Origin: Rhyzopertha dominica | Lineage: Eukaryota > Arthropoda > Insecta > Coleoptera > Bostrichidae | NCBI GenBank assembly: GCA_025024175.1 | Contig: QCXZ01000137.1 | Coordinates: forward strand, 16,244,001-16,308,000 | Reading direction: 5' to 3' | Length of the DNA: 64,000 nucleotides | Shown here: piece after piece, positions 1-64,000 of the stretch | Layout: each line of letters begins with the position of its first letter | Position numbering within the stretch: the stretch's first letter is position 1 | Notes under the pieces: model-generated | Seen by the model: only the letters and a program-made list of their open reading frames with translations | What the model was told of the DNA's origin: nothing | Databases searched by the model: none | Translations under genes and position numbers: made by a program

Positions 1-157
1 TATTTACAAAAATTAACTTTATTTTGCAAAATATCATAATTTGCACATTCACTATGCCATTTTTAAAGAGTCTAAAAAGACCTGCAATTTGACATAAGGT
101 CGTACCTAAAATAATAATGAAAATACAACCCTGGGGAGTTTTATTTGGCGGATCCTG
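1..157. repeat. Outer right arm of foldback element (partial, cut by window edge)
   Basis: This stretch matches the outer right arm of the foldback elements at 10778-11811 and 13472-14320. It runs in the same order through the direct counterpart of their inner sequence, the ctggggagtttt block and a terminal GGCGGATCCTG (the other copies read GGCGGACCCTG). Only the last part of the element lies in the window. Confidence 0.7.
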
Positions 158-1904
158 TATATTTAAAATCGTTTATGTTTAATAATTTACCGATATGGTG
201 TATCACACTTAGGTACTTCATTTCAATAATAATATAGGTTTTGTTCATGTTCATATTCAATATAAAAATCTTTTTTTCGACTACTTACGAGGTGTGGGAA
301 GAACAGCTTCAAGAAAATTTTTATCAGTTTGAAAATAATAGTAATCGTAAAATAAAAAAACACTTAATGCATACAAATGAGTAGTTTATATCATAATGGA
401 CACTGAAATAAGGTATGTCATGTGCATGTTTTTGTATACCTGCACGTGTAGCCGAGTGTACTTTGAGAGTTTCAGTATTTATGTAAGTCAGCATAAGCAG
501 TGACATAGGTACATTTTCAATGTCCTTCTTCATCTTTAATTACCTACTAAAAACTGAGGTTTTAACGAGTGTTTGAGTAATTCAATACAAAATTAAATAT
601 TTCAAGGTTATTGTCTTTGAACATCCATCGAAAACTTTGGCTGCTATAAATGTGTTTACATTGTGCTATTAAATTGTACTCGGGACTTATACATTTTGAC
701 TGTGAAAAATAACTTAAAAGGTGTTATTTAATTGCTTACTAATTGCAAAAGTGCAAATTAAGCAATTACTGCGTCTGCTGTATTTTTATCTCTTAAATAT
801 TAAATGTACGACATTTTTATAGATTGCTATGAACATACGGTAACTGAACTTTGTATTGCTGCTCAACATGATGTGTAGTTGCAGTACCTAGAATTGAATA
901 AAGAGCGTATAATTTTGCTGAAGGCTGAAGAAAAGAAATTTTGCAAGACATCCTGGGAGACTGCCAATATGCTCGAATATAACTAATTGTGCATCAAAAT
1001 ATCAGTTTCAGTTCTTACATTGGCAGCAAAAAGGTTTGCGTTATGCGGAATTGAAATTTACCTTGAAAATGGCCGATAAAATTGCTCGGTTATTATTTGA
1101 ACGTTTTTGTTATTATTGGCACAAATCATCGAATTCAATTGTCGAGTGAGAGTGTTAGTTCAACGAGGCAAAAGTAAAACATAACGAGTTAAAATCAGCA
1201 GATTTTGTTTCCATGCTTCTTTATTGTTATGGCACCCTTTTCTGAAACAACTTTATATACTTTTTATTGCCCATCTTTATGCTGGAATTGTAAAATAACC
1301 TAAAATATAATTTCTGGTTTATATTACACGAATAACTCCCTTACCGAATGGTTATCATATCTTGAGGATCTTCTTGCAGTCCTAGAACTTTGACATAAAA
1401 GTAGTTTTTGGGATACAATTTAACGAAAACAGCAATTTACGAAAGAAATCCTGGTTGATTTTTTTTGGCAATACTATCGCTTTATGACATTTAATATCTT
1501 AGTTAACCGTCCTGAAATTGAGAAACTTACACAAAAAATTACTTATTTTAATGAGTCCTGCCTGTCATAGGTCTTGTTATCATATGCATTTTATATGCAC
1601 ATAATCGAAGAAATTTATTTATTATTTAAATGCAACTTGCGCCCATACCTTGGAAACGAGAGCTGACACGGAGGTGAAAAAATTCCAGAAAATGCATTTT
1701 AATTACCCATGCGTAATTTCAGAAAAATCGGCCGAACAGAACCTGAAATATCCTGCTGGTTCTATACTTTGTAGCGACGCTGTATAAATCCTTCATATTT
1801 CTCGTTACAAAACCCAATTCCTCGATTACCTTATTAGCTGTACGTTATGATAATTAAAAGTTAACTGAATATTAAAATTGATATCCCAATTTTTTATTAC
1901 ACAT
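158..1904. other. AT-rich stretch, nothing recognised
   Basis: I see no open reading frame with recognisable family motifs and no clear repeat structure. A 69-codon frame on the - strand (324-533) has no features of a real gene. Confidence 0.5.
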
Positions 1905-2152
1905 TTACGGTAGAATTTTAGCACAGTAGCTATAGTTTGCAATAATTGGATTTGGTTTGAAGGCAATCGAATCAGCTGAACCTTCTCGCAGTCCTTGTAA
2001 CCGGTTATACAACGAAACGTTTACAGAAAGCCATATTATCACGTTATCATTTACAATACTGCTAAATAAAAGTGGTGACAAATGATTGCCCTGAGGGATG
2101 TCTGACGTAAGAGTAATTATTTTTGATACCAAAATATTGTTCATCATCACAT
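1905..2152 (-). pseudogene. LINE reverse-transcriptase fragment (downstream half, broken by hAT)
   Basis: The - strand encodes a stretch ending in SDIPQGNHLSPLLF, which corresponds to the conserved (S)GVPQGS.L.PLLF block of Jockey/CR1/R1-type non-LTR reverse transcriptases. It is followed by VND in place of the usual IND. The upstream half of the same RT is found on the far side of the hAT element, at 3852-3934. No intact RT domain remains; this is a dead fragment. Clade assignment within the LINEs is not possible from this length. Confidence 0.6.
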
Positions 2153-2160
2153 TGTGCTTT

Positions 2161-3843
2161 CAAGGGCGGATCCAGCTTTCAAATCAGGGGGGGGTCACCT
2201 AGTCAGGAGAGGCTACAAATTTATTAAAATAATCTAATTCTAATTGAAAAAGAAATAGTATCTTATTGTTATAAGTCAAAATAATTTTAATCAAATAGCA
2301 AAATTAATTTTTCGGTTTTTTTCTTCTCGAAAAACGAATTGTGACTTTAATCCACTTCAGTCGGTATGTTTCTCTAAACGCGGAGTCCAGTTCAAAAAAT
2401 CAGAAATTCATTGAGTGCACAAATGAAACTGACAATCACGTGTTGTTTTTATCTCATTAAAAAAATGAATTCGGATTTTAGTAATGGTGAAAAAAATCAA
2501 TGGTAAAAAAATAAAATNGTCACAGGTAAGGCACTAAGAGTAGACATTAATTAATTATTAGCTGTGCTTTCGTTTTTATCAGCAAATTTACAAAAACAAG
2601 CCATCTTTTATACAAAGAAAACGATATCAAAGCACTATGTGACACACGATAGATTAAAATATAACCTCCTTTAGACTTTTTAGGATTACACCATCCAATA
2701 TGGCTTCCGACGGGCAGGCAATGCGCGCATAGGAAACCGTAGAAACTTAAAACGTACTGCTAAAGTTGGGTCATTCTTGAGCGAGTCGTTCGATTTTAAC
2801 GATTCATGCCTTGATTCGTTTGATTCGACTCACAGCTAATGAATAAATCGTTTAAACTTGAATTAGGGTTGATGCATGATGCACAAAAAACCCCTAAATC
2901 AATTAAGAACAACCTAGTTGTGCCGTTTGAGAAATGCGGAATGTAAGACTTGTTTATCTGTTTTCTACGAGAATAATGCGGTTTGCAACTGTACTCTCAA
3001 CTAATGTAATCTTTTGTGTCCCAAAGAAGTAGGAAAATCGTTTGGTTACCCCGATTATTTATGAAATTTTAAAAATTTCAATGTATTCGATTAATGGAAA
3101 AGTCAAGAAAACGGAGAAATTAGAAACAATTTAATTACCATTTTAGTTTTAGCATGTACCTAATAGACTTTAGCCATAATATACTCATCTATATTTTCTA
3201 CTCAAAAATCTACGCCAAAGTGCTTTATCTAGAAAATTAGATATTATGCGTAAATACCCATCACTGAAACAAGGGTATAATAATTATTATTAGCAAATAT
3301 CAAACCATTATAATTCTACTGTACATACTGATTTGTTAGGTATGATTTTTTTATCGTTAAAGCAATAGTAAATAAAAAAATCAAAAAGTTAACACTGCTG
3401 CAGTTACTGGTTACGCTACGCACTTGGTAATGATTCATGAACGATTTGAATTATTCGAATCTACGCGATTGAAGGAATGATTTGATTCGAATCAAAAGTC
3501 TCAGCTCTAGTGATTGACATTAGTATTAAGTATTGGGATTTCTATGACAGAGCGTTAGAAGTAGCATTGTTTTTATGTATACCCTTCCATCGACATTTCG
3601 AAAGTCACGTGTTCTAAACAGCTAAACTGTCAAAAATCCAATGCTGTCATACAATTTTCCCCCAAAATTATGTTGCCACTCGTTACTCTGGGAATAAATT
3701 GCGACGTTGTAATTTTTTATTAAAACGGATAATAGTGCTTGTTGTTGGTGGATGTAGGCACTCGCCATCATAGAAAGTACTACACCCAGCCCAGGCCCGG
3801 GGGGGGTCATGACCCCCATGACCCCCCCCTGGATCCGCCCTTG
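2161..3843. mobile_element. Non-autonomous hAT-like DNA transposon with 8-bp TSD
   Basis: The ends are CAAGGGCGGATCC and its inverse GGATCCGCCCTTG, followed inward by G-rich and C-rich runs (positions ~2186-2194 and 3799-3830). The element is flanked by a perfect 8-bp direct repeat, TGTGCTTT, at 2153-2160 and 3844-3851. An 8-bp duplication is the hallmark of the hAT superfamily. At 1683 bp it carries no transposase frame. Inside it, sequences near 2765-2840 and 3430-3512, both rich in TTCGAATCA-like words, may be the ends of a further nested MITE, but this is weak. The insertion splits a LINE RT. Confidence 0.8.
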
Positions 3844-3851
3844 TGTGCTTT

Positions 3852-3934
3852 CTTCCCTCGATGCAGCTCCATGCCTTCTCAGTAACAACTCGTAGCAGAC
3901 TGCCAAACGCCTTGGGGAAATTGGCAGTATGCAC
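3852..3934 (-). pseudogene. LINE reverse-transcriptase fragment (upstream half)
   Basis: The - strand reads NFPKAFGSLLR, a decayed form of the D(F/L)SKAFD..H..LL motif of LINE reverse transcriptases. It lies just upstream, in coding order, of the fragment at 1905-2152. Removing the hAT element and one copy of its TSD puts both motifs in the expected order and at roughly the expected distance. Confidence 0.5.
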
Positions 3935-4200
3935 TTAGATACGCTTCTCCAAGGTATCCAACAAAATCTGCGCGCATGCCAGCAGATAAAACCATGCTGG
4001 TTTTCACTATTATATTATAAAATTGGGGGAACTATCTGACTAGCTCCATTTTTTCAAAACTTTTGTTTGCCTTATCGCTACTCTTAAATATTGGGACAAT
4101 GAAGCTTTCCTTTCATAGTGATGGAAATGTTCCATACGACAACGACATTAAATAATGCAGAGAAGGGTTTAGTTGAAGTAAATTGACAGTGCTTTCGTGG

Positions 4201-4464
4201 TATAGTTATTAAAACTGACAATGAGAAAATGGCATATAAGTGAAAGAAGTGCTACAAAGGACCCTTGCTGCGAGGGGTGGGCCGTTCATGGCAGTCTAAA
4301 ACAGGCAAACACAGACGATACACAACGACCCGACAGTTCCCGGAAACATTATACAAAAGACCGCCATAAACGGCCCACGGCCCACNCCNCACAGCNTGGG
4401 TCCTTTGTAGCGCTTCTTTGACTTATAATAAGCCGTTTGCTCATTTTCAGTTTTAAGAACTATA
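4201..4464. mobile_element. Short MITE with ~75-bp terminal inverted repeats
   Basis: The left end starts TATAGTTATTAAAACTGACA and is mirrored at the right end (TTTTAAGAACTATA). The inverted similarity extends through the blocks gtgctacaaaggaccc and gggtcctttgtagcgc. The centre also contains the inverse pair gggtgggccgtt / cggcccac. Three Ns lie in the right arm. There is no coding capacity. Confidence 0.7.
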
Positions 4465-7020
4465 CAGGGCAAGCGCTTTATAGGCCCTTAGACCTGCGCA
4501 AATTAAGCTAGCACATTTCATTTTAAATTTCTTTTTTCTGTGATGACACAGCTACTTAGAGTAGTGCTGCGACAATAAAAATCTGGCACAGATACATTGT
4601 TAGAATCAGTAAAGAGAGATGACAAATGATTTGCAAAAAATAGCGATTTCCTCAAGATTGTTAGAGGACAATACTATTTGATAGTTCATTATTAGAATTT
4701 TTGGTTCTTTATTTATTCCAGAAATATATTGGGTATATTACTTTCAATAGAAAATAAATATTGCCTATACCTATTAGTCGGAGCGCAAGCTACCTCAATT
4801 CAACACCCCTTATACAACTTAAATATATACATACAAATTTTGGCGATTTTTAAGTAAAATGATCTGATAATTTCCAATTTTGAGGACGCGATTAGATCTG
4901 AAATTTCAAAAATGCTGAAAAGGCCGATTTTCCACAATTTTTGGATATTACGATTTAAACAGTTTTTTAAACATTTCAATCGTTTTTTCGGTAACGGCAG
5001 AACCTAAAGAGCTGATTTTTTTACAGGTTATACTTTGAAATGTGCAGATGACGAAGGTCTGCCCGAAACATTCAAAGTTTAAAAGGTTTTGTAAAAAAAA
5101 TAATATACGCATGGATGACATATTTAGGTAAAGGAAATTTCGCGTATCGGACAGCCATATTTATTTTTCATAATCCGTTAATACATCAGCGAGACAAATT
5201 AAAAGAATGGTTCGTATTTATTTTTAGTGAAAAAATATACACAAAATATTCCAAAGCAAAAAAGTTACGGTGAGTTAGAGTTAAAAGTTTTAAGCGCACG
5301 CTGTTTGCCATTGCGAGACTAGGTATCAGTGAAGGATACGAGGGTAACTTACCTTCCACAAATAACAAATATGTGCTAAGCGCACATCACAATACTTGGG
5401 TAATGGTACACAAATAGCTCAAAAACAGGTACTTTTCAGATTGCATTATGAAAACAGTATATTCATAAGTAGCCCTTGCACAAACAAGAGATTAAACATT
5501 TGCAGAAAGGAGTTATTGCACTATAACCCAGTTGTGGATTATTGACAAATAAAGTTGGTTAAAGTTCTTCCTATTTTATGTGCCATCCGAATTCCAACAG
5601 GCATATTTGGACTTGACGTCTTTATTTGCCAAGCTGTTTTATAAACCGCACACAGCATGTAGGCCCTTCTAAAGTGAAACGCAAATTTTTCTGTCTTCAA
5701 AGGACTTGTGGTTTTCTAGTCTGTGTTAATAAGTTTAGCCATGTGCTAACAGTTTGACTGCAATCTGTAGGGAGATACTTTAGCAAAACTGGTTCCATCC
5801 GGACTCAGGTAAACAACTAGTAATTTTACAACTTTTGTAGCCGAACATACTCTTAACAATAACAATACTTTCGCCAAAGCGGTGGTAAATTTTCTCGACA
5901 ATATCTTTCGTAACTGGGTATTATGGTTTTCAAGCAATATTATTTAATCTCATTCTGCATGTAATAATTTTCTAATATCAGCAAGTCATTGCGTTTCCGC
6001 GTTAACCAACTTTTTTTTGGAGGTTTGATAAAATTTTTAAGAAAATGTCGTTAAACTGTGGGTTTTCTTATTGTAGAGCTGCTCTAGTATTGACAGGTTT
6101 CAGTAAATAACGTTCTATGCATAATTCGTGGTCGTGGTATTTAAAATCGTTAGCAATCATGTCAATACACCTCACCAAATCCTTGAATTTTATACAACAT
6201 GTCGCTATCATTGAGTAATATCTGCCTTACAAAAGTAGCAATGATTAAAAGTTTATGATTGCCTTTTGAAACACGCGACTTATCACAAATAAAACAAAAT
6301 TGTGGGGTCTGACACCAAACGCTTGTAGTCATATCTCAAATGTCGAAATGTTTCATAATTTGTCACTGTTGGACAACACTTAAGTTTTGTGTGTAAGCTT
6401 TCTTTACTAAATGGTAGCCTTAAGTTCAAAACCATTTCGAAAATTTCAAATCCCTGCAAAATTTTTTGGGACATTAGGTAATTCAATAATTTCTTACAGA
6501 ATTTCATAAAACGATTTAACACACATCTGGATATTACACTTTGAGAAAGTTAGATCCCAATTAATAATGAATTCTCTTTGAATATAAAATTGACCTGTTA
6601 AATATTTTCTCTTTTGATAAATTGAGTCAAAGTGTCAAAAACTCGGGTGGCTTGACTTCTGTTTGCTACTCGGTATTTTATATTCTTTGCANGTTTAACA
6701 AGTACCTACAACCAACATTGTGCGTTATTTCATGCAGTTTTCATCATTATTGGGAAATTTCGGTTAAGCATGTAACTTCCTTCTTGAAGAACGTCGTAAG
6801 CTCTCTTTCTGTTTNTCTTTTAGATGATAAAAATGTTTAATTNGTTTTNGAATATATTNTTAGCGGAAGACTCTATTAAATTATGGTACGCGTGAATGCT
6901 TTCCATTCCATTTATTACTTTTNACTTCAATACTGCTAAATTTAAAATTAAGGAGCCCCGGATCAATAAATACAATTACTTTCTTTCAGTCTGCAGCTGC
7001 TGTATCCTCAGTTATCAAAT
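4465..7020. other. Intergenic or intronic AT-rich stretch
   Basis: No convincing gene is visible. Short - strand frames at 5746-5937 and 6283-6522 show no motif I recognise and could be decayed transposon sequence. If the AGPAT gene has upstream exons in the window they would lie here or further left, but I could not find the expected NHX4D or substrate-binding motifs. Confidence 0.4.
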
Positions 7021-7027
7021 AAAGGCA

Positions 7028-7280
7028 CTACAGGTTTTGCCGACCATTGCATCAAAAATAACGATTATTTGGGTCAAAACATTAGAATCTTGCACTGTGA
7101 TAGGAATGGTAAATAACTTACCTTGTAGAAGTATTTGGAAAGTAAAACGCACACCATCAAAAAAATCTAAAATATAAATACGCAAAAAGAAACGCTCAAG
7201 TCCAATACGGCTTTGATTAAACATTTGCACATGTGAGTTGAATATAGTTTTTATACTCTTTGAAAAGGGATGTCTGGCTT
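7028..7280 (+). pseudogene. Penelope-like element GIY-YIG endonuclease remnant
   Basis: One + frame reads TGFADHCIKNNDYLGQN followed by ILHCDRNGK. This aligns closely with the second copy in this window at 26735-26820 (TSFADHCIKDNHYL ... VLHCERKGK). Both correspond to the region after the GIY-YIG core (YIGQTGR..R..EH) of Penelope-like elements. The frame is interrupted by stops, and the RT portion is not recognisable here. It is a decayed fragment just upstream of the AGPAT exon. Confidence 0.6.
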
Positions 7281-7830
7281 CCAAAGCTATTTCATAAAAA
7301 GAAAGAAACAGAACAATTTTAATTGATACAAAATGTTTCTAGTGCTTTTTGATTATCATTTAAAATTACAGATCAATAAAATGTCCTTTTATCGTTGTAA
7401 TAATCTCAGAAATATTATATTCAGGTTCCTTTATTTGTCGGAAGTTTAATGTTAATATACATGTTAATTCAGCGACATTTATTATTAAGCAGATCCTCGA
7501 CATAGTTACATGTTAATTTAATTGATACACTTATTTATTCAGGTTTTCGTTTATTATTACTGGGCTGCGTGTTCTTCTAACGATTTCCTGTTACTGATTG
7601 CTAACCTGTAGGGAATAAACGTTATTGTTACAATACTCGATACCAAGTTTTTTTACTAAACAAAAGAATTTCTTCTTAGGTTACTAAAGCTATAACTAAT
7701 GTGTCGCTTGCATAGTGTAGATTTAGCTTTTGAGGACATTGCAAAGATGCAGCAACTGTCACATTTCAATATTTATTGTTGCTATTGTAATCACTGCCAT
7801 TGTTTTAATGGATATTTTTCTTTGTTTCAG

Positions 7831-7996
7831 ATCAAACTCTGGATATTTCCAGAGGGTACTCGTCATAATACAAACGAAATACACCCTTTTAAAAAGGGGG
7901 CGTTTCATCTTGCCATAGAGTCGCAGTTACCGATATTACCATTGGTGTACAGCCAGTATTATTTCTTGGATGAGAAAAACCGAAGATTTGATCACG
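7831..7996 (+). CDS. AGPAT (1-acylglycerol-3-phosphate acyltransferase), internal exon
   Basis: This exon encodes IKLWIFPEGTRHNTNEIHPF followed by KKGAFHLAIESQLPILPLVY, ending RRFDHG. The FPEGTR block (motif III, phosphate binding of the acyl acceptor) and the PI.P(V/L)VYS block (motif IV) identify the PlsC/AGPAT family. These membrane enzymes convert lysophosphatidic acid to phosphatidic acid in glycerolipid synthesis. The boundaries are a strong acceptor (tctttgtttcag at 7819-7830) and a donor (gtacgtg from 7997). The exon is 166 bp, begins in phase 0 and ends with one base of a codon, which is completed by the exon at 14469. The catalytic NHX4D motif must lie in upstream exons that I could not find and that are probably outside the window. 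The symbol is left blank because the paralogue cannot be fixed. Confidence 0.88.
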
Positions 7997-9129
7997 GTAC
8001 GTGATGTTCAATGTATATATTTAGTTGACATAGCTTAATTAAACATCTGCCGTCATTTTAATCTTCATTTGGTCTACATGCTTGTTGTAGCATTTATGTA
8101 TTTTACGTTTTTAATTCATTATGCCATAAATACGTTCTTTTATGCACACGTCGATATTTTGCGTTAAACAGCTCAATGCAGTGCAATGTTCAACAGGAAC
8201 ATTAATTTTAAATTCTAATTGTGCCGATGAATGGCAAAATTTACAAACTGTTATTACTTCACACAGTACAATGTTTGACCCCATTTTATTTCTAGTTGAA
8301 TGCATTATTGTTTGTAAAGCTTTATAAACTATGTCGATATTAAAATTTTCCTAATAGGTCTATACAAGTGATTACATTGCAATGCATAAATAAAGGCGAT
8401 TGTTTTCAGATACGAACGAAATAAGGATCAGTACTAGTTTACTGATTGCAACCTGAATTAGATATGGATTCTATTGATGATCCTAATGGTTTCCTAACGA
8501 GTTGGATTATTTACTTGATTATAATAGTTGCTCCAAAGAAACTGAATTACCTTCATAACACACGAAGAATAAAGTAAATGGTATAATAAAGTAACAAAAA
8601 TATATAAGGTTTAGGTGAAGGTTAATATATTTAATAAGGAATTAATTAATCTCGTAATAAAACGTGTATTAGCCGTTGCCAGGAAAGATATATGTTAACT
8701 TTCAAAATATTGCCTGCGACACAGTTACTTCCCAGGTCATTAAGGAGACATCTGCAGATAGCTTTTCTTACATTGTATTTTTCCATTTTGCGTTCTTAAT
8801 TGTTAATATTAAACGCAATTCCGTTTCGAAATTGCATTTAAAAGAAACGCGACTTTTCGAGTTTTATACTTGAATATCGAGCGTTTTTATCAAAATATCT
8901 GAGTATCACAGTAAATAGCCCCCAAAAAGGTCCAACTTTTATCCAAATAAACCTACTTCCTATGTTGTATTTCCGGTGGCCAGTACAGGCAAATATCTTG
9001 TATAAAAATTGTACCATCTTATATACCCTGTATGGGGTCTTAAGCTTCAAAATTGTCAAAATGGAGTTAAACATGTTAGAAGGTTTTATGAAGGTTCTTT
9101 AACCATTTAACTATGGTTTGAGATGAGTT

Positions 9130-10775
9130 TAATAACTGACGGATATTGTTACACATGGGATAAGAGAGAAAAAGATGTAGTTAAAGATACCATACCTCCA
9201 AAAGAGTAAGAAAAGGTAGAGAAGTAACAGATGGCTATAGATAGGGATATGAAAAAGGAGCATGGAATTCATGATATTTTAAGGCAAAATAATAGACAGG
9301 ATGTGAATAACAGCACGACATAATCGATAATGGAAAAAAGGAGGGACATGGACAGAAAATAAAACATGGAAAATAGCCACATGCAATATAAGAGGACTGG
9401 CAAAAAGGAAATAAGAGTTAATTGATGAATTTGATAAATCTAAAATAAAGATATTGTCATTGAGTGAAATAAAATAATAGGACAAGGGACACAGACAGTG
9501 GAGAGAGGGTACATGTTACTCTGGAAAGGAGTGAAACAGGTGCAGATAGCGGCAGCAGGAGTGACATGCTTAATATACAGGGATGTAGCATAGAGACTAC
9601 AGCATTGGAAAGGAATGTGGGATAGGCTGTTTAGAAAACAGATAAAGCTGGAAAACATGAACAAATCAATATAGTGGTAGTTTATGGACCAAATTAGGAT
9701 ACAAGTAAACAAATAAAAGATACATTTTTGGAGGTGTTGACCCTGTAACAGAAAACACCAAAGAAAAACTATATGTATTGGGGGATTTTAATGTAAGAGT
9801 TAGGAGAAAGGACTAAATGTATACAGATGTAACAGGCAAGTACGGTGAAACTACTAGAATTAATAATGGGAGAAGAATATTAGATTATTACATACAGAAT
9901 AAACTACTGGTGGCAAATATACGAGGGTAGCACGAACAAAAAAACCAAAAGTAGATTATAAACTACACACTAGAGGAGAGGAATGGCACATTATAGGAGA
10001 AAAGGAGAGCTGGAAATAACGAAAAATGCACATGAAACAATATGAATACGTAGATAAATTGCAAAATAGGGAGGTAGGTGTGACAAAATGTAAAATAGCA
10101 TAGTGGAAGTGATTAATCTGATTAGGGATAATTTTTTGAACATGGATATTAAATAGACTTCGCAAGCATTTAAACATATTGTGATGGAGGTAGCGAAGCA
10201 AGTGTGTGGAACAGTGAAACGTTATAAAAAACAAACTGCATTGTGGAATGAAGAAATAATGAGAAGTAAAGAAAAACAATACCCATTGGTTACAATGTTT
10301 GCTACAAGAATTAAATATAACATGTATAAAATATAAAGAACAGAGAGTGAGAGTTAAAGACCGAATGCTAGTGGAAAAAGAGAAATGTGGGTAGAATGTG
10401 CCAAGAGGATAGAAGATAATAGGAAAGGTAACCAAAAGCTGTTTTACAGAGTACTCAAAACAATGCAGAAAGGAAAACAGTAAAAAGTGTTAAGGACAAA
10501 AAGCAAAATATATTAACATCAGAGAAAGAAACAATGAACAGGTGGAGAGAGCATTTCCAGAGGAATCACACTTTCATGTGCGGTGACAAAGATATACGAA
10601 TGTATAAGATAATATCTTTCTGAAAACATATTATCTTATATTGTGGACGCTGAAAACATTCACCCTCGTATATACGAATTTATTCTAGAAAATAGGCTAA
10701 GAGGATTAATTGAACTACGACTATGTGAATCACAGAGTGGTATTAGAAGAGGACATAGTATATAAGTCCACATAA
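9130..10775 (+). pseudogene. Degraded LINE, 5' part: AP endonuclease and start of RT
   Basis: Broken + frames preserve endonuclease signatures: IATCNIRGLAK near 9367 (family consensus like (A)TWNVRG), LSLSEIK near 9450, and YVLGDFNVRVR near 9775 followed by GRRILDYYIQNKLLVANI near 9870. The start of the RT lies near 10730 (ESQSGIRRGHS, the QSGFR.GHS.. block). The layout fits a RTE/craniofacial-type LINE. There are many stops and frameshifts. The element is cut at 10777 by a foldback transposon and resumes at 11814. Confidence 0.75.
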
Positions 10776-10777
10776 TA

Positions 10778-11811
10778 CAGGGTCCGCCACCTAAAACTCC
10801 CCAGGCTCGTATTTTCTTTGTTTTTTTTTAGGTACAACCTTAAGTTATATGTCAAATTTTAGGTCTTTTTGAAATCTTTAAAAAAAGGATAGTGAGGGTC
10901 TAAAATTTTTTTTGCATATTGTGATATTTTGCAAATAAAGTTAATTTTTGGAAATATTTTTTAACCTTACCCTGTATAATAAATATTGCTTCTTAGTTGG
11001 ATGCCGATTTTTGTCTTCTTCAATTTGTGTCATTATCATGTATTAATAATTTTTACTCCTTCTTAGTGAAAAACAAGAAAAACTATTCACCGCCATGTTC
11101 TGTTATAGGGCCGTTCACAATTTTTTAAGTGGTAGTTTAGTGTCTTATTATGGTACAAATTATGCCTACATACCCATCGCTGCACACANTACCCCAAAAT
11201 TTTGAGTAACTTTTAAATAAATCAAGTATAAAGTTTGTTCTAAAGAGAGAGAGGCTAGAAAGCGAAACCCTGGGATAAGGCTAGTTTGGTTTTCTACATC
11301 GCCTACTAGCCTCGTCACGGGGTTTCATTTACTAGCCNCTCTCTCTTTAGAACGTACTTTGTACTTGATTTATTTAAAAGTTATTTAAATCTTTTACGTT
11401 TTGTGTGCAGCGATGGGTATGTAGGCACAATTTGTACCGTAATAAGCTAATAAACTACCAATTAAAAAATTCTGAACAACCCTATTTAAAGAACATGGCA
11501 GCGACTAGTTTTTCTTGTTTTTTGCTAAGAAGGAGTAAAAATTACGCATACATGGTAATGACACAAATCGAAGAAGACAAAAGTCGGCATTCCACTGTGA
11601 AGCAATATTTATTATACGAGGTAAGTTTAAAAAATATTTACAAAAAATAACTTTAAACACAAAATATGATAATCTGCAAAAAATTTTTTGGACACCCACC
11701 AAGCTATTTTTAAAGTGTTTAAAACGGCCTACAATTTGACATATAACTTAAGGTTGTACGTAAAAAAATACAGAAAATACGAGCTTGAGGAGTTTTAGGT
11801 GGCGGACCCTG
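10778..11811. mobile_element. Foldback (long-palindrome) DNA transposon with TA target duplication
   Basis: The element starts CAGGGTCCGCCACCTAAAAC and ends with the inverse GGCGGACCCTG. Nearly the whole 1.03 kb is one imperfect inverted repeat. The centre is at about 11300, where gagagagaggctagaaa is mirrored by tactagcc.ctctctctt. TA occurs on both sides (10776-10777 and 11812-11813). Removing the element plus one TA restores the RT frame of the LINE it interrupts (HS..VHII-YTV..QIID). Inside, both arms carry a TTAA (10961-10964, 11627-11630) framing a possibly separate inner palindrome. There is no transposase. Confidence 0.8.
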
Positions 11812-11813
11812 TA

Positions 11814-12690
11814 TACACAGTATGACAGATCATAGACAAAATGAAGAGACAATAACGAGAAACATACATGTTATTTATTGATTTAGAAAAGGCCTTTGTC
11901 AGGGTACCACGAGACTTGAGAGTTTACAGAGAAGGGGAGTAGACAAAGAAACCATAGAAGTGATGGATAGTATATATGAAGAAAATCAGATCTATTTCAA
12001 CACAAAACATGGAATCAAAGAAGAAGTATTTACAGAACTTGATAAATGTGTGGAATACTGAACTGGAAAAGTATAACATGAAAATAAATGTGAAAAAAAC
12101 TGAAGTGATGGCGATAATGAGAAACAAGTTATTATCAGTATTGGGGGAGAATGGGTAGAACAAGTAAAAAAATTTAATACTTAGGGGCGATAATAGAATA
12201 CAACAGAAGCATAGAAATATAAATTAACCAAGCCACTTAGAGTGCGGCTCAGTATTATCGTGCTACAGGCAAAAATTTATTGCCAAAAAGGAAGTTACAG
12301 TAGCAAAAAAAATCGTAGACTGTATACAGACCAGTACTAACTTTTGGATGTGAAATTTGGATTCTCACAAACAGACAAAAAAGTAAGCTACAGGAGAAGA
12401 ATTAAAATACTTAAGAAGAGTAAAAGGCATCACCACGATGGATAGGATAACAAATGACGTTATAAGAAGAGAACTAGAAGTAATTGCTATTCTGGATACA
12501 ATAGAGCTGAAGAAACTGGAGTGGTATGGCCACTTAGTTAAAATGAAGGGAGATTAACCAGTAAAACAAATATGGGAGGCATAGTAGAAAAAAGACCTGC
12601 ATAAAGTTGAGATCAGAACATTGAAAAAAGAAAAGACAGTAAATGAAGTGAAAATAATAATATTAGACTAAAAGAAATAGGCACAATTTC
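11814..12690 (+). pseudogene. Degraded LINE, 3' part: rest of RT and C-terminal domain
   Basis: The frame picks up at QIIDKMKRQ and then FIDLEKAFVRVPRDL (RT motif with the first catalytic Asp). Further on come KYNMKINVKKTEVM near 12075, VKGITTMDRITNDVIRRELE near 12420, and LEWYGHLVKM near 12515. The last two match the C-terminal ..RRV.G.TRRDRI.NE.IR... and RW.GH..RM blocks of these LINEs. The F/YADD block is not clearly preserved. Stops are frequent. Confidence 0.75.
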
Positions 12691-13471
12691 GATGTCTTTA
12701 AAATTTTTACTAGTAGTAGAAAAACATGTTGGAAAGTAAACTTGGGTTATTACTTAAATGCTCAGTAAAGTTTTCGCAAAACTGTAAATGTCGATACAAC
12801 ATTTACAGTTTTGCAATATTTTGTTCTTGTATAACTTATGGTTTTTCGCAATTCGATAAAAACTACTTTCCAGATTCTTGAGAAATTATTTTCACAGTTT
12901 GTCTATTATCTATTAAAAGACGGCCGAGAACAGCTTCTTCAACAAAGTTATTTTAGATAAGGTGCTCATGGTCATGTTTTTTGTTTGTAATAGAGCAACC
13001 TCAGATTTCGAAATTAAACTACTCATTTGCTAATGACTAATTTGATGGATGTTCCACATGTTTTTGATGAAGTTTAGCTGTCACACTGTGTTCTAGTTCT
13101 GTATTATAAACCATTTTAAAAATTAGTTTTTTTTTAACTTTTAACTGTTATTGAACAACAGTAATTTATGCAATCAAGTGGAAGTTGTGCAAAAGATGAT
13201 AATTTTACCACCTTCAGTCAAAATAAGATAAGATAACATTTCTCAGTCCATCCATACCACAAAAAACTTGTTTACAATTTAAACGAGAGTATTCCAGACA
13301 GCCGATAATGTGTATATCAATGAGCCTTAAAAATTTCATCATTCTCAAGGATCGTTCAAACATGAAAGCAGGTTTAAAATTATATTTAATTTTTTAGGCA
13401 GTAGTTGTGAGTTCTAGAGGGATGCAGAATTTACTTTGATTAAATTTAAAGTTGTAAAAATTGGAGATTCT

Positions 13472-14320
13472 TTAACCTTACCCTGTATAATAAATATTGC
13501 TTCATAGTTGAATGCCGTCTTTTATCTTCTTCAATTTGTGTCATTACCATGTATGTGTAATTTTTACTCCTTCTTAGTGAAAAACAAGAAAAAATAGTCG
13601 CCGCCATGTTCTTTAACTAGGGTTGTTCAGAATTTTTAGGTGTTAGTTTAGTAGCTTATTACGGTACAAATTGTGCCTACATACCCATCGCTGCACACAA
13701 AACCCCAAAATTTTAAGTAAATTTTAAATACATCAAGTACAAAGTTTGTTCTAAAGAGAGAGAGGCTAGAAAACGAAACTCTGCGACGAGGCTAGTGCGC
13801 CATGTGGAAAATCAAACTAGCCTCATCACAGGGTTTCGTTTTCTAGCCTCTCTCTTTTTAGAACGAACTTTGTACTTGATTTATTTAAAAGTTACTCAAA
13901 ATTTTGGGGTTTTGTGTGCAGCGATGGGTATGTAGGCATAATTTGTACCATAATAAGCTACTAAACTAACACTTAAAAAATTATGAACAGCCCTATAACA
14001 GAACATGGCGGCGACTAGTTTTTCTTGTTTTTCACTAGGAAGGAGTAAATATTACGCACACATGGTAATGACACAAATTGAAGAAGAACATCGGCATCCA
14101 ATTATGAACGAATATTTATTATATGGGGTAATGTTAAAAAATATTTCCAAAAATTAACTTTATTTGTGAAATATCACAATCTGCAAAAAAAAATTATTTG
14201 GACACTCACTATGCTATTTTAAAGAGTTCAAGAAGACCTACAATTTGACATATAATTTAAGGTTGTACTTAAAAAAACAAAGAAAATATGAGCCTGGGGA
14301 GTTTTGGGTGGCGGACCCTG
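13472..14320. mobile_element. Second foldback element, left outer arm missing
   Basis: It is homologous to the element at 10778-11811 but begins exactly at the internal TTAA (13472-13475). It runs through the central palindrome (gctagaaaacgaaac / gtttcgttttctagc around 13770-13850), has the second TTAA at 14134-14137, and continues through the outer right arm to GGCGGACCCTG at 14320. The missing left outer arm suggests either truncation or that the TTAA-bounded inner part is an independent element. Confidence 0.75.
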
Positions 14321-14342
14321 TATATATATATATATATATATA
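14321..14342. repeat. (TA)n microsatellite
   Basis: About eleven TA units directly follow the end of the foldback element, possibly grown from its TA target site. Confidence 0.9.
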
Positions 14343-14468
14343 TTATATTTCTTTTTTGTGGATCTACAAAACAAATCAATAAAGAATGAATACCACATGT
14401 GCATTGTTATTAAACAGTAAAATAATTTTGAATTTCAACTGGAAAGCTAAGAACTGCATTGTTTTCAG

Positions 14469-14638
14469 GAAAAGTAATCGTGACACCATTACCACCCATT
14501 TCAACTGAGGGCATGACATCCAAAGATGTGGATAGGCTCATCGAACAAACACGTGCCGCGATGACTACAGCTTTCCACGAGGCCAGTAAGGAGGTCATCG
14601 AAAGTTTACCAAAAGAGAATGGCAAAGCCAGTTTTTAA
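14469..14638 (+). CDS. AGPAT, terminal coding exon
   Basis: The acceptor gttttcag ends at 14468. The first two bases (GA) complete the codon begun at the 3' end of exon 7831-7996, giving ..FDHG|KVIV. The exon then encodes TPLPPISTEGMTSKDVDRLI and a tail TRAAMTTAFHEASKEVIESL, stopping at TAA (14636-14638). The GKV(I)V..LPPI.T.G....D.D.L...TR..M...F...S.E. pattern is the usual C-terminus of eukaryotic AGPAT1/2. A variant poly(A) signal, ATTAAA, occurs at 14975-14980, about 340 nt past the stop. The exon is intact, so the gene looks functional despite its transposon-filled intron. Confidence 0.88.
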
Positions 14639-15234
14639 TTATTGACAGGTTACCGTATATTGTGTTTCACTGGGTCGACACTTAAGTCACCAAAGTGCCA
14701 TTTTATTATGTGAGATGTTACCATGAGTTTTTCTTGACTGATGTTGGGCATAAGTATTACATTCGGAAGTGGGAAGAGTTTTTATGTAGTTTTTTGTACT
14801 GCAACTTTGAATATAATGCTAGTCCGCGGTTTATAAATGTTTTAAGTGATACAACTAAATGTGTATAAAGCGAAGACATTCTTAATATTTACTGTTCTCT
14901 TTTTTGATATATGTTTCTGTATTTAATGTGTTTATCGCCTACCTAGATTGTAATATAGGCCATTTTTATTATTTATTAAAATATAAGATTACTGGGTATG
15001 TGCAGTTTTTTTTTTAAGATAATGTTTACCTGTTTGTTATCTTTTTAAAATAGGATGCTAATAATAACAGTACATACAATTCATATTTTAACTGATATGA
15101 TCATTAACTATGACTATGAATATTAAAACATTTTATCAAAAGAATTAATTTTAGCAAATTTTAAAATCATTGGTGTAATGGAGTTTTTAAAAATTAACGA
15201 TGTTAGTGATAAGCAATATAAAAAAATAGTGTGC
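14639..15234 (+). other. Probable AGPAT 3' UTR and downstream spacer
   Basis: No open frame of note. The candidate poly(A) signal ATTAAA at 14975-14980 would give a 3' UTR of roughly 360 nt. Confidence 0.4.
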
Positions 15235-15445
15235 CTAAAATTAATCCCTAGGGACACCAGAAATTTCAATAAATGTTGATTTAAAGTTGCAAATTCGGAT
15301 GAATTGGTCTCTTATTCTTGTGCAGTGTAGCTAAGAATTAATAGAGGAGCATGTTTAAATGTTCCCAGCTTATCTAAGAGAATAATAATTTGATTGACTA
15401 TGTCAAATGCCTTTCAATGTCAGTGTACAGGTCGACAAATATAAC
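15235..15445 (-). pseudogene. LINE reverse-transcriptase fragment
   Basis: With two or three frame changes the - strand gives (L)YTDIE.AFDIVN, a later QFIRICNFKSTFIEISGVP, which is the R.Q.V.i.n..S..i..SGVPqG region of Jockey/CR1-like RTs. It is short and frameshifted, so dead. Confidence 0.5.
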
Positions 15446-17299
15446 TTTGCGGGTCGGTTTCTGATGTGCTTGTATGCGCAGTAAATTCTGGAGGGGAGAG
15501 CGCCTCTCGAGTTCGTTTCTAACCTACTGTATGAAAGTGAAATAACAGAGCCGTACTGTGTATATTTTGTCAGCGTGTAGATTTTTAACGTGCATTAAAA
15601 TGGAATTGCGATTTAGTGTCCTTTATTGCTACAGTTTGGGTGAATAAAGGTCTAAAACAAATTTGCATGAAGGGCACATAAAACCACATAGTTACTAGCT
15701 CTTTGAGATAAAACTAAAACGTTTTCTATGTAGGTGTCTACTGTATTCTATACGCGTCATTTATGTTGTGCCGATCCTGTACACACTGGGAGTCTCGAGG
15801 CGAGCGCGAAGGCTATCCTCTTTCCTCCAAATGCGTTCTCTCTTGTTCGTTTGCGCAGCTACCTCCGAATCTCACCCGCAATCTTATTTCTGTCATACTG
15901 TAAATTACATCGACCTGCCAGAAACCATCCAAAGTCTTGGCTGTAAATTTTGTGAAGAAAATAAGAAAGAAGTGTCAATTGTCTTTCAACAAAACTGTAC
16001 TGTAGAGAAATTAATTGATTGATGTGAGCAAATAGATGCTTGTGAAGGATAAATTCAAAGATCTACACAAAATACACAGTAGTAACATTAGGCAATGATT
16101 GGTAACTTCTGATCTATCTGCTTGCTAAAAAATAGGAACAAATGGAAATCATTTCCCAGATGTCAGGAATAATAGGTATTTTGAAGAATAGGCTATAAAT
16201 AACACCACATTTCAATAAAGTAATGCAGAAAATTCAAAGTGAGGGTATTTGTAAAAATTGAAAAGAAATGAAATAGATTTAAAGGAGCCCTATTTTAAGG
16301 CAATTGGAATGTCAAATGTTTTTTTTAATTTGAAGCTTTATTATCTAAGTGGTTCAACCATTACGTCTTTGGTATAAAAACCAACATGGGCAAATTGGAA
16401 AAATTGTTATTTAATCGTTCCATAGACACTTCAAAAAATTGTCTGAGGAGTAATGTGGCTTTAACCTGCTGGTACTTTACGTTTTTTAAAAAGTAGAGTA
16501 TACAAAAGCCTTCTACACATATTGAAAGAGTTGTCAGCTCATATTCAAGCTGAAATGTGATTATTACCTCCGGAGGTTGTTGAGCGTAGTATTCAAAGTG
16601 TCTGTGCGACTTGGGTAATGTCAACTTGTAAATAGACTGCAGTTTGAACATTTGGGTGTTTAGAATTTTTTAATTTACTTATTCTAAACCTTGTATATTT
16701 ATTTAATTTAATGCGATTTTGTTGAAACCCTTACAGTAAGAAATGCGGTTAGATCATTTAAAGCATGTGCAAAGTTTTTTAATGGGCTTTGATCCAAAAA
16801 AACGAACGTAGAGTTGTCATTTTGGCTTGGTTTTTGTTCGTGATGGTCGAGTGCGCATTTGGTTCCTTTTACTGTTTGTGTTGTGATATAGATTCCATAT
16901 ATCTAAAACAGACAATGGACTTTAAAGTGGTGAGTGGTTGGCAAATTTTATCAAACATTGCGACAGCAAATGAAAATGATCGCTTTGTTGGTAGGTGTAC
17001 TGCAGCTAAACAGAAAAATTTTGCGAGAATTAGAATGTAAATAACAGTATGCCATCTAGTGGCTATTAACGGCATTATCAACTCGTCTCTGCGGGGAACC
17101 TATATGTTCTCAAGCACAATAATGACAATTTTCGTTATATTATTCTTCGTCCCAATTATAAATTATAAGTAGCAGGTAAGTAACTTTATTTTTGGATGGA
17201 GGCGTTAATAAAATACGTTGTACCTTTGCCGACGTTTAGAAGCCATTTACATCCTTATCGAGGCTCCAATACCACTACACTTAGGAATACATTGATAGT
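15446..17299. other. Unassigned stretch
   Basis: Frames of 60-96 codons occur at 15734-16022 (+), 16361-16651 (-) and 16789-17040 (+), but none shows a motif I recognise. A short inverted match (tactgtgtatattttgt near 15553 against acaaaatacacagta near 16067) might mark the ends of a small element. Confidence 0.35.
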
Positions 17300-17535
17300 T
17301 AATTTTACTTCCACATCCAACGGATGGGAAGTATTGTATCGCGAAAATTTTTTTTTTTAAATTTATGTATTTTTGCTAATATTACGAGGACTGTTTGTTT
17401 TAGAAAAAAATGTGTAGAGAGAAAAAATATGCTCAAAACCTGATTACTAATCGTATAGTATAAGAAATAAAAACGTAAATGTCATTTTGTCATGTGGAAG
17501 TATTGATTCAATTTGCAGCGGTTTTTTAATCTGAA
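17300..17535. repeat. Dispersed repeat, copy in one orientation
   Basis: The left part (acttccacatccaacggatgggaagtattg) is the inverse of 32120-32152. The right part (gattactaatcgtatagta ... tattgattcaatttgcagcgg) is the inverse of about 23350-23470. This ties three loci into one repeat family. Confidence 0.6.
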
Positions 17536-18450
17536 ATCAGACAGCCTATTCATCGGCGTGCTCGGCAACACAAGGACTATGAACTTAAAAGACTTAAAAC
17601 ATCGGCAAAGATGCAACGTCTTTTATTAATGTCCTCATCCCAAAATTAACTTAGGTACTGCATATATTAGATATATATTGATTACTTCTATGTTATGTCG
17701 TCAGCGTTTATTATATTATTAATTTTAAATAACACAATTAAACGGTTTTCAGGCATAGCGCTTGTACTCTTGTATGTATAATGTATAAACTATGGAGATA
17801 GCGATATTTTCGGTGACAAATTTTTGTGGGGGAGGCAGCAAAATTAGTGCTACATTTGGTTACCGTTTCACCTAAGTTTCACTAGGTCGCAGAAATATGG
17901 ATCAACGTGATTGGTAGTGACTCTCGACTAACGTGAAAAAACCAACGTTAGTGAAAAATCGCTCACGTCTAGACTACAGTTGTGTTAAAGAGGTTTTGTA
18001 AGCCGAAACAGCTGTCTACAGATTGTTCTGACGCAGGTGACGTGAAGTAATTTTGTTATTAGGAACATTTTGTTCATGTGATTTCCTTAATGGAATATAG
18101 AAAGTGCGAGAGATTTAATTACCTACCTGTCGTATTCTAAAGTTTGAAGGTACCGTTGTAAAGNAAAACGAGGGCTTTGGGTAAGGAAAGTGTTTGATAA
18201 CTTACAAAGTTTTGTCGGTAAAGGGGTTTCGAGTTTGCTAAAGTTGGCCTAAACAAGTCATATGCTCGGGGATAGGATTCGAAAGTGTTTTGAAGTTTGA
18301 TATTTCTTGAGAAACAAACAACGTATCTACCCCCTTTGCATTTGAAATGGTCCTACTTGAAAAGGCCTAATGTAGCGATTTATCCAAGAACGGTTTAATT
18401 TAGTGCCAACCTAGTACGATATTTAGGATTACCTTGGCTTGTTAATATAC

Positions 18451-18910
18451 AGTGTGCTCAAGATAAGAATGAACAGCATGGGGATCTCGAAAACCGTAAA
18501 AGTTACAAAGATTGAGTAAATACCTTAATCACTGATGCAGTCATGAGGTTATAACTATATCGTCTTTATAAATAATTGTTACATTTTACATTGTTGGAAA
18601 ATCTGCTCATAACTTAAAATTGCAAATATTTCACGAACATCCTTAAATAACAATCCAAAACATCCATGTTCATGTTGATATTCCTTTACCGATCCTTATT
18701 TGATAGATTGTGTAGTTATATTATGCAGAAGTGGGTGCAATTGGACAAGAAAATGCTAACATGTATATAATAGAAAAACGCAGACCAACACTGGCAAGTA
18801 TGTTTAATTGTTCAAAGCATTATGCATGTGTACGTAACATGTAACACTATCACAATTTTTCTTACGGTTTTCGCGATCCCCATGCCCTTCATTCTTATTT
18901 GAGCTTCGCT
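18451..18910. mobile_element. MITE with ~50-bp terminal inverted repeats
   Basis: The left end, AGTGTGCTCAAGATAAGAAT and onward through catggggatctcgaaaaccgtaa, is mirrored by ttacggttttcgcgatccccatg ... attcttatttgagcttcgct at the right. It is about 460 bp with no coding capacity. The left tip resembles the starts of blocks near 22960 and the inverse at 32785 (cagtgtgct / acacactc). Confidence 0.7.
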
Positions 18911-19556
18911 AAAAAATATTGTTTACGGCCTATAATAATCGATGGAGTGAACCTTAGTATGCAGATGTTGCAATACAACTTCAGGTGCTTGGAATAACTG
19001 CAATTTTGCAAGTATACAAAATAATTCTGCGCTTTAATCGAACATGGATCTCCGAGCCAACTTTAGCCATATCCATCGTTCATAGTAGTAAAAGGGTTTG
19101 CTCTGTAATGTATTCCAGGTTTCTTTTGGAAGTTTTTATTAATTCATACTAAGTGGATATATAGAACCAGCATTAAGCAAATTTACGTAACGGATACTTC
19201 AATAATGAATTAATTAGGAAGCCATTGCGATGAACTTCATTAATCCACGTAAGGAAATGAATTACCCATAAAAGTGAACGAATTCGAAGAAAGGCACGCA
19301 ACAATAATTAACATGTTTTTGCGAAAAATCTATAATGTATAAGTAATTTGACGTTGAGTAAAACCGAGTCACTTACTGTATATGCACACAGTTAAGGTAT
19401 TAGTTCGCGGGAAGAATGATTTACATGGGTAGTAATAAGTTCGTAAATGATGTGGTGATTGGATGTTTTACTGGTAGGTTCGATGTAATGCCTAGTGTTC
19501 AAATAAGAGCTCTTTATATTGTTTGTTACTGCAGGATTAGAAATTAACGATTACCT
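18911..19556. other. Unassigned AT-rich stretch
   Basis: Nothing recognised. Confidence 0.4.
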
Positions 19557-19560
19557 ACTA

Positions 19561-19599
<39 letters not shown>

Positions 19600-19665
19600 T
19601 AATAATAATAATAATAAAATAATAATAATAAAATAATAATAAAATAATAATAATAATAATAATAG
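19561..19665. repeat. (AAT)n microsatellite, 3' tail of a - strand LINE
   Basis: It is AAT repeats interrupted by AAAT units. Read on the - strand it is a (TTA)n tail directly after LINE 3' sequence. Several LINE clades end in short tandem repeats of this kind. Confidence 0.85.
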
Positions 19666-21430
19666 TAATGTTTATTAGAATCCAACAGACAAAGTCCACA
19701 TGGATAACACACAAGTAGAAGTTGTACGGACATACAATAATAGAAGCATGTTAAATTTTGGGAGTACAAATACAAATCTAACTTAATCTAGTTTAATCTA
19801 AGAGATATCCTTAACGCAATAATAATTGTCTGCAGCGATACTAAAATATTTATAATCAAATATATCGAGGTTGGATACTCGTTATACCGACGACAAATCC
19901 TATGTAGGGGTGAGTGATAATGCTGATCAGTTCTACAGGTGCATATTGCAAACGTGAATGGTCTTCGAGCGTTAATAATGGGTATTAAGAACTGTACATC
20001 GGTTAGAATAGAACTACAGGATATGGTTCCGTGAATTAATTAAATAAAAACATGATACTAGTGGAGGCCCTTCTTGCTTTTAGCGTTGTTAAACCAAATT
20101 CAGATATCAGAGTAGTATACTAAATAATAATAGAGACGCTTACAAAACTTGCACTGTATGCGCTCAATGACACCAATATACATGTATAAAATGGATCCCA
20201 AATGACGCAGCAATACTCCTTGATCTTATATAATCATAATATAAAGAAAATAAAATGTCAATATTAGTAAAATTGGTTGTATTCCGGTAGATAAAACACA
20301 TCATTCTGGTAGCATACTCACAGACATACAGTATATGTTGTGTGAATGACAAGTGCTTATAGAGAACTACATCCAGATCCTTAATTTGATGCACCCTACC
20401 CATAGCATTAGCATCAAGTGTATAGTCATAAGTAATGTACGAAGCAATTCTAGAGAATGTCACAACTCTGCATTTGTTTATATTAATCCTTAAGGCATTG
20501 TTCATACCTCACCTCTTACAACTATGCCACTGGCAAGTTTCAAATCGTCAGCATAAACGAACACTACATTTGAATTGTGACAGCACATCATTTATATAAA
20601 CAGTAAATAAAACAGGACCCAAGTTGGACCCCTGCGTTATGCCAATGGAAGCACAGTAAGTGGGCGAGCGGTAACCATTATATTCAACACATTGATAACG
20701 GTCGGATAAGGACAATGGAATAGTTACAACAATCCATCACATAATCCTAATCTACTCATTTTTGTAACAAGAAGCGAATGGTATACAACATCGAATGCCT
20801 TTGACAGATCGGTATAGATGACATCAACTTGTCTATTTTCAAAGCATTCGATACAAATTGTATAGATGGGCGTATATTCGTAGCAGGTGAAATGCCTTGT
20901 ACAAAACCATGGACTATCACTAACTATGCTTGAGGCATGAGTATATAGCTTAAGGGCAAGAATAGAATCTAAATTTTTTGCGAAGTTACAAATCAACGCG
21001 ATAGATCTGTAATTTTCAACATTAATACGATAACCATTCTCAAATACTGGTTTTACTCGGGCAACTTTGCCACATGTAGAAAACACTGCCTGGCGAATAA
21101 TCAGATTATAGACATGGCAGAGAGGCTGGCATAAACAGAATAAACAGTCCTGTACAAGAAGCTGGAACACAGTCGGGACCTGCAGTGAAATGGCTTTCAG
21201 TTTTTTTTCACAGATGCATAAATATCGCTTTCACTTATTACAAAATTATGTAAGACGACTGGTGTATCATAAATAACTTCACAGTGAATTGTAGCATCAT
21301 CAGATTCAATCACAAAAGCAGAACAAAATACTACGCGAATGCATTCACAATAGATTGCGGTTCTAATAACTCCGGCCTCTTGTAAAAACGTATTTCCGGG
21401 AATGTTTGTGCTGTTTCTTTTCAGGTTCAT
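19666..21430 (-). pseudogene. Degraded LINE (Jockey/CR1-like) with RT
   Basis: Reading the - strand from 21430 downward: ISESDIYASVK (pre-RT region), then PVFENGYRINVENYRSIAL (motif NYRPI), VIYTDLSKAFDVVYHSLL (first catalytic Asp), SNLGPVLFTVYINDV near 20610, and INKCRVVTFSR / IKDLDVVLYKHLSFTQHI near 20390-20490 (the ..KDLGV.ld..L.F..Hi. block). The Y(A/V)DD motif is decayed. It ends in the (TTA)n tail at 19561-19665. Several stops separate the blocks. Confidence 0.8.
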
Positions 21431-21539
21431 ATAATATAAAATTTGTTAAGCAGTAGTAGCCATTGTAAGAAAAACCAACCCCTGAATTTGTTGTTGTGAT
21501 GGTATTGTGAAATTGCTCGTTCTATTGTTTAATGCGTGA

Positions 21540-22460
21540 GTGTGAGATCTCCTTTTCAACAACCAGAAAGATACACTGGTACTCCAGTCCGCAATAATTT
21601 ATACACAAATGCAGCAGGCAAGTAACACATTCGGTTATGAATCTTCATTTTTTGAAGACCACCGATGTAAGGCGTGACATGATCTCTGTGAGGTATATTG
21701 CAACCAAATCGTATGCACGCGTTATGTATACATTGCAATCTTAATTTATTGTATTGGGGCTCTTGTCATAGTAAACATAACCATAATAATAAATGTGGAG
21801 GAATGTCAAAGAGTGTACTAATTTTAATTTCATATCTAAACCAAAAAACTAAAGCTATATAGTGACTTTAGCTTCCACACAGAAACTCTGCAAACATTGT
21901 TAAACCTGTTCATCAAATGACCATCTATCATCAACAATTATACCAAGATTCTTTGTCGACGTGATCTACTCGATACAGTATTTTTTTATAAAAAAAATAA
22001 TTATTTTGTAGATTATCATGGTTAATGTAACCACCTGACGCATTTACAAACAAGGCCCAAGCCATGTTGTTCACAAAAGTTTGCGATGCTATCAGGCTCA
22101 ACACTCATTAGGTCCAGATAGTTTGTTCAAAATTCTTTAATGGAAAGGAATAATATATTTGCATATTGTCAACTGATAAATAAGTCCAAGCGCAGCGTAG
22201 CACCTTGCATATAACAAATATATAAATAGAGAAAAATAGAGGACCTAAAATGCTCCCCTGGGGAACACCCGTGTGTGAAACCTCCAAGTTAGAGTAACTA
22301 GTGCTTGAAATAACTATCCTTTGAAGTCGATCTCTAAGATCACTGCACACATATTCACAAGTTCTATATTCAAAATCTATGCACTTTAATTTTACAACAA
22401 GTTTTCGTGATTAAGAATATCGAAGGCCTTAGACTGATCAAGCAACACAAGAAAGGTAAG
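21540..22460 (-). pseudogene. Second degraded LINE (Jockey/CR1-like)
   Basis: The - strand gives LVLLDQSKAFDILNHENLL near 22440, then VSHTGVPQGSILGPLFFSIY (22240-22290), a decayed YVDN in place of YADD, and at 21556-21738 the C-terminal QNACIRF..n.p...HVTPYI type block. It lies head to tail with the copy at 19666-21430 and has its own stops. Confidence 0.75.
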
Positions 22461-22479
22461 CAACGAATTATCCGTTGCT

Positions 22480-24090
22480 ACTGTTATTTTTTTTCTTTCC
22501 TATCTGAAGATATTTTCATTTTTTGAATATATTAAATATATTCGGAGATATTTAGGAAAAACCGTTTTCTTTAAGTGACGCTTTTTTGCTAATATCTTCT
22601 AAACAGTTTGTGGCACCAAAAATTTATAAGAGCAAATAATACTCGCAGTTACACTACTAATCACATACTAAAACGAAAGAAAACTAAAAAAATTAAAAAT
22701 TGCAAAAAGAGTAGTTACCCCCCAATTTCGCCCCCTTCCAGATACCCTACTTACCCCACAAACAATAGGTCCCTTTGGGTAGTTGAGATTTATACGTTTG
22801 CCAAATTTCAAGTTCATATATTAAGTCTTTCGAAAGTTATCGTGTATACAAACAAAACCACAGACACACATACACAAGACAAAAATTGTCTGTTGAAATA
22901 AAGTATATTATTATTTAGCATTATTAAGGTTTGAAATTTCAAATCTTAAAATTATGCAGTGTGCTCTGTATAAGGTTCTCGCAACCGTAAATGTTACAAA
23001 GACGGTTAAATTATATAAAAGTTGTGCAGTTAAGAAACTTACAAAATTTCGCTTACTTCAGTAGATATTCGTTCGGAGAAAAACGATATTTTGCTATTTT
23101 GATTTAATTTATCTTTTTTCAGAAGTTATATTTAAACAGGTATAGAGAAACAAAAGGCACATTTTCACTGTTACTTTTTCTGCTTTACATGATGGAATTT
23201 TTACATTTTTAGTACGATAGTTGGCAGTTGTTCATCACATAAATTTTAACTCAGAATAGGAACCATAAAAACCCAGATTAATCTTAAGAGATTTTAGTTT
23301 TTCTATGTTTATAAGAACAAAATCGCATTTTCGAGAAAAATCTGAACACTTAAAAAAACCGCTGCAAATTGAATCAATACTTCCACATCCAATTGCCATA
23401 ATGACATTTACGTTTTTATTTCTTATACTGTACGATTAGTAATCAGATTTTGAGCATTTTGTCTCTCAACACATTTTTTCTAAGACAAAGTCCTCGTGAT
23501 ATTAGCAAAAATATATAAATTTTAAAATCTGTTTTTTTTCAAATAACTCGAAAATTATTAACTTAACAAAAAAATTACAATAGTGCTTTCTGATCAGAAA
23601 TTTGATTTTCTATATAATACCAAAATTTTAAAAAAATCTTACGAGCAGGGACCAAAATAGGTTTTTTGGAAATATTTCGAAAATGTCAAAATTTGGAATA
23701 AATTTTTGTGAAAAATTTTATTTCCTATCTGATGGCATTTTCATTTTTTGAATATATTAAATATATTTGGATATATTTAGGAAAAACAGTTTTCTTTAAG
23801 TGACGCTTTCTTGCTAATATATTCTAAACAGTTTGCTGCACCGAAAATTTATAAGAGCCAATAATACTCGCAGTTACACTACTAATCACATACTAAAACG
23901 AAAAAAATATAAAAAATAAAAATTTGCAAAAAGGGTAGTTACCCCCCAATTTCACCCCCTTCCCTATTCTATTTACCCCATAAACAATAGGTCGCTTTGG
24001 GTTGTTGAGATTTATACGTTTGCCAAATTTCAAGTTCATATATTAAGTCTTTCGAAAGTTATCGTGTATACAAACAAAACCACACATACG
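22480..24090. repeat. Dispersed repeat element with internal ~400-bp direct repeats
   Basis: Block 22485-22890 and block 23700-24085 are direct copies. They share the ttttgaatatattaaatata, gtagttaccccccaattt and caaatttcaagttcatatatt words in the same order. Between them, 22960-23200 is similar to the inverse of 32560-32790, and 23345-23530 is the inverse of 17340-17520. No coding frame. It could be a non-autonomous element of 1.6 kb with repeated ends. Confidence 0.55.
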
Positions 24091-24259
24091 GGCCTACCTA
24101 TATTTGTGACATCCAAGTATTACACCCAGTTGTTACACGGATGAAAATAATGGGTGGGGGCGAAGCCAGTTGACGTAGGATTCTAACGGTCCAATCCGGA
24201 CTCCGATACACCGCTACGTATATCATACGCGGCACTTCAAATATACATGAATAAACAAA

Positions 24260-24500
24260 ACTTGTGACATCTGATGCCGCAGCAAGTGTAAAATAGTCTT
24301 TGTGTAAAATGATGCTACAGCAAGTATAAAATGCTCTGTGTGAATTGATGTCACAGCAAGTGCAAAATGCGCTATGTGTAAAGAGATGCCACAATAAATG
24401 TACGATAATCCGTGTGTAAATTGATGCTACAGTAAGTGTAATATACTCTTAGTGTAAAGAGATGTCACAGCAAAGGTAAGAAAGTCTATGTGTAAAAAAT
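24260..24500. repeat. 38-bp minisatellite, about six copies
   Basis: Units begin gatg(c/t)(c/t)acagcaagtgta; unit starts are at 24273, 24311, 24347, 24385, 24423 and 24461, a spacing of 36-38 bp. Units alternate between gatgCCgcag/gatgcTacag/gatgTcacag variants and usually contain ...tgtgtaaa. Confidence 0.85.
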
Positions 24501-25230
24501 AAAAGGTATACAATGCGTTAAGTGAATGAGTGCAGCCCCTGTGATGATGAATATCTTTATTGGGATAGAAGATAGAGCTGTGCCCGTTGGCACAACCACA
24601 TTCTTCCATCGAATGACCGTGGTGAAACATTCAATCAAGAGCTGCGAAAATATTTGCCTTACGAATTTAACTCTCTCAGTTCTCGATAAACATGATGTGA
24701 AGAAAGGAACCAAATTCGGCTTGTGCAAAGCTTTTCCACACGCCTGTTTAGCCCCGATATGAAGAATGTCTTTTTTTGAAGCCGTGAAAAGGAAAGATGT
24801 TTTAAACTTTCTACAACCCTCATTACCACTGAAAAAACCTTAAGAAACCATATATTGTTCCTGCACGTGATGAATGCTTGTGACATCATTTCTGCTTTGT
24901 TAAATCAGGGGAGACTGAAATTCTTCAAAGTCCTACAAAACAAGAATGACTTGCAGCCAGTCACTTATTCTTTCAAAAGCCCTCAAGCACACCATGACGA
25001 CTTTGCCGAAGCATGAAACGTCTTTTTCATGGCTTTGTATGGAAAAGGGCATTAAATTAACCTGAACGACTTGAAATACAGGTCAAACTGTAACTGCATT
25101 GTACAAAAACTAAAACCAACATAGCCTCGCTACTCCCCGCCGAAAGTGGTGCACAACATTTTCGCAGAAAAAAACGTAGCAGTGGTTACACTCAACGAAC
25201 AGCATAAAATCCTGAACAAGTGAGGCAGGA
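24500..25230 (+). pseudogene. Broken gene of an unnamed repetitive family (LH..CDTTSA-like)
   Basis: With frame changes the + strand gives SDKHDVKKGTKFG, FFEAVKRKDVLNF, then LHVMNACDIISALLNQGRLK, SFKSPQAHHDDFAEA and FMALYGKG. From memory, uncharacterised multi-copy arthropod proteins contain a similar LH...GCDTTSALF..GK block followed by an ALYG motif. Stops interrupt it at least four times. It may be domesticated or mobile-element derived. I do not know the function. Confidence 0.45.
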
Positions 25231-25940
25231 AAAAAATGAGTGATCTCGTGTTAGTGTTAAACACTACACAATTGTGGATATGTAGGAAGGCAGGCTTCCA
25301 TTGCTCTCCAATCTGCACGTTGTGTGAAGGGCTGAGTGATAAGGTGAACCCTGCGAAAGGCAGCATTGACATGGACGAAAAAGATACCGAAGAAAGGGAC
25401 TGATAACAGACCGAAGAGATGATTCACGATGCTGAAGGTATGTATAATATCGCAATGATTTTCGTAATCATTCAACCTCCTTTGAGATATTATCGCAAGT
25501 TGTTTTTCACTATTTTTTTTAAATTCCAGAGGAACGAGACCCAACGCCGATGATAAAATTCAAACCCTTACAGGTTCTACCACCTTCGAAGAACCTAATC
25601 AGGACCATCTACACTACTACGCCTCATATATATTATCATTGCTCATATAATAATGTAATATAATTTTTCATGTTTTTTTCGTTAAAATTTCAAATTTACT
25701 GTAACAATTTGTACAATTTCGGACCATTAAATAAATTGAATATTGTGTATTTTTGAAAAAAATGCCCTGTACTTTACATATAGTATCTGAATAAAGTATG
25801 TGCACAGAAATGAGAATAATACACTAACTGACAGCCAGTAATGATAAATTACTTTTGAAATAGAAAGAGTGGTTTTTTCTGAAGACAACAGAATTACATC
25901 AATTATAAACCAGTGCTTAAGCCTGAACGATGCAAAAAAC
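25231..25940. other. Unassigned stretch
   Basis: Frames on the - strand (25130-25544) overlap one another in different phases and show no family motifs. Nothing else is seen. Confidence 0.4.
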
Positions 25941-25949
25941 GTAAGTAGT

Positions 25950-27000
25950 TAATACGTTGAATGGTTTCAAAGGTGCATTCATTGTTAAACATTCTGAATC
26001 AATTCGGAAGCTTGGAAACAAGCAAAGAAAAATGGAATTATCAAGAATGTATTATTCTGGACCAGATATGTTAACGATATTTTCTGTATTTGGAAGGGAA
26101 TTGGAATTTTTTTTAACTGCACTAAACAAAAGATTCAGTTTATGGTAGAAAAAGAAAAGGATGGAGTTCTTCATTTTCTGGACTTCTGTGTCGGTAAAGA
26201 ACAATAGAATTGACTGAAATTTATAGAAAACCAACATAGTCCGATGTGATAGTCTCAGCTTGCCTAAATCAATTATAAAATTAAGCATTCCATGTTCTAT
26301 AGTTTAATAAACCTATTAATAAATATACCACTTAAAAAAGAGGATTTTGAAAAAGAATTGACAAAAATTAAGCAAATAGCCTTCAGCAATGGATATGACA
26401 CAAAAATTGTGGACCAAATACTAAAAAAGCAATATAAATGTACAATGCTAACATAAATGATAAGGAACATATTTTCGCCGCAATAAATTATGTCAAAGGT
26501 AATAGTGTTTGCGTTAAAAATAGGCTGAATAGATTCAGAATAAAAGCAGTTAAAGTAAATATGTACAATTTGGGAGGTCTTCTAGTTAACATTAACCAAA
26601 ATCCAGTAGTTGGAACAAAAGCAGTATTTACCAAATAAAATGCATGGAGTGTGATGCACTATATATAGAACAATCAGGTAGAGCTATTAAAAATAGAATT
26701 AAAGAACATGTTGCGAATATAAATTCAAATAAATGTACAAGTTTTGCTGACCATTGCATAAAAGATAATCATTACCTAGATGAAAACGACATCAAAGTCT
26801 TACATTGTGAAAGGAAAGGTAAACAAACTAAACCTTTTAGAGCTTTTAGAAATTAAAAAAGCATCAGAAAATACTTTTGGCAAATATGCAAATGGAAATT
26901 CTCATGTCCAGCATGCCTTTGATTTTATCAAAACTATGAAGTCGGCCCTCAAAATCCTGGCCAGAGAATTTTACACTACTTTACAACCCCTGTAAAAAAG
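25950..27000 (+). pseudogene. Penelope-like element remnant: RT end and GIY-YIG endonuclease
   Basis: Near 26070 one frame reads YVNDIFCIWKG, matching the YVDDIF.IW catalytic block of Penelope RTs with the first Asp changed to Asn. It is followed by VLHFLDF (usual (L)PFLDV) and YRKPT. From 26640 the frame reads CDALYIEQSGRAIKNRIKEH, the GIY-YIG endonuclease core (normally Y(I/V)GQTGR..K.RI.EH), then FADHCIKDNHYL and VLHCERKGK. A HVQHAFDFI tail ends near 26995. The RT is frameshifted. Downstream, 27060-27100 has a CTGAAGATCG/hairpin sequence on the - strand, commonly seen near PLE ends. Confidence 0.75.
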
Positions 27001-28305
27001 GCAACGTAAACAAAATTCTGCATATTTAAGTTTAGTATAAGCTGTTACCTCTAGGACTATGACCGTTTGAGGTCAAAACGATCTTCAGAGTTTTCTGATA
27101 AATAGTGAGACATACCGCATACGTTCAATCAGCTTGTTTCCAAGCTACCTAATTGGTAAGTAATAAAATTTGTACGAATTGTCTTGCATTTTCATATCAG
27201 ATGTGGATGCTATTTACAAAAATTGATAGTTCTTCCGAGTTATAAGCAAAAAACTGCTAAGATGTGAGATTTTGTTACCCTTTTTTTGGAATATTTTTCA
27301 GTATTGTCCCGAAATTTTGTTAAAATGGCTTTAGATTTAGCACCATAACACATGTAAAATGGATGAAATCAAAACTATCATAAAACTTTCCGGTAGGGGG
27401 CTCTTGAAAACAATTTGACTGGGATAAGATATATGGTTAATAGTTACGTTAAACTGAAATTACAGATTAGAATTATACAAAATGAAATTACGTAATATCA
27501 ACAATGTAATACCTTATAAGAAAACACACTATATCCCATTAAACATTTATTAGAGCTAATAAATATTAAAAATAAAAATTTATTTCCGTGTTAGTTTAGA
27601 TAAATGGTTTTTTATAAAATATTTTAAATCTGTCCATTTTCTGTGTTTTAAAATATCATTCTTCTGCATGACGTCCTCACACTTCTGTTTTCCAGGAAGG
27701 GTAGATACTACAAACTCCGTACCACGAGGACGTTTTCTCTATTTCTCTGCTTGGCGTTATTATATAAATTCCACTGCTATGATCACAGTTCACTGCTAAA
27801 CTGGTAAACTGTATAATACCCCCGACCATCTCCACACTCCCGACTCCCGCCATCCCGCTGCCCACTGTAAGATTCGTTTGCTGGTCGCGCTCTTATGGTT
27901 ACGGTTCCAACCAGTAGGAAGCGATTACGTCATTGACGTAGCAACTTGCTATCGCGCGAAATATGTTTTTCAATGATGAAAACCCGTTTTAAAAAACTAA
28001 TTATTTNATTGTTTAGTAAAAAATTTAAATTTAACAGTGATAAGTATCTGACTCTATGTATTTGATATTTTCTTCTATGTTTGTTGTTTGCAACTTTAGC
28101 TTTTATATGACTGGAAATGCTGACTACTATTGTTTGGCAACATTCTAAGACTTAAGCAACAGTAATTTCAAAAATAGCAGCTAAAGCGAAAATTTATTTA
28201 AATTCCAGTAATTTTATTACACAAACTTTTAAATAGTATATGATGGCATTAGGTTTTATTTAATAAAAAGTCAGCAAATTGCAGATGTTATTACGCTCAA
28301 CTTAC
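27001..28305. other. Unassigned stretch
   Basis: No gene recognised. A 62-codon - strand frame (27677-27865) lies in a locally GC-richer patch but has no motif. Confidence 0.4.
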
Positions 28306-28309
28306 TATA

Positions 28310-29725
28310 GTTTTAGGGTCAAGAGCCTTTGTTTCATTTTTAAATACGACACCTAATGATGTAGCAATTAAGGATCTAAAATTAGAAACTGAAAACATAG
28401 ATGTTTATTTTATTTATAACATAATAAATGAGAATGAAAATAGAGTAAATCAACTGATGAATCAGCTGATTCAAATTATACCTTTATTTGTTTCTAAAGA
28501 TCTTAAGGCACTTTGCAAGGAGTTTTCCGATATTTTTGCGTTAAAGACATATTACACACAATAACTTCTATCAGCAAACATTACATTTAAGTAATAATCA
28601 ACCTATATATACCTACTAAAGATTACAGAACCCTTCAATCGCAAAGAGCATAAATAAAGAGTGAAGTAAAAGACATGTTAGAGAAAGATATAATCGAACC
28701 TTCAGTTAGTTCTTATAATTCTCCAATTCTTCTTGTACCGAAAAAAATCAACAAATGACAAGAAAAAAATGCCGTCTTGTAGTAGATTTTAGAAACTTTA
28801 ATAAAAGTCTGGTAGCCGATCGTTATGCTCTACCTAGGATAGAAGATATATTAGATCAGTTAGGCAGAGCAAAATTGTTCTCAGTTATCGATTTAATATC
28901 TGGATTATAACTAGAATCTTCGAGCGACATCACTGGTCTCACAGTTGATTCTGGAACTTTGAGATGTAAGGGACTTCCTTTTTCTTTCAATCAGTGCCAA
29001 TAGTATTCATCGAATGATGAATTTAGCAATTTCAGCTTTATCTCCTGAAATTCATGTACCTATATGGATGACCTAATCGTAATCGGATGTTCAAAAAGTC
29101 ACCATTTGAAAAACCCTAGAAAAGTGTTCAAAACTTGTAGAAAATACTGCTTTAAGTTAAATCCAGAAAAGTGTCAATTTTTCCGAAAAGAAGTAGCTTA
29201 CCTAAAACATAGTATAACAGATAAATGTATCCTACCTTATGAATTAAAAATTGAAATAATTAAAAANTGTACAAAACCAAATAATGCGGATGCAGTAAAA
29301 AAGTTTGTAGCGTGTTGCAATTATTATCGTACATTCATTCCCAATTTTGCAAGTCATACCGTAGCCTTAAATCGCCTAACGAGAAAAAATTTTAGAATTT
29401 GTTGGGCAGAAGAGCTTTTGAGAAACTGAAAAATGAAATGCATTAGCGGCCCCACCAATTTTACAATATCCACAGTTTGACCGCGAATTTATAATTTTAA
29501 TTATTTAATTTAATTTAATTAATTTTAAGCAAAGAACATTACGTTTCCGATTTACCATAGCTTTTGCTTCTCGTGCTTTCACTAAAGACGAAATTAATAA
29601 ATTAACAGTAGAAAAAGAATTAGCAGCCATTAATTGGGCAATACTTAGTTTTCGTCCATATATTAAAGGCAAAAGATTTACAGTACGTTCAGATCACCGT
29701 CCTTTATTTACCTTTCTTCAATGAA
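28310..29725 (+). pseudogene. Ty3/gypsy retrotransposon pol remnant (RT and RNase H)
   Basis: Ordered, broken blocks on the + strand: SRAFVSFLN (28325), DLKALCKEFSDIFAL (28500), EKDIIEPSVSSYNSPILLVP (28680, the I..S.S...SPI.LV.KK block), CRLVVDFRNFNK (28770), LFSVIDLISG (28880), GLPFSFNQCQ, the catalytic YMDDL at 29061-29075, LNPEKCQFFRKEVAYLKH (29160), FVACCNYYRTFIPNF (29310), and RNase H pieces FTKDEINKLTVEKELAAINW and VRSDHRPLFTFL (29575-29720). Integrase, protease, gag and LTRs are not recognised. Many stops; inactive. A PLE-like palindrome has inserted just downstream. Confidence 0.85.
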
Positions 29726-29895
29726 AAATTCTAGCTCGAATAAGGAGGATACTATTAATTAAATCATGTATAAGAAACGTCCACGAACATGAAAACACTT
29801 GATGTGATCATGGTATATTTATACCTGCAATTGTGAACGCGGGACTACATCATTCACTAAATGACCATCTAATGCCTCTGAATGTAAAATATGAC

Positions 29896-30091
29896 TTAAT
29901 TCTTCAAAAGAAAATATTCTTAATGTGAACATCCACTTTATTTTTAAATTGTAAAGCGCTTTCGGCTACATGCTAGCCATCGTCAGTACAAACGTTTGTA
30001 CTGACGATGGCTAGCATGTAGCCGAAAGCGCTTTACAATTTAAAAATAAAGTGGATGTTCACATTAAGAATATTTTCTTTTGAAGAATTAA
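29896..30091. repeat. Perfect 98+98 bp palindrome without spacer, with hammerhead-like cores
   Basis: The arms are exact inverse complements with the centre between 29993 and 29994 (caaac|gtttg). Each arm carries CTGACGA, a self-complementary GGCTA-gcatg-TAGCC stem, then GAAA, resembling the CUGANGA ... GAAA core of hammerhead ribozymes found in Penelope-like element repeats. The insert together with a short tail (29898-30134) is flanked by the 12-bp direct repeat AAAATATGACTT at 29886-29897 and 30135-30146, consistent with a target-site duplication. Confidence 0.8.
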
Positions 30092-30146
30092 TTAATAACG
30101 CCACTTAGAGAATATGGATCAGTTTTCAATTTTTAAAATATGACTT

Positions 30147-31890
30147 GATATGGTATATTTTAAGAAAATTTTAAAGAACGATGTTCCCCATCAAAATACT
30201 GAATACATTATTGAAAGCTCCTTGGTAGAGTCACTAAAAGAAACGACACTTATGTGAAACCAAGTTGGTCACCAAAAATTCTTAATAATGTACTTTACAC
30301 CACGACTGTGTAAACAAATAGATTAGAAGAAAATGACCGATCGATTAGTCGTAATAGTGGATTGCAAATATTACTGGATGCACAGCATTCTGATTTAAGG
30401 AAGAGTATCAATATTTTAATTTAAATTTAAGCATTTAAAATAGGGCTCTATAGACTAGACTGAATTTTTATTAAGAGATCTTGTTAAGCCAAGTGATAGC
30501 TATTTTTTAAGGGCAATAACATACATAAATTACTAGATATACTTATAAAATGTGTCTTCTGTAACCATAAGCACTTAAGTTTTCTGACTGAATGGCATCA
30601 CGTTTAATTACAACTGGAGCCTACATCAGGTTGACATGTTAATAAAGAATGGTTTTGAGAACACTGCCAAACATTTGTGTAATTTTTAATTTGTGTATAA
30701 TGCTTGATACGCTAAAGTCTTTTGATAAACGTATTTTGCGTAGGTACTCTATAAGCACATCAAATATCTCAGAAAGTAAAACAGATAGTTATACAAAATC
30801 CGGTTCTAACATTATTATTAAAGAAAATTTAATTGTCTTTAATTGCACATATAGTCTTTTTTGCTCTTAGACATAGGTAAATGCATCATAGGACTAAAAC
30901 ACATTAGCGCTTTTTGATTGTCATAGAAAAACTTCCGAGGGATGTAGAACAATTCAGAAATTTATAATTATGTATTCTTAGTTGGGAGATTTTCTCTCGT
31001 TAATTCTGTCCTTGCCTTCCTTTCGTTCCATTTATATTTTGCCAATGTTAATGTTATTATTATTTCAGCTACAGACTATCTTTGTGCCGGAAGCAAGTGT
31101 GAACTTCATTACCTAGGAGAACAATCCCCTTTGGATTTTATTATAGAACTTTAATATACAAACTTTAGTCACATCTGTAATTTAAAATAAATTGCCAAGA
31201 CGTTGTTTATTTTTTTAACAGATTTTTAATTGGTGCGCTTACAAAAATTGGCTACAAGTCTTTTAAACAAAAGGTTTGCGCAACTAAATTAAAAAATAAT
31301 TTTAATAATTTAAAACCACATATTTCCAACTTTTAAAAATAAATAGAAATTTTCCAGAATTACTATGGTTTTTGGAAATATCTAATACCGTGATCAGTTT
31401 AAAACACCTTATATATTGTACAAGTTTTGACTAAATAATAATAATAATTAATACTAATCGTATAATACGCTGTTTTCAAAATGCGATATAATAAACATCT
31501 AAAGCAAAATAAGAATAGCGCGCTCCGTTTTGCTTAACTTTCCCGCAGAAACTTCAGTAGTACGACACCGCTCTAAATATCTGTTTTATTATTCAGCTTC
31601 CCGCGTGACCTCAGCAGCTGTTCGGTTGTTGCTAGGCGATGTTAGTTGTCGTCTACAATTTGTGTAACGTAGATGGCGCAACGTTACAGAGATGTCACTT
31701 ATCGGTTTTAAGACAATAATTAAAAGTACCTAATAGTGACATCTTTGTACACAATCTTTATCTTTGAAAAAAACCCGTTTGTAAAAGAAATCTGTTTTAC
31801 CGACCAAAGGGAATGGCGCCACAATCAAAATGCGACGGGTACGAAATTGCTAGCCGTTGCTTTAGCAACTAAATATAGGATTTTGCTNTG
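30147..31890. other. Unassigned stretch
   Basis: Possibly the tail of the gypsy remnant at its start. A 73-codon + frame (30649-30870) has no recognised motif. Around 31500-31690 the sequence is less AT-rich, but no gene or promoter can be defended. Confidence 0.35.
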
Positions 31891-31985
31891 GCATCCAAGT
31901 GTATGATGTCACAAATCGAACAGAGGCCACAGTACAGGACTATGTATACACATGATGCCACAGGAAATGTAAAACAAACACACAG

Positions 31986-31986
<1 letters not shown>

Positions 31987-32021
<35 letters not shown>
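31987..32021. repeat. (CA)n microsatellite
   Basis: About 17 CA units. Confidence 0.95.
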
Positions 32022-32024
<3 letters not shown>

Positions 32025-32089
32025 AGAAATTTGTTTTTGCTCAAATTTTGGTTTTTCGCGTTTTCGACCATTTTAAAGCGAATGAGCAA

Positions 32090-32790
32090 ATAAAAATTTT
32101 TGAAAATTTTTTTCGCGATACAATACTTTCCATCCGTTGGATGTGGAAGCAATTAAAAAAACTTTCATACAGTTGTTTAGATTTTTTGAAAATGTGATCT
32201 GTTAAATCTAAGATAACTAATGTACAGCATTAAAAAACAATAAAGGTAAAAAAAGGTTTGCAATAAACTCTTATTACTCTGGGTTTTTATTTTACGTTAA
32301 AGCTTACATGAGCTCGTAAATGAGTAAATGATAATTGTAACAATCGTTTGTTAAAAACACTTATAACAACCACATTTGTTCTTGTTGCCATGGTTTCAAC
32401 GCCTACTTGCTGCACCAAACTGACATATTGTGTTGCACAATGTTGAATTTGCAATTAAAAATGCTATCCAATACATGGTATGATTTATTTGTTTTCTATA
32501 ATAAAAAATAAAGTTGATGATTTCTTAAAAACGAAACGTCATACAAAAAATTATAAATGTCATCATGTAGAGCAGAAAAAGTGTCAAATAGAAAGTGCAT
32601 TTTGTTGTTCTATACTTTAAATAACAAAAAAATAAAATCAAAATTGCTAAATTTCTGTTTTTTTTCGAATATTCTTCGGAAATAAGTGGAATTTTATAAG
32701 TTTCTTAACATTGTCATCTTAAAACCCTAATTGCGCAACTTTTCTGTTATTTAACCGTCTTTGTAATCCTTACATTGGACACACTCTATA
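32090..32790. repeat. Dispersed repeat, inverted relative to 17.3 and 23 kb copies
   Basis: 32105-32160 (gcgatacaatactttccatccgttggatgtggaag) is the inverse of 17305-17350. 32560-32790 resembles the inverse of 22960-23200, sharing agcagaaaaagt, aatttctgttttttttcga and taaccgtctttgtaa words. These belong to the family seen at 22480-24090. Confidence 0.5.
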
Positions 32791-32838
32791 TATATTACTG
32801 GTTTTCGTAGCTAAGCAACCGCATTTCTATTTTTACAG

Positions 32839-33024
32839 ATGTCTGATCTTGGTGTCGTTGAAGCCGAGAACGCTTTAGGGATATCCCTGAATATTGCATT
32901 GAAAGATATTTTAAAAATCAAGGGATTTACAAACTCACAAATGTATCTGACGAACATTTTCAAGAGATTTATGACCGAAACTGTATCAGATGTAGAAAAA
33001 GATTACATTTTTACGGCCCTATAA
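32839..33024 (+). CDS. Hypothetical 61-residue frame after a splice-acceptor-like site
   Basis: The frame begins MSDLGVVEAENALGISLNIA and ends in a TAA. It is directly preceded by ctatttttacag, a good splice acceptor, so it may be the last exon of a gene whose other exons I cannot identify. The composition looks protein-like (amphipathic, few low-complexity runs), but I recognise no family. It could equally be a chance frame beside repeat DNA. Confidence 0.3.
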   Translation: MSDLGVVEAENALGISLNIALKDILKIKGFTNSQMYLTNIFKRFMTETVSDVEKDYIFTAL

Positions 33025-34059
33025 ATTTTGATTTGTGTCTTCATTCGCATTCGTCTGATCCAGAGGAACATTGAATTAACCCAAGATGGGTTTGAAGCTA
33101 TCTCCGTTGCTTATAGTAAAAAAAAAGTTGGAAACAGGCTAATCAGCTCAATGTGCAATTTGAAATTTATATTTCATTAAAAATAAAATATATTCAGTAT
33201 ATTTTGTTTCTTCTACTTTTTTATATTTTCTTTACTGTTCTTTTTATATTTTTTTTGTAATAAATTTAATAAATGTTGTTAAAAACTACTATATATAGGG
33301 GATTTAATCGCGGATTTATGAGGAATTACGCGACTGTAGGAGGATTTATTTTGAAATAATAGGATGTATAAGGATGTAGTAGGATTTACAAAGGATTTCT
33401 AACAGTTTGAAGAAGATTTCCGGGATTTAGTTCAAAAACGGGATTTAGGTGTACACTATTTGACCAACGTGTTCGCCCCTCGCAACTCGTTAAATGTTTT
33501 TGGCGACTCTATTTTTGAAATGGGTCTTATATTGGATTTTTTCCATAAATTAGGAGAAGTGCTGCATTGAATTATTTGATTAAAAACATTTCTAATGTAT
33601 TCATCTCAAAATGGTACAACTAACGAAAGTATTTTTATGCTTATTCCATCAATGCATATTGTTTAACTAACTTTGATTTTGTCCAACCCTATTAATAAAA
33701 AAATTATTCGTTCAGCTTTAATTCCGCAGATAAACCATATGTTTCTGATTTTTTGTGCATATAACCCAATTTTCCAATTTTTTCCTTAATATCTTTTGTT
33801 TCGCGATTGATTGCTCTTTTAACATAATTTTCTGTAAGTATCTTCGATAGGCTTTATTTCTGTTTGTCTAATTGTGAATGTATTGTACGGACAAAATTTC
33901 TTTCAATTGTATACAGTAATTCTTTTCTGTATTTCCTCTTAATTTGCGACGTTTATGATTCCGCGCAAAATTGCGTTCTTATTTCTGACTGCCAATAGGA
34001 ATCAATAAATCGACATGATGTTTCAAAACGTACAGGTAAGCCGATTGACTGATATACGT
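33025..34059. other. Unassigned AT-rich stretch
   Basis: It contains loosely repeated ggattta/aggattt words around 33300-33440. No gene seen. Confidence 0.4.
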
Positions 34060-34290
34060 CTTTTCGAGGAAGAAAGCGGAAAAAGCAGGATGCTGGACGT
34101 ATTGGAGTGAGCGGTAATTCGGTATTTTATTCATTTGGCGGCGATCGGCACCGACGCAGTTGATCGCTCGCGACGTTCCCTTTCGAACAGGTTAGATAGC
34201 ACTCAGTACTCGTTTGTACCGCGGGCGGTATACGCGGCTTTCAGACGTGCGAACGCGCTGCGAGTATAAAGGCCAACTTGTTGAACTAAA
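34060..34290. promoter_or_regulatory. CpG-rich patch with TATA-like box, possible promoter
   Basis: This island is far richer in CG dinucleotides than its surroundings (gcggcgatcgg, gatcgctcgcgacg, ccgcgggcgg). It contains TATAAAG at about 34265. I cannot assign a transcript to it, so this is only a compositional observation. Confidence 0.25.
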
Positions 34291-35225
34291 AGTTTGTGGA
34301 ACTGATTTGAATTGTTTCTAGTGGTGCGTGGCGAATTGGAAAAGGTATTTCTATTGGATGTGAATAGAATAGAAAAGTTAGTTGTATACATTTTCGAATG
34401 AAAAAAAGTTTTCGGAATTTCGGGAATGTACTTCTGTATTTAAGTACAATAAATCACAAATTTGTAACATCCTCGTTGCTTATGCAACTTATTGCAGATA
34501 TTAGGTGTATTTTTGCAAAATTACTTTTATACACAAATAAATATATAATTATATTTCCCTTAACAGTCGCAACATGTAAAACTAATATATATAATTATTA
34601 TTTCCACTTATTTTTTAAATGCATTTTTCGACACATTAAAATTTAAGAATTTAAAATTTTGTGGCATTTTTTTTTAAATATTGAAATACGGTCCTGTATT
34701 TATCAGGATATCAACAAGAATGTAAGACTACAAAAGAAAACACTGGATACTGAAACTTTAAGGTTTAGATAAACTAACTATGTAAGAGACCAAATATATA
34801 GGTAGTTAAAAATCTACTAAATTAGTGTAAATAAAGCTTAGAAACTCATACTACTGTACAGTATAGGTACTATAATCTTATAACATTTACACATATTAGA
34901 TGTATCGGGGCATGATTTTTCTTTATGAAAATTTTTTTGGTTTAATCAAAAACGTTCGTTTTAACTAACTAATTTTTCGGTGTAACTTGATTAGTAATTA
35001 TATTTTCGAAAAGCAGTATAATTGCAATTTTTCCTGTTAAAATCTGTAGATGTTTACTGTGTAATTCCAAAAATATGTAATATATTGATATTATTATCAA
35101 AATTTTAAAATTATCCAGTAAAAACTAATTTAAGACATAACATTATGTATCTTCAAAATAATAAAAAAAAATTGCCTCTTCATAATTCGGGGACTACGCA
35201 AAATAAGAATATTTCGTTGGTGTGA
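34291..35225. other. Unassigned AT-rich stretch
   Basis: Nothing recognised. Confidence 0.4.
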
Positions 35226-35229
35226 AAAT

Positions 35230-35640
35230 TAATTCATCGTGTGCTCGATGTGTAAACTGAAAAAATACAAGTTACAGGAGTTCTCTCTGTTGACTCTATG
35301 CTCTAAAAGTTGCCGAAATCCGATTCTAGTCATGATACTGTTTTCTAAGTCTTCAAGTGCGTTATTATTTAACTTATAGACTGCGTTCATTAAATATCTC
35401 AATAAAAAGAAATCTAATGGTGTCGAATCTGGAGCTCTGTTTACAATGTGTGTGCTAATTCATTTTTCATGAAATCTTCCACTCAAGTACTCTCCAACGC
35501 GCCTAGAGTTATCAGCAACAGCTACATCTTTTTAGAATCACATATTATTATCTATAAAGGCTTCTAAGTTTCTTTGAGGAAACAGCAGATAGAGGTTATT
35601 TGCTGTCAAATTTTGTTTTTTTTTGTAAACAGAAAACATT
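35230..35640 (-). pseudogene. Mariner/IS630-like transposase C-terminal remnant
   Basis: The - strand reads DNSRRVGEYLSGRF, then RAPDSTPLDFFLLRYLMNAV and LEDLENSIMTRIG. These fit the tail of Tc1/mariner-like transposases: V...L...F (after QDGA.PH), then SPDLTPLDFFLWGYLK..V and the L.eL...I helix. There is at least one stop and the catalytic residues are not clear. A dead fragment. Confidence 0.6.
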
Positions 35641-36475
35641 AACACTGAACCTTTTTGATCAGCCTACTAAATATTTTTAAATTTGTTTTCGTTCTTGATG
35701 TCTGCAAATATAATTGACTAGACAGAACTGAGTTTTGATCAGATTGAAAGAATGGCCCTTTTTTTCTAAATTCGATAAATTTATATTTGGGTACTTTGAG
35801 TAATATATAACGTAAAATCGTGACGCGATAGCAGTTATTGTTACTATATTGTTACAGCTGCAAAACTTAAGATATAAAATATTATGACTTAAATCAGTCT
35901 TCCGGGATGATTTCTAGGTTTTGTACGGTCCATTAAAAACATAAAAGTGGTCTCACATCTTAAAAACAAAAAATTGTAATTATACTGGTCGAATTACAAG
36001 TAAAATATACTATCGAACTAAAAAAAATAATACCGAAAATATGAACAATAATCAAGATGCAGAGGTTTACTGAAATTGCTAAAAAATGTGAAATCGAAGA
36101 TACCGCGAAAACAGATCCTTTTGCATTACTAATAAATCTGTCTCAAACAATTGACTTATGATTACAGAAAAGGGTTTTGATGTGTGTTCACTCTTTATAC
36201 CTAAAAATTCCCAAATCCCATCGAAAAAAACCACTCTGTATAGTGTAGCATTTTCATTTGTCCGTAATTCTGTAGTAGACAGCTTATACTGCAAAGATCG
36301 TAGGTGCAATAAATGAAATAGGTCGTACTACTTTAGCATTATTGATTAGTATTTACGATAGAGAATAGTACTTACTAAACTAAATTCCAAATGGGATAAA
36401 TGTAACAAAGATTAACTGTACACATCCATATAATGCTCTTTTAACATTATTTACTGGTATTTTATTATTATAGAA
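35641..36475. other. Unassigned flank of the Helitron
   Basis: A 76-codon - strand frame (36079-36309) shows no known motif. Directly beside the Helitron 3' end (- strand, 36474 downward) the sequence TCTATAATAATAAAATACC resembles the proposed Helitron 5' terminus at 52196. Confidence 0.4.
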
Positions 36476-36505
36476 CTAGTATGGTGTCAACCCGCTTTGC
36501 GGGTT
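36476..36505 (-). terminator. Helitron 3' terminus: hairpin and CTAG
   Basis: On the - strand AACCCGC-aaa-GCGGGTT forms a 7-bp stem with a 3-nt loop (36505-36489). After 9 nt comes CTAG at 36479-36476, followed by T. Helitrons end in CTRR preceded by a short palindrome about 10-12 nt upstream that signals rolling-circle termination. Orientation and distance from the RepHel frame agree. Confidence 0.75.
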
Positions 36506-36569
36506 ATAAATTGTAAGATGGGGTAAATGCTACATTCCTTTTTGAAAATATAATAAAATAATTGGGTAT

Positions 36570-37570
36570 CGTGGTTTGGAATATAATACTCCACCGCCCT
36601 TTTCCCCTCCAACCGCCGATTCCCCCGGTTCTTAATTGGGTAAATGTATGCTCGGCCAACTTAATTTTTATATAAAACCTCCAATCCCGCTTGAAATTGT
36701 GCTAAAATGCATGAAAGTTATGTTTTGGAATATAATACTCCACCGCCGTTCCCCATCCACCGCCTATTCCCCTCCACCGCCTTTCCCCCTCCACCGCCGA
36801 TTCCCCCGCTTGTTGATATAGAACATACATAGTTAACCTACTTTTCGCTTATGTGAAATTTCTATCCCCGTCTTGAAATATAAATAAAATACATTAATGT
36901 CGTGTTTGGAAATATAATACTCCGCCGCCCTTGTCCACCCACCGCAAAAATATTTATTTTACCCGGGGGGGGCTCCGCCCCCCCCGGACCCCCCCCCGTC
37001 TCTATTTATTTTCTAGCCTAAATAAATTTTATAACAATTAACTTTTATATAAAATCTCTAATCCCGCTTTGAAATTGTATAAAAAGTCATAAAAGTTATG
37101 TTTGGAATATAATACTCCACCGCCGTTCCCCCTCCACCACCGATTCCCCGGTTGTTGATATATAACATACGTAGTTCACTTACTTGACTTTTATGTGAAA
37201 TTTCTAGCCCCCGCCTTGAAATATATAAGATACGTTAATGTCGTGTTTAGAAATATGGTACTCCGCCGTCCTTGTTCATCCTCCGCAAAAGTTTCTTAAC
37301 CCCCCCCGTGCATTTATATTTTACATGCGTAAATAAATTTTATGATAATTGTTTACTGTCATATACTAACATATATTCTGTTTTCAAATAGTAATTCAAT
37401 TAGTTAATTTAGTGTTTCATAATATAACACGCTATCATCGTTCCCCCTCCATCGCCGATTCCCCCGGTAGTTAATAAGCATAAATGTATAAGATGTTGTA
37501 GTTTCCCATCCACATTTTTTTATAGAAAACATATAATATACTCGGTCAACATAAAAAAGGTTCTAAACCC
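36570..37570. repeat. C-rich imperfect tandem modules (subterminal Helitron DNA)
   Basis: The phrase tttggaatataatactcc(a/g)ccgcc recurs near 36575, 36725, 36904, 37101 and 37244. It is followed by variants of gttccccctccaccgccgattcccccgg, and spaced 145-200 bp. Linkers such as ttatataaaat(c)tc(t)aatcccgc and gatatagaacatac(a/g)tag also recur. Confidence 0.8.
36963..36987. repeat. GC-only hairpin, 11-bp arms
   Basis: CCGGGGGGGGC-tcc-GCCCCCCCCGG is a perfect stem with a 3-nt loop, followed by a further run of nine Cs. It lies inside the C-rich module array, about 480 bp inside the Helitron 3' end. Confidence 0.9.
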
Positions 37571-38069
37571 CCCCGTGTATTATTTGTTTTATATATCTAT
37601 GTAAATTGTATGTTACTTATTTCTTATATAATCCCCGATACCTACGGTTGTTAATAATAGAGAACAATCGTATTTATGTAAACCTTCGTTTGTATATGAA
37701 ATGTGTGGTCCCATTCTGAAATGTAATTAACTAAACAGAAATAATAATAAAATAAGTAAAATACATTTTAATTAGGTAACAAAATGGCGATAGGTTTTTC
37801 TTCAATTGGCTTGATAACAATATTACTTGTTATCGTAACAGAGGACGCCGGTGATCAATTTAAATTTGAAAAAAAAAAAACTTTTTGGACAACGTTGATC
37901 ACACACGTGTAGGCTGAAGAGGGAAGAATTTCCACGTTTTAAAGAAAAGTGGAAATCCTACCGTGTCCTCCCTGCTCGTTGTCCCATACAAAAAAATACT
38001 TACAAAAAAGTATAAAAATGTGTGAATAAATAATTTAAGGACGGTTAGCAGTCTACGATACATATGCAT

Positions 38070-38185
38070 CCCTGTTTTTTTTTAATTTTTTTTGTTTTTT
38101 TTGTTTTTTTGTTTTTTTTTTGTTTTTTTGTTTTTTTTGTTTTTTATATTTTTTTGGGTTTTTTCGTTTTTTTTTATTAACATAA
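38070..38185. repeat. T-rich simple repeat (T6-9G)n
   Basis: Runs of six to nine T separated by single G. Confidence 0.9.
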
Positions 38186-38810
38186 TAGAATCTTGTTGAG
38201 AATGTGTTTGTATTGTAGAAGTATAAAGTATGTATATTATAATTATATACATTAATTATAGTATGTGATGTATGATCAGTTTAAAAATAGATAGCATTCT
38301 ATAATGCATACACATTCGTGGTACAATTTTTTTACTTAATATCTAAGACATGAAACAAATGGATAATACATTATATATGTTACAAAATGTTTATATGGCA
38401 TGCAGGTAATATAATACTAAAACTTAATTATACTTAAATATACTTAAACTAAAAAGATTCAACGGAATCTTGCCAGAGAATGCATTTGTATCGTGGAAAT
38501 ACAACTTATAAATATAAAATGACATGCATTATATATACAATACTACACTACATAAGGATATGTGATGGCTCGAGATGGACTGAATGAAATGGACTTCGGT
38601 TGTAGCTACGATGGTGGATGAAAGCCGGGTGGGGAGTGTTTATTGAAAAAAATAATCGACGGGATGTGTGGTGTAAAATGTACAGGGACGTATGGCAGAA
38701 AAATAAACCAGGTTGGATGGACAGACATGCTGACGTTCACGCCAACACATTCAAAAAATTAATATTAAATTGATAGTGAATAAAAAAATGCAACCCTTTC
38801 TGGCTTTCCT
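38186..38810. other. Helitron non-coding DNA
   Basis: Nothing recognised apart from AT-rich sequence and one GC-richer patch at 38560-38720 with no frame. Confidence 0.4.
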
Positions 38811-38811
38811 T

Positions 38812-39178
38812 GTTCGCTTGCCTACTATCGAAGCTCGCTGACTTATAATAATAGGGGCTCACATATCAAACCGCAAGGGCTGCAGCAAATTACACAAATT
38901 TAAAATTATTTGAAAGTTTTNTATAAGTCGAACTGATTGGTCTTCAATGATCACTTACCCACTGTCGAAGCCCGTTCACTTATAACAATGGGGGTTCACA
39001 CATCAGACCGTTCAGAACAACTGTATAATTAAACAAAAAATAAAAAGTAAAATTTATAATATGCTGTTCTATTTAGCCATCAATGTTCACTCACCCACTA
39101 TCGAAGCTCGCTGACTTATAATAATGAGGGCTCACGTATCGGACCGCATAGAACAGCTGCATATTTAACATTACATGT
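38812..39178. repeat. 137-bp tandem repeat, about 2.7 copies
   Basis: The motif ac(t)atcgaagctcgctgacttataataat(g/a)ggggctcac begins at 38824, 38961 and 39097, i.e. at 137 and 136 bp spacing. The second half of each unit (cagaacagctg..attaaac) also recurs. Confidence 0.85.
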
Positions 39179-39517
39179 GAAAATAAATGAATAAAAACGA
39201 ACCGAAAACGAAATAGGTACTGGATACGCGGATCTGTAATTGAATTTATATGAAAAATTAAATGAAACATTAAAATTGAAATAATTTGGCCTTTTAAAAA
39301 TTAAATTAAAAGAAGTAAAAGTATTGAAAATTTAAAAATGCTAATAAAATTGAAAAATAAATTAATAAACTTGAAAATAAAAAAAGGTTTATTTAATTCC
39401 GAGAGATCTGCTGAAGAACTAAAAACTATATGTAAAATATCACAGCCTAATATAAAAAAAATATATAATATAACAACAACAAATAACAATAAATGAAGAG
39501 GAAAAACTTAACGAAAG

Positions 39518-39583
39518 TTTGTACCAATATGAGTACAAATAACAAAAAAAAAATAACAATATTTGTACCAAAAGGAGTACAAA
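39518..39583 (-). promoter_or_regulatory. Two copies of a TTTGTAC-8-GTACAAA inverted repeat
   Basis: TTTGTAC at 39518-39524 and GTACAAA at 39533-39539, repeated at 39562-39568 and 39577-39583, both with an 8-nt spacer. They lie 100-160 nt past the Helitron stop codon, so in its likely 3' UTR. Role unknown; a protein-binding site or RNA stem-loop pair is possible. Confidence 0.5.
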
Positions 39584-39679
39584 TAACAACGATATTGTAA
39601 AAATATATCTTTATAATATATGTATAAATATGTACAAATATTTAAGATGGTGGTTATCGTTCAAACGGGCAGAGAAAAA

Positions 39680-42600
39680 TTACAGAGCGCCGCGCGTGAC
39701 AATATTTTTTGTGTATATTTTGTCAGCAGCTCTACCTTGACATGCCATTTCTACTATTTGAACTTTTAAATTTTTGCGGCTGGTTACTCTTGAAAAGCTG
39801 ACATATAACTGCCCGTGGGCGAAAGGCGGTGTTTTAAGATAAACGCCCACTTTTTTGAAAGTTTGGCCTTGACTTTTGTGCGCGGTCATCGAGAAAGCGA
39901 GTTTGACCGGAAATTGTGTGCGTGTCATTGGGAACGGTACATCCTCCTCTGTAGTTAATTTAAATTTAGGCAAAATGACTTTCTGGCCCTTAAATTTACC
40001 GCTAATACTTTCTAAAATTAAAATGTTATCTTTCATTTGTCTTACGACCAAACGTGTACCGTTGCACAAATTTAATTTAGTATTGACGTTACGTAACAGC
40101 ATCACAATTGCCCCGACTTTCAACCGCAGCTCGTGAGGAGGCAAACTCTGCGGAACTAAACTGTTTATAAATTCTGAAGTCAGTTCTGATGCGTCTTGGT
40201 CGTCACGACACTCTAACCTCGTTGCGCTGAAATAAACTCTCTCTTCCCCGGGAATTTTCTCTGTTAAAATTTTGTTATTAATTTCGATTGCGTCTTCATT
40301 GCGCATGCATAAAATGGCGACGTCGTAATAAATGGAGATGTTATCGATGGTGGTCAAATTTTGATCAAAAATGTCGTCAATGATGTTATCCGTTAATAAA
40401 TCAGCGGGGATCGCCACGTAATCCTCCGGACCACCATCCAAAGCAAAGTTTGCTTTTCCGTCGCCAACAGATAATAACCAATTAGCAAAATCTATTTCCT
40501 CGGGGAGAACACGCATGTTCTGAGTTAAATGTAAAATTGAAACGTGGCTCCACAAATTAAAATTTTTGGCGCATTGTTCGGCGGCGTCAACGGGACTACC
40601 GTGTTTGACGACTGGCAAGCACTGACGGAAGTCCCCACCAAAAACTACTATTTTGCCGCCGAACGGCTTATCGTTGGTCATAAGCTCGGTTAATTTGTCG
40701 TGGACGACTTTCAAGACGTACTTCGAACTCATAGAAACTTCGTCCCATATAATTATTGAACTGTTTATAATTTTGCGGGCCTTCTCTGAACGATTATCCA
40801 AACTGGATACCGAAGTTTCATGTAGTTGGAGCGGCACCATGAACGCTGAATGTACAGTGGCGCCATCCGGTAACAAACTCGCTGCAATTCCCGATGCGGC
40901 CATGCACAAATATGACATGTCTCGGCTTTTTGCGTACGCGCATATCAGCTCGAAAAGATATGATTTCCCCGTACCACCAGGACCGTCGACCATGAAGAGC
41001 GTGCGATCGTTCCGCTTTTCGAGACTATTAACGATCGCGTCAAATGCAGCTTTTTGCTCTGTGTTACAATTGTTTAATTTGTCGGAATAATTTGGATCTA
41101 GCGGAGATGCGATCTGCTCTTCATCGTCGATCGTAACATGCTCCGTAGGTACGGGTAGACCTATGGCTTGATTGTTTGTGCCCAGACTTCGTAAAATTTT
41201 GTCTATGCGGCTTAATGCCGCTTCGTGAGCCCTGTCTGAAGTATGATGTTTGCGTAAGAAATCTTCAGACAGAAGGTCTTTAAATTTCTCCCACAAATCT
41301 AGAGGGTTGCTGGGTTGTGCGAAAACGCAAAGTAATGCAAAAAAGTTTCGTAGCTGATACGGTACCGCGCTTAAGCTCGCTTCGCGCAATGCAGTTTCCC
41401 ACTGCACGTCTGAATCTAACAACCCCATCGCTTCAGCAGCCTCTTTGAAGGTGGCGTACACTTTGCCGTCGACCGTACGGACGTCTTGGAAACTGGTTTT
41501 ACCACGAACATGAAGTAAACAAAGACGGAGGTAAAACTTTTCAACATCGCGAGGTGAAACTGCGTACATTCTAACTACAATATTGAATTTATTTTGACGC
41601 GCGTGCCAAGCTAATTTTTTTCTATCCCACGTGTAATGCTCTGGAATTTCATAATAAGCGTACTGTTGAGCTTCTTGTAATGTTTTATTTAAATCAAACC
41701 AACCGGTTAACATCGTGGGTTTGTCCGCGGCTGTTTGTACGGCTTGTTCTTCCTCTCCCTCCTGGAAGTATACAATTTGTTCGTTGGGCAAATGTACGGG
41801 CAATCTGGTGACTGAATGGGACTGTTTAAAAATTTTGTATTCACAAATGATATAATGTCCTTCATTCGCCGTCATGTAACGACAATCGAGATAACTATTG
41901 CATTCATTGAAACTTACTTCTACACGAGCAGCATCGAAACCTTTATAAACATACAAATAAATATATTTGACCGATTTTATAGATGAACATATTTCGACGT
42001 TAATATGACATCTGTATCGTAGAAGTAAATTCCTATTGTAAGGAACGATCCAAGAATTATCTACAATGACATCTTTACCGTCGCGTTTAACTATAATGTG
42101 AATATTATTATTAGGTCTTTTATAAACCGGATAGCCTCTAACGTTCAAAAGAGTTTCCTCGCTGAAGGCTTTAGGAAACGCTCTTTCGCACTTTTTTGGA
42201 TCNTCCTTTCTGCATTGTAAATTCGATTGTTCGCTACATGGGCCATGAGTCATGTGTCTTAATACCAAAGAAGTTAATAGATCATTTTCATCGTTATTGG
42301 GAATGTAGGCTTGGACAACCCGATCGACTGCCGTAGTATCGGTGAATTTAAAAGGATCGTCTAAAACTATTAACATGTGGCAATGCGGCAGTCCTCTTTT
42401 TTGAAACTCAATGACTCTAATCCAAGCCTTGACAGTACCGAAAATATGCTTGTTTGTGATTTGATTCATTAAATCTTCCAACTTCAACTGAAATACTCTA
42501 TTAACAATGTCAGGTCTGTCAATGTATGTTTCTCCTTTTCTCAAATGTTCTTTAATTTCATCCCAACCGGGATTGGCCGTGAAAGTGAGAAAAATGTCTG

Positions 42601-45523
42601 GCCTTCCATATTTTTGGACTATGCTCATGGCGTCAAAGTATCGCTCCGTATACATGCGCGGCGAACATCTATGTGTACTGGGAAGAATGACTGCTTTACC
42701 AGGAGGTAGATTTAGATCGTCCACGCCACCTTTCACGTAATCGCATAAACCTTTGTATAGATCCGCTCGCAATTTGCTTTGGTTACATTGTATCCAGTTT
42801 AAGTTATTCGCTTCGATTTTTAAAGCGGCGTCGACGATGAATTGTTGAGTAAGGCGGCCAACCTTAAAAATTCTATTTCGTTCGATCGGTTCGTTTTTCG
42901 GTTGGCGATAGTGCAGCAAATATTTGTAGTATTTGTGCATCGTCAGTGTTTGTCCGGTGGGGAGTTTGGTAAAGGGTTGCCAACCTGGTTCTCCCGAAGG
43001 AAAGATAACGGGGTACATAAAGGCGTCAATGTTGGGCGATAAAATATTAAGTCTTCTGTAGTGAATTTTGCCATCATTGGACTTAGGGTAAAAAACCATG
43101 TCACGATGAAAAGGCGGCCTCCCATCGACGCTCTGGAAAACCATCGCAACTTCCGTTGCTCCGGTGGCGTTGTTGGGCAGGTTATATCGTCTGGGGTCGT
43201 CACGACGATCGCGAATGATCGCTACCTTTGCGCTTGGTGTTTTGGTAGGATTTTGAGCAAGTTGTTGTTCATAAACTTCGCGTAACATTAAAAGTGATTG
43301 CGCAAACGGATTGTACTGTTTAAAACACTGATCTAAATCATTTAATAATGTATTATCTAAATCGGCAGTGAAATTGTCAGTTCGTACTTTTGTCGATTCC
43401 GCCGTGTCGAGAACGTAAAGTTGTGCGTATTTCGGCCGGCCGATGTTCGGGATTAGCGATTCGCAAATTTGATGGATGAACATCCCCTGCGTTTTGAAAG
43501 TGAATGCACCACGACCGGCAGTCTCACGCACAAGTTTCGTCTCGCCTAACGACGCAAACGCAAACGAACTGTTGTAGCTACGGATATTTTGAACGAAATT
43601 TTTAGATTTTGGATGTAAGTTATTTAAAAGGTCCCTGATCAATTCCGGCATTGGTGTTAAATAATCAAAGATAATTTTACCTTTTTCGCAACATTTTACG
43701 TACGCGCCTCTAAAAGCCTCATCTTTAAAATACAACGATTCGCAAAAATTACAGACCAAATTCATTTTTCCGCAACTGTGAGGCTTTACTTTTACAATAT
43801 CGATAACTTGCCAAGCCCAAGGTAAACGATCGTTAATGATTAGATTTTGAACTAAGGGAGTTGAAATATTTGTCGCACCAACATTTGACCTAGTAAGGGG
43901 GGCTTTTCTAGGGCGTCCACCTTTATTACGTGAAGGCACGGGAGATGGCATTTGAATAGAAGCCATAGGGGAAGATGTAGTCGATAAAATTTGAGAAGTG
44001 CAGTCTACTATAGGTGTTCCTTCACGAGAAGTCCGTTTATTTTCTGTGATAGCTGGAACTGAAATAGGCAGAGGAGACGCGGGTCTGACGAAATCGGTTG
44101 TAAGAGATGAAATTGAAATAATGGATGGCGTGGGAGAAGATGTATCGGAAGTAACGTCAACATTTTGAAATCGTGGAGGCATTCTTTTGCGAGGGCGACC
44201 GCCTCTTTTCTTGTTAGTGTTAGAAGTGGACAAAGGTGGTACAACAGGTTGCGGGAAAACTGTCGGAGACGATGTTACGCCTGCTTGCATAGATTCGGTA
44301 GATACAAAACGACCCGTTTTATTACGTTGTTTGGGTACAGTTTGAGAAGACGACGAAAGTGTTTTAGATTGGCTTTTAGGCGTAAAGTTACGTAACAGGA
44401 GACGACTTGTTTGGTCACGCTTGGATGTAGATGAAGCTAGAGGAGAAGACGATGCTGACGGATTTAAATTCGTCGGGGATGATGTTACAGAGGAAATGCT
44501 GGAACTAATGTCAGAATTGGATGTGGTGGAAGGAAGTGGTCTTTTAGAAGGCCGTCCTCTACGTTTTGGTGATTGTTCAGGAATTGGTGGTACAATATGA
44601 GATACATCAGGGATATTTGGAACATTTGTAATTGCAACTTCCATATCAACATCAACATTTGAAGTAGTCGATGATGGTGAACGATTGATTGGAGTTGTCT
44701 TGGTGCAACGACGTTTTCGGGGGCGTCCCCGTTTCCCAGGTGGTTTAGACGTTTCAGAAGTAAAGCTGATCGCTGAATCGGTGGTAGGCGTGGCGGGCGT
44801 TGTAGGGGAAGGTGGTGCTCGTTTGGATGCAGCCGGTTGGTCGATGGAAAGTTGAGATATTTGACCAACAAATGCTTCACTGAGCGATAATCTTTTCGAT
44901 CTGCGAGTTGTCACACGTGTCGATGAAGGTGCCACATTAATATTCGACGGGAAAGGTGTTACAATACCAGATTGTAAAATGTTACAAAAGTGCTGACGTT
45001 GTTGTGTGACGTCGTAGGTAATATCTGAAGGGTTGCCGCCTTCGGCCAGAACGATGGCATTTGCTACAGAATACAATCCGCACGAATTAAGATCGTGTTG
45101 CTGCTGAACAGCATGGAATTGTGTTTCGGCGGAAGGGTAGAGTTTAGATATATAATCCTTCATGGAACCGTAAGAAATGGAATTAGCGTTCAATGAATCG
45201 AAAACATGTACGGTGCCATTTTCAAATAAAACTGCAAGCCAATGGCCTATTTGGTCGGCATAGCGTTCGTGATCAATTTGTGACCAATTAACGCATGAGG
45301 CAGAAGGCTGATTTGAGGTTAGGCTGTCGCCGAAAAGAATTTGAATGTCGCGCCTTCTGTTTATTCGACACTCGAGGTTATCAAGAAGTTCGTGATTGTA
45401 ATATAATTGAACTTCTTGCATGTCGTATTGTGTATAGTGCCGATTAAAGATTTCAATAAATGTACCCATCAATCCGGTATCAATGTAGCTGCCCGGTTGC
45501 AAGATGTGTTGTATTGAAGCCAT
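39680..45523 (-). CDS. Helitron replicase-helicase with N-terminal Ulp1-like protease
   Basis: This is a 1947-residue single frame whose only blemish is one ambiguous base (near 42203). Residues 1-180 form a Ulp1/C48-like cysteine protease: HWLAVLF with His94, HVFDSLN with Asp109, QQHDLNSCG with Gln142 and Cys148. Residues 200-560 are a Ser/Thr/Pro-rich linker with four AT-hooks (RGRPRK 265, RGRPSK 322, GGRPRK 441 and 535). A CX2C..CC finger lies at 584-613. The Helitron Rep region follows: FLTFTANPGWDE (978), HUH motif GLPHCHM (His1047, His1049), CX2-like finger near 1096-1112, and the Tyr cluster KYIYLYVYKG (1186-1195). The PIF1 helicase has Walker A GPGGTGKS (1514), Walker B IIWDEVSM (1591), GGDFRQCLPV and AHKSQGQT (1881). 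It would nick, unwind and transfer a single strand in the nucleus. A splice acceptor lies 16 nt before the ATG. No frameshift is visible, so it could be recently active. Confidence 0.93.
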   Translation of the reverse strand: MASIQHILQPGSYIDTGLMGTFIEIFNRHYTQYDMQEVQLYYNHELLDNLECRINRRRDIQILFGDSLTSNQPSASCVNWSQIDHERYADQIGHWLAVLFENGTVHVFDSLNANSISYGSMKDYISKLYPSAETQFHAVQQQHDLNSCGLYSVANAIVLAEGGNPSDITYDVTQQRQHFCNILQSGIVTPFPSNINVAPSSTRVTTRRSKRLSLSEAFVGQISQLSIDQPAASKRAPPSPTTPATPTTDSAISFTSETSKPPGKRGRPRKRRCTKTTPINRSPSSTTSNVDVDMEVAITNVPNIPDVSHIVPPIPEQSPKRRGRPSKRPLPSTTSNSDISSSISSVTSSPTNLNPSASSSPLASSTSKRDQTSRLLLRNFTPKSQSKTLSSSSQTVPKQRNKTGRFVSTESMQAGVTSSPTVFPQPVVPPLSTSNTNKKRGGRPRKRMPPRFQNVDVTSDTSSPTPSIISISSLTTDFVRPASPLPISVPAITENKRTSREGTPIVDCTSQILSTTSSPMASIQMPSPVPSRNKGGRPRKAPLTRSNVGATNISTPLVQNLIINDRLPWAWQVIDIVKVKPHSCGKMNLVCNFCESLYFKDEAFRGAYVKCCEKGKIIFDYLTPMPELIRDLLNNLHPKSKNFVQNIRSYNSSFAFASLGETKLVRETAGRGAFTFKTQGMFIHQICESLIPNIGRPKYAQLYVLDTAESTKVRTDNFTADLDNTLLNDLDQCFKQYNPFAQSLLMLREVYEQQLAQNPTKTPSAKVAIIRDRRDDPRRYNLPNNATGATEVAMVFQSVDGRPPFHRDMVFYPKSNDGKIHYRRLNILSPNIDAFMYPVIFPSGEPGWQPFTKLPTGQTLTMHKYYKYLLHYRQPKNEPIERNRIFKVGRLTQQFIVDAALKIEANNLNWIQCNQSKLRADLYKGLCDYVKGGVDDLNLPPGKAVILPSTHRCSPRMYTERYFDAMSIVQKYGRPDIFLTFTANPGWDEIKEHLRKGETYIDRPDIVNRVFQLKLEDLMNQITNKHIFGTVKAWIRVIEFQKRGLPHCHMLIVLDDPFKFTDTTAVDRVVQAYIPNNDENDLLTSLVLRHMTHGPCSEQSNLQCRKXDPKKCERAFPKAFSEETLLNVRGYPVYKRPNNNIHIIVKRDGKDVIVDNSWIVPYNRNLLLRYRCHINVEICSSIKSVKYIYLYVYKGFDAARVEVSFNECNSYLDCRYMTANEGHYIICEYKIFKQSHSVTRLPVHLPNEQIVYFQEGEEEQAVQTAADKPTMLTGWFDLNKTLQEAQQYAYYEIPEHYTWDRKKLAWHARQNKFNIVVRMYAVSPRDVEKFYLRLCLLHVRGKTSFQDVRTVDGKVYATFKEAAEAMGLLDSDVQWETALREASLSAVPYQLRNFFALLCVFAQPSNPLDLWEKFKDLLSEDFLRKHHTSDRAHEAALSRIDKILRSLGTNNQAIGLPVPTEHVTIDDEEQIASPLDPNYSDKLNNCNTEQKAAFDAIVNSLEKRNDRTLFMVDGPGGTGKSYLFELICAYAKSRDMSYLCMAASGIAASLLPDGATVHSAFMVPLQLHETSVSSLDNRSEKARKIINSSIIIWDEVSMSSKYVLKVVHDKLTELMTNDKPFGGKIVVFGGDFRQCLPVVKHGSPVDAAEQCAKNFNLWSHVSILHLTQNMRVLPEEIDFANWLLSVGDGKANFALDGGPEDYVAIPADLLTDNIIDDIFDQNLTTIDNISIYYDVAILCMRNEDAIEINNKILTEKIPGEERVYFSATRLECRDDQDASELTSEFINSLVPQSLPPHELRLKVGAIVMLLRNVNTKLNLCNGTRLVVRQMKDNILILESISGKFKGQKVILPKFKLTTEEDVPFPMTRTQFPVKLAFSMTAHKSQGQTFKKVGVYLKTPPFAHGQLYVSFSRVTSRKNLKVQIVEMACQGRAADKIYTKNIVTRGAL

Positions 45524-45553
45524 CCTTCCGTGAAGATATCTGTATGTAAAAAA
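45523..45553 (-). promoter_or_regulatory. Splice acceptor directly upstream of the Helitron start codon
   Basis: On the - strand TTTTTTACATACAG is followed by ATATCTTCACGGAAGG and ATG, so the coding exon would start at 45539. The pyrimidine-rich tract, the CAG and the short leader argue that the ATG is reached by splicing from exons further upstream, across the satellite array. Confidence 0.6.
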
Positions 45554-45619
45554 TATTTATTTGTATAAACATATATATATGAAAATAAAGTACATAATAA
45601 ATTTTTTGTATTGAAATTG

Positions 45620-48600
45620 TTGGAAAACGTGAACTATATTACGTTATCGAATACTCTTTGTTATCCTTGGTAGCACTGTTGTTTGAAAAAAAATTCTAAG
45701 ATTTAAAATGAGGAAATTTTAAGTTTAGTTCAGTAGTGGAAATATGGCAACGTTGTGTGAATGTGCTGTGTTGCGTTATGGAGTACCCTTTGCTATCCTT
45801 GGTAGCACTATTATTTGGAAAAAAANTCCAAAGTTTACAATGAGAAACCTTCAAGTTTANAAAATCTCANCTTTGGTTCGATAATGGAAATTTGACAACA
45901 CCGTGTAAATGTGCTATATTACGTAATCGAGTACCTTTTGCTATCCTAGCCAGCACTGTTATTTGGAAAAAAAATAAGATTTAAAATGAGAAACTTTCAA
46001 GTTTGGTTCAGTATTGGAAATTTGGCAACGCTGTGGGAATGTGCTATATTATGTAATCGAGTATCATTTGCTATCCTTGCTAGCACTGTTATTTGAAAAA
46101 AAAATTCTAAAATTTAAAATGAGAAAATCTCAAGTTTGGTTCAGCAATGGAAATCTGACAACACTGTGTGAATGTGTTATATTGCATTATCCAGTGCTCT
46201 TTGCTATCATTCCTAGCACTGTTATTTGTAAAAAAAATTCTATAATTTAAAATCAAAAAATCTCAAGTTTGGTTCAATAATGGAAATTTGGCAACGCTGT
46301 AAGAATTTGCTATATTATGTAATCGAGTACCCTTTGCTATCCTTGCACTGTTATTTGAAAAAAAATTCTAAAATTTAAAATCAGAAAATCTCAAGTACGG
46401 TTCAATAATGGAAATCTGACAACGCTGTGTGAATGTGCTATATTGCGTTATCGAGTACCTTTGTTATCCCTAGTAGCAGTGTTATTTGAAAGAAAAATTC
46501 TAAGATTTAAAATGAGAAACTTTCAGGTTTGGTTCAGTAGTGGAAATTTGGCAACGCTGTGTGAATGTGCTATATTGCGTTATCGAATGCCCTTTGCTAT
46601 CCTTGGTAGCACTGTTGTTTGAAAAAAAATATTCTAAGATTTAAAATGAGAGAATCCAAGTTTGGTTCGGTAATGGAAATCTGGCAACGCTGTATGAATG
46701 TGGTATATCACGTTATCGAGTAGGCTTTGCTATCCTTGCTAACATTGTTATTTGGAAAAAAAATTAAGATTTAAAATGAAAAACTTTTAAGTTTGGTTCA
46801 GTATTGGAAATTTGGCAACGCTGTATGAATGTATATTATGTAATCGAGTATCATTTGCTATCCTTGCTAACATTGTTATTTGAAAAAAAAATTATAAGAT
46901 TTAAAATGAGAAAATCTCAAGTTTGGTTCAGCAATGGAAATCTGACAACACTGTGCGAATGTGTTATATTGTGTTATCCAGTGCCCTTTGCTATACTTGG
47001 TAGCACTGTTATTTGTGAAATAAATTCTAAAATTTAAAATAAAAAATCTCAAGTTTGGTTCAATAATGGACATTTGGCAACGCTGTAAGAATGTGCTATA
47101 TTATGTAATCGAGTACCCTTTGCCATCCTTGCTAACACTGTTATTTGAAAAAAAATTCTAAGATTTAAAATCAGAAAATCTCAAGTACGGTTCAATAATT
47201 GAAATCTGACAACGCTGTGTGAATGTGCTATATTGCGTTATCGAGTACCTTTGTTATCCTTGGTAGCACTGTTATTTGAAATTAAAATTCTAAGATTTAA
47301 AATGAGATACTTTCAAGTTTGGTTCAGTAGTGGAAATTTGGCAACGCTGTGTGAATGTGCTATATTGCGTTATCGAATGCCCTTTGCTATCCTTGGTAGC
47401 ACTGTTGTTTGAAAAAAAAATATTCTAAGATTTAAAATGAGAGAATCCGAGTNTGGTTCGGTAATGTAAATCTGGCAACGCTGTATGAATGTGGTATATC
47501 ACGTTATCGAGTAGGCTTTGCTATCCTTGCTAACACTGTTATTTGGAAAAAAGTTAAGATTTAAAATTAGAAACTTTCAAGTTTGGTTTAGTATTGGAAA
47601 TTTGGCAACGCTGTATGAATGTGCTATATTATGTAATCGAGTATCATTTGCTATCCTTGCTAGCACTGTTATTTGAAAAAAAAATTCTAAAATTTAAAAT
47701 GAGAAAATCTCAAGTTTGGTTCAGCAATGGAAATATGACAACACTGTGTGAATGTGTTATATTGCATTATCCAGTGCTCTTTGCTATCATTGGTAGCACT
47801 GTTATTTGTAAAAAAAAAATTCTAAAATTTAAAATCAAAAAATCTCAAGTTTGGTTCAATAATGGAAATTTGGCAACGCTGTAAGAATGTGCTATATTAT
47901 GTAATCGAGTACCCTTTGCTATCCTTGCACTGTTATTTGAAAAAAAATTCTAAAATTTAAAATCAGAAAATCTCAAGTACGGTTCAATAATGGAAATCTG
48001 ACAACGCTGTGTGAATGTGCTATATTGCGTTATCGAGTACCTTTGTTATCCCTAGTAGCAGTGTTATTTGAAAAAAAAATTCTAAGATTTAAAATGAGAA
48101 ANTTTCAAGTTTNGTTCAGTAGTGGAAATTTGGCAACGCTGTGTGAATGTGCTATATTGCGTTATCGAATGCCCTTTGCTATCCTTGGTAGCACTGTTGT
48201 TTGAAAAAAAAATATTCTAAGATTTAAAATGAGAGAATCCAAGTTTGGTTCCGTAATGGAAATCTGGCAACGCTGTATGAATGTGGTATATCACGTTATC
48301 GAGTAGGCTTTGCTATCCTTGCTAACATTGTTATTTGGAAAAAAAATTAAGATTTAAAATGAGAAACTTTCAAGTTTGGTTCAGTATTGGAAATTTGGCA
48401 ACGCTGTATGAGTGTATATTATGTAATCGAGTATCATTTGCTATCCTTGCTAACACTGTTATTTGAAAAAAAAATATAAGATTTAAAATGAGAAAATCTC
48501 AAGTTTGGTTCAGCAATGGAAATCTGACAACACTGTGTGAATGTGTTATATTGCGTTATCCAGTGCCCTTTGCTATCCTTGGTAGCACTGTTATTTGTGA

Positions 48601-50000
48601 AATAAATTCTAAAATTTAAAATAAAAAAATCTCAAGTTTGGTTCAATAATGGAAATTTGGCAACGCTGTAAGAATGTGCTATATTATGTAATCGAGTACC
48701 CTTTGCTATCCTTGCTAGCACTGTTATTTGAAAAAAAAATTCTAAGATTTAAAATCAAAAAGTCTCAAGTACGGTTCAATAATGGAAATCTGACAACGCT
48801 GTGTGAATGTGCTATATTGCGTTATCGAGTACCTTTGTTACCCTTGGTAGCACTGTTATTTGAAATAAAAATTCTAAGATTTAAAATGAGATACTTTCAA
48901 GTTTGGTTCAGTAGTGGAAATTTGGCAACGCTGTGTGAATGGTGTGAATGTGCTATATTGCGTTATCGAGTACCTTTGTTACNCTTGGTAGCACTGTTAT
49001 TTGAAATAAAAATTCTAAGANTTAAAATGAGAAAATCCGAGNTTGGTNCGGTAATGGAAATCTGGCAACGCTGTANGAATGTGGTATATCACGTTATCGA
49101 GTAGGCTTTGCTATCCTTGCTNACACTGTTATTTGGAAAAAAAATTAAGATTTAAAATTAGAAACTTTCAAGTTTGGTTCAGTNTTGGAAATTTGGCAAC
49201 GCTGTGTGAATGTGCTATATTATGTAATCGAGTACCATTTGCTATCCTTGCAGGCACTGTTATTTGAAAATAAAATCGAAAATTTAAAATGAGAAAATCT
49301 CAAGTTTGGTTCAGCAATGAAAATCTGACAACACTGTGTGAATGTGTTATATTGCATTATCCAGTGCTCTTTGCTATCACTGGTAGCACTGTTATTTGTA
49401 AAAAAAAATCTAAAATTTAAAATAAAAAAATCTCACGTTTGGTTCAATAATGAAAATTTGGCAACGCTGTAAGAATGTGCTATATTATGTAATCGAGTAC
49501 CCTTTGCTAACCTTGCACTGTTATTTGAAAAAAAAATTCTAAAATTTAAAATCAGAAAATCTCAAGTACGGTTCAATAATGGAAATCTGACAACGCTGTG
49601 TGAATGTGCTATATTGCGTTATCGAGTACCTTTGTTATCCCTAGTAGCAGTGTTATTTGAAAAAAAAAATTCTAAGATTTAAAATGAGAAACTTTTAAGT
49701 TTGGTTCAGTAGTAGAAATTTGGCAACGCTGTGTGAATATACTGTATTGCATTATCGGATATTTGTTGGCTGCTATCCGTTATTTGAAAAAACATGCCAG
49801 ATTTTAAATGAGAAAATTTCAAGTTTGGTTTAATACGGGAAATCTGGTAACACTGTGTGAATTTACTATATTGCGTTATCGATTAGCCTGTGGCTGCTAC
49901 CAGTGTCATTAAAAAATATCTAGAATCTGAAATGAAAAAATGCAAAATTACTTCAGTACTGGAAGTCTGCAAACGCTGTCTAAATGGGCTATAATAATAT
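45620..50000. repeat. 131-bp satellite with 6-mer (~790 bp) higher-order repeat
   Basis: There are about 33 monomers of ~131 bp, each containing ctatccttg(g/c)tagcactgttatttgaaaa, then ctaagatttaaaatgagaaa, caagtttggttcag.a.tgga and caacgctgt.tgaatgtgctatatt. Specific variants recur every sixth monomer: the same marker falls at 46014, 46804, 47594, ~48384 and ~49183, spacing 790, 790, 790, ~799. One monomer in each set has ggctttgctatcc, another a shortened tatccttgcactg, and so on. The outer monomers (45620-46000 and 49745-50000) are the most diverged, as expected when homogenisation acts on the centre. The unit length is not a multiple of three, so the short frames inside are not genes. Confidence 0.95.
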
Positions 50001-50406
50001 TATAGTATGTAATAATAGTGTAGAACTATAAATAGTAAGTTCATAAACACTTTACAAACAAATTACTGTAGAAAAAAGAGTTATATTGTACTAAAATTAA
50101 TTAATACATCACCCTGTCCCTCTCAAACTATTATTTGTAAAATATTAATAGGTGACAAAAAATAATGGTACATAAACGTGATATAAAATCGAGTGCGCCA
50201 CATAAAATTTCTAATTAGAAATAAGAGATGTTAATTGAAATAAAATTTCAACCAATGTACTTTTATTACATCTTACTTTACATATATTAAAAGACAAAAA
50301 CGATAATTAATATATGTCAATGCAAATGAGAAAAGTACATAAAGTACAATCGAGGAGAAAAAAATTACTTGCATAAATATGGATTTTCAAAATATTATTG
50401 ACTTAC
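50001..50406 (-). other. Presumed Helitron intron sequence
   Basis: AT-rich and without recognisable features, between the satellite array and the small exon. Confidence 0.4.
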
Positions 50407-50509
50407 CCTTATGTAATGCAAATTGTAGCTAGTGGAAGCAGCACCGTGGAATCGTAGGAATTTTTCTGAAAAGAAAAATCGCCCAAGATCCTTACAGCAA
50501 TAGGTACCG
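50407..50509 (-). other. Putative untranslated exon of the Helitron transcript
   Basis: On the - strand an acceptor (TTTTATTTCAG) precedes 50509 and a consensus donor (AAGG|GTAAGTC) follows 50407. The 103-bp interval contains no ATG, as suits a 5' leader. It also contains an internal acceptor-like TTTTTCTTTTCAG, giving a possible shorter form. Only splice-site sequence supports it. Confidence 0.4.
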
Positions 50510-51169
50510 CTGAAATAAAATGTAATATTAATAAAACTAATGTAAACGACAAAAGACATATTGCAACTTATATTAAAACAAAATGGTATCGAATATTTAC
50601 TATAGGAGTGTGAAAAAAGGAAGCCGCTGAATGCAAATTTCCAGACAATAACATGAATAACTAATTGAAAATCTAATCTCTATTTAAATTCACCTGAATA
50701 GAAAATCGACCAATACATAAAAACATTTGTGAAACCTAGACTCCTAGAAATTTTGAATCCTCTGGAGGTATTAATTTTTTTATAGTAGAAGCAACTGGAA
50801 CCTTGCAACCTCCGTTGGAAGCAGTTGGATTACAAAAAAAAATCACCCAGTGTAAGACAACCTTTAGAAATCATCCTATTTTAATTATTGTAATCTACCT
50901 AGCGACCTACAGCATCATATAAAAAAAAACACGTGACGCAAACTTAAACTATTCCGAGCCTATGTTTTGCGTTAATATACCACGTTATGAAAGTTATCCT
51001 TTGAAAAAATACAACCAGTGTACACTTTTTTCATCACGTATAAACCTGGTGCTCTTCGACTCTCTGAAGCAATTAATGTTCTAGTACAAATCACTTGAAA
51101 CGATTCACGAAAAGCCTTATCGAATAAACACACACGATTCTCGCCTTCGAGATACGGCATATTTCAAAA
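50510..51169. other. Presumed intron or spacer
   Basis: Nothing recognised; a 62-codon - strand frame (50972-51160) has no family motif. Confidence 0.35.
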
Positions 51170-52055
51170 TCCGGGACGTCACTAAAACAGCTGGCCGCTA
51201 ACTGGTCAGTGTATCCCGGCCCGTATCGTAAAAACGCGTATAACGCTCGATTTCGGACAAATTAAATATACCAAGAGCCCTAACCGAAATGAAAGTCAAT
51301 TCGTACTGCCCTTCTTGAGACAAATAAAACACGGCTCCAAACTAAATGGATCGGTAAATAATGGAAAACCCCCAATGCTGGTTGCACAGCAAAAATGAAC
51401 ATGTGATGAAACAGTGACAAATCGCTTACAGTAAGAAACTAACGCAGTAACAACCCCAAGGCGACCGTGTGATTTATTGAATAAAAATCTGAAACATCCC
51501 GCCTGTTTGTAAATTTGAATAGCATAAATTAATACCAAAAAAAATGCCTGGAGTTGTGCAAAGCTCAGTGACCGATTTCTAACCTTAAAACACACTCCCG
51601 TGATGCAGATATGCTCTTAAACAACGCAAACGTTTTAAACAAAAAATGTGCTGCATTGAGATGTTTTAAAAGTGTCAAAAAATGGTCAGGTTTGACAAAG
51701 TGTCATCAAATCCTAGAAGAAAATTGTGGTGGAATTTTAACGTATCAAAGGTTGAGCATTATCCCAATATTCAAAAGCTTACCTGAATTAACTGTACTGA
51801 ACTGAAAATCGTAATATAGGGCGTTGAAATTTTACGGACCGAAGTAAATATCGATTTGCACGGCTCTCTTCATCAGGGTAATAATATACCCCAAAGTTAA
51901 CATGGGACAAAAGCACTGATTAATATGAACTGCACAGCGATAAATCATCAACTAAGCAAACTATCATAAACAATAAGCTCTAAAAATGAACCTACCTTGT
52001 AAAAAAATGAAATATCCAGGAAATGTATGCGGCACGGAGCACTCAAATGCTGTTA
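51170..52055. repeat. Diverged direct repeat, copy 1 (proposed Helitron leader region)
   Basis: It matches 52795-53690 over about 880 bp from ccgggacg through agctggccgctaactggt, tcgtactgcccttcttga, ccaaggcgaccgtgtgattt and cgtaatatagggcgttgaaatt. Near its right end the - strand has a splice-donor-like ACAAG|GTAGGT (exon end 51996), conserved in the other copy as ACAAG|GTGAGT (exon end 53636). Confidence 0.75.
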
Positions 52056-52449
52056 TATTTTCAACAACGTTTATCTGTTTTCTTTTATGATTACACTTTA
52101 CTCTCGCTACTTAACCTAACTTGACAACGCGTCACCTAATGCCGGCGTATTATTTTAAATTCCTAAAGTAACTTTTATTTATTTTATTATTATAGATAAA
52201 GTAACTATATAGATTAAGTAGCGCAACCATCCGCCATGTTTGGGATTTTTCAAAGCGGCAAGTTCAAAAGTTGGCAGATTTTTAGAGGTTGCAAATATTA
52301 TATAAAAGTTAGTCGATTTTTTCAGGGTTCTATGTTCTTTTTCCTATAAAAAAATCGATTAATGTTAAATAAGGTACATAAAAATCATCATGAATTTTAT
52401 TGAAATATTCAAATTTTAATTAAAAAAAAGACAATTTCAAAATAAACAA

Positions 52450-52776
52450 TTATTTATTAACAGCTACACGCATGGCCATGCTGCGGCTGGCATGAGCTTC
52501 TTCCGAAAAATCTTTTTTATATTTGGAATTCAAAAGAAAATATAGCCTACATTTAAAAAATAATTTTACAGTTTTTTCAAAAATATTGTGACAATTTAAA
52601 ATTGTATCTGGACAACCAATAATATTGATTACATTATTTACAAAATTATCTAAACTTAATCTATTATTTACAATATCATCTTCAGATGCCCTAAAACGAA
52701 GTTCCATATTATATATACAATTATACAAATCTATTGTTGGATGTTGTAAACAATTAACTTTAAATTCTTTACACAC
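52450..52776 (-). pseudogene. Unrecognised 108-codon frame, possibly transposase C-terminus
   Basis: The - strand frame includes ASEDDIVNNRLSLDNFVNNV and FEKTVKLFFKCRLYFLLNSK, and ends in RVAVNK before a TAA followed by an AATAAA-like signal. The helical basic C-terminal pattern is loosely reminiscent of THAP/P-like transposase ends, but I cannot name it. It lies between the two direct repeats 51170-52055 and 52795-53690, so it may be an inserted or captured gene fragment. Confidence 0.35.
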
Positions 52777-52794
52777 AGTTACTTTATTAAATTC

Positions 52795-53690
52795 CGGGAC
52801 GCCAACGCCACCTCGTAAACGTTGGCGTCATTAAAACANCTGGCCGCTAACTGGTTAGTATCTCCGGGCCCGGANCGTTGTAAAAACGCGTATAACCCCT
52901 GATTTTGGAGCCCCAAATTAAACATACCAAGAGTCCCAACCGAAATGAAAATCAATTCGTACTGCCCTTCTTGAAACGAATAAAACACGACTCCAAACTT
53001 AACTAAATAAATCGGTAAATAATGAAAAACTTCCAACACTGGTGGCACAGCAGAAATGAACAGGTGATCAAACAGCGACAAACCGTTTACAATAAAAAAT
53101 TAACGCAATAACAAACCCAAGGCGACCGTGTGATTTATGAAATAAAAAACTGAAACACCTCGCACATTTGTAAATTGCATAGGTAGCACAAATTAACATG
53201 AATAAATACATGGAGCTGTGCGAAGCTGAGTGGTAAATTTCTAACCGTGAAACACACTCCCGTGATGCAGATATGGTCCATAACAACGTAAATGTTTTAA
53301 GCAAAGAATATGCTGCATTGAGAAGTTTTAAAAGTGTCAAAAAATAGTCAGATCCTAGAGGAAAACCGTGGTTGTATCGAAGGTTAAGCATTACGCCAAT
53401 ATTTAAAATCGTACCTCAAAATAACTACTGCGCCGAAAATCGTAATATAGGGCGTTGAAATTTGAGGGACCGAAGTGAATATCGATTTGAACGGTTCTCT
53501 TTTGAACAGGTAATACTATACCCCAAAGTTAGCACCGGACAAAAACACTGATCAACACGAACTACGCGGCGATACGCCGTTAACTAAGCAATCTATCATA
53601 AAAAATAAGCTCTTAAAATTAATAGCATTACTCACCTTGTACAAAAAAAGAAGATATATCCAATAAATGTAAGATATGGGGCACTGCACA
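52795..53690. repeat. Diverged direct repeat, copy 2
   Basis: Partner of 51170-52055 with an offset of about 1.63 kb. It begins with cgggacgccaacgccacct...acgttggcgtca, itself a small inverted repeat absent from copy 1. It keeps a donor-like ACAAG|GTGAGT on the - strand at 53636. Confidence 0.75.
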
Positions 53691-53849
53691 AGAAGTTTGC
53701 ACTAATTCACTAATCACTATTCACAAACTGTCAAATCATCAGGTTAGAAGCTGGGGTATGTGCTGAAGTGCACGTACCGAAAACACATGCTCGATGTGGG
53801 CACTTGCTGGAACGGAAGGGCCTCTGAAAAATGGATTAATTCGTGTGAA

Positions 53850-55205
53850 AAATAGGAACGAAAATCGGAATATTTTCGTTATTACGGGGTGTACGCGAAT
53901 GGGTTTTTTTGCTATAAAGAGATCAATTTTGTATATATCCCATAAACCGATTTAAAACAATTTTAGCGGTTCCGTTTTCTTTTAATCGAAGCTAAAAAAG
54001 TTGGATGCACCGTTTCATCACAAATCATTCAGCGAAATCTAACATAATGAGAGAACCATAATGCTCAGGTGAACGCAGTTTTTTGCATTTAGCAGCCTAA
54101 AAATGTACCTTTACCGTGTACACTTTAAAAAAATCTCTACCTATTCACCTGTCTTAAAATCGAGGTCGAAGTGCGCTGAAACCCGTGATTATTTAGCGAA
54201 TGTAGAATTCCACTATTATTGCTATACTGAAGAAAGTATTATGAATATTGGGATGCGGTTTTTGGATTCGGATGGGGCAAGATTATATCTAACAGGTATT
54301 CAACTTTCAAAAACTTTCCGCCATTCAATTAGTTGTAAATCGAGAATGAATATCACACTTTTTTTATGACCGCATCAAACTGAAAATGTATTTTTAACCT
54401 TTATTTTAAGTTAGAGGAATCGAAATAAAACCATAATGTATTGTGTTTTGAAATGGCCTATTTTACATGTTCATGTCGAAAGTTATGCTGAATTTCCACC
54501 AATTGGACCAAATGAAAGAAAAACACATACACGTTGTTTCTGTTCATAAACCTCTGGAGTCGTAATTTAAGCTAACTAAAAATAATTGGAATCGGAACGC
54601 AACATCCTGTACATATAGATTATGGATGTAGAAGGATTGTCTATAATGTAGCGGGGATCACTAAGAAAATGCGATAAATCGAAAATCCATCGGTATTGTG
54701 ATGTCAAAAATAAAAACGGAAATTAGAATATTTCCGTAATTATATTATTTCTTGTTATAAAAAGATTAATGTTGTATCCATCGCAAAGAATGATTTAAAT
54801 AAGTTTTCGTCTTTCATTTTTTCTTTAATCGAAGCTAGTACGTTTAGAATGCATTATTTTTAACAAACTTTTCAGCTAAATGTAATGTAATTAGAGAACT
54901 ATATTGTTTACATAAATGTGTGTTTTTGCATTAATAAGTAGCCTAAAAGTATATCTTTACTGTGTGCAGTTTTGAAAAACTTTTACTTATTTTAAAATCG
55001 AGGTCGAAAAGCTTCGAAGCCGAAACAAATGTAAAATTCTATCATTATTGCTGTACTGAAGAAAGTATTCTAGATATTAGCATACGGCTTTTGAATTTGT
55101 GTGGGGAAAGGCTATATGTAACATATGTTCCATTTTCAGAAACTTAAATTAATTGTAAATCGAAGTTGAAGATCACTTTTTTGACGGCCACATCAGATTG
55201 AAACT
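53850..55205. repeat. Diverged tandem duplication of a ~530-bp block
   Basis: Block A (53850-54385) and block B (54695-55205) share, in order, cggaatatttt(c)cgt.att, tttaatcgaagcta, gtagcctaaaa.gta, aaaatcgaggtcgaa, attattgct.tactgaagaaagtatt and ttgtaaatcgaa. The 310-bp spacer is unrelated. The frames inside (54103-54369, 54962-55147) are not conserved as protein in any convincing way. Confidence 0.7.
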
Positions 55206-57480
55206 AACGTTGAAACAAAAAGCGAAGGGATAGGAGTGAAATACACCGTAGATAAGTAACATGGGTGCAAAAGAAAAATTTTCCAAAATGTAATCAAAAT
55301 CGGTGAAAAAGTGCAGCAATTATCGAAAAAAAAAAGTTTTTTTAAATGCCACAATTTTAAGGTCACATTTTCGAAATGTTACCCGCCAGGGGGACGGGAT
55401 GGTACCAAAAGATAGCCCCGAATGTAAACTTTTATACAATATATGAACGGTGCGGATTAGTTGATAACCGGCGTCGCTATGACATCAGTGCGGATCTATC
55501 ATGGAAAAGTGAATAAAGGCGTCGCGATGCACAGCTCAATTAAAAAATTCACCGTCGTCGTCCCCGACAACGCAGAAACACATGTGATGTGGTAAAAGAA
55601 AAGGAAAGAAATGTACTTTCACATTTACCATAATAAAGGGTACAAAATGAAATTAGTATTACAGTAATGAAAGAAGTATATACTAATATTTAGTGAGTAA
55701 AATGTGATAAAGAAAAATACATATAAAAGTGTTAGGAAACTGCTAATTTATTATTGAATATTATAGAAAAATTTAGATGGTTGAAAAAGCAATAATGAAA
55801 TCATAACAGAAATGTTTGAATACTTTTAAATTAATAATTCGTGTCTTTAGAAACCACGTGAATCTGTAAATATATAAAAATATACACTAATAAACAACAG
55901 TAATAAAAATAAATACCAGCAATATCTTACCTTGGTAACATTGTTATTCTCTATTGCAAATTATAAAATTTGAAAAGTATGTTTAAACTACAGTGACAAT
56001 CACATATGTTAGAACATTCTGGTTTTCTCAGTATGGAAAAAAAACAATAATAGTAGATTACATTATTGGAAACATTGTTTAAAAACTATTGTTATTATAA
56101 ATTATAAATATTGAAAATTAATAAGAGTAGATATACTTTACTACGACTGTAGTTATGATTCTATGTCAAAATGTCACGTCAACCAATTAATTAGCTATGT
56201 TGCCAATCATGTCAAACAATAAATTGACGTAATTTTAGAAACATAGGTATGTATGTAATATCAGATAATATTTTAAATGACTAAAATACTATAATATACA
56301 TTAAGTTTGTTAAAGCTAAATTGTTTACTCAAAATATTTATATATCAAATATAATCTGGATCTATTCAGTAAGGAATGCTTAATTTAAATTTAGAGAAAA
56401 TGTCGAAGGAAAATAAAACTGCAGGTAAACTTAAATAAAAGTGTAATATATTAATTTAAGAAATAAAACAAATAACTTAAATAATAATATTTACATAATA
56501 AACTAATAAAACATTATTGATAAATAAAAAAAATGTAAAAATAAAAAAATTACAATTTTTTTTATAAGAAAGAGACGTACCTTATACCTATACAATTTTA
56601 TAAATATTAATATATGAAAGTATATGTATCTATTAAATGTATTAAATAATAAGCCTTTATATTAAGAAATAAGCCAAATTCTGTTTGTTTAATACATTAT
56701 TTGTTCTTTGTTGAAGTGATTAAATTAAAATATAATTACTATTATCTGTGATTAATATGGAAATTGTTATTTATTAGAAAATGTGTAAAAATAAAAAATA
56801 CCCTAAGATTGTGTCTGACAATCAATCACCACAAGAGATAGTTTAATTTGTACAATACCTAAACAACAACGGAAGGTATCATCGACTTACTCGATCCATT
56901 TTTTATATCTATTATAATAATAAATTTAATATAAAATAGCAATTATTTTAATTGATACTAACAATATATCCTAATGATGACAGTAAAAAAGAAACCTAAG
57001 AAAAAGTTATTGTAATAACAGATTTATATACATATTGAAAAAGTATTGCCAACATTAAGTGGAAATGAAAACTGAAATTGTTTGATTGTCACTTAAACGT
57101 ACTACCATTATACTACCAAATTCTATCCATATTCAAAGTAAAAATGACATACCTATATAGTATATATACAGATTTTTTATAAATGATTCAAACATCCATA
57201 GTGCGTATAGAAATTATCGATTAAATCAATTTACCACCTTTCAAGAAAGTAACATACTTGTCATTTATCGATTTTTGAATTATTTGATATATTTTAATAT
57301 GAGAAAACACCTCAGCGTGTGTATTTTCAACATATTCTGTAGTGTTTTGTGGGATAATTAACTTTAAAGTTGCTTGTCCAACAGCAAATATATAACAATA
57401 ATTAACAAAATATGACAATTCAAATGTAAAATGAATAAAACAGACAAAAATAGCATTGACAAATGCTTTAAAGAGAATTC
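55206..57480. other. AT-rich stretch, nothing recognised
   Basis: No gene or clear repeat, apart from a GC-richer patch with CG dinucleotides at 55440-55575. Confidence 0.4.
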
Positions 57481-57800
57481 TGAGTTTGTAGTTATGCGAG
57501 CAGTAAAGACAAAAACGATAAGTTACGCTAGGCTTTTGTTGGAGGCCAATATTGTGAAGATTACGAGGACGTGTGACGAAAATGGAAAAATGTTCCTATG
57601 AGGACAACGGCTTCTACAGGAGATGAAAAGGTGCGGACCAGGGGTGCGGTGCGATGATCTTAATTCCTACATACAACCATATGAAGAAGAGTGGCTTGGC
57701 CGTTGGACAGTCTTGTAGTGCTGAGTTGGACGACAAATGGGATTATGATTCACCACAAGCAGCAATGCTAAAACATTAAAATTTGAAGCATAAAGTAATA
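57480..57800. repeat. Downstream module of the SGNH locus, copy 1
   Basis: Sequence from agttatgcgagcagtaaag through ggaggccaatatt, gtcttgtagtgctga and ccaccacaa-like gcagcaatg recurs at 62640-62930 and 63495-63800, in each case next to SGNH C-terminal sequence. It is therefore part of the duplicated unit. Confidence 0.7.
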
Positions 57801-57832
57801 AATCACATATAATGATGAAATATAAAACTTAC

Positions 57833-58351
57833 GCTTCTTGCACGGCATGTACAATCATGTACATGCCATTAGTATTGTGGTGAATCCCGTCCTTGAGCAT
57901 ACAATCCCATCTGCCCTCCAACTTGGTGTGAAGATCAGCCAGCATTACTTTTTCTTCTCTGGCCACTCTTCTTATAACATGATTGTATGTTGCAATTAGA
58001 TCATTTATTAAACGATCTTGCTGGAATAAGGGCGGCAATGTACAAAGTACGATGCCTTTTGGTCCGCAGCCTTTGATTTTACGTAAAAGGCGCCTATAAG
58101 CTTGCCGTATTTTTCCATCACTCCTGGTTTTTTTTTGTAGGCAGTCATTTGTCCCCACAAGAACTACTGCCCATTTGCCTTTCACACGCCACTCATGTCC
58201 TCGTAATCTTCTCAACAGTTGGTTGATTGTTTGGCCCCCAACACATAGGCCGATGCGTAACTTATGTTTTGCCGTTGTTCTTACTGCTCGCATTTTGTAG
58301 ATATCGCTCAGAATCCTCCTTAATAGCGAACCGCCAAGAAAGACGAACATG
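57833..58351 (-). CDS. SGNH/GDSL-type hydrolase, internal exon
   Basis: The exon runs from an acceptor (TTTTTTTTACAG before 58351) to a consensus donor (AAGC|GTAAGT after 57833): 519 bp, 173 codons, fully open. It encodes FVFLGGSLLRRI (block I, with Gly replacing the usual Asp of GDS but the Ser kept), CVGGQTINQLL (block II Gly), VVLVGTNDCLQ (block III with GTND Asn) and DGIHHNTNGM (block V Asp-x-x-His). This is the catalytic core of an SGNH esterase/lipase-like fold. If the donor is not used, the frame stops at TAA right after VQEA. A donor-like AA|GTAAGT near 59007 may end an upstream exon. At least three decayed copies follow at 61-64 kb. Substrate unknown; esterase domains also occur in CR1-type LINE ORF1, so mobile origin is possible. 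Confidence 0.75.
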
Positions 58352-60879
58352 CTGTAAAAAAAATTAATATAGATAGTTGTACCCACATAAAATTATTTTC
58401 ATAATAAATTGTATAATATATAACATATATATAACACATTATGATGTAGTGACTTTATATAGCCGTATTTTTAGAAAGAATATTATGAAATTATTAATAA
58501 TGTGGCAACACATATTTTGCTACGGTTTGTATTATTAAAATATTTTCAATGTTTATAAATATAAACGAATTACGTATTTTTTTAATTAAACAAAATCCTT
58601 TATACATTATAATAATTTAGTGGAAAATATTCTAAAAGTAAATGTATATTTTTTCAATATACATGCACCGTAAAAAAAGATTTATTGCATTAATAATAAT
58701 AACTACAATTACTATTTTTTCCACAGAATAAATCGATTTTTAAAATAATTGATGTAGTGTAGGGTAAATTTTGTAACGCAGTGTGGAAAGAAAAAAAAGA
58801 GTTACTTTCAAACGGAACAGAAAGAGACAGTTTAATGAACAAAGAATTGATAAAAGTAATTTAAATTAAATGAAGGTAGAGTGATTTCTAAATAGAGCAT
58901 TATTAAATGTATTTAGTTGTTAATACGTTGTATAATGAATGTAGAAAAAACAGACATGATATAATGACTAAAATAATAATTCATAATATGATACGTTACT
59001 ACTTACTTGACTGGTTAGCAGGCAACTGCTGTAGAGATGGGTTGTTCATAAACAGTTGTTCAAATTGAACAACTCATATGTTGATTCATTTGATTTTGAA
59101 TTAATAATAACTAAAGAAAGTTTGATATATCCCATTTTTGTGAGAGGTGTGTAAAATGAATTGAGAATAATTAAGAATTGCAAAAGCGTAATATTAAAAT
59201 TTGTTTACTCGTTTTCTATATAAAAATGATACCGATGGAGACTATTGATTCCATGTTGTGAATCATGTAATCAAATGATTAAAATTCCATTATAATAATT
59301 ATTAGTAATTAGTTAGGTATGATTTATGATATTAAAGTAAAAGTACCTATATAAAATGAGTGAATATTTTTATTTCAAAATTGTATTACACAATTAGTGA
59401 GCAATTAACCTAATAAAGTTATTATTGAAATACTTAAAAATCTATATAACAAATTATAGTATTTAATTGCCATTAGCCTAAAATGAAATTGTTAAAGTTC
59501 CTGATTCACAACAGTTACATGTTTCTGTAAGATTTCTATTGTTGGTACAAATAAAATAGTATCAAAAATTTTTGTTGGTCTACGACTTTATTAATTATAT
59601 ATTGTTATAAAACACACGTTGCAGCTATCTTTAAACAAATGTAATAGTTTAACAACTCGATCTCGGTAATAATTCATAAATATTTCGAATAATCTGAGTC
59701 CATACGATCGACTGAACGACTGTAATATATTTCACGAAATGCCCAACTCTACACAATTGTCATTTGTTTTGTAACGGACAATGCGATCGTTAAAAGTTTC
59801 CGTTGGTCATTAATTTCCCGCCAAATTAAAGTATATGCAGTAGCTTGTATCGGTGAGAGCGCCATCTAGAAAATGTTGTACGAACTACTGCAAAATATTG
59901 ACAGATTGAAAGACCATAAACATAAAGAAAACTTCAACGTAAACAATTTGCAAGCTAATAACTACAAATTGGTACTTACCATATGAAATATACTATAGCA
60001 GAAATATTTTAAAAAAAAACACACATCTAAACGTGTAACATACGTTACGAAACATATCGTTATTGTATTTTTTACATAAACTACTTCTATTTCTTATCTT
60101 ACTAAACAATGTAAATTATCTATGAAAAAATAGCAATTGATAGTGTTAATAAATGAATTGTAATATTACATCATTGTTTTTTGAAATCGTATTTATCCTT
60201 AAAATAATAAGTACAATAAAAACCATAGCAATTATTGTTTGTTGTAATTCGTTGACGTTTACAGATGAATAATGTAAACGATAGAAATGTACATAAAATA
60301 CATATATTTTGTTATTAATTTGTGTAATTAGATTTTCGGGAGACAGGAAGTAGCAAATAGAATATTAATATTTGCTAGAACATATAAAAATGGTAGGAAT
60401 TGTAGTTGTTAAAATGAAACACTTTATTATGATAAAGTGACGTTTATAAAACTATAATCTGTAAAAAAAAATATAGAATGTGTAATGGAACGAATAACAG
60501 TTACAGTAAACATCTGATATAAAACAATTATATTCATAATTGAAATGTAAAAATTGTCCATCATTACATTTTGTATGCAAAAATATTTGTGTAAAAACAC
60601 ATGCGCTACATTTTAAATATATGGAAATGTAATTAAAGAAGTCTCATATTGTATCGTTTGTAGTAGTTAAAAATACGGTCAGATAATTTGAAAATGAAAT
60701 AAACATCTATATAAAAATGGTAGCAGAAAATTTAAGAAATAAATAAAATTAGTCATACCAATTACCGTAATTGTTATTTAATGCATACTATGCAGCTTAA
60801 TAACACAATAAAAGAAAGTGGTAAGAAATAAAATATATTTTGAATTAGAAATAGAAAAATATACAGCACAAACGTGTTA
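58352..60879. other. AT-rich stretch upstream of the SGNH exon
   Basis: Apart from a possible tiny exon around 59007-59035 on the - strand (CTCTACAG acceptor, GTAAGT donor), nothing is recognised. Confidence 0.35.
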
Positions 60880-61100
60880 CAATATAAAATATATAAAATA
60901 CAATATACATAAAATAATAGGTTCTTATACAAAACTGGTAATACTACTTATAATATAAATAATTATCGCAGCAAGACTATTATAGAATGACATAAGAAAA
61001 AAACTATTTTAACTCGTAAAAAACACAATATTTTCAGTTAATCTTTGCTTTTGTCAGATACAAACTCGCAAAAGTTATTGGACATTACATGACATAATAA
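60880..61100. repeat. Direct repeat flanking the SGNH pseudogene, copy 1
   Basis: It matches 61985-62195 in order (tatataaaatacaatatacataaaataatag, gcaagactattata.aatgacataag, caaaagttattggacatta, cataataatgttgctt). It defines a ~1.1 kb tandem unit that includes the pseudogene. Confidence 0.8.
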
Positions 61101-61139
61101 TGTTGCTTGTCAGTGCGTAGAAATTACTGTAAAAAAAGA

Positions 61140-61975
61140 ATACAATATGAATCCCCTCCTTGAGCATACAATCCCTTCTGCCATCTAACTTGGCATGAAC
61201 ATCTGCCAGCACTACTTTTTCTTCTACGGCCATTCTTCTTATAATATGGTTGTATGTAGGAATTAGATCGTTCATTAAAAGATCATGACAGAATAATGAT
61301 GACAATGTACAAAGTACTATGCCCTTTGGTGCGCATCCTTTTATTTTATATAAAAGGCATCGATATGCTCGACAGATTTTCCCGTTACTCCTGTGTTTTT
61401 TTTGTAAATCATTTATTAAACGATCTTGCTGGAATAAGGGCAGCAATGTGCAAAGTACGATGCCTTTTGGTCCGCAGCCTTTGATTTTATGTAAGCTTGC
61501 CGTATTTTTCCATTACTCCTGGTTTTTCTTTGTAGACAGTCATTTGTCCCCACAAGAACTACTGCCCATTTTCCTTTCACACACCACTTGTGTCCTCGCA
61601 ATCTTCTTAATAATTGGTTGATTGTCCAACACATTGGCCGATGCGTAACTTATGCTTTGCTGTTGTTCTTACTGCTCGCATATTATATATGTCAGCAGCT
61701 TTTTATTTTATGTAAAAGGCATCGATATGCTCGACGGATTTTCCTGTTACTCCTGTGTTTTATTTGTAAACAGTCATTTGTCCTCACAAGAACTACTGCC
61801 GCTTTTCCTTTCACATGTCACTCGTGTCCTCGCAATCTTCTTAATAATTGGTTGATTGTTTGACCTCCAACACATTGGCCGATGCGTAACTTACGCTTTA
61901 CTGTTGTTCTTACTGCTCGCATATTATATACGTCACTCAGAATTCTCCTTAATAAGATACCGCCAAGAAAGACGA
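61140..61975 (-). pseudogene. SGNH hydrolase pseudogene with internally repeated segments
   Basis: The - strand carries pieces of the gene at 57833-58351 but shuffled. 61146-61400 covers the C-terminal half up to the KGC region, 61405-61690 covers the middle to N-terminal part, and 61690-61972 covers a second N-terminal part down to FLGG-like sequence. Segments such as catcgatatgctcgac.gattttcc (61357, 61724) and catttgtcc.cacaagaactactgcc (61540, 61775) occur twice. Blocks VVLVGTND and LLRRLRGH are still readable in parts, but the frame is broken many times. Confidence 0.75.
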
Positions 61976-61984
61976 ATAATACAA

Positions 61985-62195
61985 TAGAAAATATATAAAA
62001 TACAATATACATAAAATAATAGATTGTCATATAATAGTGGTATTTTTACTTATAATATAGAAAATTATCAAAGCAAGACTATTATATAATGACATAAGAA
62101 AAAAGCTATTTTAACTTGTGAAAAGCACAATATTTTCACTTCAAATATAAACTCACAAAAGTTATTGGACATTATATAACATAATAATGTTGCTT
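61985..62195. repeat. Direct repeat flanking the SGNH pseudogene, copy 2
   Basis: Partner of 60880-61100; see that entry. Confidence 0.8.
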
Positions 62196-62639
62196 ATATA
62201 ATTTTATAAATAAAATAAAGCAAGCAAATGTTGGCGTACCTAATTTTAAAGTCGATTCTACTCTAGATACCAAAAGAATAAAGATCATATTGTTACCTTT
62301 TGTAGGTTTTTGATTGTTAGACCTTAAATTAACATTTACATTATCTAAGATAAACGGAAAAGAACTACTTAGCTAGGGAAATTTTCTCAGATACAAATCA
62401 AGTCTTAACAATCATAAATTACTTGTATTCAGTAATAATGAGATATTTATTGCAAATACGGAAAAACCAACTTTAAAGTTAGACATGTCAAAACTTGCTT
62501 GGTTTTTTATAAGAAAATATTAAAAAATACATAAGACCGTAGGACACATAAAAATAATAAAGCTCGTTTGACAATCACTACAAAAGATAGTTCAATTCGT
62601 GCCGTACTTAAACAGCAAAATTATCATGAACAAACATAA
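62196..62639. other. AT-rich spacer
   Basis: Nothing recognised. Confidence 0.4.
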
Positions 62640-62930
62640 ATGTAAGCAAAGAACAATAACTTACAAAAAAATTTTGTTGAAGGCCAATATTCATGAAAAT
62701 TGCGAAGCAGTGTCGTTAGAATGGCAAAATGTCATGTGATAAAACGGTGCGAATCAAAAATGTGACAATTTTAATTTCTACAGATAACTATTTGAAGAGT
62801 AGGTTGACTGTAGATCAGTCTTGTAATGCTGAATTCGACATAAGGTCGGATTATAATCCACCACAAACAGCAATATAGAAGCATTAAAATTTGAAGCGTA
62901 ATTAAGAAATCATAAATAATGATGAAACAT
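62640..62930. repeat. Downstream module of the SGNH locus, copy 2
   Basis: Homologous to 57500-57800 (gaaggccaatatt, gtcttgtaatgctga, ccaccacaaacagcaat, gcattaaaatttgaagc). Confidence 0.7.
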
Positions 62931-63032
62931 ACATTTAATCTATTATTTAACTATATGCTAATACAGAGATAGTTATTTTAGTATATCACAATAAAACTGT
63001 AATGGAAGTAATAGATAAAATTGAAAAAACTT

Positions 63033-63180
63033 AAGCTTCTTGAATGGTATGTACAATAATGTACATGCCATTCCTATTGTGGTGTATCTTATTAGTCAGT
63101 ATACAATCCCATCAATCATTCAACTTGGCATGCAAATCTGCCAGCACTCCCCTATTTTCTAGAGCCATTCTTCTTACGAA
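63033..63180 (-). pseudogene. SGNH hydrolase C-terminal fragment
   Basis: It starts aagcttcttgaatgg and matches the C-terminal part of the exon at 57833 (gtacatgccatt, caatcccat, ttcaacttgg). The donor GC|GTAAGT has become GC|TTAAGT. The fragment ends abruptly near 63180. Confidence 0.7.
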
Positions 63181-63259
63181 ATTAACACAGAAGTAATAAA
63201 ATACGATCAACAGTATAATACTCGATTGTAAAAAAAAAATAGTTACTTTAGTATAATAC

Positions 63260-63940
63260 AAAAAAGCTTCTAGTTATGTGAGCAATGAATAAAAAAATAG
63301 TAAGTTATACGAAACTTTAGTTAGAAGCCGATATTCATAAGGCGTGTGATTAAAATGGCACAATGTTCTCACAGGAATACTTGCTTTTACACATGTTGAA
63401 TCACTTATCACTCAATATATATATAAAATTTGATAGTGTATATGAAAGATTAATAAAATAAATAGAATAAGGTAGTATTGAAAACGTCAGGAGAATTATA
63501 AGTTTGTGGTTATGTGAGCAATAAAGAAAAAAACAGTAAGCTACTCAAAACTTTCGTTGGAAGCCCATATTAATAATTATTTCAAAGGCGTGTCATTAGA
63601 ATGGCAAAATATTCTCGTGAGGACAACGGCTCCTGCATGTTGTAAAACGGTACGATGAACTTCATTCCTGCATGCAACTATATTAAAATGGCCTAATTCT
63701 TGAGACGTTTTATAGCGTTGTGTTGGGCATTTGTATGAATAGAATCCACCAAAATCAGCAACATTTAAATATAAAAATTTTAAACGTAGTGTAAAAAATG
63801 TTAAATAATGATTAAATGTTAAATACATCCACTGAAGTACATTTAATATATTATTTTAGTAAATGAGAAGTAATAAAATATGACCAACAAATATATTACA
63901 ATAAAATTGTACTGAAGGAAGGGAACTGAAAAATTTTTAC
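63260..63940. repeat. Downstream module of the SGNH locus, copies 3 and 4
   Basis: gttatgtgagcaat, agttagaagccgatatt (63265-63420) and again gttatgtgagcaataaag, ttggaagcccatatt, gtgaggacaacggct (63500-63800) repeat the 57480-57800 module. Confidence 0.6.
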
Positions 63941-63944
63941 GTTT

Positions 63945-64000
63945 CTTGAATAACATGTACAATAATAAACATGCCATCCTTATTGCGGTGGATTTAATCA
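63945..64000 (-). pseudogene. SGNH hydrolase C-terminal fragment, cut by window end
   Basis: cgtttcttgaataacatgtacaataat...catgccatcc matches the C-terminal start of the exon at 57833-57880. The copy continues beyond the window. Confidence 0.65.

What the first reader, a model, noticed from the sequence alone, without database searches (positions are those of the whole stretch)
45620..50000. Alpha-satellite-like higher-order repeat inside a Helitron
Seen: ~33 monomers of ~131 bp grouped in sixes, with the same variant series recurring every 790 bp over four to five periods and diverged monomers at both edges. Such nested periodicity is typical of centromeric satellites. Here it sits 100 bp from a transposase start codon. 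Helitrons can carry minisatellites, and rolling-circle replication is a plausible way to amplify them. This could show a satellite being born within, or spread by, a Helitron.
Basis: partly seen in the sequence, partly recalled or inferred. Interest (0 to 1): 0.75.

Follow-up and report, generated by a model that had tools for sequence, protein, structure and literature searches.

The report
Nested tandem repeat beside Helitron gene
Next to the enzyme gene of a rolling-circle jumping gene lies a short block of about 33 repeats that grew by repeated block duplication into nested six-fold and twelve-fold units; it resembles centromere DNA in layout only and is most likely an internal repeat block of a kind already known from other Helitrons.

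Summary
About 33 monomers, mostly 128-135 bp, fill 45,591-50,007. Core monomers six apart are 93.6% identical, twelve apart 96.5%, against 81.8-83.1% at spacings that are not multiples of six. So two levels are nested: a 790-bp six-mer in alternating forms A and B, and a 1,582-bp twelve-mer. Divergence falls level by level (17.5, 6.3, 3.1%), which suits stepwise duplication by unequal exchange better than one burst. The last B unit holds a chimeric monomer in an N-rich stretch, so exact copy number is unsafe.

The neighbour is a real Helitron: an unbroken 1,947-aa Rep-PIF1 frame and a textbook 3' end. Its 5' end is not proven; the best candidate (52,196) puts the array inside. Chance adjacency is about 0.5% in a simple placement model. 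Internal arrays are known in Helitrons, including the 5' part of D. virilis Helitron-2 (PMC3833285, passages). Nothing points to a centromere; CENP-B-box-like sites are at chance level. No other copy could be examined: the host-genome search did not complete. New member of a known kind.

The parts
45591..50007 (.). whole tandem array, monomers m2-m35 (clear homology in m2 begins about 45,640)
45591..45990 (.). left edge: m2 (only its right half is monomer-like), m3 (diverged), m4 (last quarter 97% type 5, in phase with the core; first quarter 94% type 2, out of phase; middle 74-88%)
45991..46780 (.). six-mer unit A1 (m5-m10), 790 bp
46781..47570 (.). six-mer unit B1 (m11-m16), 790 bp
47571..48363 (.). 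six-mer unit A2 (m17-m22), 793 bp; 98.1% identical to A1, 94.7% to B1
48364..49161 (.). six-mer unit B2 (m23-m28), 798 bp; 95.1% identical to B1 as a whole (it holds m27); its monomers other than m27 are 96.0-97.0% like those of B1
49162..49688 (.). partial unit A3 (m29-m32), 527 bp; 96.0% and 96.4% like A1 and A2, 91.7% and 93.2% like B1 and B2 over the same monomers
48891..49031 (.). chimeric monomer m27 (141 bp): left part type 4, right part a 91-base match (N counted as match) to m26 at distance 141; 7 of the window's 33 N lie in 48,983-49,184
49689..50007 (.). right edge: m33 (first quarter best matched by type 4, 94%, type 0 being 91%; later part diverged), m34, partial m35
39680..45523 (-). 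Helitron transposase ORF, 1,947 aa, no internal stop (one N): Helitron_like_N (865-1052), PIF1 helicase (1487-1693), Pif1 2B; N-terminal part with only sub-threshold similarity to Ulp1/C48 protease
36476..36505 (-). Helitron 3' end: 17-nt palindrome AACCCGC-AAA-GCGGGTT, 9-nt spacer, CTAG, followed by T at 36,475
52180..52196 (-). best candidate for the Helitron 5' end: A|TCTATAATAATAAAATA
36458..36474 (-). second exact copy of the same 17-mer, one base beyond the Helitron 3' end (possible 5' end of another Helitron)
38785..39168 (-). second, diverged repeat block: 3 copies spaced 136-137 bp (67-77% alike), 0.5 kb after the transposase stop
36549..37459 (-). third, diverged repeat block near the 3' end: 6 copies spaced 146-195 bp (60-86% like the reference copy)
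45540..45553 (-). splice-acceptor-like stretch (TTTTTTACATACAG) 16 nt upstream of the transposase ATG; weak, 15% of the 2,911 AGs scored on this strand do as well

Best explanation
The array is an internal, non-coding tandem-repeat block in the 5' part of a large canonical Helitron that runs on the minus strand (probably 52,196 to 36,476, 15.7 kb), between the element's 5' end and its transposase gene. It grew in steps: an approximately 132-bp unit was duplicated and diverged; a run of six was then duplicated as a block; that pair (A+B, 1,582 bp) was duplicated again. The most likely process is unequal exchange or long-unit slippage between misaligned repeats, with local conversion; this keeps the centre alike and lets the edges decay. 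Shown: the Helitron protein and 3' end, the nested order, the falling divergence, breakpoints inside monomers. Inferred: that the 5' end lies beyond the array, and that unequal exchange rather than replication of the Helitron made the duplications. No function is needed for the array; a role in expression (for example inside a 5' leader intron) is possible but only weakly hinted at.
For: Rep-PIF1 protein over threshold; H1047, H1049, Y1187 and Y1191 present in 116, 117, 116 and 117 of 117 aligned relatives. 3' end with 17-nt palindrome, CTAG and flanking T on the transposase strand: of 13 hairpin-CTRR sites in the window, 4 are followed by T, and this is the only one of those that lies downstream of the ORF on its strand; the last 70 nt fold at z = -2.86, 1 of 200 shuffles as good. 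It fits the canonical definition in PMC4067079 (passage). The 17-mer at the candidate 5' end recurs exactly only beside the 3' end; none of 100 shuffles held an exact match. Array edge within 113 bp of the ORF: 226 of 49,366 random placements (0.5%). No monomer homology above shuffles in 30,000-36,475 or 52,197-58,000. The element has two further repeat blocks. Divergence 17.5% between types (302 pairs), 6.3% A against B (30), 3.1% within A or B (19), m27 left out. Among columns that vary over A1, B1, A2, B2, 24 have the A-B-A-B pattern and none pairs the units otherwise. Core limits lie inside m4 and m33, in phase. Precedent: D. virilis Helitron-2 (9,141 bp) has four 153-154-bp repeats at nt 237-1087 (PMC3833285, passages); central satellite-like arrays are called frequent in Helitrons/Helentrons (PMC12628747, passages).
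Against: The 5' end is one AT-rich candidate picked by likeness to four strings recalled from memory and then tested with its own sequence; with up to 2 mismatches 3 of 100 shuffles gave at least 2 matches. A stretch inside the proposed element (51,177-52,054) has a 79%-identical relative just outside it (52,826-53,697), which fits host DNA or another transposon better than Helitron DNA and would suit a 5' end nearer the array. The monomer is not similar to the rest of the element. No second copy of the Helitron was available to prove the borders. A/B order is not clean everywhere: type 4 has one fixed A/B column, m28 is equally (0.96) like A and B copies, and whole-unit B1-B2 (95.1%) is barely above B1-A2 (94.7%) because of m27. 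Position 1190 of the transposase is L where 113 of 117 relatives have K, so activity is not assured.
Confidence: 0.7

Rival explanations
1. The array is a small host satellite or minisatellite outside the Helitron; the Helitron inserted next to its edge, with its 5' end somewhere in 45,524-45,640.
For: Six TC dinucleotides lie there on the minus strand (starting at 45,533, 45,536, 45,582, 45,614, 45,624, 45,632; read); one, 45,536, is preceded by A, and the one at 45,582 begins an AT-rich run. Hel_c35 in Cotesia vestalis is directly followed by six tandem copies of a 396-bp repeat outside its 3' end (PMC5714489, section 13 read). The monomer shares nothing with the element.
Against: The A-preceded start lies 13 nt from the ATG and leaves almost no leader; the other five break the A|T insertion rule. 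Chance adjacency is about 0.5%. A satellite cut by a clean insertion would be expected also below 36,475, unless the insertion fell just off its edge; no homology was found in 30,000-36,475.
Confidence: 0.22
2. The array was made by rolling-circle replication of the Helitron (read-through or truncated circles), as proposed for plant centromeric Helitrons.
For: The mechanism is proposed for Helitrons (Xiong et al. 2016, as summarised in PMC12628747, passages) and is said to amplify 5' sequences more often; this array is 5' of the gene. Three separate repeat blocks in one element.
Against: One rolling-circle burst predicts equal divergence among all units; three layers are seen. The array is made of a short monomer without similarity to the element, not of truncated Helitrons. 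Stepwise rolling-circle events cannot be told from unequal exchange here.
Confidence: 0.12
3. Assembly error: the array is collapsed, expanded or mis-ordered.
For: 13 of the window's 33 N lie in the array (binomial p = 1.2e-7), 7 of them in 48,983-49,184 beside the chimeric m27, which is 9 bases longer than m26. Sequence after that seam (m28-m32) could be misplaced.
Against: The longest exact repeat in the array is 184 bp, short enough for reads of several hundred bases to place (the read type used is unknown). A1, B1, A2 and m23-m26 of B2 lie before the seam and already show both levels. A1 and A2 differ at 12 bases plus 3 gap columns.
Confidence: 0.1
4. A centromeric or centromere-seeding satellite in the alpha-satellite sense.
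For: Nested higher-order order with decayed edges.
Against: 4.4 kb only; monomer about 132 bp; CENP-B-box-like sites with up to one mismatch number 4 in the window against 4.02 expected, one of them at the array edge. Nested order follows from unequal exchange in any long-lived array.
Confidence: 0.03

Closest known systems
D. virilis Helitron-2 / DINE-TR1 with 154TR repeats (PMC3833285, PMC6922343; passages read)
   Same: medium-length tandem repeats in the 5' part of an insect Helitron; arrays of more than 10 copies occur in three species
   Different: 154-bp unit, four copies in the consensus element; the passages read mention no higher-order order; the repeat is abundant in that genome, which could not be tested here
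Cg_HINE elements of Crassostrea gigas (PMC7492417, passages read)
   Same: satellite-like central repeats, mostly 140-180 bp, in Helitron-type elements; longest array 29.3 monomers; 8.5-21% diversity between monomers
   Different: non-autonomous Helentrons with subterminal inverted repeats; here a coding Helitron of canonical type
Hel_c35 of Cotesia vestalis (PMC5714489, passages and section 13 read)
   Same: insect Helitron with a single Rep/Hel ORF and a short tandem array directly beside it
   Different: 396-bp repeat, six copies, outside the 3' end
Alpha satellite higher-order repeats (recalled; no sequence compared)
   Same: monomers of distinct types repeated as a block, block copies more alike than neighbouring monomers
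   Different: monomer length, array length, CENP-B-box-like sites only at chance level, no evidence of a centromere

Membership tests
Canonical Helitron | Rep endonuclease with HxH and two tyrosines | tested here: met
   PF14214 E 1.5e-57; H1047/H1049 and Y1187/Y1191 present in 116-117 of 117 relatives aligned
Canonical Helitron | PIF1-type helicase in the same protein | tested here: met
   PF05970 E 5.7e-56, PF21530; GPGGTGKS at 1514-1521
Canonical Helitron | 3' CTRR with a 16-20-nt palindrome about 11 bp from the end | tested here: met
   17-nt palindrome, 9-nt spacer, CTAG; definition from PMC4067079 passage
Canonical Helitron | 5' TC end | tested here: inconclusive
   best candidate 52,196; no second copy to prove it
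Canonical Helitron | insertion between A and T, no target duplication | tested here: inconclusive
   T follows the 3' end; A precedes the candidate 5' end, valid only if that end is right
Helentron | endonuclease domain after the helicase (recalled) | tested here: not met
   no such Pfam domain among the 7 families found in the ORF
Helitron-internal tandem-repeat block (DINE-TR1, Cg_HINE kind) | array lies between the element's termini | tested here: inconclusive
   true if the 5' end is at 52,196; adjacency unlikely by chance
Helitron-internal tandem-repeat block (DINE-TR1, Cg_HINE kind) | same array in other copies of the element | not testable with these tools
   The genome search did not complete
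Alpha satellite / centromeric satellite | higher-order repeat of typed monomers | tested here: met
Alpha satellite / centromeric satellite | 171-bp monomer (recalled) | tested here: not met
   core monomers 128-141 bp
Alpha satellite / centromeric satellite | CENP-B box in a subset of monomers (consensus recalled) | tested here: not met
   no exact site; 4 sites with 1 mismatch in the window, 4.02 expected, one at the array edge
Alpha satellite / centromeric satellite | centromeric location, very long arrays | not testable with these tools
   no chromosome map; array is 4.4 kb in this assembly

The most novel reading that the evidence does not exclude
A Helitron whose own replication cycle builds nested higher-order repeats in its 5' leader and exports them, so that satellite-grade structure (monomer, six-mer, twelve-mer) arises inside a mobile element before any centromere or heterochromatin is involved.
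Probability: 0.08. Interest if true: 0.7.

Novelty: new member of a known kind. Interest (0 to 1): 0.38.

Why it matters
It is a compact, readable record of how a higher-order repeat forms: three divergence layers in 4.4 kb, with the limits of the homogenised core visible inside monomers at both edges. Because it lies beside a coding Helitron, comparison of other copies could time array growth against transposition. It also shows that nested periodicity alone is no sign of a centromere.

Tried and rejected
Search for the monomer elsewhere: window BLAST up to E 10 listed many short matches outside the array, the best 32 bases at 84% and E 0.001 (23,516-23,547) in the AT-rich part of the monomer, all others E 0.16 or worse. 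Exact patterns in viral contigs and prokaryote contigs and a distant search of plasmids gave none; these collections are not of animal genomes, so the misses say little. Relatives of the transposase in viral contigs: 4 stretches matched a pattern, none confirmed. A first protein search with the whole ORF gave 4 hits because its words came from the first 500, low-complexity residues; the domain region gave 1,722 relatives among 7,209 candidates, 120 listed. Helitron 3' scan: 13 sites in all; 7 score above the one I accept (8.5), namely two at 14.7 (3,789 and 3,794), two at 13.5 (29,976 and 30,011, both in the 208-bp palindrome), one at 9.5 (3,829) and two at 8.8 (53,742 and 53,747). Of these only 53,742 (CTGA, minus strand) is followed by T, and it lies upstream of the ORF, so it cannot be this element's 3' end. 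Dimer or trimer sub-order within the six-mer: no clear signal (lags 2 to 5 all 0.818-0.829). One monomer folded as single-stranded DNA is no more stable than shuffles (m17, z = 0.62). N-terminal protease domain: only sub-threshold (C48 E 0.074); in the PDB search a Ulp1-like chain came third at E 0.89, behind unrelated chains; one 40-residue stretch shared with P0111 at E 0.058. Open frames across array monomers (up to 159 aa) follow from a unit length near a multiple of 3 and were not taken as genes. Splice acceptor near the ATG: 15% of AGs score as well on a crude score, so only a hint. Rfam at gathering threshold: none.
Full report
What is there. Tandem Repeats Finder reports one long array at 45,861-49,889. 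A wrap-around alignment to the monomer consensus extends it to 45,591-50,007 and cuts it into 35 segments, of which the first is negligible and the last partial. The 28 core monomers m5-m32 are 128-141 bp long. The edge monomers m2, m3, m33 and m34 are 55-77% identical to the other full monomers (partial m35 scores lower still) and m4 is intermediate. By quarters, m2 is monomer-like only in its right half (up to 91-94%), so it is truncated rather than evenly decayed.

Order. For m5-m32, identity at lag 6 is 0.936, at lag 12 0.965 and at lag 18 0.922; the other lags from 1 to 17 lie between 0.818 and 0.831. In 5,000 random orders the best lag-6 and lag-12 values were 0.885 and 0.890. The tree agrees: types 0, 1 and 3 are starred branches, type 2 has 92/91, type 4 66/77, and type 5 needs two changes, m4 being apart from m10, m16, m22 and m28, which form a 100/99 branch. 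By quarters, 106 of 108 core pieces (27 monomers, m27 left out) are best or equally best matched by the expected type. So the six-fold claim stands.

Second level. Six-mers alternate in two forms: pairs at multiples of 12 average 0.964 (20 pairs) and odd multiples of 6 average 0.932 (32 pairs), a difference not reached in 10,000 within-type permutations. Over the four units A1, B1, A2, B2 the variable columns (without N) fall into the patterns A-B-A-B 24, B2 alone different 25, B1 alone 15, A1 alone 9, A2 alone 5, other 1; no column pairs A1 with B1 or A1 with B2. Whole units: A1-A2 98.1%, B1-B2 95.1%, A-B pairs 93.0-94.7%; the partial A3 is 96.0-96.4% like A1 and A2 and 91.7-93.2% like B1 and B2. 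Against a clean pattern: B1-B2 as wholes barely exceed B1-A2, because B2 holds m27 (the other five B1-B2 monomer pairs are 96.0-97.0%); m28 is 0.96 like both A and B copies; type 4 has a single fixed A/B column and m15 (B) is 99.2% like m21 (A), which suggests local conversion.

How it grew. Mean divergence is 17.5% between types, 6.3% between A and B units of one type and 3.1% within A or within B (m27 excluded). The longer the unit, the younger its duplication. At the left edge the last quarter of m4 is type 5 (97%), in phase with the core, while its first quarter is 94% type 2 and its middle fits no type well. At the right edge the first quarter of m33 is best matched by type 4 (94%, type 0 91%), in phase, and its third quarter fits none (38-47%). 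Limits of the core that fall inside monomers, in register, are what homologous but misaligned exchange leaves. This is the expected behaviour of any long-lived tandem array and needs no centromere.

A flaw in the sequence. Monomer m27 is type 4 on its left and continues as a 91-base match of m26's right part at distance 141. It is followed by type 5, so a simple single exchange does not explain it. Thirteen of the window's 33 N fall in the array (p = 1.2e-7) and 7 of them in 48,983-49,184. A gene-conversion patch is possible, but a weak assembly join is as good. Both levels are established by units that lie before it, and no exact repeat in the array exceeds 184 bp, so wholesale mis-assembly is unlikely.

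The Helitron. On the minus strand, 45,523-39,680 encodes 1,947 aa with no stop. It has Helitron_like_N, PIF1 helicase and Pif1 2B domains and the Rep catalytic residues. Its N-terminus has only sub-threshold similarity to Ulp1-type proteases. The 120 relatives listed are about 35-44% identical; the named ones include arthropods, a tardigrade, other animals and plants, and many are unnamed; the host was not identified. 3.2 kb beyond the stop lies a textbook 3' end. Between stop and 3' end there are two more, old repeat blocks, so this element tends to hold tandem repeats.

Inside or beside. I ranked TC starts above the ORF by likeness to four 5'-end strings recalled from memory; 52,196, preceded by A, came first (14 of 15 matches), ahead of 60,625 (13, preceded by T) and several at 12. 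The same 17-mer occurs once more, one base beyond the 3' end. If 52,196 is the start, the element is 15.7 kb and the array lies between start and gene. Against it stand the AT-rich nature of the motif, the choice after the fact, and a relative of an inside stretch just outside. A start close to the gene would leave the array outside; of six TC dinucleotides there only 45,536 is preceded by A, 13 nt from the ATG. Chance adjacency is about 0.5%. I put the inside reading at about 0.75-0.8.

Known background. Central arrays of satellite-like repeats are said to occur often in Helitrons and Helentrons (PMC12628747, passages). D. virilis Helitron-2 has them at nt 237-1087 of 9,141 (PMC3833285, passages), and this 154TR repeat also forms expanded arrays in heterochromatin (PMC12628747, passages), although PMC6922343 argues that it should not be called a satellite (passages). 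Oyster Cg_HINE arrays reach 29.3 monomers (PMC7492417, passages). A search for papers holding both 'Helitron' and 'higher-order repeat' listed 23. I saw their titles and the starts of abstracts, and passages of one (PMC7754599); nothing in that describes a higher-order repeat inside a Helitron, but I did not read the other 22, and most subscription papers are not held. Novelty is therefore rated as a new member of a known kind, with the nested order as its special trait.

Noticed in passing
window 29890-30097: A 208-bp palindrome, 98% self-complementary with hardly any loop: a fold-back element or a fold-back sequencing artefact.
   Followed up: partly
window 10775-11814 and 13467-14324: Two related blocks with self-complementary parts of 0.7-1.0 kb (84-89% alike, in both orientations), with a further diverged piece at 1-165: perhaps a fold-back type transposon.
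   Followed up: no
window 57407-63993: Several diverged direct copies of one region; one copy holds a 185-aa frame (57829-58386, minus) of the GDSL/SGNH hydrolase kind, also matching the OSK domain.
   Followed up: partly
window 51177-52054 and 52826-53697: Direct repeat pair (79%) with donor-like ACAAG|GT early in each copy; beside it a 125-aa frame (52450-52827, minus) without a Pfam match that from memory resembles the end of P-element/THAP9 transposases.
   Followed up: partly
window 36474 (minus strand): A Helitron-like 5' start directly beyond the 3' end of this Helitron, one base apart: possibly two Helitrons head to tail.
   Followed up: partly
window 36549-37459: The repeat block near the Helitron 3' end hints at dimeric order: against the reference copy at 36880, copies two apart are 66% and 86% alike, neighbours 71% and 60%; a 112-bp pair 377 bp apart is 79% alike.
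   Followed up: no
window 41954-41956 (residue 1190 of the transposase): L where 113 of 117 relatives have K, between the two catalytic tyrosines (at least one relative also has L): the copy may not be active.
   Followed up: no
window 24272-24497: A small array of a 38-bp unit that also scores with a 76-bp dimer period, perhaps another short higher-order repeat.
   Followed up: no
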